64,000 nt of DNA, taken from contig NC_136001.1 in assembly GCF_048128805.1 (NCBI RefSeq), positions 2,539,501 through 2,603,500 of the forward strand, in the 5' to 3' direction. The notes under the pieces were generated by a model. That model saw only the letters and a list, made by a program, of their open reading frames with translations. It had not been told where the DNA came from and did no database searches. Positions 1 to 64,000 of this stretch are shown here, in pieces. Every line of letters starts with the position of its first letter. Positions within the stretch are counted from its first letter, which is position 1. The position numbers were made by a program, and so were the translations under genes. This DNA comes from Centroberyx gerrardi. Lineage: Eukaryota > Chordata > Actinopteri > Beryciformes > Berycidae.

Positions 1-297
1 TGTAATAAAGTAATGCAGGCTTTATCAGTTAGGGAGACAAAGGCAATTTTATTTGATGGGAGGGGTGGAGAGGCGGGATTGTTAAAAAATCGGTGATGGC
101 TTTATTGGTTGTTTTTTTTTACGCCTCTTGGTACACAATGAAGTCACCACAAAATATTTTCTGTTTGCAGGAAGTACAAGTAATGAGATTTTGATATAAA
201 AATCCCCAAAATGCATTTTTTTTTGGTATAATTTGTCAAATAGTGGTGTATGGTATGATAATTGGAATGAGCTAAAAAGGTGAAAAAGTCATTTTTG
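1..297 (+). repeat. Dispersed repeat, copy 1 of an inverted pair
   Basis: This stretch matches the reverse complement of about 46475-46745 over most of its length, including the block ending at the GTGAAAAAGTCATTTTT motif. The match stops abruptly near 297, while the left end may run off the window. It carries no coding signal. It looks like a dispersed non-coding repeat present twice in opposite orientation, about 46 kb apart. The family is not identified. Confidence 0.7.
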
Positions 298-1740
298 TGG
301 TTTTACTTGAGTGTGGACAGCTGAGGGTCCTGGGGGGCTGGGGCAGGGTGTGTGGTGGTGCAGGGTGAGCGGCAGCTGAAAGGGGATCAGTGTTGGACTG
401 GAGATGACTGATGTTTGTCTCCCCTCTGTTTGATGTATGTGCGTGTCTGTGTTAACTTTGTCAGTGTCTGTGTGTGTGTGTGTGTGTGTGTGAAAGAGAG
501 AGAGAGATAGAGAGAGAGAGACAGACTTGGCTCTAATTGGATTTTCCACTTTGCTATCATGTTGCTCAATGCTAGTTTTCTTATGCAAATAGATCCACAC
601 ATCCAGACAGTGTTGTAGTGGTAAATGTCAAGGTAAACTCTGACTTTGAGTCAATTATAAGGCAAACCACCACCAATAGAAACAAAATTAATTCCATTTT
701 CAGACAAGCATTAATTTAGGCTTTTTTCCTTAAAAATTGTATCCTCACAACGTCCATCAGTTTGATACTGCTCATTGTGATGCATACTACAAGTTTACAT
801 CATACAGGTTAATGTCCGTCCACTATATCCCTGCATACAGATGGTCAGAGAGGCAGACAGACTAGCAGAAAGACGACTGACAGAGACCACTGTGATCACA
901 TTAAATCAAAAGTCCAAGGCCTGTCCTTGAAATCAGACAAAATTTGCTAAAAGTAATTACATTCACTTGAAAAGTAAAGGAAAGCAATTTATCGAGAGAG
1001 GTTTCTGTAAACCATGAATTGCCATCAGTCATCGATGACCACAATGCACAAATTTCATGAATCATTTTGTGCTTTTGTTCACCTGAACGGCTGGCAGCAA
1101 TGTGTATTAACTGTTCAATTCAATACAATTCCACTGCTTTGGATTATTATCTGTGATGAGACAATTTACAGAGAGAAACTCAGATTACAGGTAAAATGTA
1201 AAGACACAGTAGCTAAACAATCATAAATATGTTTAAGTGTGAAAATAGGTTGTGTGATGATAGGCTGAGAGAGGAAGGGTGTGTGTCCCTCAGAGCAGGA
1301 GACACTTTTCATCTGGAAATACGGGATTAGGAAGAGGAAACAGCAAACAGTCATTGTAAGCTGCAGCTCTTTGATGCTCAAGACCTTGCTATTAAAATGC
1401 AACTGACATCAGAAGACATGTAGACTCATTGATGATACCCTCTTTACATATAACATCAGAGTGATTTAAAAAAAAAAAAAAAAAAGTTTAAAAAATGAAC
1501 CATGTCTTATTATAACTGAATTTGTCTAATATGATATTTTCCATTTTGTTCCCATATGAGGCACTGAGAGAGAATGCAGTGTATTCATATGATGTTCTCA
1601 TGTTGCCTAAACGCTGCTGTTGACATCCCATCCATCACCTGGGGGGGGGGCGGAGCATCCACAAGTAAAAGCAGGTAAAACCTCACGTCTTCATCCTGCC
1701 TGTTTCTTCAGTATGTACACACACTATCTTACAACAACAA
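298..1740. other. Non-coding upstream region of ascl5 with microsatellites
   Basis: No gene is supported here. A (TG)n tract followed by (AG)n lies at about 466-523, and an A-run at 1469-1485. Short open frames in both strands are shadows of the simple repeats. Regulatory elements for the downstream bHLH gene could lie here but none is recognisable by eye. Confidence 0.6.
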
Positions 1741-1852
1741 CCACAGAGAGCACCTGAGAAGGATTCCTCAACCGCCAGAACCCAGGGAAAGCGCACTCAG
1801 GCTGGGTCTGGGTTTCCTGCCTGAGCCCCAGGAAGACCTTCAGGGTCTGAAG
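1741..1852 (+). other. Possible 5' UTR exon of ascl5
   Basis: A GC-richer block ends in a good donor (AAG followed by GTAAGA at 1853). Candidate acceptors lie shortly before the coding exon, after CACAG at 3195 and after CCTAG at 3257. This would give a small non-coding first exon and an intron of about 1.3 kb. The intron side contains (TTA)n and (GTA)n runs near 1891-1975. This is inference from splice motifs alone. Confidence 0.3.
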
Positions 1853-3221
1853 GTAAGACAAAGAGTGTATCTGAGTTAGCTTTCTCACACTTATTATTAT
1901 TATTATTATTGGTAGTAGTAGTAGTAGTAGTAGCAGTAGTAGAATTAGCCTAGCAGTAGTAGTAATAGTAGTAGTAGGTGGCTAGTAGAATGGGCTATTC
2001 AGGTTTCTGGTTGAATGAATGAAACGATGCATACAGGTCTTATTTCCCAAACAAAGTTTACTAGGTCATAAAATGTATTTCATTTAAACAGCAACACTGG
2101 CCTAATAAAGCCACATTTATTTTCACACATGAAATGCAAATTATACCTAACCCAAGTTGAAATCCTTTACATTCCATGATATTTTTTCATACTTTCATTT
2201 TCTGGTATTGCTTTGAGTACTGCAGTGCCCGCGCTAATAGTAAAGTAATATCACTAATATTCTACAACTGTACTGAGTCCAGAGCTACAGACAAGTTATG
2301 AAAATCATAACAGACAGTAAAATATGTCTTCAGTTCTTCTGCAGCCTGTTGGTTCTGTCTGGCATTTAGCCTACTTCATGAAACTCTACACTCGGCTTAA
2401 ATGGGGGAATTCCTCTTCTTTATGTGTGAAGGAACCAACTATCTCCTTGAAGGAGGAGAAGTGACAGATTAAAACATACTTAATGACTTTTGAGGGAAAT
2501 TACAACTCTGCCCTTTACTTTAACCCTTGTATGAGTTATTTGTCATGTTTCATTTTGACTTGCATAACAAATCTTCTCCTGGTGAAATTGTGTCAGGATT
2601 TAGTATGAGACTAAGATGTCAAGGTTCAGTACAAGATTCAAATATGCTTATAAGTCAGGCAAACAAGAGGATTGATGGAACAAATAGAGGTGATCTGAAA
2701 TTACCCAATAGTGCTGCTATGATGTGCTGTTAAGAGCACTGGGATTTCAGGTGGAAAATAATCAGACTAAACACAGTTGCTGTGTTGGATACAATACATA
2801 ATCAGCCAGGAAATCCTTACTTCTATATAAAAGCATGACTCTTCATTTCTTAACTTGTTTGTTGGGAGTTGGATTTCTGCATAGCTGTCAGAGGCAGAAC
2901 TAGGCTTTTGATGGCCCTAAACAAGATTGTGTTTGTGGCCCCAAAACACTCCAACCATAACCACCATTAATAATAATTCTATTATGTGACCCTTCCTAGC
3001 GGTTGTGGCCCTAAACGACGGCATAGAATATCTATGCCATGGGCAGGCTCTGTGACAAAGGGTTGTGTAGCTCTCTAATCCTCTTCATCTGTTGATACTG
3101 TCTCATTTCATCTTTCATTACAGATCTTCTATATGAAGTTAAGAACACTCAATTATCTAAGCTCTTACATTTTATCCTGTCTTATGCTTCCACAGATCAC
3201 CAAGAAGACACTGAGTGTTTG

Positions 3222-3257
3222 ATGATGAAACTTCACTTTGTTCTTTTGTCGTCCTAG
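3222..3257 (+). other. Possible upstream ORF in ascl5 leader
   Basis: Two adjacent ATG codons open an 11-codon frame that stops at 3255-3257, 86 bp before the main start codon. If this part of the leader is retained in the mRNA it could dampen translation of the bHLH protein. Whether it is transcribed depends on which acceptor is used. Confidence 0.3.
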
Positions 3258-3343
3258 AGGATTGTTGCTGGAGAAGTGGATTCTAAAAGGAAAAGGAAAA
3301 GAATACATCAGTAGTTAGCAAAATCTAACCCAATTCCTATACA

Positions 3344-3973
3344 ATGAGTGCAACCTTCTCCCCTTCATTTGTAGAGCAGCGTGCCACCTATTTTAGCCAT
3401 GCCAGTAGTCTGAGGTACAGCCGGTCTCCCTCTAGTGCCTCTAGTGGTCACACAGAGGATCACACCAACTCTCACCACCAGCACTTAGGATCAAACTCTC
3501 TGGCCAACAGAGTGCCCTTCATCCTCTACCCTTCCAGCATGGACCCAGCTAGCCTCAGCCTCTATGAAGGCTCCTTCAGGGGCCACAGCCCTGGCCTCCT
3601 CCCCTATCTGACCCCATTCCACCACGGACACTTTGGCGTCTATGAGTGTCCCTTTGAGCCGGCATTCATCCAGAAGCGCAACGAGCGGGAGCGTCAGAGA
3701 GTGAAGTGTGTGAACCAAGGCTATGCCAAGCTGAGGGACCACCTACCAGGACGAACTGGCGATAAGCGGCTCAGCAAGGTGGAAACGCTAAGAGCAGCCA
3801 TTCGTTACATTAAGTATTTGCAGAGTTTGGTTGAGGGGAATGGCCAGGCAAGCCACACCCTCAGAGCTGCCAACCATAGGCTGGAGGATGCAGGGCACAG
3901 TGGCGGAGAGTCACCCAACTCCTCCTCTCCAGGTCCAGACTGTGGTGGAGAGTCTGAGGGCTTTGGATGTTAG
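3344..3973 (+). CDS. ascl5: Achaete-scute-like bHLH transcription factor (ASCL5 type)
   Basis: The product is a 209-residue class II bHLH transcription factor, expected to bind E-boxes as a heterodimer with E proteins in the nucleus. The basic region lies at about residues 111-122 (RNERERQRVKCVN core) and the helix-loop-helix at about 123-163, with the KRLSKVETLRAAI second helix typical of the ASCL family. Upstream, the FEPAFIQKRNERER context and a Tyr/Pro-rich stretch fit the ASCL3/4/5 branch rather than ASCL1/2. The N-terminus is Ser/His-rich and the C-terminal tail Ser/Gly-rich, both of low complexity. The coding region is a single exon, as in other ASCL genes. The next host gene downstream is cacna1s in the same direction, the ASCL5-CACNA1S arrangement known in mammals, which favours ascl5 over ascl3 or ascl4. 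Start chosen at the first ATG of the open frame. Confidence 0.88.
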   Translation: MSATFSPSFVEQRATYFSHASSLRYSRSPSSASSGHTEDHTNSHHQHLGSNSLANRVPFILYPSSMDPASLSLYEGSFRGHSPGLLPYLTPFHHGHFGVYECPFEPAFIQKRNERERQRVKCVNQGYAKLRDHLPGRTGDKRLSKVETLRAAIRYIKYLQSLVEGNGQASHTLRAANHRLEDAGHSGGESPNSSSPGPDCGGESEGFGC

Positions 3974-4205
3974 GAGGGTTTTATGGGTAGGGTAGTTTGT
4001 TGGAACAAGGAGTTGCCAAGGAGTATATATTCATTAAGCTTAGACAACTTGAAACGTCACCTGTCTAGGTGTTAATACATGTATGCACCTCGGGAGCAGC
4101 TTTCAGTGCATGGACTCTACTTTTGTTCAATGTTTTCTGTTCTGTCCTGATTAACATTAAGATGTACTCTCCTGTGATAGTTTGCTGAGCATGTTTCTGA
4201 TGCCA

Positions 4206-4211
4206 AATAAA
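4206..4211 (+). terminator. Polyadenylation signal of ascl5
   Basis: A canonical AATAAA lies 233 bp after the ascl5 stop codon and is followed by TG/GT-rich sequence. It is the first good signal downstream of the gene. A second AATAAA-like site at about 4550 is possible. Confidence 0.55.
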
Positions 4212-4884
4212 ATGTATGAGGGAGCAAAATGTGTCCTAACATTTTCAGAAGAGTTTGTATTGTATGAAATTCAAATCTGTGTGCTTACTTCCACTGTACT
4301 GACATAGTGTAATTTCTGTGTAGGTTACTTGTTGTAAGAAAGCAGTTTGTTTAGATACAAAGCCCTTACAAAATGTAAAAGTTTTTAATCCTATATCTGT
4401 TTGGTATCATTTGGTTTTCATTCCTAAACTATTTTCATTCCTGTCTGTGTATTTGAAGAAGTGTTCATTCATCATTCAATATTCAAAAAATACAGGTGAT
4501 TTCATCTCCAAAAAAGTTGCTATTTTGCAAGCGTGTGCTATAAGAGGGCTAATAAATTAAATAATACCAGAGTTTCACCATATCAGAGGAGAAGATGTTA
4601 CATTTTTCTGATGTTGTATGGCCCATTTTAGAAACTTGATGTTTGTTTATGGAATTATTGCTGAAATTCTGGTTCCAGGAAAAAAATATAGTATTAACTT
4701 AAGTGACAATTTTTTTTGTATTGTGTTTTGTTTTTCAGAGGGGTGGTGTTGAATGACTGAAAACACAGGCAAACTAATCATTCATTAATTCATTGTATTT
4801 ATTCACTTATTGGATCACAGAGGGCTGGAGTCTATCCCAGCCTGCATTGGGTGCAAACTATATGAGGGCCATTTAGTTGTTTGT
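4212..4884. other. Non-coding spacer after ascl5
   Basis: AT-rich sequence with no coding or repeat signal that I recognise. It ends at the 8-bp target duplication TTTCCTTG (4885-4892) that borders the first nested mobile element. Confidence 0.5.
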
Positions 4885-5403
4885 TTTCCTTGCAGAGGTG
4901 TGACCAAGTCAACTTTGCTCGAGTCCCAAGTCAGTCTCAAGTCTTGTGGCACAAGTCTCAAGTCTACATGTAGAACAGCAAGTCAAGTCAGAACCAATCG
5001 AGAGTCCAGTGTTGGGCTTTGATAGGGGCAGGTTTGGTTATTAGCAATCAATAATTAATAATCGTTGAATTATTAATATTCATAAAATTATTGACGGGAG
5101 TCAATATTAATGGGGCACCACCCTGGAATCAGGGACCACAAAATGGCTGTTCAACCCCAAATGACAGTGTTTAAGTACCACTGTACATTTATGAGTGAAC
5201 AGTGAAGGGTGAATTCGTACACAGGCCCTCACAACCAGCCGTTATTACAACACATATGCACAAGAAATCACAGACAACTTCTCTTTAAAAGTATAACAGA
5301 GTTTATTTAACTTTAGCAATATCAATCAATAATCAATAACACTTCAGTTAATAAACTAGCAAGCATAAAGGCACAAACAGCATATGGCACGTATGGATGT
5401 GTG

Positions 5404-5452
5404 CGTATGTGTGTGTGTGTGTGTGTGTGTGGGTGTGTATGTGTGTGTGTGG

Positions 5453-5483
<31 letters not shown>

Positions 5484-5487
5484 GGGC
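5404..5487. repeat. Compound (GT)n/(GA)n microsatellite
   Basis: A GT-rich tract passes into GA repeats inside the left LTR part. A similar shorter pair follows at about 5655-5705. They generate spurious His/Thr/Ser-rich open frames on the minus strand. Confidence 0.8.
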
Positions 5488-5914
5488 AGGATGGTGGACG
5501 TGACCACGTGAGTGGGACGTCTCGCGAGAGTTCAAAATGGTGGCCGTGACCGCGCAGTTTGAACAAAGGGGCTTTGGAACCAAGATGGGGTTGGAGTTAG
5601 GCAGCTAAACCAACACCATCTAATTCTTAGGTAGCAATGAATGTGTAATGAGATGTGGGTGTGTGTATGTGTGTGGGTTAGTAAGAGAGAGAGAGAGAGA
5701 GGGAGAATAAGGGGGAAACACTCAGGGTAAACCTAGAGATTCTACTCGCCGTCTACACTGTAATAAGTGCTACATCCATCATGTAGGTTTAATATACTTT
5801 AAATAGTTGTGAACTAGTTTATTTTATTTGTTTTATCCTAAAAAGTATCAATATGCTTTCCCTTTACTTAAAATGTGTCAGTATATATACAACAATATAT
5901 TTTAAATAAAACTA

Positions 5915-6135
5915 TCACCATTTATTTGAGTAGTTATGTCTATGTGATTGTTGTGTACATGAAATGCTATAAAAGTGAGTTGACATACACAATTTATTAG
6001 AGTAGTTATGTATATGTAATTGTTGTGTACATGAAATGTTATAAAAGTGAGTTGACATACACAATTTATTAGAGTAGTTATGTCGATGTGGTTGCGGTGT
6101 TCATGAAATGTGATAAAAAAAAAGAGCTGACATTA
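5915..6135 (+). repeat. Subterminal 72-bp tandem repeats of the outer transposon
   Basis: Repeat starts at about 5928, 6000 and 6072 share GAGTAGTTATGT, GTGTACATGAAATG and AAAAGTGAGTTGACATACAC. The last copy is diverged and truncated. Arrays like this near the end of CACTA-type elements are usually transposase-binding sites, so that role is inferred here. Confidence 0.75.
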
Positions 6136-7979
6136 TCACTTTTCCCCTGATGCATTGTGCTGCAACGTGTCTGGTCTGGGCGGGACAGGTAACTTTACCC
6201 GGGCAGATATCAGCAGCTTGCTTGGCACTACAGCCTACTCTTTTTCGCCGCTGCAGAATTTTATGGATCCTGGATGAAGCGGTAAGTTGAGCGATTTTAG
6301 CCGAATGATTGGTGATGTAAAGTCTCGCTAAACCGATGACTTGAGAGGTCCCGTTCGGCAGCTAACGTTAGCTAAGCAAATCTGTAGCTAGCTGCCCTGC
6401 ACACATGGCAAGCTAAGTTAGCTGCCCGGTGCTAACCAACGTGGTCCTGTAAGCAACGGCCGGCTATCGACCACGGTTCTGTCACCGTGTTTAACACAAC
6501 CTAACTTTACACTGAAAACAGAAACCCGAAGCGAAGCCCGTAAAATTTAATGTAGGCTAAGCCAAGCCGATTTAAGTGAGATTCAATACAGACAGGCTAC
6601 AGACGTGCTAGCTAAAGTATGCCTTATTAGCTAAGTTAGCTATCACGTTTCAGTCAGAGTGGATTTTATGCACGTGTGCTCTTCATTATGTCTGCCATCT
6701 CGCTTCCCTTGTTTTGCCTCCAAGCAGGAAACTTGGTGTGTGGCTGTACACGAAATTAGAACCATAAACGGTTAAGATAAAACTCCTAGACAAAAGACGC
6801 TAACGCTAGTTAATGCTAACGCTAGCTAATGTCAACTTACTGTAAGTTAGCTGTAGCTGACTGTCTGATGTCGAGTGTTGTGGGTTTGAAACTATTAAAG
6901 TTATTACTTAAGTAAGTCATTACATTTACCACTGATGCCTGCAGAAATTCTTTAACCATATTCTAACATGCTTTTTCCTTGTATTTAGATACCCAAGCAC
7001 TTTTGTTCCCTTCAGTCTGGATTCGTCAAACTACAGATACAGGTAAGAGGAACTTGAGATTGATTAAGCTCTTGGTATCCAAGTGGGCACTGGTACCTAA
7101 TTTGCCAATAGAGCAATTACAGCTATATCTATTCCCAAATAAGTAAAACATGCGTAAAATTGCAAAAAATAGGCTGTGCTCCATAAGGTTACATTTTAAT
7201 TCTAAAGACTAATAGTTTTTATGTGTACAAACCACCACTAGAAGGCAGATGTGATCATTACAGTAGATTTATTGCTACCTAACCTAAAGCAAACTGTTAA
7301 TAAAATCATGTAGTTAATGATTTACCATTCCTACCTAAAACTTACCTCTGCATTGGACCAAATATATAGTACTTACTGTAATGCTTAACCTACAATGCTT
7401 ATTTGAATAAGAAAAAAATTGCTTAGTGAAAAAATACGTTTTAAACGTTGTTAAAGGCAGACTATGCAGTTTCAAAGGGGAGGGCCCCCACCTTGTTATG
7501 ATCTGGTAAAGAATGATGAATGCCACTCAATTCTCAAAAGAATAGAACTTAGAAATGCCTCAGGAGTTCAGGACAACTCTTTTACCCCATCATAACCCAA
7601 ATTATAAGAGCTTATCGCTCCATTGTTTTAATTTTTTGTGAACATTTGACATCAAAACATTAGATTCAAGACAGGCATTTAAAAGTGTTAAATTAATTCT
7701 ATGGGTTATTAGTCTTGGCATGAACCTGAGGGGTTTTATCCTTTTATCAGTCTCATCCTTAACATTAGTAAACAAAGTGGTGTGCCTTCCCATTTAAAAC
7801 TGCAAAGTCTGCCTTTAAAACGCATTAAATACAACTTTCATACCTGTGGGCAGACTGATAAGCAACTGATAGAGTAGGATTATTATATTTGTTGAACGGG
7901 TAGTGTGTTTGATGGAGATTGGCTTAAGATGTAATCAATATGAAATGTCTTCCATTTTCTCTCATTTATTTTGGTATAG
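6136..7979 (+). promoter_or_regulatory. Promoter and 5' exons of outer gene A
   Basis: CpG-containing sequence at 6170-6700 carries several GCTAACGTTAGC-like palindromes and probably includes the promoter. A donor GTAAGT follows 6281. A small exon at 6989-7042 is bounded by TTTAG and GTAAGA. A third acceptor (GGTATAG) ends at 7979, six bases before the gene A start. A similar arrangement of short leader exons is seen in the inner copy. The region around 7450-7830 is AT-rich and holds nothing recognisable. Confidence 0.5.
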
Positions 7980-7985
7980 GTAAAA

Positions 7986-8722
7986 ATGAGTTGGCCATGC
8001 AAAAGATGCAGTGAGGTTTTACCTACCAGAAGTGACATTTTGAAACATTATAGACTACATCATGGAACCTTCGGCCATAGTCATTCATTACCCTGTATAT
8101 ACTTGGAATGTCCATGCTCTTTCAAAACTTGGAGTAGTCTGCACACGCATTTATCTCGATGCCATGTGGAAAGTCAGACACGAAGACCTGAGGCTATCCT
8201 GTCTTTTATATGCCTGGTGTGTAGGAAACAAGGGTTTCCAACAGAGAGAGAATATTTTGAACATGTTGGCCATCACCTTAAAAGTAATGAGACTGTTGAC
8301 TGTGTGTTTGAAGGATGCAATTTTCAAACCAATATTTATGGAACATTTAAAGCGCACAAAAACAGAAAGCACACACCTCATACTGTAAGTGATTTTAAAG
8401 GAACTGTTCTTCTATAAGCACGGCTTTTGATAAGGCTGGTCCTCTGTCATCAGCTTTCAAGAGGAGACAGTATTTCATACAAAGGTTTAACGTTGTGGAG
8501 CCAGTTGAATATATTCTCGATCCAAATGAAAAGAAGAGTTTTCAATATGTTCCGATTCTTGAATCCTTGAAACAAATTTTGAGCAACGATGATATCAGGG
8601 AAAAGTTCCTCACAGATGATGGATGCACAAGTATTCCTACACAGTACAGATCATTCCATGATGGTGCCATTTATAGAGAGAGTGATTTTTATTCTGAAGA
8701 GAGTAGAATCTCTATATTCCTA
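7986..8722 (+). pseudogene. Outer gene A, N-terminal part (C2H2 transposase-like, broken)
   Basis: The first frame (7986-8417) encodes four C2H2 finger-like modules closely matching residues 1-138 of the intact inner protein. It then hits a stop. Compared with the inner copy about 390 nt are missing around 8415-8435, after which homology resumes (PLSSAFKRRQYF, VVEPVEY) in another frame up to 8722. There the inner element interrupts the gene between a leucine and a tyrosine codon. The gene resumes at 21549. The product cannot be made as it stands. Confidence 0.85.
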
Positions 8723-8855
8723 CACTCAAAAAAATAATTCATTGGACTAACGTAATTTATTCATGCCACCTATATTCCATCTAAACCAATCAAGTAAAAT
8801 CAGTCTATCTTGATTGTGTTATTTGAACACCACATATATTTGTGGGTGAAACAAA

Positions 8856-9128
8856 ATTCAGCCTTGTTGAATGAACTAATATAGGTTTTGTCTGTTATAC
8901 TAATGTCAGCCTTGTTGAATGAACTAATATAGGTTTTGTCTGTTATACTAATGTCAGCCTTGTTGAATGAACTAATATAGGTTTTGTCTGTTATACTAAT
9001 GTCAGCCTTGTTGAATGAACTAATATAGGTTTTGTCTGTTATACTAATGTCAGCCTTGTTGAATGAACTAATATAGGTTTTGTCTGTTATACTAATGTCA
9101 GCCTTGTTGAATGAACCAATATAGTTTT
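8856..9128 (+). repeat. Subterminal 48-bp tandem array of the inner transposon
   Basis: About 5.7 copies of a 48-bp unit starting GTCAGCCTTGTTGAATGAAC and ending TTATACTAAT. The central copies are identical, and the last copy (from 9096) diverges after ATGAACCAATATAG. The array begins about 130 bp from the element end. No spacers separate the copies, so it is not a CRISPR array. It probably binds the transposase, by analogy with CACTA subterminal repeats. Confidence 0.85.
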
Positions 9129-10789
9129 TGATAGTTTAATGTCAATCTTGTTGCTTCAATTAGTGTTGTTTTATTTGCTAGTACTAGTAAGCATTCATTT
9201 TAATTAAATTACCAAAGATCCACAACATACATAAAAAAGGACAACAACATGCAAAACCATTTTATATTTTATTTAATATTTGGCTTTAACATACAGCTGC
9301 CAAGATCCCTGTTCTTCTCAGCTTCCTCCCCTTTAACCATCTCATGCTATACTTCCCTTTAGTTATATTAGCAACGACCCACAGGTCTCAATTTACCTTC
9401 ATGCCACCTGAGAATGCAAACCAACAGTCCTAATTGCAACCACACTGTTCTGAAGGATGGTTGACCCAACTTCAAAGCTAAGAGACCAAGAGGATTAACA
9501 GAGTTGAGTAAATAACAGGTACATTTAGAACCGTTCCACCCACAGGAACGCATGCAGAAGAACTTTTGGAAGAACTTCCAAAACAATGTTCACTCAGTCG
9601 AGAAGTATTACGCAAATGGAGACACTATTTGACCTCCCGTGGACCTAACATTACACCAGATCTTTACCATCATTATCTCTACATTGTCTCCACAATGTCA
9701 GTAACTTAATTACTGACTAAAACAGCAAGTGACTTAATCCCTTCCAGCACTCAATGAAAAGCACCAATTAAACCAATTTTCACCAAGACTCTCATTTTGT
9801 TTGTGTCAAATATTAACCATAACATTATGAATTTGGGAATGCTGTATTCACTTCCAAATCGTAAGCGTAGTGGCTTCAAGAAAACTGAGTTTACAAATAG
9901 TCCTGCAAAATGTGTGCACTTCTGTCATTTAAGGCTTTTAACATTCAACATCCAACAATTTTTTCAACTTTTGTAACAAATGCATGTAGAATATTTTGCC
10001 ACCAAAATAATCGAGGCTCATTAAGAAAACAGCCTTAAAACAATCTTTCAGAATTTGTGCATGACTTCTGTCATTTCAAGTTTTAAAATTCGTAGTGCAA
10101 CACATTTATAAAAATGCAATAAAATAGACATTGGAACCTACAAAATATTCTTGTCCCATAATAAAAACAAAGTTTACAAATAATCCAGCAAGATGTGTGC
10201 ATGACTGCAACAATATGCATTTTAACACTGTTTTAAACACTGAATTATTACAATCTACACATGTGCATTGCAATAAATAAAAAAATAAATCAGTAGTGAA
10301 CAATTACTGTAATACTGCTTGCACAATCTTTTTGCTATGTTGATAAAGTGTCAAAAAATCTTTGTAAATACAATTACTCAATTTTAAGGAGGCTATAACC
10401 AAACCATTAATAGTGTATTTATTCTATTTAACATTTGAAGAGACAGCATTAATTGTGTTCGTGTGCGAGTATGACTGCTCCACTCACAGAAACGATTTTT
10501 GAAAACAAGCGTGTGTACAACTGCTCCAGCCACAATTGTCCATGTAGTAAAATCAGTGTGGATGTGTGTTCAAAAACACTGCTGTGTGTCCACCCACACA
10601 CAAACTTTGGAGACTTTTCAACCTATGAGACAACAATCTTAGTCTCAGTCCATTGAGCAAACTAAATTAAATAGTCCTTTTGAACATTTTTATGACTTCT
10701 AATTTTGAACTTTCAAAGTTAAACAAAAAAATCTGCATTGCAGGGTTATGGACAAATACCAGGCTTCTATCAGTCTTCTTCAAGCTTAT
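9129..10789 (-). other. 3' flank of inner gene B within the transposon
   Basis: Non-coding. Degenerate repeats of about 130-140 bp share GTTTACAAATA, GTGTGCA and CTTCTGTCATTT motifs at about 9890, 10040 and 10170. A minus-strand AATAAA (TTTATT at about 10418-10423) about 370 bp after the stop may be the gene B polyadenylation signal. Otherwise I see nothing. Confidence 0.5.
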
Positions 10790-13700
10790 TCACTCCAGAA
10801 GCTTGTTTTTTAGGAATTGTGCCTTGGACGACAACCTCTGCCCATTCAGATTTAGAAGAATCTTCTGCAGGACTTCAAAAGTGCATTTGAGCTCTGGTGG
10901 GTAGCTTAGGTTCAAACAGTATATCAGTCCAAATAACAGAGCGCAAGCATTCGCAATGTCCCTCAAATCACTGAGGACCTCCACACCTTCAATCAGGACA
11001 CCGATGTCCTCTGGGTCATCTCCGGGCTCCGCACCTTCCTTCTGTATGGCATACACTCCCATCACAGTTTGCTCCATGGATGTGTTGGCCTCAGTGTCTG
11101 TGTCCTGTGGAGTAAAATATAACAAATACATTTTTTGCATAAAACTGGCCTGCCATTGCCTTAAGAACCATGTCAAAGCCCACCTGCAGTTTCCTAGAGG
11201 AACTGGGTGGACCAGCTAAGATGTTGGACAGTTTTTTCTTTATATATAATTTGCATCTTTAAGCTATTGTGAGATTTCAATTGATCAAAATGTGTAAGAG
11301 ACAAACGTATGGAGAGCAGCAGGTGTCATGGAGAAAAAACGTATTTGTGTGCACAAATTAAAAGATTGTACTCTTGAATTAGTAATTCATGCTCTCAAAT
11401 TAACAGAACATGACATTAAACAATAGATGACATTTATGTTTACGAGATGTAAAAGATAACACAATGTTACTCAACAGGCAAACAGGCTCAAGCCAGTATA
11501 TGGTGTCACACATCTGTCCGAAAATAAAAACAAAACTGCATGTAATCTAAATAGCTCATTTAGATCACATTGTCCATGGTCGCACAATTGTCACTGTTTA
11601 TTTTGCACTGCGTTAGGTTACACAATGGTATATGTGCAACTGATAGCAGCCAAAGCCAACCATTATTGCTGAAAGAGTGTCAAATGCAGCATCACAGCTG
11701 TATATATTAAAAAAAAAAAAAAAAAAATGTTGACAAGGAAAAATGGAATCAGTGTGATAGCCAAATTTAATTAATATGAAGAAATGAATTCAGTATTTTG
11801 TAGGCACTTCAATACCCAAACATAGCTGCTAGTCTGCTGCTAACACACACTACTGCTGCTACAGTAACCAGACACTGGTTAGGGTGTTAGCTGCAGACTC
11901 ATTAGATTATCAAACCATTGACGATATGATCAAAAGGAGCTGCTTGGATAAAATTTGATGCAGTTTTGTTTTTTGGACAGAGATGCATACGTGGATACAC
12001 TTGATTTGAACTGTTAAATGAGTTGTCTTAAACATCCCTTAAACATGTTAAAATGGCAACAATATGTTCCTGAATTTCCCCTCTGGGGATCAACGAAGGC
12101 TTATTTTATCTTAATGCTGTGTTCTGTTCTTTTGTGGGGTTTTTTATTAGTGTGCAGGAATTATGTATTATTTTCTCCATGACACCTCCCCGGCTCTGTA
12201 CAAAATATATTGAAATGGTTAATATTGTTTTAGGACGTTTAAAACCAATACGTTTAGAAAATGCCAAATTCTGTCTCTAGTTTCCAACCTCACAGACATT
12301 TGAGAATTAGCAGATGAAGAAAAACAAGGACAAAGCACAATGTGTTTTAGTTGTACAGGGTTTCAAATGTATGTTTTGCTGTTTAATATCATTTATCACC
12401 CTTAATTTCTGCTGTGAATTTAACATATCAAGCAAGTGAATATGTGCTTTCTCCGACTGGTCTGCGGCTACTTTGTCACACCTAGTGTATGTAACTCACC
12501 ATATAATCCTTCACAAGTTTCTCATGGTCTTCGTTCAGGTAGATGCACAAGGACTTGAGGATGCATGCTCGTCTTGTATGTATTGTGTCATCCTGAGAAA
12601 GAAAAAAAGGAACCCATTCTGACAATATTCAGCATTTTAGGCAGCGGTTTGAAAAAAGAACTCCGCAGTCTTGACGGCAAACTGCAAGTTTGATGATTCC
12701 TAAGTTTTGAGCATGGTTATTGTGTGGTAGACAATACTTTGGTGTCAGGAGCCCAAAAGGCAAGTACTCAACATCTATACGAGAACCAAATCAGACACGA
12801 AATGAGACACACACACACACTGAGAGAGAGAGACGCACACACACGGTAGTTTTTCATTCTAACCAAAAAGTTCACCATGTGATTTTACCAATTACTTCCT
12901 CATCTCTGGCTGAAGCTGATGTAATCAGTATCACATGATTAAGTTTTGATTAAGTGAAAACATGCATACTCTTGGCACTGTTGCCTACCATATGTATAGA
13001 GAATTATGCTCATGCAATTGTCATGACAGGGGCATAAAAAGTCTTTTATAAGCATAGGTCTACCCATTTTAATACAAACCTTGGAGATGGCCACCATGAG
13101 ATGTCTAATTTTTCTTCCAGCCACGCCACCTTTGCCTCGAAAGATCTCCATCATGCGTGGTGAGTACCGGTCGAGCTCAGCAAAGAATGTAGATAGCAGA
13201 GGTACAGTTGATATGCGCATGAACTCTTTATCGATCTGAAAAACATTAACAATACACTTGTCACTCACCCTATCAGAACATCACAATATACAACACAGGA
13301 AGGATGAACAATGAATTACTAGCCGTTTGATCACTATATTATATAGATATCAGTGAGGAGAGAAACAGTCAACTACTAAATATTACGTTACCCATATCCT
13401 TGTTTTTGGTCAACACTATTATATTTGATTTGACATTATCTTCCTGTTCTTGTGTGTGCACACTCTGGGCATACATAAAACCTCAGCACATATAGGACAT
13501 GCACCTCTTTCACAGTGAAAAGAGCTGGCCATCTGCTTTTGAAATCTGCAACCAAGGGCTGTCCTTGAAGAACTTCTTGCCTTCTGTATGAGAAAGTCTT
13601 CTCCATTTTCTCTGTCACTGTATGGTCATTGTTTCTCTTCTTAATCTCTGAAAGCAGCGCAATTCTCTCCTTTTCCAGACTGTCAGTGGTTTCTCCTTTT

Positions 13701-14518
13701 GGATGCTGCGGACAGTAATTGACTTCTGCCCTTCTGGGCTTTTTCACATTCAACGCTGCCAGACATTTCTCTTGGGCCTTGTTCTTTAGTGAATTTATCG
13801 TCACCTCAGCACACCCCAGGCCTCTTAGTTTGGTCCGGAAGTTGGCCATTTTATACTTAAGGCTAATCTTCCACCCGTAACAGCCATTGAAGGATCCCTG
13901 CTCCCTCAGACAAGGATGCTTCTTCACAAGGGCTTCTGCAACATCATTCACATCATTGTCAGTTGGGTAGGCTTTGAATTTAATAATTTCTTCTGCCAGT
14001 CGTTCCAAAATGTGGGATTTCAGTTTCGGTGAGGGGCTCAAATGAGTTCCACTAGCACTGCACTCAGCATTGGCCTTTTCAAGTTGCAGTTCAGCCTCAT
14101 AGCTGAAACGAGGGACTGTAAAGACACTTGGCCAAACCCACAGCCTTGCAGATGGCGATGAACCTGAAGATGAAGCGGGCTCTGTATTGTCCGTGTCAAC
14201 CGAGGAGATTGATGAGGAATCTGTTGGGCCCAAGCCTGCTAGAGGTTGACGTGTCATTGCTTCATCTTCTGTATAACTTTGCAAGTAGACCACCTTTATA
14301 GTTGCTTTGTCATTTATTTCGGAGATCACCGACAGGTTAATGAACTCATTACCAAAATCAGCATCTTGATACTGAAGCCGAAAATCTTGTTGCAATCCAA
14401 AACTTGTCTTTATTGTCTGGCACAATTCCTCTATGGAGTCCGGTATCCCTGCTGGCAGAATTAGCTTCCTGGCATCATCTTCACCAAGGATGATCCTCAG
14501 TCTTATGGGCTGGGTCAT
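10790..14518 (-). CDS. Inner gene B: PB1-like / SAMD3-like transposon-carried protein
   Basis: Four exons, all phase 0 with consensus splice sites: 14518-13505, 13235-13080, 12592-12500 and 11104-10790. They encode 525 aa. Residues 3-75 resemble a PB1-type beta-grasp domain, with a conserved basic N-terminal strand and an acidic DADFGNEFI segment like an OPCA motif. The middle holds VPRFSYEAELQL, HPCLREQGSFNGCYGW and a Lys/Arg-rich stretch with KKPRRAEVNYCP. The C-terminus includes DIGVLIEGVEVL and a hydrophobic ALLFGLIYCLNL segment. The overall pattern recalls many teleost proteins annotated as SAMD3-like, whose function is unknown. I see no clear SAM domain. A splice acceptor ends at 14528, just before the start codon, and pairs with a donor just after the gene A stop. 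It may be an accessory DNA-binding or assembly factor; that is inference. A diverged copy sits at 24330-28124. Confidence 0.8.
11220..12499. other. Intron 3 of inner gene B
   Basis: AT-rich intron sequence between the exon 3 donor at 12499 and the exon 4 acceptor. An A-run lies at 11710-11727. At about 12066-12118 the sequence TGAATTTCCCCTCTGGGGATCAA followed by a TTATCTTA end matches the 3' tail seen in many fish LINE/SINE families, so a short retroposon fragment is likely. Nothing else is recognised. Confidence 0.45.
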
Positions 14519-14654
14519 TGTGTAGACCTAAACAATAAAAAAAAAACAACAACAACAACACTAGTTGAATATTTCACATACAAAAAACTCAGAGGCACTT
14601 ATAATAATTTATAATTAGACAAGTATATACATGTGGGTGTATGTGTATACATGG

Positions 14655-14760
14655 TAGGGTTGGGCGATGTCTACCAAATTGGCATATGACGATGTCCACA
14701 GTGAAACATCGCGATGGACGATGATATCGTTGTGTGTGTGGGGGGGGGGGGGGGTGATTT
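14655..14760. repeat. Fragment of a hAT-type MITE with G-run
   Basis: The start TAGGGTTGGGCGATGTC resembles the termini of common fish hAT MITEs, followed by GATGATATCGTTG and a run of 14 G. The other terminus is not found, so this is a truncated fragment. Confidence 0.4.
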
Positions 14761-14961
14761 TATAGACGAACAAGAAAAGATGTTCTTCCATATGTCCGTA
14801 ATGAAACGGACAAGGCTCTCATGTGAGCTGCTCTGGTACTAAAATGTTTATATATACTTTCTTTTATACTTTTTACATGTATGTAGCCTATGTTGGGTAT
14901 TAATTACTATTTCTATTTTTTGCACATTTGAGCCCACAGCCCATCCTCACCTATTCACCTG

Positions 14962-16310
14962 GGGCCTCATTTATAAAACTGTGCGTAGGATTCACATCAA
15001 AAGGTTGTGTACGGACGAAACACAGAAAGTGCTTACGCACAAAAATATTCTGATTTATAACAGTGCGCACGCACATCCTACGCCGGTTTCGCTTTATAAA
15101 TTACAATCAACTCGAAATGTTGCGCATGTGCGCGAGCCTCATACTCCGCCCCTTAACTCCCACAATTAACCATATATGGTCAATGAAACGCCCTGAATGA
15201 ATACTGATGTGTATGTAAATGTACTTGTCATTCCATTCTCTGTGTGAGAAATTGGCAAAGCCGAACCAGACGGAAAAGAGAAATGTCCCCGGTGGCCTCA
15301 GTTCGGGCGTCACCAACCAGAAACAGTTTGTTGAGTGGCAGCATGTCACAGCAGTATTTAATGCTGCAGCAAAATAAAAAAGAAATTGTCCGATATAAAA
15401 GGTTGACGCCAAGAAGCGCATTGGACTGTTGTGTCAGCACCACCGGCGGGGCGAGGAGATACCGGAGCTCTCTCCTCTTGAACGTTACACCTCGATGACG
15501 GGGGAAACCCTATTTAGTGGCATTGTGCCAGAAAAACAGCATGACACTGACTTAACGTTAGAGAGGAAGATGAGATGCTGCTACGATACCCAGGTATCGT
15601 AAATGTGCCTTTTGTTTTTGGAAAGAGTGAACGTAACCACGCACTCAGCATTTCACATTCATTTGATTTTAATAAAAAACGCATAGACAAGTTCTGTATT
15701 CTCGTTTTCTGACTCGGGGATCAGACAGTGTGTGACCGGGGTGAACAGCTGGCTGTAGAGGACGCTGCGCCTGGCACCGGCATCTCCAATGCGCCCCGTG
15801 CGTCATAACGCATAATTATTTATTACCTTGAGACATCCAGTCCAATTGCCTAACACCTTGAATTTGTCAGATTTAATTGTGACAAACTGGGTCTCTGCTA
15901 AAAGACTGTAATGCACTTACTTGAGACTAATTCACACCATGTCAGCCTATAATGACATGTAGATGCTTTTTGGACAAATGATCGGCTTTCAAACTAAAGC
16001 AACAAAGACACTATTTAGTTGTAGCCTAGACGTTCTTCCGACAAGGAATATTATTATTAGAGGGGTTTCTAAGTTGATGTGGAGTCGGCCTGGAAGTTAA
16101 CTGAGTGTAAAATGCCACTTTTTGCTTTATTTTACTGCTTTGCTATGTCAGTCGCCGTTTCCCACTGTCTCCAAAATGTGCACACGCATGGGTCAAAGTT
16201 TCCGTGGCGGTGCGCACATTATCCCGTCAAAGTTTGTTTTTTATAAAAGTTTGCTTAGAAAGTGGCGTAAGCCTTCTTTTGTGCGTACGCAACGTTTATA
16301 AATGAGGCCC
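14962..16310 (+). mobile_element. Harbinger-like non-autonomous element with Myb/SANT relic
   Basis: Terminal repeats GGGCCTCATTTATAAA and its reverse complement are flanked by CTG at 14959-14961 and 16311-16313, a 3-bp duplication typical of PIF/Harbinger elements. A degraded plus-strand frame at about 15285-15570 retains pieces such as GVTNQKQFVEWQHV, DAKKRI and PELSPLERYTSM that resemble the Myb/SANT-like DNA-binding protein of vertebrate Harbinger transposons, with stops. No DDE transposase is seen, so it needs help from elsewhere. It lies in the intron between inner genes A and B. Confidence 0.75.
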
Positions 16311-16313
16311 CTG

Positions 16314-17158
16314 GTCTTTCCTTACTTTTCCTCCCTATAGCCTATGCTTAAGCAACCTCATTAAGCAGATCATCTGATTCTAAAAAAATATTTCAAATAC
16401 TAGTCATAGTAATGTAACTGCAGAATATACCAGTGAGTGAAATAAAAAAAAAAATTAAAAAAAAGGCAGCCAGCCCAGCGGATGTGAGCGGATTAGGTAC
16501 GTTTTAATCCTCAATTTTGCAATACAAATAAACTCACCCCCTGATTTACTAAGGCGCAGCCAATGAGCCAAGATGTAAACAAGTTCAAAACACCAGTGCC
16601 CAATTGCTTTCTTGTGTGGCTGAGGGTCAAAAACATTAAAATTGACCTTCTTAATGTAATGTAAAGGATACATAATAATGAAAATCCAGGTATCAAGGTA
16701 GTGTATGGGCTTTGATTGTACAGACATATTGTGCTAAGCAGAGCTGTACTTGATTGACAGAAAAATAAATCAGCAACAATTCTTTTAATTATTTAGTCAT
16801 TTAATTAAATTATCAAGCAAAAATTCTGAACATTCTTTGGTCCTAGCTTCTCAAATGTGATCATTTGCTGTCTTATAATGTAAATTAATATCTTTTGGTT
16901 TTGGACTGTTGGTTGGAAAAAATAATTTCAATTTGTCACCTTGGGCTCTAGGAAATTGTGATTGGACAAGGACAAATGGAAAAGTGCATTTTTCACTATT
17001 GTCTTACATTTTGTAAGTTAATGACGGATTAGTTAAAAAATAATAAATACATTAATTGATCATTAAAATAATAAGTTGCAGCCCTACTGCAAAGCATGAT
17101 TTTACGACTTACTGTGCCATGTGATGTGTGGGAAAAATACTTACAAATATTACTCCAG
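16314..17158 (-). other. Part of the inner A-B intron
   Basis: AT-rich intronic sequence without coding signal. On the minus strand a strong donor GTAAGT (17144-17139) lies 14 bases after the gene A stop codon. The matching acceptor is TTTAG ending at 14528, immediately before the gene B start. Confidence 0.5.
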
Positions 17159-19861
17159 TTATCCCTGTAAGTTAGTGTGTCTCTTCAGAGTAACCAGACG
17201 CAGGCCTCCAACTGAATAGGCAGCTAATGGGTAGTCATCAAGTAGTTCCCCATGCTCAATCAGAGCCACCTCTCTCACATGTGACGTGTGAAGTTCAAAA
17301 GCTCTAAAGTGCTCTCTATACCAAGCAGAGAACTTTTTCACAATAAAATATATCTTGCCTTGCAAAATACAAATCTGCAGAATTTCAGCAAACTCTGGCA
17401 GACCAAATAATTGCCCATGGACAACAATCATTCCTTTGTTGTAGTTCATACCATTGTATGACACACTTTTTGTAATATGGACATCAGTCTCATCTGGTAA
17501 TCTTTGCTTAATAGCAATTGCAATGTCACTGTGCAAAACATCAATTGGTACTGATGAGACACTAGTTACCACCAAAGGTGTCCTATGGTCAGAAGAATGC
17601 AAGTCAGAGGCAATCATGAGCTGATGTTTTCTGGCAAGTGTGAGAGGTATGTTTTTAAAACAGTTGGTATGACGAGCAATCTGTTTAAAGAAACTATGTT
17701 TCGCCTCAAATCTCATTGTCCGTTTATGGACAAGAGGCCCAAAGAGGCGAATCATAACAGGGTAATGCTCCAAATAATGATGTTTAGGGAGAAGACGGTC
17801 GTTTGGAAAAAGCTCTTGGTATCTCTGGCGATGTTCACTGATTTTGCACTCAAGATATGAAATCGACTCATCAGAGTGGACAGGGGCTACGACAAGCTCC
17901 ACTATGTCCTTGAGATCCAAAACAACATGCCATGTAGGTTCATCCTCTGGAACAAGTGGACCAATAATCAGAGGCAACAATCGAAGCAGAGCCCAATTTT
18001 CATGTGCATTTCCACCAATGCTTTTTTTTACTGAGAAGGTCTGTGGTATTGCGTGAGGCCGATTGGTTTTATCTCCCCATTTGTACTTGAAATTTTGGAT
18101 CAAATTGTTAAGTTTTTCTAATGTGAAATACTTTTTAGAGATCCAAAGAGAAAAACAATGAGCAAGCTCCACAGGTATTATGCCCTCAAACAGATCATGT
18201 GCTACATCTGAAGGGTAGCCGGCAGTGACATGAAAATGGGTGAGATTCTTACTCAAAACACAATCCCGTTTAACTCCACAGTGCGCACTTGCTGTTTCCA
18301 GTGCATACTTCAAATGGGCTTCATGAAGTTCCCGCGTTCTACGCTCAAAAACACCAGCAGTCAATGACTGAATTTCTGATTTTTTAGCTGTGCAGAATCT
18401 ACAGATGTATTCACCAGAAAAACTTTCTACAAAACCTGCCAGCCCATGGGCTCCTAGGTTGTCAGCTATTACGCAATTCACAGTGCCTTTGATACACTCG
18501 TTCAACTGACTGATGAACACACCATGTTGCTCCAAAATTAGCAAATCTTTCAAAAGTGGATCCAACACTTTTTCAAACCCAAATGTCCTCACATCTTCAC
18601 TTTTACAAAGAACAGCCAAATAAATGGATGAGAGAGCAGAATGAGAGCCAGGAGGCAAATTGCCCAAGACCCAATATACACCACAAAGCTTATGCTTTTT
18701 GCGTGAGGTCCCAAGAGGATTACAAACCTCAAAATCGTCAATATAAAGTTTTATGGAAATTCTCAACTCCTCAACAGCTAGAAAGCTATTTGTTTCATAA
18801 TGCTCACCATCTCGAAAAGACCTGTAAACCCGCTGATCACTACGCAAATCCTTTCTATTTTCTTGAGCTATTTGTTCTTCAATCACTTTATCTAGTAATT
18901 TATTGTGACTCAGTATTTCCTGCAATAACTGTAATAAAGGGATGTACTGAAATGACCTCCTTTGGTCTACAGATAAAAAATACTCAACAGGCTCTACAAC
19001 CCTAAAATTTAGCTTGTAGTATTTTTTTCTTTTAAAAGAAGTGGCAAGAGGGCCACACTTTCCCAAAATTTTAGCCACAGGGTTAGAAACACACACAGAA
19101 TTGGCAAGTTCTTCAATAACAGCCTGACCAATATGGACGTTATGGCTTTTGAAAATTTCTGTAACTGTACGCTTTGTGACAGGCGCACAAGCTGAACTTA
19201 ACAAAAAATGCAACTCTTCCAATAACTCATCTACTCCTTTTGCTGGAATATGAAATATATGTTCCAACTTCAACAATATTACTGCTATTTTCCGCTCAAT
19301 TAGTTCTGGCAGATTTTCAACAGCACCATCATCACTTTCTGTCACTGACTCAGTTTCAACTTCACCATATGATACATCAGCAGTACAGCCAGCCCTCACA
19401 TTATCAGAGGTATCTGACACTTGCACCGGGTCCACAAATGCAACTACACTGGCTTTTAAATCTTTCAGTGTGTGTGGATGATGCTTCCTCTTTTTGTGTG
19501 TATAAAATGTACTGTAAATATTTGTCTTGAAAGGGCAACCAAGAAACACACAACTAACTGTCTCGTTACTTCGCAGATGTGTTCCAATATGAACAAAAAA
19601 ATCTCTCTCTGTGGAGAGATCACTGCATTCACATAACTCGCATCTAAAAGTTACTGAACTGGAAGCTGTCTGTGTAAACTGAGATGAATGAGCTTTATAG
19701 ACATGGCTGTTGAGCCCACTCCACGTCTTGAATGTGCATGGACAATTTACATATATGCACAAATAATGTTGGCCTCTTCCATAATGATGATGTAGTTTGT
19801 AATGTTTAAGCAATTTGTACCTACTAGTCTCTCTGGCGACACAATGTTTGCACTGCCACAT
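17159..19861 (-). CDS. Inner gene A: C2H2-finger transposase-like protein
   Basis: An uninterrupted 900-residue frame begins with MWQCKHC. Four C2H2 finger-like modules occupy about residues 4-25, 35-58, 74-95 and 104-127. An acidic, weakly conserved region follows to about 290. The conserved core includes LYIDDFEVCNPLG (about 370-385, candidate first catalytic Asp), CVIADNLGAH (about 463-472, candidate second Asp), ICRFC (about 485, a CxxC as in CMC-type transposases), DVAHDLFEGI (about 557, candidate Glu) and KHHYLEHYP (about 695). This layout fits an RNase H-like DDE transposase with an inserted domain; the catalytic assignment is inference. The start is supported by an acceptor (TTTCAG) seven bases upstream and by the aligned outer copy. 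The fingers probably bind the terminal or subterminal repeats. No frameshift or stop is present, so the protein may be functional. Confidence 0.8.
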   Translation of the reverse strand: MWQCKHCVARETSRYKLLKHYKLHHHYGRGQHYLCIYVNCPCTFKTWSGLNSHVYKAHSSQFTQTASSSVTFRCELCECSDLSTERDFFVHIGTHLRSNETVSCVFLGCPFKTNIYSTFYTHKKRKHHPHTLKDLKASVVAFVDPVQVSDTSDNVRAGCTADVSYGEVETESVTESDDGAVENLPELIERKIAVILLKLEHIFHIPAKGVDELLEELHFLLSSACAPVTKRTVTEIFKSHNVHIGQAVIEELANSVCVSNPVAKILGKCGPLATSFKRKKYYKLNFRVVEPVEYFLSVDQRRSFQYIPLLQLLQEILSHNKLLDKVIEEQIAQENRKDLRSDQRVYRSFRDGEHYETNSFLAVEELRISIKLYIDDFEVCNPLGTSRKKHKLCGVYWVLGNLPPGSHSALSSIYLAVLCKSEDVRTFGFEKVLDPLLKDLLILEQHGVFISQLNECIKGTVNCVIADNLGAHGLAGFVESFSGEYICRFCTAKKSEIQSLTAGVFERRTRELHEAHLKYALETASAHCGVKRDCVLSKNLTHFHVTAGYPSDVAHDLFEGIIPVELAHCFSLWISKKYFTLEKLNNLIQNFKYKWGDKTNRPHAIPQTFSVKKSIGGNAHENWALLRLLPLIIGPLVPEDEPTWHVVLDLKDIVELVVAPVHSDESISYLECKISEHRQRYQELFPNDRLLPKHHYLEHYPVMIRLFGPLVHKRTMRFEAKHSFFKQIARHTNCFKNIPLTLARKHQLMIASDLHSSDHRTPLVVTSVSSVPIDVLHSDIAIAIKQRLPDETDVHITKSVSYNGMNYNKGMIVVHGQLFGLPEFAEILQICILQGKIYFIVKKFSAWYREHFRAFELHTSHVREVALIEHGELLDDYPLAAYSVGGLRLVTLKRHTNLQG

Positions 19862-21533
19862 ACGTCACTGAAAGAAAAGAAAAAAAATACATTAGCAAAT
19901 GATAAAAATAAATATACCGTATTTGCTCAAATACAAAATACCCAAATAAACCTCAAAAGTGTAAATATGTATATGTACATATGATAACAGATAAACAATA
20001 ATATGACAAAAATATTCACTTACCATGTATTGTCGAGGAGGTGCATACAAATCTCAGAGCATGGGGACACTGCTTTATTTTGTGATGTATTTCTAGTAAA
20101 AAGATAAATTGTTTTAAAAAGTTAATACAACAGAAGTAATATTTCTATTGTAGTAGTATAGTATTACAATATCTATAATTACATACACTGAAATTTGAAG
20201 ACTGTTACTCATGTAGAGGACCAGAGAGCAGAAAAACATGCAATATTCCACCTAATTTAATAGATTCTGAATTCTAGAATTGTAAAAGGGCCAAATATGA
20301 TTTCCATGACTGACCAATGAAGACCAAATAAGTAAAGCGATTTCAGTTTGCTTGGCAAGGACATGTGTCTTCATCAAGATAAGACATACAGCAGCATCAC
20401 AGCTTTCATAGCATCATAGTTTCCTATAATATTTTGTATATTAGTTTATGGTATTTTGTATATCTGTGGATAGAGTTGAGTGTGTGGCAGATTTACAAGG
20501 TTTAGACAGGATTTACACAGCCTTTTGCTACCTTCCCAGAACTGCAGCTCCAAACGGTCGGGAGATCTCTGGTTTTAAGCTAACGTTATTTAGCCTGGCT
20601 CCTAGCTGAAAAACTTAATTAGCCATCACAAACGCCGGTAGAGAGACGCGGTCATACATGCACATTTATTTCTTAGGCAGTAAACGAAACACATGGGTCC
20701 GTGTTGCGCTATAACTTGAGCTTCTCTGGACATTGAATACTGACTAACAGTAATTTAACCTCTCTAAACACAATGATTTACCATGGCTATGACTAAATCC
20801 TGGCACTCCCGCCCACACACCGTGTCTCTCTCATGGCAGAGCCGCTAGCCTGGCTACAATGAACACGTGGGCTATTACCTTCACTGAAATGAGTGTTAAA
20901 TTGAGTGTTTATTGATTTGCTGGTTGCAGGTTTATTTTTCCGCACCGCGGTTCAGTGGCAGACGTTTTTGCATGGAGCACAAAAAAAGCAATTTTGAGAG
21001 ATAATGTACCCAGGGTGTAAATAAATAAAACCTAGCCATAGCAAAGTTGAGCTAGCGTTAACTGTGAGAAACACAAGTGACAAAATTCATGTTAGAAAAC
21101 TATCCAACTAAGAAATGTCTCACAAATGTCTAATAACTACTATTTATCACTCACCCTATTAAACTAAATACATTCATGTAGATGCATGTGAATTACTTAC
21201 CCTTAATATCAAGGATGCCAAACGATTAGGTGAGAGTACTCCTGCACATGACCTCCTTGGTGCTGGTTAGCTAGTTAACGTCCATGAAACGCCCGACTTC
21301 CGCTTCTACGAACTTTTTCTGATTCCGGTAGGCGTGGAGCATGCGCAATATCAGAGTCATTGTTTTGAGGGACCTCATTCTCATTGGATTGACATTAATG
21401 AATTTAATTCATCAGACTGTTCTTAGAATCATGTACAACAAACAAGAATGAATCATTTAATGAACATAAACACGATTAATTCATTTAATGCTAACATATT
21501 TCTAGTTTGCTAATCAAACACATGCCCTAGTTG
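19862..21533 (-). promoter_or_regulatory. Promoter and leader exons of inner transposon
   Basis: Reading minus, a non-coding exon at 20092-20024 is bounded by TTTACTAG and GTAAGT and feeds the acceptor just upstream of gene A. Another donor (GTAAGT at 21200-21195) marks the end of a first exon starting somewhere near 21330. The sequence from 20520 to 21320 is richer in CpG and carries GCTAACGTTA-like motifs similar to those in the outer promoter. From 21360 to 21533 it is AT-rich subterminal sequence with imperfect repeats of GAATTAAT/AATCATT. Confidence 0.5.
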
Positions 21534-21548
21534 ATTTTTTTGAGTGTA

Positions 21549-24268
21549 TATGTAGATGATTTTGAGGTATGTAATCCCTTAGGAACATCCCGAAAGAAAC
21601 ATAAGATAACCTCTGTATACTGGATATTGGCAGATATCCCGTCCTGTTTTCGGTCCACCCTCACTTCAGTGTATCTTGCACTTTTGTGCAAAGCTGATGA
21701 TATTAAAAGATTTGGCTACGCAGAAGTTCTCAAGCCACTGTTGGATGACATAGCTACACTGGAACAAGATGGTATTTTGATTCCTGTCCTTGGGAAAACT
21801 GTCAAAGGGACTGTTTATTGTGTAGTTGCTGACAATCTTGGAGCACATTCAATTGCTGGCCTTGTTGAAAATTTCTCAGGACCATACATTTGTAGGTTCT
21901 GTCTAGGAGAGCGCTCTGAATTTCAAGAAAAGGAAGTGAGATCAGGTGCTTTTCCCATCCGGACAAAGGAGGATTATTCTGTTCATGTTCAGACTGTACA
22001 GGAAAACCCTGCACTAACCCATTGCTTTGGTGTGAAAAGGCCTTGCCCGTTGACAGAGAAATTGAGCCATTTTCACTCGGTTGAGGGCTATCCGCCTGAT
22101 ATTTTGCACGACCTTTTTGAGGGGATTATTCCCATGGAATTAGCACTGTGCATTAGTGATTTCATAGTGAAAAGATATGTCAAACTTGAAGAGCTTAACA
22201 ACACAATCAAATCATTTCCCTACAAGTGGGGAGATAAGACAGACTGTCCACAGGCCATTCCCATTACATTCTCCACTCGAAGAAGTATTGGAGGAAATGC
22301 CCATGAAAATTGGACCCTCATCAGGCTGCTCCCACTAATGATAGGACACAAGATACCATTGAATGATCCAGCATGGAATGTAATCATGTGTCTTAAAGAC
22401 ATAGTTGAACTTGTGGTAGCTCCAACCCAAACTGAAGCAAGTATGTCATATCTTGACACAAAGATTTCTGAGCACCGACTCAGATTACTGGCAGTGTTTC
22501 CTCAGGTGAAGTTGATTCCCAAACACCACTTCCTAGAGCACTATCCAGCCCTCATGAAAGTGTTTGGACCTCTCATTGGATTTTGGACGATGCGGTTTGA
22601 GGCAAAACATCGTTATTTCAAACAAATTGTGAGGCATACAGGAAATTTCAGAAATATAACATTTTCCCTTGCAACTAAGCATCAGTTGATGATTGCACAC
22701 CATGTGCATGCAACTAGGGATGCACCAATACCGTTTTTTTACTGCCGATCCGATAACGATACCAGAATTTTGAGTATCAACCGATACCGAGTACCGATCC
22801 GATATTGACCCCTTTTTTTCTTCTGTAATTACACAGCTGCATACAACATGTAAATAACATGGGAACAATAATTTTATTGTTAAAAAAAAGAAAAGCAGCA
22901 GGGCAGAAGAACTGACCAAAATAGGAATGACAGTTCCTAGGATATATAAAAGATTGCTGCAATATAGGGATACAGTGCAAAGAAACTCACAAAAGTGCAA
23001 AAGAGCAATAAACTGACCAGTGCATACTGCTACAAAACAATATTGAAACAACCATACAGCCTTTGCTTATATTTTTTTTCCTCTTCTTTAGTGTGAATAA
23101 CTGACAGAAAAAATACTGCTACACATAGGCTTTTTCTGGGCATAACATCCAGTGTGTGCCAAGTCTAGTCTAGTTTTAATCACTTAAGGACAAGAGGCAG
23201 GTTTTTCTTCAGAAACAGAAGCATCTCACCTCTCTCTGCTGTCAGCCTGTTCCTCCGTTCACTGACAGTGTTGACAGTCACTGACGCTGACGCACGCACA
23301 GGTCGCGTCAGCGTCATCAGCGCGGTAGCATTAGCTTTAGCCCCCATCTCCAAAAAGCTTCGTTTTGTGAAAACGGAAGACTTAATTGAAACCTTTATGG
23401 TGGCGTGTACATGATACTAAGCCCAAGGACACTCGATGTAAGTTCGAGCTAAGGAGCAGGCGTTTGGAAGGCGTCGCCAGATGAAGTTCTTGGTAAAGTG
23501 AGTTGGATAAAGATCTTTGGGACGCTAGTAATGGCATAGCCATCTAGCATCCCTTTGTGGCTAAAATAATTCCCAACCGCTGACATGTTTACATCAGCAC
23601 ATTGCCTGCATGCTCGCTTTCTTTTTCCAACTTCTTCACTCACTCGTGTTGCGTCACGTGCAAACTCAGGCATGTTTTACGGCAGGCGACTACGCCCGTT
23701 TATTACTCCGGGGGCTCGAACTGATTGCTCTGGATTGGATCGGATTATAACGTTAGCTGCCACCGATGTCCGATCCAGCATTTTAGGCCAATATCGGCCC
23801 GATACCGATGCCAAGTATCGGATCGGTGCATCCCTACATGCAACTACAACAGCTCCCACTTTAAGTACTGCCAGAGTATCCCTAGTGCCTGTAGCTGTTT
23901 TGCATACAAATGTACAAGAAGCAATAAGAAGAGTGTCTCCAGGTCAGACTAGTGTACATCTTTCCAGCACTGTGTCACTTTATGGAACTACATACTCAAA
24001 AGGCATGATTTTGGCCTATGGGTCTACTGCAGGACTCCCAGACTTTGTTGAAGTTCTTCAGATAGTAATTCTCAGAGACAAGGTCCATTTTATTGCTAAA
24101 GTATTCATTTCCTGGTATGATGAGCACTTTCAAGGATTTGAGCTGGAGAGTACAGAGCTTGTAGTTTTTGTGGAACAGAAGGATCTCACTGACGTATGTC
24201 CACTGTCAGACTACAAGGTTGGAGGAAGGCGTATGGTGATGCTGAAGCGCCATATCTGTCTGGAATAG
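21549..24268 (+). pseudogene. Outer gene A, C-terminal part (interrupted by a hAT element)
   Basis: This continues the frame broken at 8722. 21549-22714 encodes the core (YVDDFEVCNPLG, VVADNLGAH, ICRFC, DILHDLFEGI, KHHFLEHYP, EAKHRYFK) at roughly 60 percent identity to the inner protein. An 1,122-bp hAT element then intervenes, and the frame resumes at 23845 to a TAG at 24266-24268. The two segments rejoin in frame if the hAT element and one 8-bp duplication are removed. A weak donor (GTAAAT) follows the stop at 24272. Confidence 0.87.
22715..23836. mobile_element. Non-autonomous hAT element
   Basis: Termini TAGGGATGCACC and GGTGCATCCCTA are flanked by CATGCAAC at 22707-22714 and 23837-23844, a perfect 8-bp duplication. 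Inner terminal segments are rich in CCGATAC/GTATCGG motifs. The 1.1-kb interior has no transposase frame. It has inserted into outer gene A and disrupted it a second time. Confidence 0.88.
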
Positions 24269-25381
24269 TAGGTAAATGTTTGGTGTACTAATTCAAGTTC
24301 ATTCATCTTTTTAAGGCTACATCATCAATATGGATGCAGCTGTGAAGTTTCGAGTCATCCTGGATCATGAAATAAAGAAACTTTGTCTTCCTGGAATACC
24401 ACGTACAGTGCAAGAGTTGGAAGCAGCAGTAAAGCAAGCATTTGGGATCTCAGGGGACATAAGCATTCAGCACAAAGACCCGGATTTCAGTGACTTCATC
24501 ACATTAAGCTCAACTGATGAGCTGAAAGATAAGGACACACTGAAGATAGTGTACGTACCACCACCTGCTATAATTTTTACTAATGTGACTTTCCTGAGCT
24601 CTCGACAGCAGACTGCTCTGTCTCCGAATCAGTGCCAGAAGACTGTGTGTCTCAACTATCAACATCAAATGACTCCACCTCTGCAGAATCTGATGACACT
24701 GTAGTAGAACTCAGTCCCCGTACCCCTGGAATGCACAAGCCGTGGCCTACTGAGTTTCCTGTTCCAAAGTTTTCATATAACACTGAAGTAGCACTTCAAA
24801 AAGGCCATGAAAATTACCTCAGAGATGGTTCCCTTTTGTGCAAAGACAAGTTTTACCCTGGTGTTAAGTCCAACATTCTGGAATGTTTAGCTGAGCTCAT
24901 CTTTTCTTACACTCCCTACCCAAATGATGCACAGCGGTGTGCAGTTGCAGAGGCTCTCATAAAACAGCACCCATGTTTGAAGGAACCAGGCTCTTTCAAT
25001 GGTCTCTATGGATGGCAACAGAGCCTGAAGTATAAAATAGGAAATTACCGAAGTAAACTTCGAACGCATGGGATTCCAGAACTCTTGGTTAACTCTCTAA
25101 AGCACAAATCTCCTGAAGACAAGAAACCAGCTAAGAATGTAAAAAAAGCAAGGAAAGCCGAGGTGAACTACCTTCCCCCTCATCCTGCAGGGGAAACAGA
25201 AGATTCCCTTGAGAGTGTCAGGCTGGAGTTGATCTCTGAGACCAAGAAAAAGAATAATGGCAGAGTTATAAATGAGATGATGTCAAGAACCTTTAGTTTC
25301 AGAAGACAGGAGATTGTAGGTCAAGCCCCAAGTGTTGCAGATCTCCTAGAGAGATGGCCTGCCCTCTTTGAACCATCACAG

Positions 25382-25911
25382 GTAAGCTAAAATCAAATCC
25401 TTGGTCATGTACAGGTATGGCTGAAGAATTTAGTAATCAGTTAGTGCAATATGCATTTAGTCATCATTCATTCGTTGAGTCGGGGAGGAGGGGCCAACTT
25501 TGAATGCTGTGTGTTTACACACACCAACCGACAAATCCTGCATAGTATAGCTTTAACATCTTCTCTGCAGTGAAAAATAGTCTCCTGTTTGAATTTTTCC
25601 CACACTGTCATGTGATCATCCCCCTCAATGCTGTTCGTGAAAATCTTAGCCTATGTTGTATGAGTTTTTCATGTCCACAAAAGGCACCAAACTTGATTGA
25701 AGGTTTTCATTCATGCCTTTTTTATACTTTACTTAAAAATACAAATATGGTGAATATGTCCCTTACCACTTGACAGAGCTCATCAAGAATTTTCATTTGA
25801 TATATAGGCTAAAACTCATTTGTGCCTAAAACCCTCAGTATGTTGTTTAAAGAGGAATAAAAACCTATCCCTTTTTAATATGTAACCAAGATGACATACT
25901 TCTGCTTACAG
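25382..25911 (+). other. Intron 1 of outer gene B
   Basis: Bounded by GTAAGC and TTACAG. A segment at about 25440-25560 ending CCTGCATAGTATAGCTTTAA resembles the end of a common fish MITE. The rest is AT-rich without features. Confidence 0.45.
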
Positions 25912-26060
25912 ATCAATGAAGAGTTTCGGAGAATCAATGGCATATCACTTGAGCCGACATTTATGTCACAGTTGGACAAACACACTCCAAAGATGTTGTC
26001 ACTTTTCAATGCAAAGGGAGGAACCAAAGAATCAAGTCCCAGATGTTGGAACTCATCCAG

Positions 26061-27299
26061 GTAAGAGGAAAAAATGGTCTTGTTATGTAAAACATTTTTC
26101 ATCCAAAAGCTATCTATTGTCTATCATGTACTTGGTCCTCAATGTTCCAATGTGTTCCTACTGGGAAGGACCTAAGGATGGTGATTTCTGTCTGTCCGTC
26201 CATCTGTTCAACAAGCAACTCCAACGCAGCATATCTTGAAATCTACTGAGCCAATTGTTATGACGTGGTGAGCACATTCATGCTACCCAGAGAATGATCC
26301 CTATTGATTTTGATGGCACCATTTCTTATAGCACCATCCCATCCTCACACCAAATTTTTTGAAATTTTAAATTGATATGTTCTGGGTGCATAGCCGTGTA
26401 ATTTGGAAAGCGAATTAATTCAGGAGTCAAATTTTTTTTTCTCTCTCTAGACAGCAGTCACTGCGTCATGCACTTTGGTAATCTGGTTATTCCTCACATG
26501 TTCAGATCAGAATTTGGAAATGCCATTGATCATGCCAAAATCTGGTTAACATAGGCTAGATTTCTGCTGGAGAAACTCGATCATTGGGCTCGCATTTCTG
26601 AAAAGCTTTTTACGCGTGCGCACAAGCTGACGCAAAGAACACAACTAACACAATATATAACACTGGAAAATAAAAACTTTGCTATCTGTTCTACATGGTT
26701 GTTAAAGAATGCTTAATTTTATGTCAACATTACCACTGATATAATGAAATGAAAACCACATCTGCCGCCCACAGTCCACCTACAGAGTGGCAAAAAATCT
26801 ACAATCAGCTCAGTGCAGCTCGCTAACTTATTAGACCCAGTTCTTCCCTGAGTTTGGGGAAGTTGCCACTGCAAGAAGCCATGGTCATTCCGCAGGCTGC
26901 AGCACCGCGGTTGGCAGCGGTAATAATCGGGAACATCAAGTGGATGGGAAACCTCATAACTGACCAGCCGTTTTCAAACTGGAGTTTTGAGTAATCAGAG
27001 TAAAACACATTTTATCTGTAGTTTCCTCTCCATCTGTGAAGCTAGTGTCGCTTATACGCTGCAGTGGGAAAAGTAGTTTTAACTAAAAGCACTGTACCGG
27101 ATATCCATTACACTTCAAAATGAAGTTTTGGTTTTTTTCCTCCCCACATGCCCGTGGTAGTACCAGTTGAGAACCACAGCTTTAAAGAATGCTTGGTCTA
27201 TTATACTGCAATTGAATGAATAGTTGAAATACAGAGGGTGTGTGGTTTGTGCTGGTGTCATCAGGCAGTGAATTTTGAACAGGTTTTACTTTTTGATAG
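26061..27299 (+). other. Intron 2 of outer gene B
   Basis: A non-coding stretch between GTAAGA and TTTTGATAG. The region at 26170-26420 (TCTGTCTGTCCGTCCATCTG and after) resembles a dispersed repeat also seen near 33720-33840. The block at 26560-27180 looks like another unidentified repeat. No gene is supported. Confidence 0.4.
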
Positions 27300-28597
27300 G
27301 ATCCATCTGCCTCTGTGGAGAAAAGGAGAGAAGTGCTCCTGAGATGCCTGATCGAGTACATGGGGGAGAGACAAGAAGAACTCATCAGTGACCACCACGT
27401 ATGTGTTAGGCTTAAAGCTACGTATCTATCTGTCTGATCAACAGTCTAACTGATCACCTGTTTTTGATCAGTATTTTTAAGTGAATGTCTTAATGTATTG
27501 ATATTGTGATGATATTATAGGGATGATTATCATTGCTCTCAAAAGATATTTACACACTGTAGATTAGTGATGAACAGTCATTAGTAATGTGATGACCAAG
27601 CAGGTAGAGGCAAAGAACAGAAAATTGCATCCCTTTATTGTAATGCAGCCTTTAAAACCAGGAAAAGACAACACTTATGCCAGATCACGATAGTACAATA
27701 CCCACACTCCATGCCATTGTCATGGCAAATTAAGATTGGCCAACACAGCAGGCATACTTACAGATGCTGTTTGCCAATGCTGTAGTACTTAGGTCCATGG
27801 CTTGGAATTCCAGATTGGAGTACTGGAAACCAACTTGAAACCGAGGTGCACGCTGAGCTCAGCAGTTGCCCGATGAAAATTTACGTGTGCCATCAGCCCG
27901 ATGCCATCGGCATCATCATAGAAGGACATCCAGTGGTCAGAGGTCTGACCAACCTGTCAAAAGCATGCTGCCTTCTCTTTGGACTTACCTATGCCCTGGA
28001 ACTTAAGTATCCACCAAAACTGGTGCACACTTTTGAGACATATCAGAGGCTCTTTGTTGGAATGGACCCCATGCGCCCTAAACCATCATCTAAATACACA
28101 AATCTCCTCAACAAGTTGTCTTAGATGACTTCTCAATGCCATCTGCCACTATCTGCCATTATTAGAAAAAAATGCAAGTTATCTCACCTTGGTAGGTGAG
28201 ACTACCAACTGATACGTACTGTAACATAATAGCATAATGTGCAATCTTTAGGGTAATATAAATATTTGTCTCTGATACTCTCATACTTAATTCAACTTAT
28301 ACTATTTTATACTATTTCTACTACTATTTCATACTATTTAGTTCCTACTATTTACATTTAAAATAATTACTCTTTACCAAAAACATAATGTCAGATCAGA
28401 TTTTCCTTTTCAGTCATTTAATTTTTGTGCCTTAAAACTGACTTGACAGTTGACTGTTTTCAGTTTGGCATGTTACATGTGTTGAAAATAATTTGTCTTT
28501 TGGCAAGTTACTCATGTAATAGAATTTCAGTTGGCATTTTCCTTTTGTGTTCATTCTAATGTGCCTCAAATGAAAATGGACTTAACTGTGTTCTGTG

Positions 28598-28883
28598 TTC
28601 ATTACCTCATGAGGTAGATACTCAACAGTATTGTGTGCGCAATTCAGCAGTTCTTTAAAAATAATGTTTGTTCAAAATAGGGCTGAACAATATGGTTAAA
28701 AAATCATACTTACTGCAATTATTTTGACAGATATTGCAATTTCATTACCTCATGAGGTAGATTCTCAACAGTATTGTGTGCGCAATTCAGCAGTTCTTTA
28801 AAAATAATGTTTGTTCAAAATAGGGCTGAACAATATGGTAAAAAAATCATACTTACTGCAATTATTTTGACAGATATTGCAAT
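28598..28883 (+). repeat. 143-bp tandem duplication
   Basis: Units 28598-28740 and 28741-28883 are nearly identical. Each includes flank plus the left end of the hAT MITE starting TAGGGCTGAACAAT, so the duplication arose after that MITE had inserted. Confidence 0.85.
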
Positions 28884-28976
28884 TTCAATGTGATTCGATG
28901 TGATGCTGTTATGTCTTGCATTTACCTTTATCAAAACATTGCAGCTTTGGATATTTCGATTCATTGTTCAGCCCTA
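28678..28976. mobile_element. hAT MITE
   Basis: Ends TAGGGCTGAACAAT and ATTGTTCAGCCCTA are flanked by GTTCAAAA at 28670-28677 and 28977-28984. The interior is AT-rich and non-coding, and part of the left end is tandemly duplicated. Confidence 0.82.
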
Positions 28977-29135
28977 GTTCAAAATGCACATACACTTGAA
29001 AGTGATTTCTTGAAAGAATTTGGTATATTTTTTATTTTTTTTACATTTATGGCCACATTTATGGCCTGTTTTGCAATCAATGGTACCGTTAGAAGTGAAA
29101 CCTTTGAAACAGTGGGTTGTTAAGAGTTAAATAAA

Positions 29136-29661
29136 TGTTATAATCTTAAATCTGTTTTTCCATCTTGTTCTTCTTAATTTGAAATTGTTATTGTTATTGA
29201 CAGGAAAGTCTATTTATGTAAAGTTAATCAAAATGTAGTGCTTGGGATATAGAAATTATAACAACAAAACTTTTAGAGAAATTAATGCAGCATAATTTTT
29301 TCACCAGAGGTTGTAGCCTGGACTCAATTTAATGGAGTTCATTCACATGTGATTAGGTTCATTTTACTAAGAAAATTAAGTTCATCAAACTTATTTATAG
29401 GTTGCTACAAGTAACCTGTACTCATTTTAATTAAGTTCAATATCATGTGCAAGTGAGTTACCTTTACCAAGAAAATTAAGTTAATCTAACTAAGTAATAT
29501 CAGTAGTATTAGTTAACTCAACCTGATTTTGCTGGGTTCATGTTAAGTAATGTTACAGTGTTCATTCTACTTAAAAAAGCCTTGAAGTTGACTCAACTCA
29601 AAAAGTCCAATGCAACCACTTACCTCACTTTTTATAAGTTCGATAAAGGCATTACTTTTTA
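29136..29661 (+). other. Right subterminal region of the outer transposon
   Basis: AT-rich non-coding sequence with irregular repeats of TTAAGTTCA/AAGAAAATTAAGTT and a block CACTTTTTATAAG near the end. On the reverse strand this reads TATAAAAAGTGAG, similar to the 72-bp subterminal unit at the left end. Confidence 0.5.
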
Positions 29662-30486
29662 GAGTGTAGAGACACAACAATAGCTTTTTACCACGCAGAA
29701 ACTCGGGGTACGACTTGAAAATAGTACACCGGGTTACTGGTCTTTGAACTGGTAAAATGCAGTATATTGGCTCTATATGGTGGCTATTAGCACAGATGCA
29801 AGCTCAGCGGCATGCAATTGAACACAATCAGCTTTACGTTAACACAATCAAATCAAGCAGCAAGCATAATGATTGAGGTATCTTCACACAGCATAATATG
29901 GACGTGGCGGTCCGATGCGCTTCCCAATAAGCACAATTATAGCTTCTGATCAGTCAAGCTTATTTAGCACACCTATTCTAGTCTCTGCCCAGAACCAAAG
30001 CCTCTTACTTGGGAATCACTCTCGAGTGATTGATGTGTGTTTTAGTCCGTCTTATCGATCCGGTGGGTTCTCCCAGGCGGGTCGGCGGGACCGTTATCTC
30101 TCCGTGCACGGAACAATGGCCAGCTGGCTTTCCTCGTAGGCAGCGAAAGATGTCAGCCAGGAGTCGACTTGATTGAAGAAACGTATCCTTACGTTGTCTT
30201 CTTGGCGGGAAGGAGTGTCCTTAGCTGTATTCTCTTCCAGTCCACTTCTGCAGGTCTGCTACACACGGCAGTGTGTGTAAGGAGTTAGAATGGCGGATAC
30301 ACGAACAGCTAGTCTAATCCTTCTGGATCCAACAGTGTTACAGCTAACACTAAACAGTCTGGGCTCGTCCAGCGAGTTGAAGACTGCGCCTCGGCTAAAC
30401 AAAAGAACAGTTTGAACGTTTCAAGTACCAACTTGTTAGCAACAAAGTCGCAAGGAAGGGGCGCTGCGGAAAGATAGCCCTGGAAT

Positions 30487-30506
30487 TTATACTCTTAGTG
30501 ACGTCA
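30487..30506 (-). promoter_or_regulatory. LTR core promoter: TATA box and CRE palindrome
   Basis: On the minus strand the perfect CRE TGACGTCA (30499-30506) lies six bases upstream of TATAAA (30492-30487). This is a classic retroelement U3 arrangement and sets the LTR orientation as minus. Confidence 0.5.
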
Positions 30507-31013
30507 TGGGGATCGTCCGAGTCTCGTCCAATGAGAGACCGGAGGTTGGGTTCCAGCCAGTTCACACCTAAGTGTGAACTTCAGGGCCTGTTGGATTCGT
30601 CCGAGTCTCGTCCAATGAGGGACTGGAGTTTAGATTCAAACCAGTTCACACCTAAGTGTGAATTCCAGGGCCTGCTGGAGTCTATTGTTTGAGGCTTCTA
30701 GGTTCCCAGGTAGGCCGCAGATTTAGGCTTTTAATTTTACATGTAGGCCTTTCCTTTGTTTAACAACATGGCCTGGCCCAACACCAGTATCAATTTAATA
30801 TCTTAAAGAAAACTAAATATCTAGGACTTTTCAATGCAATATGGTTTTAATAGGATAAAAACTTGGTAAGAGCATCAATTTAATTTCTAGAATCAGTTTC
30901 AACTTCAATAAATTCAATCATTTCATACAAATTGAGAAAACAGAATTTAAATTCAGTCATCTGCTGGAACAAATCTCATATCTTTCAATCTAAGTCATTT
31001 ACACAAACACAAG

Positions 31014-32086
31014 GGCCCGGAACTACTAACATGTCGTAATTCCAGGCGCAGCACAAAAGCAATTGCGGGTGAAATTTGTACCGCCAGTGCATGGTATTTA
31101 TTAAAGTAGCGCACGCAAATGAGCGGAGGCGCAGATAATTAATTATAATTGCGACTGCACAAATATAAGGGCCAAACAATGCACACAATAGCCTATTTGC
31201 GGCAATGTAATGATGGACAAAACAAGCGCAAATTTCTCTCCAGTGGAGCTGGAAGTGTTGGTGGCAGAGAACACCACAAAGAGCTGCAAAGAAGAGATAG
31301 CCACAAGCGCGATTTAGCGGAGGTAAAAGCACTGGTAAGATATGAGGAGGAGCCAAAATGATACCATAAATAAAGCCAAAGAGGAGCCTTAACTCCCTTG
31401 GAGGAGCAGCAGGAGAGCCTGACTGAGACGCAGGTGCCAGTGTGGGAGGGATGGAGACCTGGTGAAGGTATGAAGCCGCACACACCTCTCCATGGAGAGG
31501 TTATTACGCACACGTTTTAGCTGCATTGTTTACATCAAGGCTATGCCGCTCAGATATTAGGATAAGTGTCAGCAAATCCAGAGAAGAGTGTACAAGCATG
31601 CGTTTTCCTTTTTGTATATTTAGGTAATAGTCTGCATATTGAGTGCACATTCTGCTACTCTGCCAATGACACATAAATGTATTTTTAAATCAGCATACCC
31701 GTTTAAACCTGATTGGAATTATAATAGGGATGCGATCTAATGTCTACATGTTATGATGTGTAGATGACTGTGTCACCTTGATCTTAGAGCCAGTCTTGTT
31801 GGAGCCATTCTGTGCGCAAACTGATAAGACATACTTTTCCTCTGTCTTAAATTCTGTACGCAATCAACAGGTGTTAACGCCCCCCCCCCTTGATAAATCA
31901 CGTCCACTGCCAATTTCCATAAAACCCTCCCTTAATTTTGCGCTTCATCCTTGGAACACCCACAAATGCATATGCAATCATATCAATCACCCATGATTTC
32001 AGGTGCAAAATGCGCTGTGCAGAGAACAAGGTTTTAGCACCCGCAATACGATTTGCACTGGCGCAAACGTTTAGTAGATCCGGGCC
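31014..32086 (+). mobile_element. Harbinger-like non-autonomous element with Myb relic
   Basis: Termini GGCCCGGA and TCCGGGCC are flanked by AAG at 31011-31013 and 32087-32089. The copy at 57540-58045 lacks the insert and keeps one AAG, proving the boundaries. A short frame at about 31210-31320 (TSANFSPVELEVLV) resembles the start of a Harbinger Myb/SANT-like protein and soon meets stops. It is distinct in sequence from the Harbinger-like element at 14962. Confidence 0.8.
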
Positions 32087-32290
32087 AAGATCTTTTGTCA
32101 AGACATTAGAAATCTTTTCAAGTCATCAAAGCAGAAGTCAAAGTCAAGTCCCACTCAGCAGAACCCAAGTCAAGTCAAGTCTCAAGTCTTCTCTTCATGC
32201 ATCAAGTCAAGTCTCAAGCAATTAAAACTGTGACTCGAGTCTGACTCGAGTCCAAGTCATGTGACTCGAGTCCCCACCTCTGTTTCCTTG

Positions 32291-32613
32291 TATTTGGGAT
32301 CTGCATGTACTGGACAACAAAAATGTATCATATTACACAAAGCTTTAGGCATGATAACAGCTTAATATGGTTCCACACTAGCCTGTGTTTCATGTGTGAG
32401 AAGTCCAACAGTTGATACATATGTAATCAATCACTGACCATTACAAGATTGTAACTCGAACCAAGGTGATCTGAAAGGCAATGCAAGACTCCTTGATACT
32501 ATTCTGTTGTCGAAAGCATGTTTGCTGAGACTAATCCTTCACAGAACAGCCAATAAAAGGTCAGCAATCCAATCATATTAACCAATGGGGACACATGCCA
32601 TGGCACAAAAAAA
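32291..32613. other. Spacer without recognised features
   Basis: Non-coding sequence between the outermost nested element and a Tc1-like terminus. Nothing supported. Confidence 0.4.
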
Positions 32614-32800
32614 TACAGGGGGTGGACAAAATAACAGAAACGCCACATGAAAATGGGCTTAACTTTGACGTTACTAAATCACAGTTACAAAGGCAGCTAC
32701 ACAAGCCAGTCATATTAAAGCTACTATTTCTGACATCTAGCAGATTTGAGGTGAACTGCAACCAAATGCAACACAACTTGTGAAAAGGGTCTGGCTGCAG
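32614..32800 (+). mobile_element. Tc1-like terminal fragment
   Basis: TACAGG followed by GGTGGACAAAATAA and GAAACGCC matches, in opposite orientation, the end of the Tc1-like relic at 47500-47536. It could be the other end of the same element split by 14 kb of insertions, or an independent fragment. No transposase is coded here. Confidence 0.5.
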
Positions 32801-32837
32801 ACCTCCAGTGTCAGGCCCCTCTCTGGCTGCTCCAGCA

Positions 32838-34410
32838 TCAAAATCAGTGTCACTTCCACCTCTTGCAGCAGGCCCCGCGGATCACGTGACAGGGGCCTGC
32901 TGCAAGAGGTGGAAGTGACATTGATTTTTGAAACTCTATGAACGTGAAGGAAGAAGGACTTCCTGCATGTAGGCTAACTTTATTTCAAGTCAACAATATT
33001 TAAAATAAATAAATAAATAAATAAATAAATTAATCAATTAATTAACTTCAAACATCCAACTATGGTTATTGCTGTGCTGCCGACCAAAACTTCCAGAACA
33101 TGCTCCATGGGGGAAATTATATAAGTAGGAAAAAAACAGAGAATAGTGATTACAAACTAATGTTGAGTGTTTTTTATAGGCACTTATATTTTCATATTGC
33201 AGTGCACCGTTTAAAGAGCATACTTAAATTATTTATATTATGTACTCCTGTATTTTGTATTCAACCTGTTTCTTTCCAGTCTGTCTGGTGTCTTTTATAA
33301 TCTGACCCAGAATGTGACACTTGATACACTCTAGTTAGTTTCAATAATGAACAGTTTTGAGACATCACAATGGGAGCTGGTCTTTCAGATTAAAAGCCAT
33401 CAGCACTGTATATAGACTAGTAATTATTCAACTGAAAGCAAAAATATACAATGGGGCTCTTTCATAAAACTTACTATGACGCGTGACGTTAGGGGCAGAT
33501 ACTGTCACGGTAGGGTGTTTTCTCATCATTCATAAACGTGAAATATCGAGAGGTTAATGTTTTCCCGTACTTCCACCCCTTTTGATCATTTACATATTGT
33601 GAAAGCGATTCATAAAAGCACACTGCGCCGCAAAAAATACCACCAAATATGAATTATAAAAAAAAAACTATAGATAAAGTTACATTGTGTCCTAGGGCAT
33701 CCTACTATAGAATGAGGAAATCTCTGTCTGTCCGTCCGTCTGTCTGCATCCATTTTGCTCCTCAACGGGTTGGCCAATCAATCTCAAACTGCACATGGGC
33801 ATTGAGCATTGGCATAGGCAGGGACTGACGGAGCTGATTTTTCCATTTTCCCAAATTTACACTGTTTATGCGCCTTTTTGGCAAGTCTGCGCGGAGTTGT
33901 GGCGCGCGCATCCCCAGAAGTCTGCACATAGTTGTGGCGCATTCCCCGGGTATGGACTAGTTAATTATTATTGGAAATGTGAACATTTTTAATAAATATG
34001 ACTCGCACACTGGCTTTGCAATTATTAATTACTGCTCTGATTGCGGTTGTAAACGCCAGTTTCCATCTGATTTGATTCAGTTTATCATGATAAAAAAAAA
34101 GAAGATGACCATATGCACATTCCATAAACTTTTTAGCAGCTGCTGGAGTGTGAGAGCTGAAGGAGAACACTGCACACTTCTGCCAATGCTCGAATATATT
34201 TATTTATCTTACAGATTTAAGTTTTTTTCCAACTTATATAATTTCCCCCACGGAGCGTGTTCTGGAAGTTTTGGTTGGCAGCGCAGCAATAACCATATTT
34301 GGATTTTAAGTAATTCAGGAATTTATTGAATTTACTGAAAGTCCTTCTTCCTTCACATTCATAGAGTTTAAAAAATCAATGTCACTTCCACCTCTTGCAG
34401 CAGGCCCCTG
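32838..34410. mobile_element. Long inverted-repeat (foldback) element
   Basis: The sequence from CAGGGGCCTGCTGCAAGAGG at 32890 through about 33130 recurs inverted at about 34210-34410, with one side broken by an (AAAT)n run near 33003-33030. A further inverted copy of the terminal 35 bases sits just outside at 32838-32876, making a tight hairpin around a 13-base loop. The interior (33150-34200) has no coding signal. No clean target duplication is visible, so the family is uncertain. Confidence 0.65.
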
Positions 34411-34735
34411 GAGAAAATTGTAATCAAACTTGCCCCCACCTCCTCCACGTCTCTCCCAAAAACAGAAAAAAAGAAAAAAAAAGTTATGGCCACAAGAACG
34501 TTAGTTATATTACCATAACTCCAGATTCTATGAGTATAGGCGTAGCCCTCTAAAGAGCTGTTGCTATTGGGTTTATCCCTCTCGCGCATGCGCAGTCTGA
34601 AGATTTTCTTTCCCACCACTTTACGCTACAGTGGCTACGCTCAGGTCCTCAACTATAGAATATACAGCGTCGGGACCTGAGCTCTGCTCCCAAAAGCCAG
34701 TAATTTCTTCGGCCAATGTTGGTGGAGCAGGGGGC

Positions 34736-34850
34736 CTAAGTCTTAGAGGGCTACGCCTATACTCATAGAATCTGGAGTTATGCTAACATAACTAACGTTC
34801 TATTTCGTATAGGTTTCACCCTCTAAGAGCTGTCGCTATTGGGTTAAGGG
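34736..34850 (-). repeat. DIRS internal complementary region
   Basis: This block holds the complement of the left outer end (ATAGAATCTGGAGTTATG) directly followed, through CTAACATAACTAAC, by the complement of the right outer end (GTTCTATTTCGTATAGG). In DIRS elements such a block templates circularisation of the cDNA before recombinase-mediated integration. Confidence 0.75.
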
Positions 34851-35163
34851 TGAAGCTGATGTAGTCAATGCCCACTGAGACACCAAGGACCTCAAGCAGA
34901 TAACATACACCAGTTCACAACCCTATAATGCGAAGCGTAATAAGGCAGGAAAACACCGGCTGTGCCATGGTTGACCTCATGCCAACCTTGTGTGGAAAAA
35001 AGGCGAGTGATAGAACACTCGCTCCACACAACACTGCCGTTGCAGAATGTGAGACGTTGATTACGTATCGTAATGATCCCTCATGCAGCCCACTAATCCG
35101 TGATGATTAGATTGGGGGCGCACCGTTTGGCATGTGCGTAAAAACGCCAGATCTGACAACGCG

Positions 35164-36110
35164 TCATCTGCGGTCTAACACGTTTAAGACTGAATGAGTC
35201 AGGGAGGACTCAGACACATCGCGCAGATAGAAACGGATGAAAAGCCACGGAGAAGCCCAAGATGCCACTGCGCTGATGTCTGCCACCGCCATCCCTCTGA
35301 GGAGGGCCGTAGATGATGACAAGGCTCTCGTGGAGTGCGCCCGGATGCCCTGTGGCGGCTCGGCTCCCGCCGCACTGTAGGCTTGTGTGATGGCATCACA
35401 CAGCCAGTGCGACAGATGCTGTTTTGACAGAGCCGAGCCTTGTGAATGCCCTCTGTAATGAACAAACAGCTGCTGTGTCTGTCGGATGTTTGCTGTGCGC
35501 AAAACATATTGAGACAAAGCAGAGTCGGTGAGACGCTTCCTCTGCCTCATTTCTGTGAGGCGGGGGGGAAGAACCCCTCGAGGGAAATAATTCTCGACCG
35601 AAAGGAGTTTGTTAGGACTTTAGATGTGAATGAGGGATTTGGCTGTAAAGTCGCTGTGCTCCCGTCCTCTCTAATAGAAAGGCAGGACGGCGAGACCGAC
35701 AGCGCGCATAAGTCACTCACTCTCTTAGCCGACGTCAGGGCTAGGAGGAGCGCTGTTTTCAGGGATACTGATCTCTCTCCATAGCCCTTGTGGCAGGATG
35801 ACAGCATACGCTTTGATTGTAGATGGAGCCAAATCGTAATCTACCAACGTCTGAAGGTAGGTTAACACGAGAGGCAGAGGACACGACGTAGGATCTGAGC
35901 CTCTCTCCACACACCAGCGCTGAAAAGCAGACCATCTACCCGCGTAACACGCTGTAGTAGAAGGGGCTCTTGCACCTTGGATAGTGCGCACCACTGCAGG
36001 GGGCAGATCTAACCTTTCCAAGCGCTCCCGTTCAGCGGCCAGGCCCACAGTTGTTGGCCTATTACTGGGAGGTGGAGGATCGCACCGTCCAGCTGTGACA
36101 GTGCGCGTCT
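35164..36110 (-). pseudogene. DIRS tyrosine recombinase, frameshifted
   Basis: The N-terminal core-binding part (ARAPSTTACYAGRW, YDLAPSTIKAYAV) ends in one frame near 35790. The next piece (TSAKRVSDLCAL, candidate first catalytic Arg) and the C-terminal piece (IRAHSTRALSSS with HxxR, and FIRFYLRDVS with the candidate nucleophilic Tyr) lie in different frames, with a break near 35550. All key residues are recognisable but no single frame joins them. Confidence 0.8.
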
Positions 36111-38693
36111 GCGCCATGGGAGCTGCCACGGTTTCCCCGCCAGCAGCTGCACCATGGTCGGGAACCAAGACGCGCTCGTGCGTTCTGGTGCCACCAGAAT
36201 AACCGCTCGGTTCTCCTCCTGAATGTGCGCTAAGAGGCGAGAAATCAGGGGAACTGGGGGAAACGCATAAAGGAGAGCCCTGGGCCACGGCCGGTGAGAG
36301 AAGGCATCCACTCCCAGTGGAGGATTGTCTCGTGCGTTCATGGAGAACCACAGTGCGCATTGCGCATTCTCTCGTGAGGCGAACAGTTCCACCTTCGCCT
36401 TCCCGAACCTGTCCCACAACATCTGAACTAGTGTGGGACTCAGTTTCCACTTGTTGTGGGAGGGACCGCCGCGAGACATCAAGTCTGCAGCGCGGTTCTG
36501 TACCCCCAGGATGTACACCACTCTGATGGAGAGCAGGTGTCTGTGAGACCACAGCAAGAGGCTCCTGGCTATCTCCAGCAGCCGGGCTGAGTGCACACCG
36601 CCCTGACAGTTGATGTATGCTGCCGCTGTCATGTTGTCTGTCCTCACTACGACATGCCTGTTCGTCAGCATCGGAACAAAGTGCTTTAGCACTTTGAGCA
36701 CCGTGGACAGTTCCAGACAGTTTATGTGGAGGGAAGGAGGATTCTCCCATTTTCCCCCCACAACTTGAGACTCGCACATCCCTCCCCAACTGGAAAGAGA
36801 CGCGGCTATGTATACACCGATATGTGTGACGTCGCTCTCCCAAGGGGAACCCCTGTCGACAGGACACGGGGGGTTTTCCAGTATGCCAGGTCTGACTGCA
36901 GTGAGAGAGGGGTGGACAGCATGCGTCTTCTGTGCCGTATTGGGTTGAGACGCAGGCGGCTGAACCATCTCTGAATTTTCCTCATGTGGAGGAGTCCCAA
37001 GGGGACCACCACATAGCTTGCAGACATCAGGCCTAGCAGACGCATCACAGACAGTGCCGTCACCACTCTGTGAGGTGTGATGTGAGACAGCAGAGAGCTT
37101 AGCGCATCCAGCCTGGCTGTGGACAGCTTTGCTCTCATGGTGGCGGAGTTTAAGTCCACACCCAGGTAAATTAACAACTGGGTGAGGAGAGCTCTTTTGC
37201 CAGTTCATGACGAAACCCAGTGTTTGCAGATGCTATACAACTTCCACTGTGTGGAGTGCAGCTTTCTCCTGGGAGTGAGCCATAAGGATTAGGTCGTCTA
37301 GGTAGAACAAAACCCTGATCCCTTTCCTGCCTAATGGCTCCAGCGCCGTTTCCATACACTTGGAGAAGGTGCCCGGAGCCAGAGAGTAACCGAATGGTAA
37401 CCGGTTGTACTGGTATTGGATTCCCTGGAAGGAGAAGCGCAGAAACTTCCTGTGCTTGGGAATGACAGGGATGTGGAAATATGCATCTCTCAGGTCGATG
37501 GATGTGAACCAATCGCCGGGATGCACGCATTCCAACACATGTCTGATTGTCAACATGTGAAAAGGCCGCTTCATAATGTATTTGTTGAACAGGGACAGGT
37601 CCAAAATCGGCCTCATCCCGCCTGTTTTCTTTGGTGTGAGAAAATAGCGGGAATAAAACCCCTCGTTCTCCTCTCCTGGAGGGACGGGGGAGATAGCTTC
37701 CTTCCCCAGAAGCTCTGCTAGTTCCGCCTTCAGGGCTGTTATCTCTGATTGAGATGACATGGTCGTTTCCACCACACCGAGAAATGGGGGGGAGGACTGG
37801 CGAACTGGAGCGTGTAGCCCTTTGAAATCAACCTTGACATCCATGTATTCATGGGTAACAGGTTTTGCCACGCTGAGCAGTGCTCTGTAAGCGGGTGCGC
37901 GCACGTCAGTGGAGCATCCGATGCCATCCACAGCCAGCTTGTCGCCCTCTCCGCTGCTGTGAACGTCACAGCCCATGGGAGGGCGGAATGAAAAGGGCTG
38001 GTGTTGGCCGCGGAGCTGGGAACGTATGACAGCGTCAGCGTTCCGCTCCGTGTGCTCGAAGACTGAGTCTGAAACAGGCCGTGCTGAGATGCCACCACTA
38101 ACTCGCCCCAATGTGAGGGAGGTGGTTGGTAATCCTTTACTGTCAGTGAAGCACATTTTAGTAGAGGATTTATTACTCGTTAAAATGTGAGGAAGTGACC
38201 GGGCAGCACTGCTGCCCAGTGATGGGGGAGGAGGTGGTGCCGCAGCGGGTGCTCGTGGGGGCGCAGCTGCAGCAGCGGGTGCCTCCTCTTGGGGCGAGCA
38301 TCTCTGTGCATCGGATGAAGCGGAGGTGCAGCTCTGCCCCAAAAGGTGTGTTTCCTCACCCTCTCCGCTTCCTCGGCCGCTTCCTGTAGGTGGGCTATGG
38401 CGCTTTGGAGGAGTGGTCCAAACAGCCCATCGGGGGCTATGGGACCATCCAGCAGCTCCCGTCGGATGAGAGGGGGAAGCTGAGACATGTGCAGCCAGAT
38501 GTTCCGCTGCTTCATAGTCTGCCACACCATGATCCTGGACGACGCCACTGTTGTCGCCGTGGCGAGAGTCATCGCTTTGCCAATGTTCGTGGCCAACTCT
38601 GGGGAAAAAACCCCGGACTTGGTGGCCATGGCAGAGACAGCCGAGGACAACAGGGCGATGTTGTTCTGCGCCACCATGATCTGCGCTGCACAT
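36009..38693 (-). pseudogene. DIRS reverse transcriptase / RNase H, broken
   Basis: The RT region (37233-38693 frame) holds GGMRPILDLSLFN, DLRDAYFHIPV, RLPFGYSLAPGTFSK and the YLDD active-site motif. A TAG interrupts it at about 37233 right after HTVEVV. Frameshifts near 37190 and 36820 move the reading into the frame YLGVDLNSATMRAKLS and back. The RNase H part continues with HINCLELSTVLK, VVRTDNMTAAAYIN and the DIRS-typical VDAFSHRPWPRALLYAFPP. The C-terminal part overlaps the recombinase region. Confidence 0.82.
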
Positions 38694-39405
38694 TGCTGTG
38701 AGTAATCAGATAGGCGGGCGTAGGCTTGGTCCCGTGGCGTCAGCGGCGAAGGTTTCCACTTACCAAAAAAGGTAGCCTTGGGGAGGAGGATCGATGTCAA
38801 GCTCTGTTCAAGCGGTGGAACGGAGGGAAAACCTTTTTCTGTGTCCCCGTGGACCCTGGTGAAAGGTTCCCATCTGGCCACCGGAGCTCGCAGTTTTCCG
38901 TTGATGGCTCCCTGAAGGGCTGAAGCTCCGAAAACCTGGGCCAAAGCGGGGGGCGTTTGACCGGCGGCTCCTGGACGTACACATCCCCGCCTAAGAGGCC
39001 GTGAGCAGGTGCAGGTTGCTCTGCCGGCGTCACTATGCCCCTCAAATCCGTCGCCTGCTTAATGATGTCCAGGAGAAGTCCTTTGGTGGCCGGCATGTGG
39101 CTGGCAGATTGGAACGGAGAAGGAGAGGACCGCAGCAGCGGAGCTCCTTGCCGCGGTGGGCAAGGGGAAAGCCGCAATTGCGGGGCCCCGCCCTTAAGAT
39201 CAGGCTCCAGGTCTCCCGACGGGGAGACGGGAGAATCGGGAGGAGAGCCCGAGATGGAGGGAGCCGAGCCGGCTGACTCGTGCCCGCCATCGAGGATTTC
39301 CTCCGGAATATTCGGGAAGTCGTTGCCGCAGAGGATCTTGTCCAGCTCGTCATCTGGAGAGACGGCACCGCGGTCAGCCCAGCTACTGTCGCCGCTTCCC
39401 TCCAC
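38180..39405 (-). pseudogene. DIRS gag-like region, frameshifted
   Basis: Two minus frames (39405-38797 and 38944-38180) encode a Pro/Ser-rich, acidic N-terminal part and a more structured part with LSDYSQQCAAQIMVAQNNIALL. They are offset by a frame change around 38800-38940. Position before the RT and composition suggest the gag-like protein, without recognisable domain motifs. Confidence 0.6.
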
Positions 39406-40313
39406 CTGGAGCGCCGTGAAGGTGTTCGCCCGCCGCTACAGTTCCTCCACAGGCAGTCGAGCACAGAATTGGCACGAGGCCTGTGGAGTCAACGCTAACC
39501 CGGCGTGAACGGTGCCCAGGCAGGATGTAGCCGGTCCGGCAGGCGGTACACAAGCGGACAGCTCCTCCGGCGCGGTGAGACGACTTCTTCATCTTCTTAT
39601 TCTTCTTGACTGCTTGATCGCTGAAGAAATTTTGGGAGCAGAGCTCAGGTCCCGACACTGTATATTCTATAGTTGAGGACCTGAGTGTAGCCACTGTAGC
39701 GTAAAGTGGCGGGAAAGAAAATCTTCAGACTGCGCATGCGCGAGAGGTATAAGCCCAATAGCGACAGCTCTTAGAGGGCTACGCCTATACGAAATAGAAC
39801 TATGGTGGCCACACTGAGACAAGCACTGCGCTTGCACTTGCTAACTCCAGGTTTGCTGTAGAGGGAGTCAAGGGTCAAGCAGCAGGCAATACATTTCTGT
39901 ACTGCCACCTGTTAAAAAAAATCTGGTAAGAATTTTTTCTCAATAGTACGACTTAGTATCTCATAATTATGAGATGCTAAGTCATAATTATGAAATGCTA
40001 AGTCATAATTATGAGATAGTATCTCATAAATATGATTTTGCATCTCATAGGTTCATGGGTTCCAAGTGGGTGGGCCCAGGCCCACCTAGGCCCACCCACA
40101 GTATGGTCAACTGTCATCATAACATTTATTTAGCTTCATATGTTTTTGCCAGATTTAAAGATAAGAGTCATTTCAGGTCATGATAGTTTGATTAGATGGT
40201 ATTTTACCAAACTAATCCCTTGTCATAACTCAATCCTAAAACATCATAACTCAAAATACAAGTCTTCATTTTCTTGTGTGACCCAATCTACCCAGGCCTA
40301 AATTATTACTCCT

Positions 40314-40320
<7 letters not shown>

Positions 40321-40385
<65 letters not shown>
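40321..40385 (+). repeat. (CTA)n microsatellite
   Basis: An uninterrupted CTA run of over 20 copies passes into (TAA)n to about 40402. Confidence 0.9.
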
Positions 40386-40386
<1 letters not shown>

Positions 40387-40579
40387 ATAATAATAATAAT
40401 AATGGTAATAGCAGCAACAGCAACATCTGCACATAAAACAACTTTTATTGGCGCAATGGAAAAAAAACCCTGGACGTTTTGGCCCTTGGCTTGGCATGCT
40501 TGACATAATTTGGCCCTTGGGGAAAACTAACTGGGGAACCCTGCTGTAACCCATTATCATAAGGGTCAACAACTTGTGT

Positions 40580-40981
40580 GTTCAGATGTCCTTCTGCACA
40601 CCACTGTTGTAAAGACCTTTAACAACGTAAAGTTGTTATTGGAGCATTTGTGGCCTTTCTGTTAGCTTGAACCAGTCTGTCCATTCTCCTCTGACCTCTC
40701 TCATTAACAAAGTGTTTAGAGCCGCAGAACTGCCGCTCACTCGATGTTTCTGAGGGCAGCTGTTTCTGAGATGCTGAACTACCACAACTGGCACCAACAA
40801 TCATACCAATCAATCAAAGTTGCTTAGATCACGCATCTTGCCCATTCTAATGTTTGGTCAAACAAAAAACTAAACCACTTCAGATGTCTCTATGCTTTAT
40901 ATATTGAGTTGCAGCCACATGATTCACTGTTTGGGTTTGTGTTAACAAGCAGGTGTACCTAATAAAGTGGCCTGTGAGTGT
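40580..40981 (-). repeat. Widespread fish dispersed repeat, truncated
   Basis: The end AGGTGTACCTAATAAAGTGG followed by CCTGTGAGTGTA and the block CCATTCTCCTCTGACCTCTC match, from memory, a very common teleost interspersed repeat. The other terminus is missing. Non-coding. Confidence 0.6.
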
Positions 40982-41889
40982 AATATCTCATATTTATAAG
41001 ATACTGAGCATCTCATAATTATGACTTACTATCTCAAGATTATGAGATGCTAAGTAATTATTATGAAATGGTATCTCATAAAAATGACTTAGCATCTCAT
41101 AATTATTACTTAGTATCTCATAATTATGACATAGTATCTCATAATTATGACATAGTATCTCATAAATATGACTTAACAAGTCATACTATTGAGAAAAAAA
41201 TCTCAATTGATGAAGAAGAAAAAAAAAATTCTGCCAGATTTTGGCAGAAATGGCCTTCCATATTTCTGAATACATAAAAGGTGTAGTACAAGTTCAAGTT
41301 CAAGTTTATTTATTTATATAGCCCTTTATCACAAGCATGTCTCAGAGGGCTTTACAGATAGTGTGTCTAGCTAGGTCTAACTAAACACAATCAGTGGTAA
41401 ACAAAATTTTGTAGGACAGCATGATGAAAAACACAAGGTAGGTAGGAGCAGATTTAGCGAGACAAACAATCTACCTATTCTATATAGCCTAACCTACCCG
41501 GCACCCCAGCCTTAGACCCTAAATGCACACAAGGAAAAACTCCCAGGAAAAAATTTGGAAGAAACCTTGGGTGGGCTGAGGCAGATAGGGATCCCCCCCC
41601 GGGACGGCTTAGCGTGCAATAGGTGCCGGGCAAAACATTGACAGAGTCATGGGCAACAATGATGACAAGAGAAAACAGAGAGAGACAAAAGAAGGGGAGG
41701 AGCATGAGGCGGTGGGGGGGGGCTGAGGCCAGCAGTAAAGGAGCGAGGGCAGCAGCGTCCAGGAGGGAGCAGCGGAAAGGAAGGGCAAGGCAGCAATGAC
41801 GACGAAGAGCCAGGGCAGCACCCGTCACTGCCAGGTAGAACACTGACCTGGAGTCAGAGAGGAGGAGAGAGAGGAAGCCGCGTACACAC

Positions 41890-42545
41890 ACACAACACAC
41901 CCAGACACACACACACACGTAAAGAAGAAGGGGGGAAACAGCTGCAAACAGAACACACAGGGTCAGAGACACACGGGGGGCAGCAGCATCAGGGATGTGG
42001 AAGGGACCGAGGCCGGCGCTGACGACCACTGGACTGCACCGGAGTCTGAAGGGGGGAGAGAGTAAGGGGAGAAGCAGCAGCAGCAGAACACAAGACAGAC
42101 ACGTAGGGTGGGAGCAGGACCAAGGCCGGCGCCAACGACCGGCGGGAGCAACACCTGTCCACTGGCAGGTGGAGCACTGGACCGGAGTCTGAGGAAGGGG
42201 AGAGAAGACAGCTGCACACAGAACACACGGAGTCAGAGCACATCGGGTGGGAGCGGCAGCAGGGATGGGACTATGGCATGCACTGGCGACCACTGCACTG
42301 CACCGGGGTCTGAGAAAGGGGGAGGAGACAGGTACACACAAAGACAACGAACACACGGAGAGAGATCCAGGTGGGAGCAGCGTTAGGGATGGGACTAAGG
42401 CCAGCACCGAAGACCATCAGGGTCAGAGGAATCTGAGAAAGGGAGGAGAAAACCAGCCGCGCACACACACACACACACACACACAGAGCTGTGCAGAAGC
42501 AGCACAAGACCCAGACGTATTTGGGCACAGACACGCTCATACAGA
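41890..42545 (-). repeat. Tandem repeats in the LINE 3' region
   Basis: Four diverged units of about 120-145 bp each carry GGTGGGAGCAG, AAGGCCGGCGC/AAGGCCAGCAC, a CCGGAGTCTGA-like block and CACACAGAACACACGG. (CA)n runs flank the array. GC-rich open frames on both strands here are by-products of the repeats. Confidence 0.65.
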
Positions 42546-42681
42546 CAGCAGATAGGAAGTGATTAGACACAGTGTAGCCAGAGGGCATCCCTATGCTTAT
42601 GTTCCCAACGGCAAATTTCTATATAAATACTATCTAGGCTAGGGTAAGAGAGAAGACTGTGACGAGCCCAGGCCAGCGGTG

Positions 42682-45600
42682 CTAAGGTAGGTCGTAAGAT
42701 TGCGAGAAAAGATAGGTTTTGAGTCTAGATTTGAAGATTTTGACAGAATTAGCTTCCCTGACTGTAAGAGGTAGCTGGTTCCAGAGATAGGGAGCTCGGT
42801 AGGAGAAAGCTCTACTGCCTGCTGATTTTTTCTTGATTCTAGGGACAATAAGGTAGCCAGCGTCCTGCGAACGGAGGGCACGAGATGGAATATAAGGGAT
42901 GATGAGGTCGGATAGATATGATGGTGCAAGCCCATGTAACGATTTATAAGCTAACAGAAGCACCTTAAAGTCAGATCTGGCTTGAATTGGGAGCCAGTGA
43001 AGGGAGGTTAGGATAGGAGTGATGTGGTCAAATTTTCTAGTTCTGGTTAGTATTCTGGCAGCAGCATTTTGCACAAGTTGTAGTTTTTTAATACTACAGT
43101 TAGGTAGGCCAGAGAGTAAGACATTACAATAATCGAGTCTTGATGAAACAAAAGCGTGAATTAAGGTTTCAGCATCCGCCGTGTTTAGTAGGGAGCGAAT
43201 TTTCGAGATATTACGTAGATGGAAAAATGCTATCTTAGTGATTTCCTTAATGTGAGCATCGAATGAGAGAGCTGAGTCGAACGTAACGCCAAGGTTTTTA
43301 ACTGTGGGACTCTGGGTAATTAAGGAATCCCCAAAATTTAGAGTAAGGTCTGAAACAAGAGGTAGTTGGGTTTTTGGGCCAACAACTAGCATCTCAGTTT
43401 TGTTGGCGTTTAGTCGCAAGAAGTTTAGTGACATCCAATTGGTGACAGCGATTAGGCATAATTCTAGGTTTGAAAGTTGTAAGCGGTCGTCAGGTCTAAT
43501 TGGTATGTAAATTTGAGTATCGTCCGCGTAACAGTGAAATTTAATACCATAACTGCGAAAGATTTCACCAAGAGGTAGCATGTAAATGGAGAAAAGCAAA
43601 GGTCCGAGCACGGAGCCCTGCGGTACGCCAAAGTTAACTTTAGAATAATCAGATATAGTATTTTTATGTGAGACACAATGTGTTCTGTCAGATAGGTAGG
43701 AATTTAGCCAGGAAAGCGCAGAGTCGCGGATGCCAACGTCGCTCGCTAGGCGGTTTAAGAGAATATTATGATCGACTGTATCAAATGCCGCACTCAAATC
43801 AAGTAAGATAAGAACAGAAGAAGAATCGGAATCTGAGGCGAGGAGTAGGTCGTTTACCACTTTTGTGAGAGCAGTCTCAGTGCTATGTAGAGACCTAAAA
43901 CCAGATTGAAAGGGTTCGAAGAGACTATTACACGAGAGGTAGTCAGTTAGTTGGGTAGAAACTATTCTTTCCAAGACTTTAGAGAGGAAGGGGAGATTGG
44001 AGATTGGTCTAAAGTTATTAAGATCATCCGGATCAAGGTTGGATTTTTTGAGCAGAGGTTTAATTATGGCTGATTTGAAGGACGAGGGCACAATGCCAGA
44101 GGAGAGAGAGGTGTTAATGATATTGAGTAGGGAGGGGCCTAATATTGGGAGAAGTTCCTTAACCAATTTAGCAGGAAGAGGGTCAGATAAGCTGGTTGTG
44201 GATTTAGAGGAAAGTACTAATTTAGAGAAGATGTCTAAGGAGACAGTCTCAAATTGCGAGAGTACGGCGGTGGTCTCTAATGGAGCTAATGCACGATTAG
44301 GAGAGGGATCAACGCCCTCGGTGGGTAAAGAATTGCTAATTTCATCTCTAATAGAGTCAATTTTGTGATTGAAGAAATTAAGAAAGTCATTCGCGGTAAA
44401 TTGAGAGCTCGCTACAGGGGAGGGTTTACGAGTAAGTTTTGCTACCGTGTCAAATAGAAACTTCGGGTTATTTTTATTAGTGTTAATAAGATCTGAGTAG
44501 TAGGAGGCCCTAGCGGCGGAGAGCGTACGCTTGTAAGTCAATAGGCTATCGCTCCAAGCTAGTCGAAAGACCTCGAGTTTGGATAACCGCCATTTGCGTT
44601 CTAGCTTTCTACACGCCTGTTTTTGTGCACGAGTTTCATCAGTGAACCAGGGCGACGGTTTCTTTAGACGGCGGGTTTTTATGAGTAGGGGCGCAACAGA
44701 GTCAAGCGAGTCAGTTAGAATAGAGTTGAAGTTATCCGTGAACTCGTCGAGGGAACCAATTCGTTCAGAGAGAGAGGCAAGAGTTTTAGGTAGGAGATCA
44801 GCAAGTTTTGTAGTTGTCGAAGTATCAATACGGCGGATGCTGTAGGTATCAACTGGATTGGAATGCCGACAGGGCAGAGCAATTTGAAATTTAATGAGAT
44901 AATGATCTGATAATGCCGGTGGATACGGCAAAACTTCTAAGTCTGACACGTTAATACCACGAGCGAGGACCAGATCAAGAGTGTTGCCGCTAGAGTGGGT
45001 CTGTTCGTGAACCAACTGAGTAAAGCCAAAAGTGTCAATTAGGGACGAAAAAGCTTTGCTAAGTGGATTAGTTTCACAATTTAGATGAATATTGAAATCA
45101 CCGATAATTAGGATGTTATCCGTACGAATTACAAGGTCAGAGAGGAAATTGGAAAATTCTTCTAAAAAAGATGAATAGGGCCCAGGAGGGCGATAAAGGA
45201 TGATTAGGTAGAAAGGCAGGATACCAGAGTGGTTGAGGCCCATGCTAACTGGAATGGACGGGCGCATAGTGAGCATCTCACAAGATGAGAGTTTGTTACT
45301 TAGATCTGGAGAAAGGTTCAGACTCGAATTTAAGATTAGGCCAACGCCCCCACCTTTCTTAGATGTCCGAGCGACATGCGAGTTGGTGAAGTTAGAGGGG
45401 GAAGCTTCAATTAATGGAAGAGCATCATTTGGCTTTAGCCAGGTTTCACATAATCCCATTATGTCAATACTATGTTCTTTAATTAAGTCATTGACCAGCA
45501 GGGCTTTGTTAGCGAGTGATCTGATATTGATGAATCCGAGACATATGCGCTTTGTGTTGCTAGTAGGTTCGGGACGCTCAGCAATGCGAATAGGTTTAAT

Positions 45601-45852
45601 CTCAATTACGTTACTATTTTTTGTTCCATGCGGCGGCCGAGGACGACGGTAGGAGAGACGAGGAAGGGATACAGTGCTGATTTGCGAGTACGCAATAGAG
45701 TTCGTTGTAGCGTCAATGCTGCAGCCAGAAGGGTTGATATGAATAAGGTTATGCTGAGAATGTTTGGCTCTGCGATGGCAAAAGGTGGCATGGCGAGGGC
45801 GGGACACAGTCAAGATTGGATACACTAAGCTACCTGAGCTATCAGACTCCAA
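42682..45852 (-). CDS. LINE endonuclease / reverse transcriptase, intact
   Basis: A 1,056-residue open frame. An APE-type endonuclease covers about residues 100-325 (INIRSLANK, LCETWL, GDFNIHL, SDHYLIKF). The reverse transcriptase covers about 560-830, with FRPISNLPFLSKVLERIV, SGFRSLHSTETAL, LLDLSAAFDTVDH, VPQGSVLGPLLF and the FHCYADDTQI active site at about residue 775. A C-terminal part with [29 protein letters not shown] and SLHWLPI is typical of vertebrate L2-like LINEs. There are no stops or frameshifts. It would nick target DNA and copy its RNA into the gap. No separate ORF1 is evident upstream. Confidence 0.88.
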   Translation of the reverse strand: MESDSSGSLVYPILTVSRPRHATFCHRRAKHSQHNLIHINPSGCSIDATTNSIAYSQISTVSLPRLSYRRPRPPHGTKNSNVIEIKPIRIAERPEPTSNTKRICLGFINIRSLANKALLVNDLIKEHSIDIMGLCETWLKPNDALPLIEASPSNFTNSHVARTSKKGGGVGLILNSSLNLSPDLSNKLSSCEMLTMRPSIPVSMGLNHSGILPFYLIILYRPPGPYSSFLEEFSNFLSDLVIRTDNILIIGDFNIHLNCETNPLSKAFSSLIDTFGFTQLVHEQTHSSGNTLDLVLARGINVSDLEVLPYPPALSDHYLIKFQIALPCRHSNPVDTYSIRRIDTSTTTKLADLLPKTLASLSERIGSLDEFTDNFNSILTDSLDSVAPLLIKTRRLKKPSPWFTDETRAQKQACRKLERKWRLSKLEVFRLAWSDSLLTYKRTLSAARASYYSDLINTNKNNPKFLFDTVAKLTRKPSPVASSQFTANDFLNFFNHKIDSIRDEISNSLPTEGVDPSPNRALAPLETTAVLSQFETVSLDIFSKLVLSSKSTTSLSDPLPAKLVKELLPILGPSLLNIINTSLSSGIVPSSFKSAIIKPLLKKSNLDPDDLNNFRPISNLPFLSKVLERIVSTQLTDYLSCNSLFEPFQSGFRSLHSTETALTKVVNDLLLASDSDSSSVLILLDLSAAFDTVDHNILLNRLASDVGIRDSALSWLNSYLSDRTHCVSHKNTISDYSKVNFGVPQGSVLGPLLFSIYMLPLGEIFRSYGIKFHCYADDTQIYIPIRPDDRLQLSNLELCLIAVTNWMSLNFLRLNANKTEMLVVGPKTQLPLVSDLTLNFGDSLITQSPTVKNLGVTFDSALSFDAHIKEITKIAFFHLRNISKIRSLLNTADAETLIHAFVSSRLDYCNVLLSGLPNCSIKKLQLVQNAAARILTRTRKFDHITPILTSLHWLPIQARSDFKVLLLAYKSLHGLAPSYLSDLIIPYIPSRALRSQDAGYLIVPRIKKKSAGSRAFSYRAPYLWNQLPLTVREANSVKIFKSRLKTYLFSQSYDLP

Positions 45853-46126
45853 ACCCGCACTAGGTGAAATCCTAGCAGGCTGTCTAACAACCTGCGACCC
45901 AACATGCTTTAGGGGAGTGTGTCATGCCTGCCTCAAGCACCTGTCCATGTTCCTAGACAAAATGTGGGCACCCAACCCAGTAGGGTGTATGCCATCAGTC
46001 TTAAGCATGCCAGGTTTACCCCAGAAGGAGGGCCAGTTATCTAAAAACATAAAACCCTGTTGCTCACAGTACTTGGCCAGCCAGCGGTTAAGGGCGACTA
46101 ATCTGCTGTAGATATCATCATTAAAC

Positions 46127-46151
46127 TAGATTGCCTAGTAATACTAGGCAA
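46127..46151. repeat. Near-perfect palindrome at the LINE 5' end
   Basis: GATTGCCTAGTA is followed almost immediately by its reverse complement, giving 12-base arms around a one-base centre. It sits where the LINE leader starts. Function unknown. Confidence 0.6.
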
Positions 46152-46474
46152 TCTCCGCAAAGTACAGCAGCGTGAAGCTAGCCACAATAAGGAAACTCAC
46201 TTCCGAATTTTGTCCTCAGCCTTCAAAATAAAAGTCCCGATGTTTTAACAAAATGGTATTTCTCTTGTTGATAATAAATAAAAACATGTTAATCACAGAA
46301 CTGTAAAGATGTCACAACCCCCCCTCCAAAAAACTGTGAAGATAGTGACAAACATTACGCCAATACAGATATGGGTGACCACTGTTTGCGGATACCAATG
46401 AACCATTTCGGCCACCAGTCTCAGGGGGCGTGTCTTCTACTGACATGGACTCAACGGGGCTTAAAGTCACGTTG
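46152..46474. other. Spacer without recognised features
   Basis: Non-coding sequence containing a C-run at 46318-46324 and no recognisable gene or element. Confidence 0.4.
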
Positions 46475-46745
46475 AAATAAAAAATGACTTTTTCACCTTT
46501 TTAGCTCATTCTAACTATCATATCATAAACCTATTTGACAATTTATGCAAAATAATAATAATAATGATGATAACAAACATTTTATTTTATTGTATTTTTA
46601 TATCAAAATCTCATTACTTTTACTTCCTGGAAAATGGAAAATCTTTAGCTGTGACATTGTGAACCAGAATGTGTACATTAAAAATCCAATCAATAAAACC
46701 ATCGCAGTCCTGCTTCCCATCAAATAAAGTTGTTTTCCTCTCCCT
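46475..46745 (-). repeat. Dispersed repeat, copy 2 of the inverted pair
   Basis: The reverse complement matches window positions 1-297 across AAAAAGGTGAAAAAGTCATT, GTAATGAGATTTTGATATAA, the TTTATTTGATGGGA block and ATCAGTTAGGGAG. An AAT-type microsatellite near 46551-46566 is specific to this copy. Confidence 0.7.
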
Positions 46746-46844
46746 AACTGATATCCCATTGGTTTACACTTTTGAATGATCAATCCCAGTGTTATGTCCC
46801 GCCCCAATAGTCTGTTTCAACAGGAAATCCATCAAATTAAGGAC

Positions 46845-47536
46845 ACAAGATGCTCTCAAAATGGCATTTTATTGTGACTTTTAAGCTGGCATTTATGTTC
46901 GTGTTGCCATTCAGAAATTCAGATTATATCCAAAGCCAATGCAGCAAGATGCATAACCTGGAGCCCTGAGCAACGGAAAAAACATAATCTTGGTCTGATG
47001 AGTCTTTCAGCCTTTTTCCTCCATCCAGATGGATTTATGTTTGGAGACAGACAAAGGAAGCCTTCAACCCACAATGTGTGTTGCCAAATGGTAAACATGG
47101 TGATGGCTCTGTGATGGTATGGCGGCATCTACTGGGAATCATTAGGTCTCATAAGTGCTCTGCAGGGTCATATAATGGCCAAGGAATATGAGGACATTTT
47201 ACAGGACCAGGAGCACCTTTGGGTGCTAACACTGTTCCCTCACGATTTTCCACGATGATAATGCCCCCATACACACTGCTGGTCTCATGAACAGCAGGAT
47301 GAGGTCTATATGGCCACCCCAACCTCCAGATCTAAACATCATTGAACCTTTATGGGAAGTAGATTTCCACATGCTTCATCCCTCAAAGAACAGCTTTCCT
47401 TCTTGAAGAAAGGTCCAATATTCCACTACACAGTTCAGGATGAAGCTGTTCTGAAGTCAAAGGATGACCCTATTCCTTGTAGATACTTATATTCATACAC
47501 TGTTAGGTGTTTCCATTATTTTGTCCAGTGCCTGTA
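46845..47536 (+). pseudogene. Tc1-like transposase relic with right terminus
   Basis: Fragments in shifting frames resemble the C-terminal half of a Tc1-family transposase: a MVMALWWYGG piece (equivalent of the GSVMVWG motif), DNAPIHTAG, PPQPPDLNIIEPLW (the PDLNPIE motif) and a terminus ending GGTGTTTCCATTATTTTGTC then CAGTGCCTGTA. Several stops and frame changes are present. The element ends about 450 bp upstream of the cacna1s start codon and so borders its promoter. Confidence 0.75.
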
Positions 47537-47987
47537 CTTCCTCTGTCAGTGTCAGTGTGTGACACGCTCACCTCTAAACATTCCCCTGAACCCGGACTAT
47601 ATCTGTGCCCATGTCCCCTTTTGTCACGCCACCCTATTAGAGCCACACTCATTGTCTATATTTATTCTCTTGACCAACCAGCTGTTCAGTAAACCAATAC
47701 CTTACAAGTGGAGGGGACAGCTGTCACTCCAGAGAGAGAGAGAGAGGGAGAGGCACAGAGAGAGAGGGAGATAAGGAGAGCTCAGTCAGACCATCAGTAA
47801 GGGACTGAACGAGAGAGAAGATTGTCAAATTGACAAGTTAAGAGCGGTGACCACTGAGTAGACCAACCCAGGCTTGGAAGAGGACATTTTGAAATAACCT
47901 TGGACAGACTTTTTGGAATACTTGGTAATTCTGCTCAAGCCACCATCTAAGTAACCTCTTTGGTCCAAATACTCTATTGTGTCTTCA
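47537..47987 (+). promoter_or_regulatory. Putative cacna1s promoter and 5' UTR
   Basis: This is the only unique sequence between the Tc1 relic and the start codon. Two CAGCTG E-boxes lie at 47679-47684 and 47718-47723, and a MEF2-like AT core (CTATATTTAT) at 47656-47665. Such a cluster fits skeletal-muscle transcription driven by MyoD/myogenin and MEF2. A (GA)n stretch follows at 47733-47772. The transcription start is not determinable by eye. Confidence 0.5.
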
Positions 47988-48175
47988 ATGGCAGACAGCA
48001 ACAATCCTCCAATGTCATCCTACATTATGGATGAGGAAACTCTGAAGAGGAAGCAGAAGGAAAAGCTAAAGAAGCTAATGGCCACAGGGGGCAACCCTCG
48101 GCCTGCACGCTCCCTGTTCTTCTTGACACTAAAGAACCCCTTCCGCAAGGCCTGCATCAGCATTGTGGAGTGGAA
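47988..48175 (+). CDS. cacna1s: cacna1s coding exon 1 (CaV1.1 N-terminus)
   Basis: It encodes the cytoplasmic N-terminus of the pore-forming subunit of the skeletal-muscle L-type channel, which acts in the T-tubule membrane as the voltage sensor for excitation-contraction coupling. The diagnostic part is [19 protein letters not shown] followed by IVEWK, just before IS1. The start is the ATG at 47988; a GTG three codons upstream is in frame but unlikely. The exon is 188 nt of coding sequence and ends with two bases of the Lys codon before a GT donor at 48176, so it is phase 2. The CaV1.1 assignment rests on all six exons together. Confidence 0.88.
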
Positions 48176-49150
48176 GTATCCTTCTAGTGCCAGGGGTCAG
48201 TGGGCAGAGGGATGGTTGGATCAAACAGATAAGCTAAAATTTCATGTCATTGCTGGGGACGTAGTCCATATTTGTTTTCAGTAGTCATTAAATACTGTTT
48301 TACAGTAAGGAAATAATGGCACCAGAATAGGCAGATGTTGCAAAGGAGTTGTACAATAACAACATATATACAATAATAATATATAGATTGTGAAAGGGTT
48401 AGAGACAATAATGACCACAGTCAGATTCAGGAAAAGCTGCATGTGTAAAGTGAGAGAAACTCCTTACTTTTATCTGTAAGAGAGACAAATAGGAATGATT
48501 TATCACAACATGCGAACTGAGAATAGGGTTGCATTGTATATTAGCCTAAAGTTGATTGTATCAAAGCTCATATGTAAAGGCGATGTGACTTCATCAGTGG
48601 TTTAATCAACAGTATGTCTACTGACTTATGATAAAACAACAACTGCAACCCAGCATTGTTGTAACAACACAAAGAAAATGTGACTCTAAATTAGTTCAGC
48701 ATGCTTACACAACTATCCTGTTTTAGTAAGTAATGACTTTGGCTGGCGACTTTGCAGTAAGGGCATACATTGATGTCATCTAATCCCCTGGATCTGCTGT
48801 TGGATGTTCATGGAGCTGAAAAAATATGACTTGGTTGAGGCAGCCTGATGATATTTCTAGGAGATGGACAGCTGTCTTCCCACATCACTAGCTAAAAACA
48901 GACATGATAAGTTAGGTAGAATGCTGCCTCATGGCGTGGAAGTTCAGTGCCAAAAGTCACATTTATAAATCAATTATCAATTCAATGCTTACAATGGATT
49001 TGCAGCAAATTAATTTAGTAAATGGCACGTTATTTTGTTTGTGAATGCACAGCATGCTGTCTGCTGAAATGTACTTTTGCACCTCCGAGAATACTACAAT
49101 ACCTACAATAAATAGGTTGACATTATCCACTTGCATCTGCTGCACTATTC
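48176..49150 (+). other. cacna1s intron 1, proximal part
   Basis: No gene or clear repeat is recognised. The sequence is AT-rich and apparently unique. Muscle enhancers are often found in such a position but none is evident. Confidence 0.4.
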
Positions 49151-49154
49151 TGAC

Positions 49155-49755
49155 CTTAAAGCTGGGGTAGGCAGCTTTGGAGAAGTTAGCAAAAATTAGA
49201 AAGTACATGACAAAAAAATGCCCCTCCTCCCTCTCTGCTCCATCCCTCTCTCCTGTAACTCCTCCCTCCAAATGAGGGGCAAACTTAATAAATTCCAAAT
49301 TCCAGTTCAGTCTAGTTGTAACTAAAACGTTCACCATCAAAAATTATTTTCAGCATAGTCAGCATAGATTAGTCAGTATGGTTACAAACACAAATTGCTA
49401 TATGGACATTGGTCGAGCTAGGTTCACATTATATGGAGAAATAGAGCCGGGTCCTTGCATTGGCCAAATTTGATAAATTCCAAACCTTTTATGCAACACA
49501 CAGTTCTGCTAGATCAGTCTAGTTGTAACTAAAACATTTGCTGGCAAAAATATTTTTTGTCAGCATAAATTAGCCATTGTGGTTAGAAACACACATTGTG
49601 ATACGACCATTGGTCGAGCTAGGTTCACTTTGTACTAGAGAGAGAGAGTGGCATCTGGGCAGACAAATTCTAAACCTTTTACACAAAACACACATCTGCT
49701 AGCTCAATATAGTTGTAACTAAAACATTTGCCAGCAAAAATATTTTTTGTCACAC
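49155..49755 (+). repeat. Repeat with three diverged units of about 190 bp
   Basis: Starting after TTAAAGCTGGGGTAGGCAG, three units share AATTCCAAA/AATTCTAAACC, CTAGTTGTAACTAAAAC and CATTGGTCGAGCTAGGTTCAC. The segment from 49760 to about 50340 may belong to the same dispersed element. Non-coding. Confidence 0.6.
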
Positions 49756-50384
49756 ATAGGCACATAAGTTGTCTTGGAGAGAACAAACATGAAGCTTCCT
49801 TGCACGCTTCACATTGCACGCGTGATTAAGACACAGCTGTTCAATTTCCCACCTGTTTCAACTGCCTCTGTACTGTAGACTACAATGTTGCTTGAACATG
49901 ATGCGTCGTTCTCGCAATGAATCTTGGGGCTTTAGCCGTCCTTCGTCCTTTTGTTCGTTTGGTTTGGAATCTTGCTTCGGCGATTAGATATTACGTAAAA
50001 TGCATCATGGAGGACACAAGAACGCACAAGAACGCATATTGATAATCAGCCATAGGTTAGCTACCACAGTTGCAAAGCCAAAACTACAGTAGGCCAGCAC
50101 CAGTTGACTGACCTAAATGTGGATCCTTCCAGATAAATAGGTCTCAGTGGGGAAAATAACTGGCTTCCTTACACAACAAGTATATTGCAGTCCCAGTATT
50201 CAGTTATATTTGTTTTCTCTCTGCAGTCTGCAGGGCTGGCAGAGCTAGACTGTCTGTTTGCGTGTGATTGACAGGCAGGGGCAGGACGCGTCCTTGCGGA
50301 AGAGCTGTCCTGATTGGGATGTTTCAGACAAGTGTCTGCAGAGATAGATCATGTCATATTGCAACAAATCCATTGTTGACAGTA

Positions 50385-50900
50385 GTCAAGTTAAGTGTAT
50401 TTATATAGTCCTTCATCATAAAGCATGTCTCAAAGGACTTTATAGAGAACATGCCTACTTAGATCTAGCCAATAAATCACAAAACAAAATGATGTAATAC
50501 AGTATGCAACAAAATAAATCACTAGGAAACAAAACAAATCACAAGACACAAAATAGCATGTTGAAAAGACATAACAAGCCTACTTAACCTACCTAACTGA
50601 GCCTACCCTAACCGGCACCACCAACCTTAAACCCGCAGTGAAGATGAGGAAAAAATCCTCCACCATGACGGCATAGTGTGTAATAGGTGCCTGGGACAAA
50701 AAAACCTAAAATGGGCAATAACATGGACAATGACAATGAGATATGAAGAAAGACAAATAAGACAAAGGGAAACATAGTTCATAATAGTTGTGATTAACAT
50801 AATAGAAAGTATGCTGGTATGCACACAATATCTATAAAGAGATAAGACTTGAAAAGAGCTAAGATGGCTTGATGTAAAAGAAGCTCTTTCTAGAATATCA
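50385..50900 (-). mobile_element. 5'-truncated LINE 3' fragment
   Basis: TTTATATAGTCCTTCATCATAA followed by GCATGTCTCAAAGGACTTTA parallels the 3' tail of the LINE at 41284, and so does the following CCTTAAACCC / AATAGGTGCCTGGG block. It contains no coding sequence. It is a dead-on-arrival copy in cacna1s intron 1. Confidence 0.7.
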
Positions 50901-51049
50901 CGGTTTTCATAGTTTCATTAAGCCTTTTAATGTTACATGGTACAACAGAAACCATGCCACTTCTTTGGCTGGCTAGATATGTATTTGTTTAGCACAGACC
51001 AAACATAGTCAAATGATATACACTGAAAACACTACTTGAAATCTATTTC

Positions 51050-54000
51050 AGTTGAAAATAGGAAACAGAACGACTGCATTAAAAGTTAGCGTACCAAATG
51101 ACTTCCGGTGCGCTGCTCGGCTGCAAACCGCGTCTAAGTTTGCTCCGTTTGTCTTTGTTTGTCCCGTTAAATGTTGTGGAATGGATATGAAGGTTGGATT
51201 TGGACTTGTGAAGATTGTCGTTTGTCGAATGGATATGAAGGTTAGATTTGCACTTGTGAAGTTTGTCGTTCTGTTTGGACTATGTTTGCAAATACATGAT
51301 CAAGCAACAACACACCTGAGTACCAATATGGACAGGTGTGGCAGGGAGACCCGACCCATGCTCTCTTACAACCGAGAGACTCTGCTAAAGCTTCGATCCG
51401 CGCCGCTGCAAGGAAATAAAGTGAACCAGCTGCCTTCCGCGATTTTGGATTACATACCCCAGGAGCTCAGAAGGACTGGAGGATGGCGAAACAGACGGGG
51501 GAGGAGGGGCGGTATCCGAAATCGACTGCGGAGAAGGCACGCCAGACCTCCGCTTCCATCCATAATTCTTGCCAACCTGCGCTCAGTGAATAACAAGGTG
51601 GACGAGATCCGTGCCTACGCAAGGTACTGCTATTAATTTCGTGAAGCATCATTGTTATGCTTCACAGAAAGTTGGCTACAGCCTACAATACCTAACTCCC
51701 TATATGAAATTGCGGGATTTACATTGGTGAGAGCGGACAGAAACGCCAGCTCAGGCAAGAGCAAAGGAGGCGGGATCTGCGTGTACATCAATGATCTGTG
51801 GCGCTGCCAGTATACAATAAGACACAGAATCTGCGATCCTAACGTTGTGATACTTTCTATGACATTGAGGCCATTTTATTTGCCAAGAGAATTTGGTTGT
51901 GTTCTGCTTTTTGCTGTCTATGCCCCGCCCAGCGGCAAAGCAGCACAGGCGGCCGCCTGTATTGCAGACAGTGTACACAAACTTCAGCAGAAACACCCAG
52001 ATGCTCCAGCCATAGTGCTTGGTGATTTAAATGACTGTAAGGTGGACATCACAATGCCTGGGTTCCACCAGTATGTGAAGAATCAGACGAGAAAAGACAA
52101 TATTTTGGATAAGTGCTTCGTAAACCTAAAGGGGGCATATGAGTCCAGGATTAGACCACTCATTGGAAATTCTGATCATAACTTAGTGCACTTAATTCCA
52201 ATGTATAAGACAAAATTAAAGAGCAGTAAACCAGAGGAGAAGGTTGTCAGGGTATGGACTCCGGATAGTATAGAAGAGCTCAAAGCATGTTTTGACTGCA
52301 CAAACTGGGAAACATTTCATGAGGGCTCTTTAGATGACATCACCACAGTCATAAGTGAATATATTAACTTTTGTGTACAGACAGTTATTCCTACAAAAAC
52401 GATAAAGGTCTACCCTAACCTACATTACCAAGGATATTAAACATACCATGGGGTCTGAGGAAGCAGGCGTTCAGGAACAAAAACTTTGGTGAACTCAAAC
52501 AGGTGGAAAAGGACTTAAAGGGGAAACTGAGGGAGGCAAAATGGGCACATAGACGACATCTTGAGGATGCTTTCAAAGCAAATAACCCCAAAAGACTCTG
52601 GGACACTATGAAGAGCATGACAGGAATGTCTTCTTCAAAGAAACTGATTGCAACAGAAAATGAGCTTGTATTTTCAAATGATTTAAACTTTTTCTTTACG
52701 CGTTTTGAAACTGTAGACAATTACGAAAAATGTGCTGATATACTTAAAGACGTTATACCTACTAGCTCAGACAGGATTGTCATTACTATCGATCAAGTTA
52801 GGTGTGTTTTTCAGCATACTAATGTGAGGAAGGCTACTGGTCCGGATCAGTGTAGTGCTTTTATTTTAAAATCTTTTGCAAGGGAATTGGCCCCAGTTTG
52901 GCAACCAATTTTCCAACTCTCCCTAGACACACACAATATTCCTGTAGCATGGAAGACCTCTCATACCTGTCCCTAAAACATAGTGCCCTAAAGAACACAA
53001 TGATTTTCGACCAGTCGCCCTCACATCAGTTGTTATGAAGTCATTGGAGAGGATTCTGGTCCAGCATCTCACCAGGGCAACTTGTAATAAACTTGACCCA
53101 TATCAGTTTGCATATAAACAAGGTCGTAGCACAGAAGATGCAGTAGTCACACTCACACATCTCATTTCGAAGCATCTAGATAAACCCAAAACGTATGCCA
53201 CAGCTCTTTTCCTTGATTTCTCATCAGCATTTAATACAATCCGGCCAGACATTCTATTGTCCAAAATGATCCAGCTACAGATTAATCCCTATCTTATTCA
53301 TTGGTTTAAATATTTTCTTACAAAGAGGGTACAGATGGTGAAGGTAAATAAAACAATATCTGCACCCATCATAACCAATGTTGGAGCTCCTCAAGGCTGT
53401 GTGAGCTCACTGAGACTGTCCACACTGTATACTGACGACTGTTCCACCAGCACACTGAATCACTTCATTGTGAAATTCTCTGATGATTCCACCTTATTAT
53501 CTCTGTTGACAGATAAAGACGACCCAAGATCATACCAACTTAGTGTTGACAGCTTAGTAGAGTGGTGTGACCAGAATGTCCTTGTTATAAATACCAAGAA
53601 AACACAGGAAATTATACACCATGCACCATGGCTTCTGCATCACATCGCTAGCTTGTCTGGGAAGCTAAGCAGGTCTGGCTGTGTTTAGTCCTTGGATGGG
53701 AGACCACCTGGTGCTGGAAGTTGTGTTGGAGGACCAGTAGGAGGTGCTCTTCCCTCTGGTCTCATGAATAATATCCCCAATGCCCCAGGGCAGAGACAGG
53801 GACTTTGTCCTGAGAGTGAGCACCGTCCTTCGGATGAGACGTTAAACCGAGGTCCTGACTCTGTGGTCAATAAAGATCCTATCGGCACTTATCGCAAGAG
53901 TAGGGGTGTAACCCCGGTGCCCTGGCAAAATTCCCCCCAAAAAAACAGGCCTTCCTTCCATCATGGCCACCTAATCATCCCTCGTTAACTAATTGGCTCT

Positions 54001-54955
54001 TTCAGTCCTCTACTCTCCACTGAGATAGCTGATGTGTGGTGAGTGTTCTGGTGCAAAACTGGCTGCCGTGCATCATCCAGGTGGGTGCACCACCAGTGGT
54101 GGATGAGTTGAGTTACCCCCCCCCCCCCCCCCCCCCATATGTGAAGCGCTTTGTGTGCCTTGAAAAGCGCTATATAAATGTAATCAATTATTATTATTAT
54201 TACCTTGTCTTGGAACACACATATTGATTTTATCTGCAAGAAGGTCCAGCAGCGTATTTATTTTGTTCGTAGCTTGAGGTCTTTTGGGGCTAGTAGTCAG
54301 ATTCTACTTATGTTTTTCTTATCCATAATCCAGAATGTTATGCAGTACTGCATCACAACTTGGTACGCCAGCTTGTCCGTCCAGCTCAAAGCCAGGCTGT
54401 CCAGACAATTGAGAATTTGTTCCAAGATTGTTGGCCAGCCACTAGAGCAACTTTTTCAGGCAGCTTACCTCAAGAACATGTTAAGGCTAGCTGATAGTAT
54501 CTCCTCCGACCCTTCGCATGTGCTTTATGGAGAGTACCAACTTCTGCCCTCTAAAAGGTGGTTCAGAGTTCCGCAGTTCAAACACAACAGACTGAGGAAT
54601 TATTTTATTCCCCAGTCAGTTATGTTGCTTAACCAAAACAGCAGGCCAGTCAGGGAAGTGCAATCAGGGACTCCTGTGCAATAATTATAATTATAAGGGT
54701 GAGGTGTAAAATTAGGATTTTGGGTGGAGAGTGTAATACAGCGGCTTAGCGCAATATGGGGGTAACTGAGGGTCCCTGTGCTATTTATCTGCTATTTATG
54801 TGCTATTCGGATGTTTATATGTAATTGAATGTGGTGTGGTTATGTGTTTTATGTGCAATGTCATGTCATTGTGTTTATTCTGAACGGAGCTGCTATGATG
54901 CATGACAAATTTCAGAGAAATCTGACAATAAAGTCCTATCGTATCGTATCGTATG
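51050..54955 (+). pseudogene. Decayed LINE (CR1/Rex1-like), endonuclease and RT broken
   Basis: The leader protein region ends with an Arg-rich stretch. Endonuclease pieces follow (ANLRSVNNKVDEI, a TAA, then CFTESWL, VLGDLNDCKVDI, NSDHNLVHLIP). After a frameshift near 52430 comes a linker (AKWAHRRHLEDAFK, KATGPDQCSAFIL) and RT pieces (SLERILVQHL, GRSTEDAVVTLTHL, LFLDFSSAFNTIRPD, GAPQGCVSS). The segment expected right after PQGCV is deleted. The C-terminal part resumes at 54205. The 3' end is a (TATCG)n tail at about 54935-54952. A SINE interrupts it. Clade assignment is by general resemblance. Confidence 0.8.
53629..54202 (+). mobile_element. 5S rRNA-derived SINE (SINE3-like)
   Basis: The first 80 bases include GGAAGCTAAGCAGG and TTGGATGGGAGACC, the internal promoter region of 5S rRNA, so it is a pol III SINE of the 5S-derived type. 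A unique body follows. The tail (GAAGCGCTTTGTGTGCCTTG, AAAAGCGCTATATAAATG, (TTA)n) resembles fish L2/CR1 LINE 3' ends, which would supply the reverse transcriptase. A 21-base C-run sits at 54116-54136. It has inserted in the RT region of the LINE at 51050-54955. Confidence 0.85.
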
Positions 54956-55040
54956 ATTGGTGTTGAGTGAAAGCTTTATTTATGTAACAATTTTCAAAAG
55001 AAATGTTACAAAGTGCTTGACAACATAAAAGAGGCAAATA

Positions 55041-55232
55041 TACCCTTACAGAAAAACCACATGAATTTCCCATGTACACGTGGAAAAACATGTTATCTCA
55101 TGCAATCATGTTATCACGTTATAACATGTGGAGCACCTGAAAATGTTCCAGAACCACACATTTCCCATGTGCAAAGCACATTTATTCCACATATTACCCA
55201 TGTGAAATTCATGTGGTTTTTCTGTAAGGGTA
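55041..55232. mobile_element. Palindromic MITE
   Basis: Ends TACCCTTACAGAAAAACC and its reverse complement enclose ACATGAATTTC arms and CATGTTAT/ATAACATG inner hairpins. It is flanked by TA-containing sequence and has no coding capacity. The short CTTTATTTATGTAACAATTT before it looks like a LINE-type tail. Confidence 0.75.
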
Positions 55233-55759
55233 ATAAATACAATTCCAAGTGAATAAATAAAATCAAGGTAGCTAAAAATTTAAAACAAGGAAATTAAATC
55301 ACACATCTAGCACATAAACAAACGTGAACAAAGCAGATTCTGACAATATATTAAAAAAAAATGTCCTGTGGCTGAATTGTGGTTAAGTGAATAACTTTCT
55401 TCATATTTATTAAACCTTTCAGTTTGAACAAGGAGGAAACTTTTGCCAATGGAACGAAGAAAATAGTAGTTACGATAGTTTATCATAGTTTACCAGTAAT
55501 TGTAGATAGGCGAGTGGGAGACAGGACTTAGTAAAAATACAAAAATATTAAAGAAGAAAGGTATGTAAGGGCAGTACATATTATCCATACATTTTATAGG
55601 TTATGATTACAGCATTGACTAAGCACCTAGAATTACCTAGAAAGTAATTTACTGTCCTGTGTTGGAGTAACCCTAAAGTCCCTATAGCGTAACTATTGTA
55701 CTATGGTACAGATGATAGGATCCATGGTAGCATGCAAGCTTCCTATAATTCACTTTCAG
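55233..55759 (+). other. cacna1s intron 1, distal part
   Basis: No element or gene recognised. The intron ends with the acceptor TTTCAG at 55754-55759. Confidence 0.4.
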
Positions 55760-55865
55760 ACCTTTTGAAATCATCATCTTACTAGCCATCTTCGCCAACT
55801 GTGTGGCCCTGGCCGTGTACTTGCCCATGCCAGAGGAGGACAGCAACAACACCAACAGCAATCTG
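55760..55865 (+). CDS. cacna1s: cacna1s coding exon 2 (IS1)
   Basis: This 106-nt exon encodes [20 protein letters not shown], the first transmembrane helix of domain I, followed by [15 protein letters not shown] in the extracellular IS1-IS2 loop. The length equals the usual exon 2 of L-type channel genes. The acceptor ends at 55759 and the donor GTGAGT starts at 55866. The exon completes the Lys codon split with exon 1 and ends in phase 0. The LPMPE sequence favours CaV1.1 over CaV1.2/1.3. Confidence 0.92.
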
Positions 55866-55885
55866 GTGAGTCAGCATGTCCACTA

Positions 55886-55887
<2 letters not shown>

Positions 55888-55929
<42 letters not shown>
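55888..55929 (+). repeat. (TG)n microsatellite in intron 2
   Basis: A clean GT/TG run starts about 23 bases after the exon 2 donor. Length variation here could in principle affect exon 2 splicing. Confidence 0.9.
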
Positions 55930-55933
<4 letters not shown>

Positions 55934-56619
55934 AGCGTACATGTGTTTGTGTGTAAACGGACATTGTAAATTAATACATATATTAATTGGTCATGTTATA
56001 ATGATGCCATAACACACATAGTTCAAATTCTAGTTGTTCAAGTCAATTCTAGTTATTCAAGTCAAGTGGGATCAGTTTCTCTCAGTGTGTCTACATTTTG
56101 ACATTGTGTTGATGAGCTTGCTGAGGTGCTGCCTAATAGCTTTGCCGGCTGCTTTAGCTAGTGCTTCGCTTACAAACTGCTCATCAGTTTTCTCCACTGT
56201 AATCTAACAGGCCACTTTGGTGCCACTGCTCATGAGCGTGTTGGCTTCAATAGTTGGTATATTCCAGCATGACATCACCACTGTCACCGGATCCGGAGCT
56301 GGAGGTTGACCTGGTTGTCGTGCCTCATTGTGGCTCTCCAATAGTTCTGTATTGAATTTGAGTATTACTTCCATACTGACTAGGATTAGACCCACATATG
56401 AGTTTGCCAATATATCAGCCAATATTGTCATTGTATTAAAAATTGGATATGCTCCAGTCAGTGTCATCCAACTCTGATATGATAGATATGATGCAGTTTG
56501 ATTGATTACATATTTATTGTAGAATTGATCAATACTGTAGTGGTTGTCTATAGGAAGCCTAACCTGAACTAATTCCAATGAGACATTTTGATCAGTTTCC
56601 ACACAAGTATGCATTGATA

Positions 56620-56620
<1 letters not shown>
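55930..56620 (+). other. cacna1s intron 2, unidentified sequence
   Basis: A minus-strand open frame at 56204-56614 shows no recognisable domain and unremarkable composition. I take it as chance. Otherwise nothing is recognised. Confidence 0.4.
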
Positions 56621-56624
<4 letters not shown>

Positions 56625-56658
<34 letters not shown>

Positions 56659-56667
56659 ATAATAATG

Positions 56668-56702
<35 letters not shown>

Positions 56703-56810
56703 TTTATTTGTATAGCACTTTTCTAAAAGCAAAGTTTACAAAGTGCTTTACATACAATAAAAACCCAAAGAGACAATGATGCAGAAGTACCACAATCAAA
56801 TAAATATAAG
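56625..56810 (-). repeat. (ATT)n and LINE/SINE 3' tail fragment
   Basis: The AAT microsatellite at 56625-56700 abuts ACTTTATTTGTATAGCACTT and CAAAGTGCTTTACATACAAT, the reverse complement of a common fish L2-type 3' end. It is probably a short truncated retroposon. Confidence 0.65.
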
Positions 56811-57075
56811 TTAGTATTAGTATTAGTATTATTACTATCTTCTGTTTCAGTGGAGAGTTTTAGTGTCTCATGTTCTAAATGCTGTTTCATATGTTGCTGT
56901 TTCATATCTATCTGTCCGTCTGTCTAACTATTATCTGTGGCGGCTAACCAGTAGCTGTACTCATAAACAGATCATGTAGCGCTCCAATGCCAGTACAACT
57001 CCTGTGATAGTCCAGTGTATGAATTTCACCCGGGCTTGTCAGACCTGGGTGAAGACAGAGCTGGATATTGATACC

Positions 57076-57101
57076 CCCCCCCACACACACACACACACGC
57101 A

Positions 57102-57177
<76 letters not shown>

Positions 57178-57186
57178 CGCGCACAC
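57076..57186. repeat. (CA)n/(CG-CA)n microsatellite
   Basis: A run of ACAC passes into ACGC repeats and back into a long AC run. It produces His/Thr and Cys/Val open frames of no coding significance. Confidence 0.9.
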
Positions 57187-57539
57187 ATCACCCGTCCTCT
57201 CTCTGAGGAGCTCAATTTAGTGTGTTATGTGGTTATTTTCCCTTGCCATTTGAGCTGGACAGGCTTTAGCTGGCGTTGGACCACTGGCCTGCTGCCCTGC
57301 ATGCCAGCCATCTTAGAGCAAACATCGCCATTCACTTGCTAGTTGAAACAGTGGAGCCTTCCTCAATGACCTGTAACATTTCTAGTCTTGAACAGAAATA
57401 TACTCACTGTCAACGTGTGGGTATTCTTAATCTGAGTTATGTATGTTATGTTGATTTTGTTGTATCTAATCAGGCTCACTGTAAATGTTTCAAAATCTTA
57501 ACCCAGACGGTTTATTTTAGAAATTTTTACAGTATTTAT

Positions 57540-58045
57540 CAGAGGTATGACCGAGTCAACGTCTCAAGTCAAGTCCCAATTCTAAATGTAGATTACTAAA
57601 TCAAGTCCAAGTCAAGTCCATGTCATTAATGTCAAGTCTCAAGTCTAAATGTAGATTACCAAATCAAGTCAGAACAAATCAAAAGTCCATTATCAAATAA
57701 TCTAATCATTTAATATCTTAAAGAAAACAAAATATCTATTACTTTTCAATGCAATATCGTTTTAATAGTATAAAAAAAATGTATTTCTATAATCAGTTTC
57801 AACTTCAGTAAATTCAATCAATCCATACAAATTCTGAAAACAAAATTTAAATTTAGTCGTCTGGTAAATCGCATAACTTTCAATCTAAGTAATTTACACA
57901 AACACAAGATCTTTTGTCAAGACTTTAGAAACCTTTTCAAGTCATCAAAGTACAAGTCAAAGTCAAGTCCCAAGTCACCAGAACCCAAGGCAAGTCTCAA
58001 GCAATTAAAATGACTTGAGTCATGTGACTCGAGTCTCCACCTCTG
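57540..58045 (+). mobile_element. hAT-like non-autonomous element, copy II (uninterrupted)
   Basis: Ends CAGAGGTATGACC and CCACCTCTG are flanked by GTATTTAT and TTATTTAT (7 of 8 match). The 506-bp body aligns with the pieces of copy I (4893-32282) and shows the sites of the LTR and of the Harbinger-like element at 31014 in their unoccupied state. Confidence 0.85.
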
Positions 58046-58084
58046 TTATTTATTTATTGTTTTTTGGGTTACTACTAGTATTCA

Positions 58085-58360
58085 CTTCCTCAAAAAGGTT
58101 TCACTCAATATAAGATGAAACTTTATTGATCCCTGTGGGGATATTGGGTTGTTGCTGCAGCAAATAGTAATAGCATACAGCAAAGAAGAATAGGATATAA
58201 TTAAGAATAGGGCAAATTGGGATGTTAAAAATTACAAAACCAACAATTGATCTCTTCTCAAACCTATGTGAAAGATACACTTTTATACACAACCTCTTTA
58301 GAGTGGAACCTGTTACCAACACATATCAGACATATTACTAAAAAGAATAGTTTTAAAGTG
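58085..58360 (-). repeat. Probable retroposon 3' end fragment
   Basis: GAAACTTTATTGATCCCTGTGG then GGATATTGG resembles the reverse complement of a common fish LINE/SINE tail. The rest of the segment has no recognised feature. Confidence 0.4.
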
Positions 58361-58361
58361 C

Positions 58362-59168
58362 AAGTGAAACATGGATCAAGGATCTATTCTTGGTCCACTG
58401 CTGTTTAATTTGTACATGCTCCCACTTGGGTCCATCATTCAGCAATACAATATTTCATATCACTCCTATGCTGATGATACTCAGTTATACATATCCATTT
58501 CTGCTGACAATCTTAACCCAATGAATGACCTCTTCCAATGCATCACCGACATTAAACATTGGATGTCCACCAACTTATTACAGTTAAATGATGACAAAAC
58601 AGAGATCCTTTTCGTGGGTCCTAAGGCTTTGAGGAACCAGGTCCATTCTTTGTTGACTCCTCTGTCGTTAAAACCCTGTGAGCATGTTAGAAACTTGGGT
58701 GTGATTTTGGATGCTGATCTTAGCTTCCAGAAACACATATCTAATATCTCCAAGACTGCCTTTTATCATTTAAGAAATATATCTAAAGTTAGATGCTTTC
58801 TCTCACAGTCAGACTCTGAAAAGCTAGTTCATGCATTCATTTCTAGCAGACTTGATTATTGTAATGCCCTTTTTGCTGGACTAACTAAGCAGGCGTTAAA
58901 TAAACTCCAGCTCATTCAGAACACTGCAGCCAGAGTATTAACTAAAACTAGAAAGTCTGAACATATCACTCCTATTTTAACTTCTCTTCACTGGCTCCCA
59001 GTAAAACAAAGAATTGATTTTAAAATTCTCCTCCTTGTTTTTAAATCTACGAATGGCTTAGCACCTTCTTACATTGTTGACATGCTCACTGAGTACACAC
59101 CGGACAGATCCCTTAGATCATCAAGCAAAGGTCTCCTAACTATACCTAGAATAAATTCTAAATTCTAA
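58362..59168 (+). pseudogene. 5'-truncated LINE RT fragment (L2-like)
   Basis: The frame from [17 protein letters not shown] through [26 protein letters not shown] and SLHWLPV corresponds to the last third of the intact LINE protein at 42682. The copy starts inside the RT domain and ends in a stop after PRINSKF, short of the full C-terminus. It reads in the sense direction of cacna1s, in intron 2. Confidence 0.85.
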
Positions 59169-59829
59169 ATCACCTTTACTTTATTTTGGTCTGTCTGTTG
59201 GTCAGTTCTTTGTTTAATTTCTTGAGTGTATTTTTCCTTTGTCTGTATTTTGTGTATTAATCTTCCCTTGGTTATTTTTTTTTAATACAGTGCTTGTCCT
59301 TTGTCTATGTTCTTTTCTCTTCTCTTGTATTTTGCTTATGCCATTGTTTGTCATTGTTAGAATTGTCTTTGCCCACTCTATGTTGTCAGTGTGTATTTGT
59401 GTTCCCAAGAAGACTATACCACATAAGTGGAAGCTAATAGGGATCCAAATAAACAATAATAAACAGTAAACAATTAAGACAGTTGTGACAAAGATAAAAA
59501 TACAATGTGTATAGAGTGAGAATATACTAAAAATGAAATATATGCTATATGAAATAAGTGACAATATAATATAATATATCAATGAGAGAGAATATAAAGA
59601 AAACACAAAATTACAGCATGATGTGCAGAATGTGCATTGTATTCACATTATCAGGTCTACAGAAGGCCATATATATGTACAGAAATACACCATATCAAAT
59701 ATATACAATTTACAGCTGTAGATAACATATGTTCACTTCTTAGTTCCAAAATCCACACCTATCCTTACAAATAACACACACACGCGCGCACACGCACGCA
59801 CGCTCGCATGCATGCACACGCACACACAC

Positions 59830-59872
<43 letters not shown>

Positions 59873-59982
59873 CTCTGCATGATGTTCTTGAGCTCAGGTG
59901 ATGGAGTGGGACAGCTGTACACTCCCTGCTGTTGGTTGGCTGTGTAAATGCCATATATTTATATTTATACACACTAAAGCAA

Positions 59983-60030
<48 letters not shown>

Positions 60031-60753
60031 GACAGTGTAGGATCGGTGTACACACTTTTTTAATAGTTGCTTTATTTATCATCTATACAACCCTTGCTTT
60101 CTTGCTCTTTTACTGTAAAACCCTCATCTCATCAGTTGCCATATAGCAGTGTGCATACATTACAAACCACTGAATAGCAAATAAACACTTCCCCATTCAA
60201 AATAAATAATTAAAAGAATAAAAAAAATAATATTCATAATAAAAGACATTGTGCACTATTATTTGAATGGAAAATACTATAGTTCCATTTGCATTGGTTG
60301 TGTATATACCACACTTTTGTTTGAGATTAAATGTAGGGTCCAATTGCTATTTTGGGCTGATATTCAACATCTTTGAATCTGACCATTTCCATGGCCCAAA
60401 ATTCAAAAAACATTCCAAGTATTCAGTGTTTTCCCCAGAATTTTACTCTTGTCAGGGTGGAAAAGCCTTTGAAACAGCATTTAGACCATGGGACACTAAA
60501 AATCTGTTGAAAGCCTGGATAATAATACTACACGCAATGATAAACATATTCACACATACTTGTGTCTCATTAAACTCAGTTCATATCCCATTTTTAATAC
60601 AAGGACAACCCAGACTCAGATATGAGTCAAACCCTACTGAAGTGTACTGTCACTGTGGTGTATAATTAAAGCTGACTGCTGCCATGTTAGCTGCCAAAAG
60701 CCATTCATTGCATGCCTCTGCTGAAATGAGAGAGGCCAGACAAAACATTCCAA

Positions 60754-60755
<2 letters not shown>
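59169..60755 (+). other. cacna1s intron 2, AT-rich with microsatellites
   Basis: (CA)n with CG interruptions lies at about 59775-59870 and (GA)n at about 59994-60030. Nothing else is recognised. Confidence 0.6.

Positions 60756-60756
<1 letters not shown>

Positions 60757-60804
<48 letters not shown>
60757..60804 (+). repeat. (GT)n microsatellite in intron 2
   Basis: An uninterrupted GT run of about 23 copies. Confidence 0.9.
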
Positions 60805-60805
<1 letters not shown>

Positions 60806-61105
60806 TACACACAGATAGACAGGGGTGATATGCAGCAGAAAATACTCATGCAGTTGTAAAGAATAAGAATAAGAGAGGATGGGTGACTTGGCTAGTCGAT
60901 TAACAACACATTCCTTGACAGAAAACATGAAAGACAGTACTGACATGGTCCCATTTTGATATGAAATTTAAAAAATTCCCCTAACTCTATGAAGGAAACC
61001 ATTTGCTGCTTTTTCCACACAAGAAATAACTATGCCTTGCCTGCTAGAAGTTCTATAATTTGTGAGTTACACAGATTCAAACAAAAGCTGTCATTATTGT
61101 TACAG

Positions 61106-61245
61106 GAAAGTCTGGAGTACATCTTCCTCATCATCTTCTCTATTGAGTGTTTCCTGAAGATCGTAGCATATGGATTTCTTTTTCATGCAGACGCTTATCT
61201 AAGAAATTGTTGGAACATATTGGACTTTGTTTGTGTATCTGTTGG
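61106..61245 (+). CDS. cacna1s: cacna1s coding exon 3 (IS2-IS3)
   Basis: This 140-nt exon encodes [19 protein letters not shown] (IS2), the linker [18 protein letters not shown] and the start of IS3 ([10 protein letters not shown]). Acceptor TTACAG ends at 61105 and donor GTAAGT begins at 61246. Length and phase (0 in, 2 out) equal the conserved exon 3 of L-type genes. The acidic IS2 Glu and the YGFLFH motif match CaV1.1. Confidence 0.92.
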
Positions 61246-61619
61246 GTAAGTTGATTAGTTGTGTACTTGTACTGTGCCCAATATATTTGTAATTTCATGT
61301 TCTACTATGGCAATATCCTTCTCTCAAGATTTGCTTTCATCTTTGATGTTTTTATTGTGTCTTTTGCCATTTGAAAAATGTGTTCTATGGGAATTCATTG
61401 GTTTTCACTATGTAGCTTTAGATGAGTAAGAGGAGAACTTTTTCCAAGGAGTATAACTGAGCAGATTCTCAGTGAAGTTAATAAGTCTACTAACCACTCC
61501 TACAGCCTGAAACATGAATCCATTCTCTTGAACTCACACTATTTGCTTTATTATTTCTGATTGAATGATACACTAGAAAACCAAAAAACCTTTATTTATT
61601 GTGGTTGCTGTCTCTTCAG
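61246..61619 (+). other. cacna1s intron 3
   Basis: A 374-bp intron bounded by GTAAGT and CTTCAG. No repeat or gene is recognised in it. Confidence 0.7.
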
Positions 61620-61765
61620 GCTTTTCACTGTGGTTGTGGATGCCATCAATCACATTAGTGGAGTGGAGGCTCCAGTAGGAGAAAAAGGTGGCGGAGGCTT
61701 TGACATGAAAGCCCTCCGAGCATTCAGAGTCCTTCGACCCCTCAGACTGGTCTCTGGAGTCCCTA
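61620..61765 (+). CDS. cacna1s: cacna1s coding exon 4 (IS3 end, IS4 voltage sensor)
   Basis: This 146-nt exon encodes [14 protein letters not shown], a Gly-rich extracellular loop (EKGGGGFD) and the IS4 voltage sensor [20 protein letters not shown] with its regular Arg/Lys spacing. Acceptor CTTCAG, donor GTAAGA. The phase is 2 in and 1 out. The loop is one codon longer than I recall for the human gene. Confidence 0.92.
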
Positions 61766-61940
61766 GTAAGAAATCGGTTTGCCAGTTTGCTGTGCTCATT
61801 GGTCTTCATTTCTGACTCAGTTGCAGTTGTGCATTTTGAGGGTAAACCCTATACTCAAGATGATTAAATTAAAATGAAATTAAAAAATAGGACAGGTTGC
61901 AAAAATCCATTTTCATTATTCTGATACTGTTGCTCATTGC

Positions 61941-62287
61941 TATGGAAGCCCATTCCCGCCACTCAGTAAAATAAAAAACGACTCAATTCTGGCTTTTTAT
62001 CTCAGAATTCTGACTTTATTTCTCAGAATTCTGACTTTATATCTCTGAATTCTGACTTTATTTCTCTGAATTCTGACTTTTTTCCCTCACAATTCTGACT
62101 GTGAGAAAGTCAGAATTCCAAGATATAAACTCAGAATCATGAAAAAAAAAGTCAGAATTGTGAGATATAAAGTCAGAATTGTGAGATATAGAGTCAGAAT
62201 TCTGAGATAAAAAGTCAGAATTGTGAGATATAAAGTCAGAATTGAGTCGTTTTTTATTTTATTGAGTGGCGGGAATGGGCTTCCATA
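61941..62287. mobile_element. TA-flanked palindromic MITE in intron 4
   Basis: TATGGAAGCCCATTCCCGCC and its reverse complement bound a 347-bp element whose arms consist of repeats of CTCAGAATTCTGACTTTAT-type units facing their inverted copies. The terminal TA suggests a Tc1/mariner-type target. It fills more than half of the 645-bp intron 4, and as RNA would form a long hairpin. Confidence 0.8.
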
Positions 62288-62410
62288 CATTTCACTAATT
62301 AACAACCTTCAAGGAGGAACTATTTAGTTAAACCAGTTGTTGTTTTTAAAATCAGTTATTTCTGAGACTATGAATTATATTTTGAGATGCATGCTGTTGT
62401 TCCCCTCCAG

Positions 62411-62563
62411 GCCTGCAAGTGGTGATGAACTCCATCCTGAAGTCCATGCTGCCTTTGTTCCACATCACCCTACTAGTCCTCTTCATGGTCACCATCTACT
62501 CCATTATGGGTCTGGAGCTCTTCAAGTGCAAAATGCACAAGACCTGCTACTACACAGGCACAA
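62411..62563 (+). CDS. cacna1s: cacna1s coding exon 5 (IS5)
   Basis: This 153-nt exon completes the Ser codon and encodes [18 protein letters not shown] and [20 protein letters not shown] (S4-S5 linker and IS5), then [12 protein letters not shown] in the turret. Acceptor CTCCAG ends at 62410; donor GTATGC begins at 62564. The KMHKTCY motif is typical of L-type channels. A SINE starts only a few bases after the donor. Confidence 0.92.
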
Positions 62564-62567
62564 GTAT

Positions 62568-62759
62568 GCGGGTATCCTGGTGGCTCAGTGGTCTAAGGCA
62601 CATACCATGTAACTGTAACATGCCCTGGGTTAGAATCCTGCCGGGGACCTTTGTCGCATGTCATCCTCCTCTGTCTCCCCAATTTTTGTTCTCTCCCTTC
62701 ACTATAAACTATCTAATAAAGGCAAAAATGGCAAAAAAAAAATCTAAAAAAAAAAAAAT
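62568..62759 (+). mobile_element. tRNA-derived SINE next to the exon 5 donor
   Basis: An A box (TGGCTCAGTGG, 62581-62591) and a B box (GGTTAGAATCC, 62628-62638) define a tRNA-related pol III head. It is followed by TTTGTCGCATGTCATCCTCC, CT-rich sequence and an A-rich tail at about 62733-62759, a common teleost SINE layout. It lacks a functional tRNA fold, so it is not a tRNA gene. The exact 5' end is uncertain by a few bases. Confidence 0.75.
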
Positions 62760-62986
62760 CATATATACAGCAAAACAGACCATGGCTAACAGGACTGAAG
62801 CAAAAATATTTTAGGATACTCCAGATAATGTTGCACAAAAGTAAGATCTCTGCCACTTTCCTCCATGCATTATTTCGTTTGTCAAGATCTTTATAAGCTG
62901 ACAGAGATGGGTCATATAATTCTGGAAATCCTGACACAGACGTAATAATTCTCTATTCTATCTTCCATTTAAAGACAAAGTAGAAC

Positions 62987-62988
<2 letters not shown>

Positions 62989-63020
<32 letters not shown>
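62989..63020 (+). repeat. 32-base G homopolymer
   Basis: An unbroken run of G in intron 5, followed by AATTAATTAAT. It may form a quadruplex or be of uncertain length because of sequencing error. Confidence 0.85.
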
Positions 63021-63021
<1 letters not shown>

Positions 63022-63208
63022 ATTAATTAATGACCAGGAGAATTAAGCTGTGCTGTATGCGGTCATGGGGCATGGTGCATGGTGCAGTCACGCGACACCT
63101 TACACCTATGAACACTCCTACTCCTACAGGTGTACTACATGTGTACACCTGTGCATCTGTGTGGTTACTGTATATATCTAGATGTTTGTGTGCTCATATG
63201 TGTTCAGA

Positions 63209-63259
63209 GGCATGCACGTGTGCACACACACACACATGCACACACACACACACACACTA
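63209..63259 (+). repeat. (CA)n microsatellite before exon 6
   Basis: ACAC repeats with short interruptions end about 40 bases upstream of the exon 6 acceptor. Confidence 0.85.
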
Positions 63260-63300
63260 AGATTAACCTAACTTATCATTTCCGCTCTGCTGGCCTTCAG

Positions 63301-63506
63301 ACATCATTGCCACAGTGGAGAATGAGAAGCCAGCTCCATGTGCTCAAGCAGGGAACGGTCGGCGTTGTACCATCAATGGCACTGAATGTCGAGGTGGCTG
63401 GCCGGGCCCAAACCATGGCATCACCCACTTTGACAACCTGGGCTTCTCCATGCTGACTGTCTACCAGTGTATCACCACACAAGGCTGGACTGACGTCCTC
63501 TACTGG
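63301..63506 (+). CDS. cacna1s: cacna1s coding exon 6 (domain I pore loop, filter Gln)
   Basis: This 206-nt exon encodes the IS5-IS6 loop: [60 protein letters not shown] and QGWTDVLYW. Acceptor TTCAG ends at 63300; donor GTAAGG starts at 63507. The six exons sum to 939 nt (313 codons) with consistent phases. At the selectivity filter the expected CITMEGWTD reads CITTQGWTD, so the domain I filter Glu of CaV channels is a Gln (CAA at 63480-63482, residue 305 here). The gene continues outside the window. Confidence 0.92.
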
Positions 63507-63824
63507 GTAAGGAATTAGTCTGGACCAGTGGTTTAATACACCTTCAACCAGAGAGGAGGAAGTAGTTGGTGAAGTCAGCTGCTGCAGTAATTGGCTGGAA
63601 TTGAACCCTGCAGACTCTTGAGTAATGATGACACATGGTTGAAGACCACTGGACTCAGATTTTGTACGGACTCTGTGCTAGCAGAGGTACACACGGTTTT
63701 TGTCACTTGTAGTAGTAATCCTGCTGTATACAGCTCATCACAGTCTACATAACAACTGCAGTCCAGTCATCTCAGTGGGCCTGAGCCTCTGTTTATGCTA
63801 CTTTTCTATAAGTCATTACTGCAA

Positions 63825-63960
63825 AATACAGGGGTGGCTGTAGCCTACAGATTAGAGAAGTGTTTTAGGGTTAGGGTTCAAGTCCCTTGTGAAAATCTGG
63901 GGAAAATGAATGAGTGACACTTTCCCCTCTCTCACCAAATGAACAAGACAAGTTCAGGCA
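63825..63960 (+). mobile_element. Degraded tRNA-derived SINE in intron 6
   Basis: GGGTGGCTGTAGCCTACAGA and a B-box-like GGTTCAAGTCC (about 63866-63876) recall the head of fish V-type SINEs. The body runs on to CACTTTCCCCTCTCTC. It is diverged and not a tRNA gene. Confidence 0.5.
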
Positions 63961-64000
63961 GGAAACTCTAGCTGGCTTTAGCTGATTGGACTAACTCAGC

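Follow-up and report, generated by a model that had tools for sequence, protein, structure and literature searches.

The 64,000-nucleotide stretch of the Centroberyx gerrardi genome analysed here (the window; C5:2539501-2603500 in a genome of 779 Mb) carries what is very probably a structurally complete and recently mobile cut-and-paste DNA transposon with two genes, belonging to the CMC (EnSpm-like) clade, in which gene A codes for the transposase and gene B for an accessory protein. Ray-finned fishes quite possibly harbor a living and diverse lineage of such two-gene transposons, with a transposase of RAG1-core architecture and an accessory gene from which amniote SAMD3 arose. As far as the literature searched shows, the partner gene and the predicted architecture are new for CMC/EnSpm-like transposons. 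The coordinates of the main features are given in Table 1.

Table 1. Features of the inner element, its surroundings and its relatives. Plain positions are those of the window; positions after a colon are those of the contig. TIR, terminal inverted repeat; TSD, target-site duplication.
Feature	Position	Strand	Remark
TSD, left copy	8721..8722	.	TA
Left TIR	8723..8735	+	CACTCAAAAAAAT; identical end in copy 2
Subterminal array	8858..9130	.	48-bp units, 5.7 copies, 99% matches
Gene B exon 4	10790..11104	-	with stop
Gene B exon 3	12500..12592	-
Gene B exon 2	13080..13235	-
Gene B exon 1	13505..14518	-	PB1-like N-terminus, then start of SAMD3-homologous region
1.35-kb repeat	14961..16311	.	inverted ends of 17 bp (GGGGCCTCATTTATAAA); lies within the element, between genes A and B
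Gene A	17159..19861	-	900-aa putative transposase, single open frame
Right subterminal region	21440..21490	.	two 23-nt repeats, 83% alike
Right TIR	21534..21546	-
TSD, right copy	21547..21548	.	TA
Outer, older related element	about 5756..29666	+	ends match 11/14, TA; host of insertion
Outer gene A pieces	7992-8722, 21534-22715, 23822-24265
Outer gene B pieces	24330-28118		gene order A then B, as in inner element
Complete copy	C7:3149925-3159658		TSD TG
Complete copy	C7:3670566-3679926		TSD TA
Complete copy	C5:1639671-1648023		TSD TT
Complete copy	C13:11809281-11818561		TSD TA
Complete copy	C15:18545125-18554436		TSD CA
Complete copy	C24:2558619-2567963		TSD TA
Deeply diverged gene A lineage L038	C8:14600457-14603045		32-33% identity, no stops
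Deeply diverged gene A lineage L040	C14:30761565-30764183		32-33% identity, one stop
Deeply diverged gene A lineage L039	C1:18465609-18468236		32-33% identity, no stops

The inner element spans 12,824 bp (8723-21546). An earlier, sequence-only reading had attributed to it perfect 13-bp TIRs and a 48-bp subterminal array, and both are present as described: the TIRs are identical at 13 of 13 positions, the right one being the reverse complement of the left, with TA on both sides. As a chance control, CACT/AGTG pairs lying 3-25 kb apart and matching at 13 or more of 14 bases were counted and 2-bp duplications scored. Two of the 22,931 pairs in the window matched to this extent, one of them with a 2-bp duplication; ten dinucleotide-block shuffles gave five such matches among 193,210 pairs, none with a duplication. 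The array is a putative transposase-binding region. The left 420 bases contain the motif AATGAA 7 times and the right 400 bases 4 times, compared with 0.43 times per 400 bases inside the element.

Examination of the flanks showed that the element is inserted, on the opposite strand, in a related gene A of an older element. When the flanks are joined at a single TA, a continuous outer frame is obtained around the junction and aligns without gaps to gene A; in this alignment the junction adjoins the first catalytic Asp. Away from the junction, the outer gene A is broken into pieces, and the outer element has degenerate ends, which are placed with less certainty than the ends of the inner one. 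The 1.35-kb repeat found between the two inner genes is no part of the element's own machinery; CCTGG possibly stands on both of its flanks.

Genome searches returned at least 56 gene A pieces and at least 65 gene B pieces, which were merged at a 6-kb gap into 42 and 45 loci, respectively. At 28 of the 42 gene A loci, gene B lies 0.2-4.8 kb downstream of gene A in the same orientation, and no arrangement other than A then B on one strand was seen among the paired loci. The remaining 14 gene A loci have no gene B match and 17 of the 45 gene B loci no gene A match; many loci of both genes are fragments or contain stops. Apart from the window's own, the gene A matches are 32-66% identical and therefore represent separate families. 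Copies within six families, compared at 16 places, are mostly 94-100% identical in long aligned blocks. A scan for ends in 12 locus sets, in which a duplication was not required and the pair threshold was at least 13/14, yielded a pair in seven sets and no good pair in five; six of the seven pairs have an exact 2-bp duplication and the one at C4:34490439 has no TSD. With the window element and a second copy on C4 (copy 2), eight complete copies from five families are delimited, and their TSDs are always 2 bp and never 3: TA in four copies, and AA, TG, TT or CA in the others. The TA duplication claimed in the sequence-only reading does flank the inner element, but the 2-bp duplication is not specific for TA. 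The copy at C7:3149925 has the same 13-bp end as the window element, yet its gene A pieces show no more than 49-66% identity. For the deeply diverged lineages on C8, C14 and C1, both ends of one copy were not located.

Gene B codes for 525 amino acids in four exons of 338, 52, 31 and 104 codons. The GT..AG introns are all of phase 0 and the joins fit the exon structure proposed earlier, a model derived from the sequence alone. Because the window gene is spliced, its relative P0122 (84% identical) was used for structural modelling. The body of gene B (P0122 residues 126-510) is homologous to amniote SAMD3 (hhalign 98.1%, E 6.9e-14), and nine of nine SAMD3 proteins score 43.5-58.6 bits, the best of 180 shuffles reaching 7.2. 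The 53 gene B relatives match PB1 among 13 Pfam families at E<=0.1, and SAM is absent from these 13; SAM_1 is matched by both SAMD3 controls, P0359 and P0344. On these comparisons gene B is best described as a PB1-type relative of SAMD3.

A gene-B-like gene also lies behind gene A in the older lineages on C8 and C1, in which gene A is 32-33% identical; the gene B profile scores 50.4 bits on the C1 piece and 21.0 on the C8 piece. In both, the first exon reads unlike PB1, and that of the C8 gene has no Pfam match. Since the gene occupies this position in two deeply split lineages, it was probably already in the transposon before they separated. Its N-terminal domain has probably been exchanged, being PB1 in one group, another domain in the older lineages and SAM in SAMD3. 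Our preferred reading is that SAMD3 may be a domesticated transposon gene. The converse, that the transposon captured the SAMD3-like region of gene B from a host gene, is possible though somewhat doubtful: transposons can capture host exons, and the tree, in which older gene B, SAMD3 and PB1-type gene B form separate groups, cannot be rooted, but the presence of gene-B-like genes with different N-terminal exons behind gene A in two deeply split lineages, probably from before the split, argues against capture. According to the excerpted texts of a review of human transposable elements (TEs; PMC5753468) and of a TE-fossil study (PMC9004415), RAG1/RAG2, HARBI1 and others are TE-derived and EnSpm fossils exist in human; the latter study names SAMD3 nowhere. 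If SAMD3 was indeed domesticated, then, as with RAG1/RAG2, a transposon of RAG1-core architecture would have donated a vertebrate gene, but the donor would be the partner protein and not the recombinase.

Gene A is a single open frame, as had been claimed, and the C2H2 fingers and CxxC motif noticed at the same time correspond to four conserved finger motifs of C2H2 type at the N-terminus and to C487xxC490. Together with D467, H695xxxH699 and E719, the latter motif is kept in 42-43 of 43 aligned proteins (alignment A1 and the model of gene A start without Met1, so that model residue n is protein residue n+1). Structure prediction, which the sequence-only reading had proposed as a check, gives for the catalytic region, which also contains D375, a fold like the core of RAG1, the antibody-gene recombinase, and the zinc and catalytic residues are spaced as in the RAG1 core. 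The C-terminal domain (residues 760-893) tentatively resembles BAH domains (DNMT1, BAHCC1, ORC1); such a C-terminus could steer insertion by chromatin marks. The sequence-only reading could name no member that the two genes match; gene A belongs to a large ray-finned-fish protein family with this predicted fold, and gene B is related to SAMD3.

In the CMC/CMCT clade, C(2)C and H(3-4)H motifs lie between the second Asp and the last Glu, the termini are 5'-CA..TG-3' and TSDs measure 2-5 bp (PMC12730594). Gene A has these motifs in this order (D467, C487xxC490, H695xxxH699, E719), and CACT..AGTG ends with a 2-bp TSD are found in eight copies, one further good end pair having no TSD. The CMC-like character proposed for the element is borne out by this motif set and its spacing and by weak matches to EnSpm-type Pfam families in relatives: Transposase_21 (PF02992) is matched by 22 of 43 gene A relatives at E<=0.1 (best 4.3e-5), and weak DUF4218 matches occur among the same 43. 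Against it stands the score of the window gene A itself, 12.3 bits for PF02992 (tnp2-type) with a cut-off of 28.6. Plant EnSpm/CACTA elements have TSDs of 3 bp. The same length is given for fungal members (PMC12730594). All eight complete copies have 2 bp instead, the 3-bp figure being drawn from fungi and plants.

A Mirage-, Plavaka- or ESTA-like branch of CMC, in place of EnSpm, is unlikely. The 2-bp TSD is as in PlavakaA, and four of the 43 gene A relatives weakly match Plavaka (best 0.0041), but PlavakaA has TGT..ACA and PlavakaB CATCA..TGATG termini, neither of which is the CACT..AGTG found here, and the TSDs of ESTA are TA (PMC12730594), to which only half of the present copies conform. 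Moreover, Transposase_21 is matched by more relatives than Plavaka, and Mirage (PF06869) and Chapaev (PF06918) are absent among the 19 families matched by the 43 relatives at E<=0.1. A RAG/Transib-type (ProtoRAG-like) transposon with gene B as the RAG2 counterpart is far less probable still. Transib and RAG TSDs are 5 bp long, against 2 bp here; a genome search with the RAG1 Pfam model PF12940 matches one place only, namely RAG1 itself on C4, which is hit as two pieces; hhalign of gene A with this RAG1 as a single sequence returns a probability of 0.2%; and Kelch is missing from the 13 families matched by the 53 gene B relatives at E<=0.1, which include PB1.

DNA searches with each end of the inner element match only two places in the genome, the window and C4, and recent amplification was therefore small. 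Copy 2 (C4:35302927-35310155) has the same termini and its own AA duplication. An internal deletion of element positions 5630-11070 has removed gene A together with the beginning of gene B, and alignment coordinates indicate about three 48-bp units fewer. Across the three main alignments with the window element, 28 of the 7,379 columns are mismatched and 7 gaps are opened. Assuming a neutral rate of about 5e-9 per site and year, this divergence corresponds to an age on the order of half a million years. Past the TIRs, the flanks of copy 2 show no homology to those of the window element, only repeat-like matches of 23-66 bp to the window at 58-63 kb. Because the outer frame is restored on removal of the element and copy 2 has its own TSD and unrelated flanks, the recent mobility suggested in the sequence-only reading is supported, and the inner element can be regarded as a potentially autonomous, CMC-like transposon. 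That reading had held that a lack of further copies with these termini would speak against it; copy 2 and the complete copies of four other families end alike. A segmental duplication as the origin of copy 2, with the gene pair being a fixed host locus, has a negligible probability: each end does match two places only, but homology stops exactly at the TIRs between unlike flanks, each copy has a separate 2-bp TSD, and complete copies of the four other families behave in the same way.

The listed relatives of both genes come from ray-finned fishes wherever an organism is named, one gene B cluster also naming a ferret record. Gene B is 80-86% identical to proteins of croaker, wrasse, tilapia, catfish (76% covered) and loach, and 83% identical (65% covered) to an Erpetoichthys protein. 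In a gene A tree, built by a quick method from 24 hand-picked proteins, one cod protein groups with goldfish and another with sturgeon; piranha branches with anchovy, and the window protein with loach. The first two pairings depart from fish phylogeny. These sequence relationships suggest horizontal transfer among fishes, to which paralogy and loss may be an alternative.

From homology, we infer catalysis, end binding, cutting chemistry and the role of gene B, as well as any present activity of the element. Recognition of the CACT ends and the subterminal repeats would fall to the N-terminal zinc fingers of gene A and to its RAG1-like DNA-binding region, and the RNase-H-fold centre D375-D467-E719 would cut both ends and insert them into the target DNA with a stagger of 2 bp, which follows from the observed 2-bp duplications. 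Gene B would probably multimerise through its PB1-like domain and may assist the assembly of the ends or protect the element.

No EnSpm, Mirage or Chapaev transposase is among the PDB matches listed, and a native element with both genes open therefore makes it possible to examine whether the mechanism of CMC enzymes is that of RAG1. The element also explains the name 'SAMD3-like' given to many fish gene models: those in the gene B family, at least, are transposon genes, and work that takes them for host genes may go astray. Our findings also raise a testable origin for amniote SAMD3, and the SAMD3 connection is the part most worth follow-up.

CACTA elements have two products and subterminal repeats. 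The present element resembles the EnSpm/CACTA group in these respects, in its CACT..AGTG ends and in its D-D-C(2)C-H(3)H-E transposase, and differs by the 2-bp TSD, the N-terminal C2H2 fingers, the tentatively BAH-like C-terminus and a PB1/SAMD3-like second protein with a gene to itself. With RAG1-RAG2, ProtoRAG and Transib it shares the predicted RAG1-core fold and the spacing of zinc and catalytic residues in gene A and, with RAG transposons, a pair of adjacent genes (PMC4411706); in contrast, there is no significant sequence match, the TSD is 2 bp and gene B is not RAG2-like. The body of gene B is homologous to SAMD3 over the post-SAM region, whereas the N-terminus is a SAM domain in the amniote gene and PB1, or another short exon in the older lineages, in gene B. 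Finally, the excerpted text of PMC3435246 describes the MULE-derived MUSTANG-B genes of plants, in which PB1 on a short 5' exon is likewise joined to transposase-derived sequence; these are immobile, domesticated genes of the MULE superfamily with another type of transposase, whereas gene B belongs to a mobile element.
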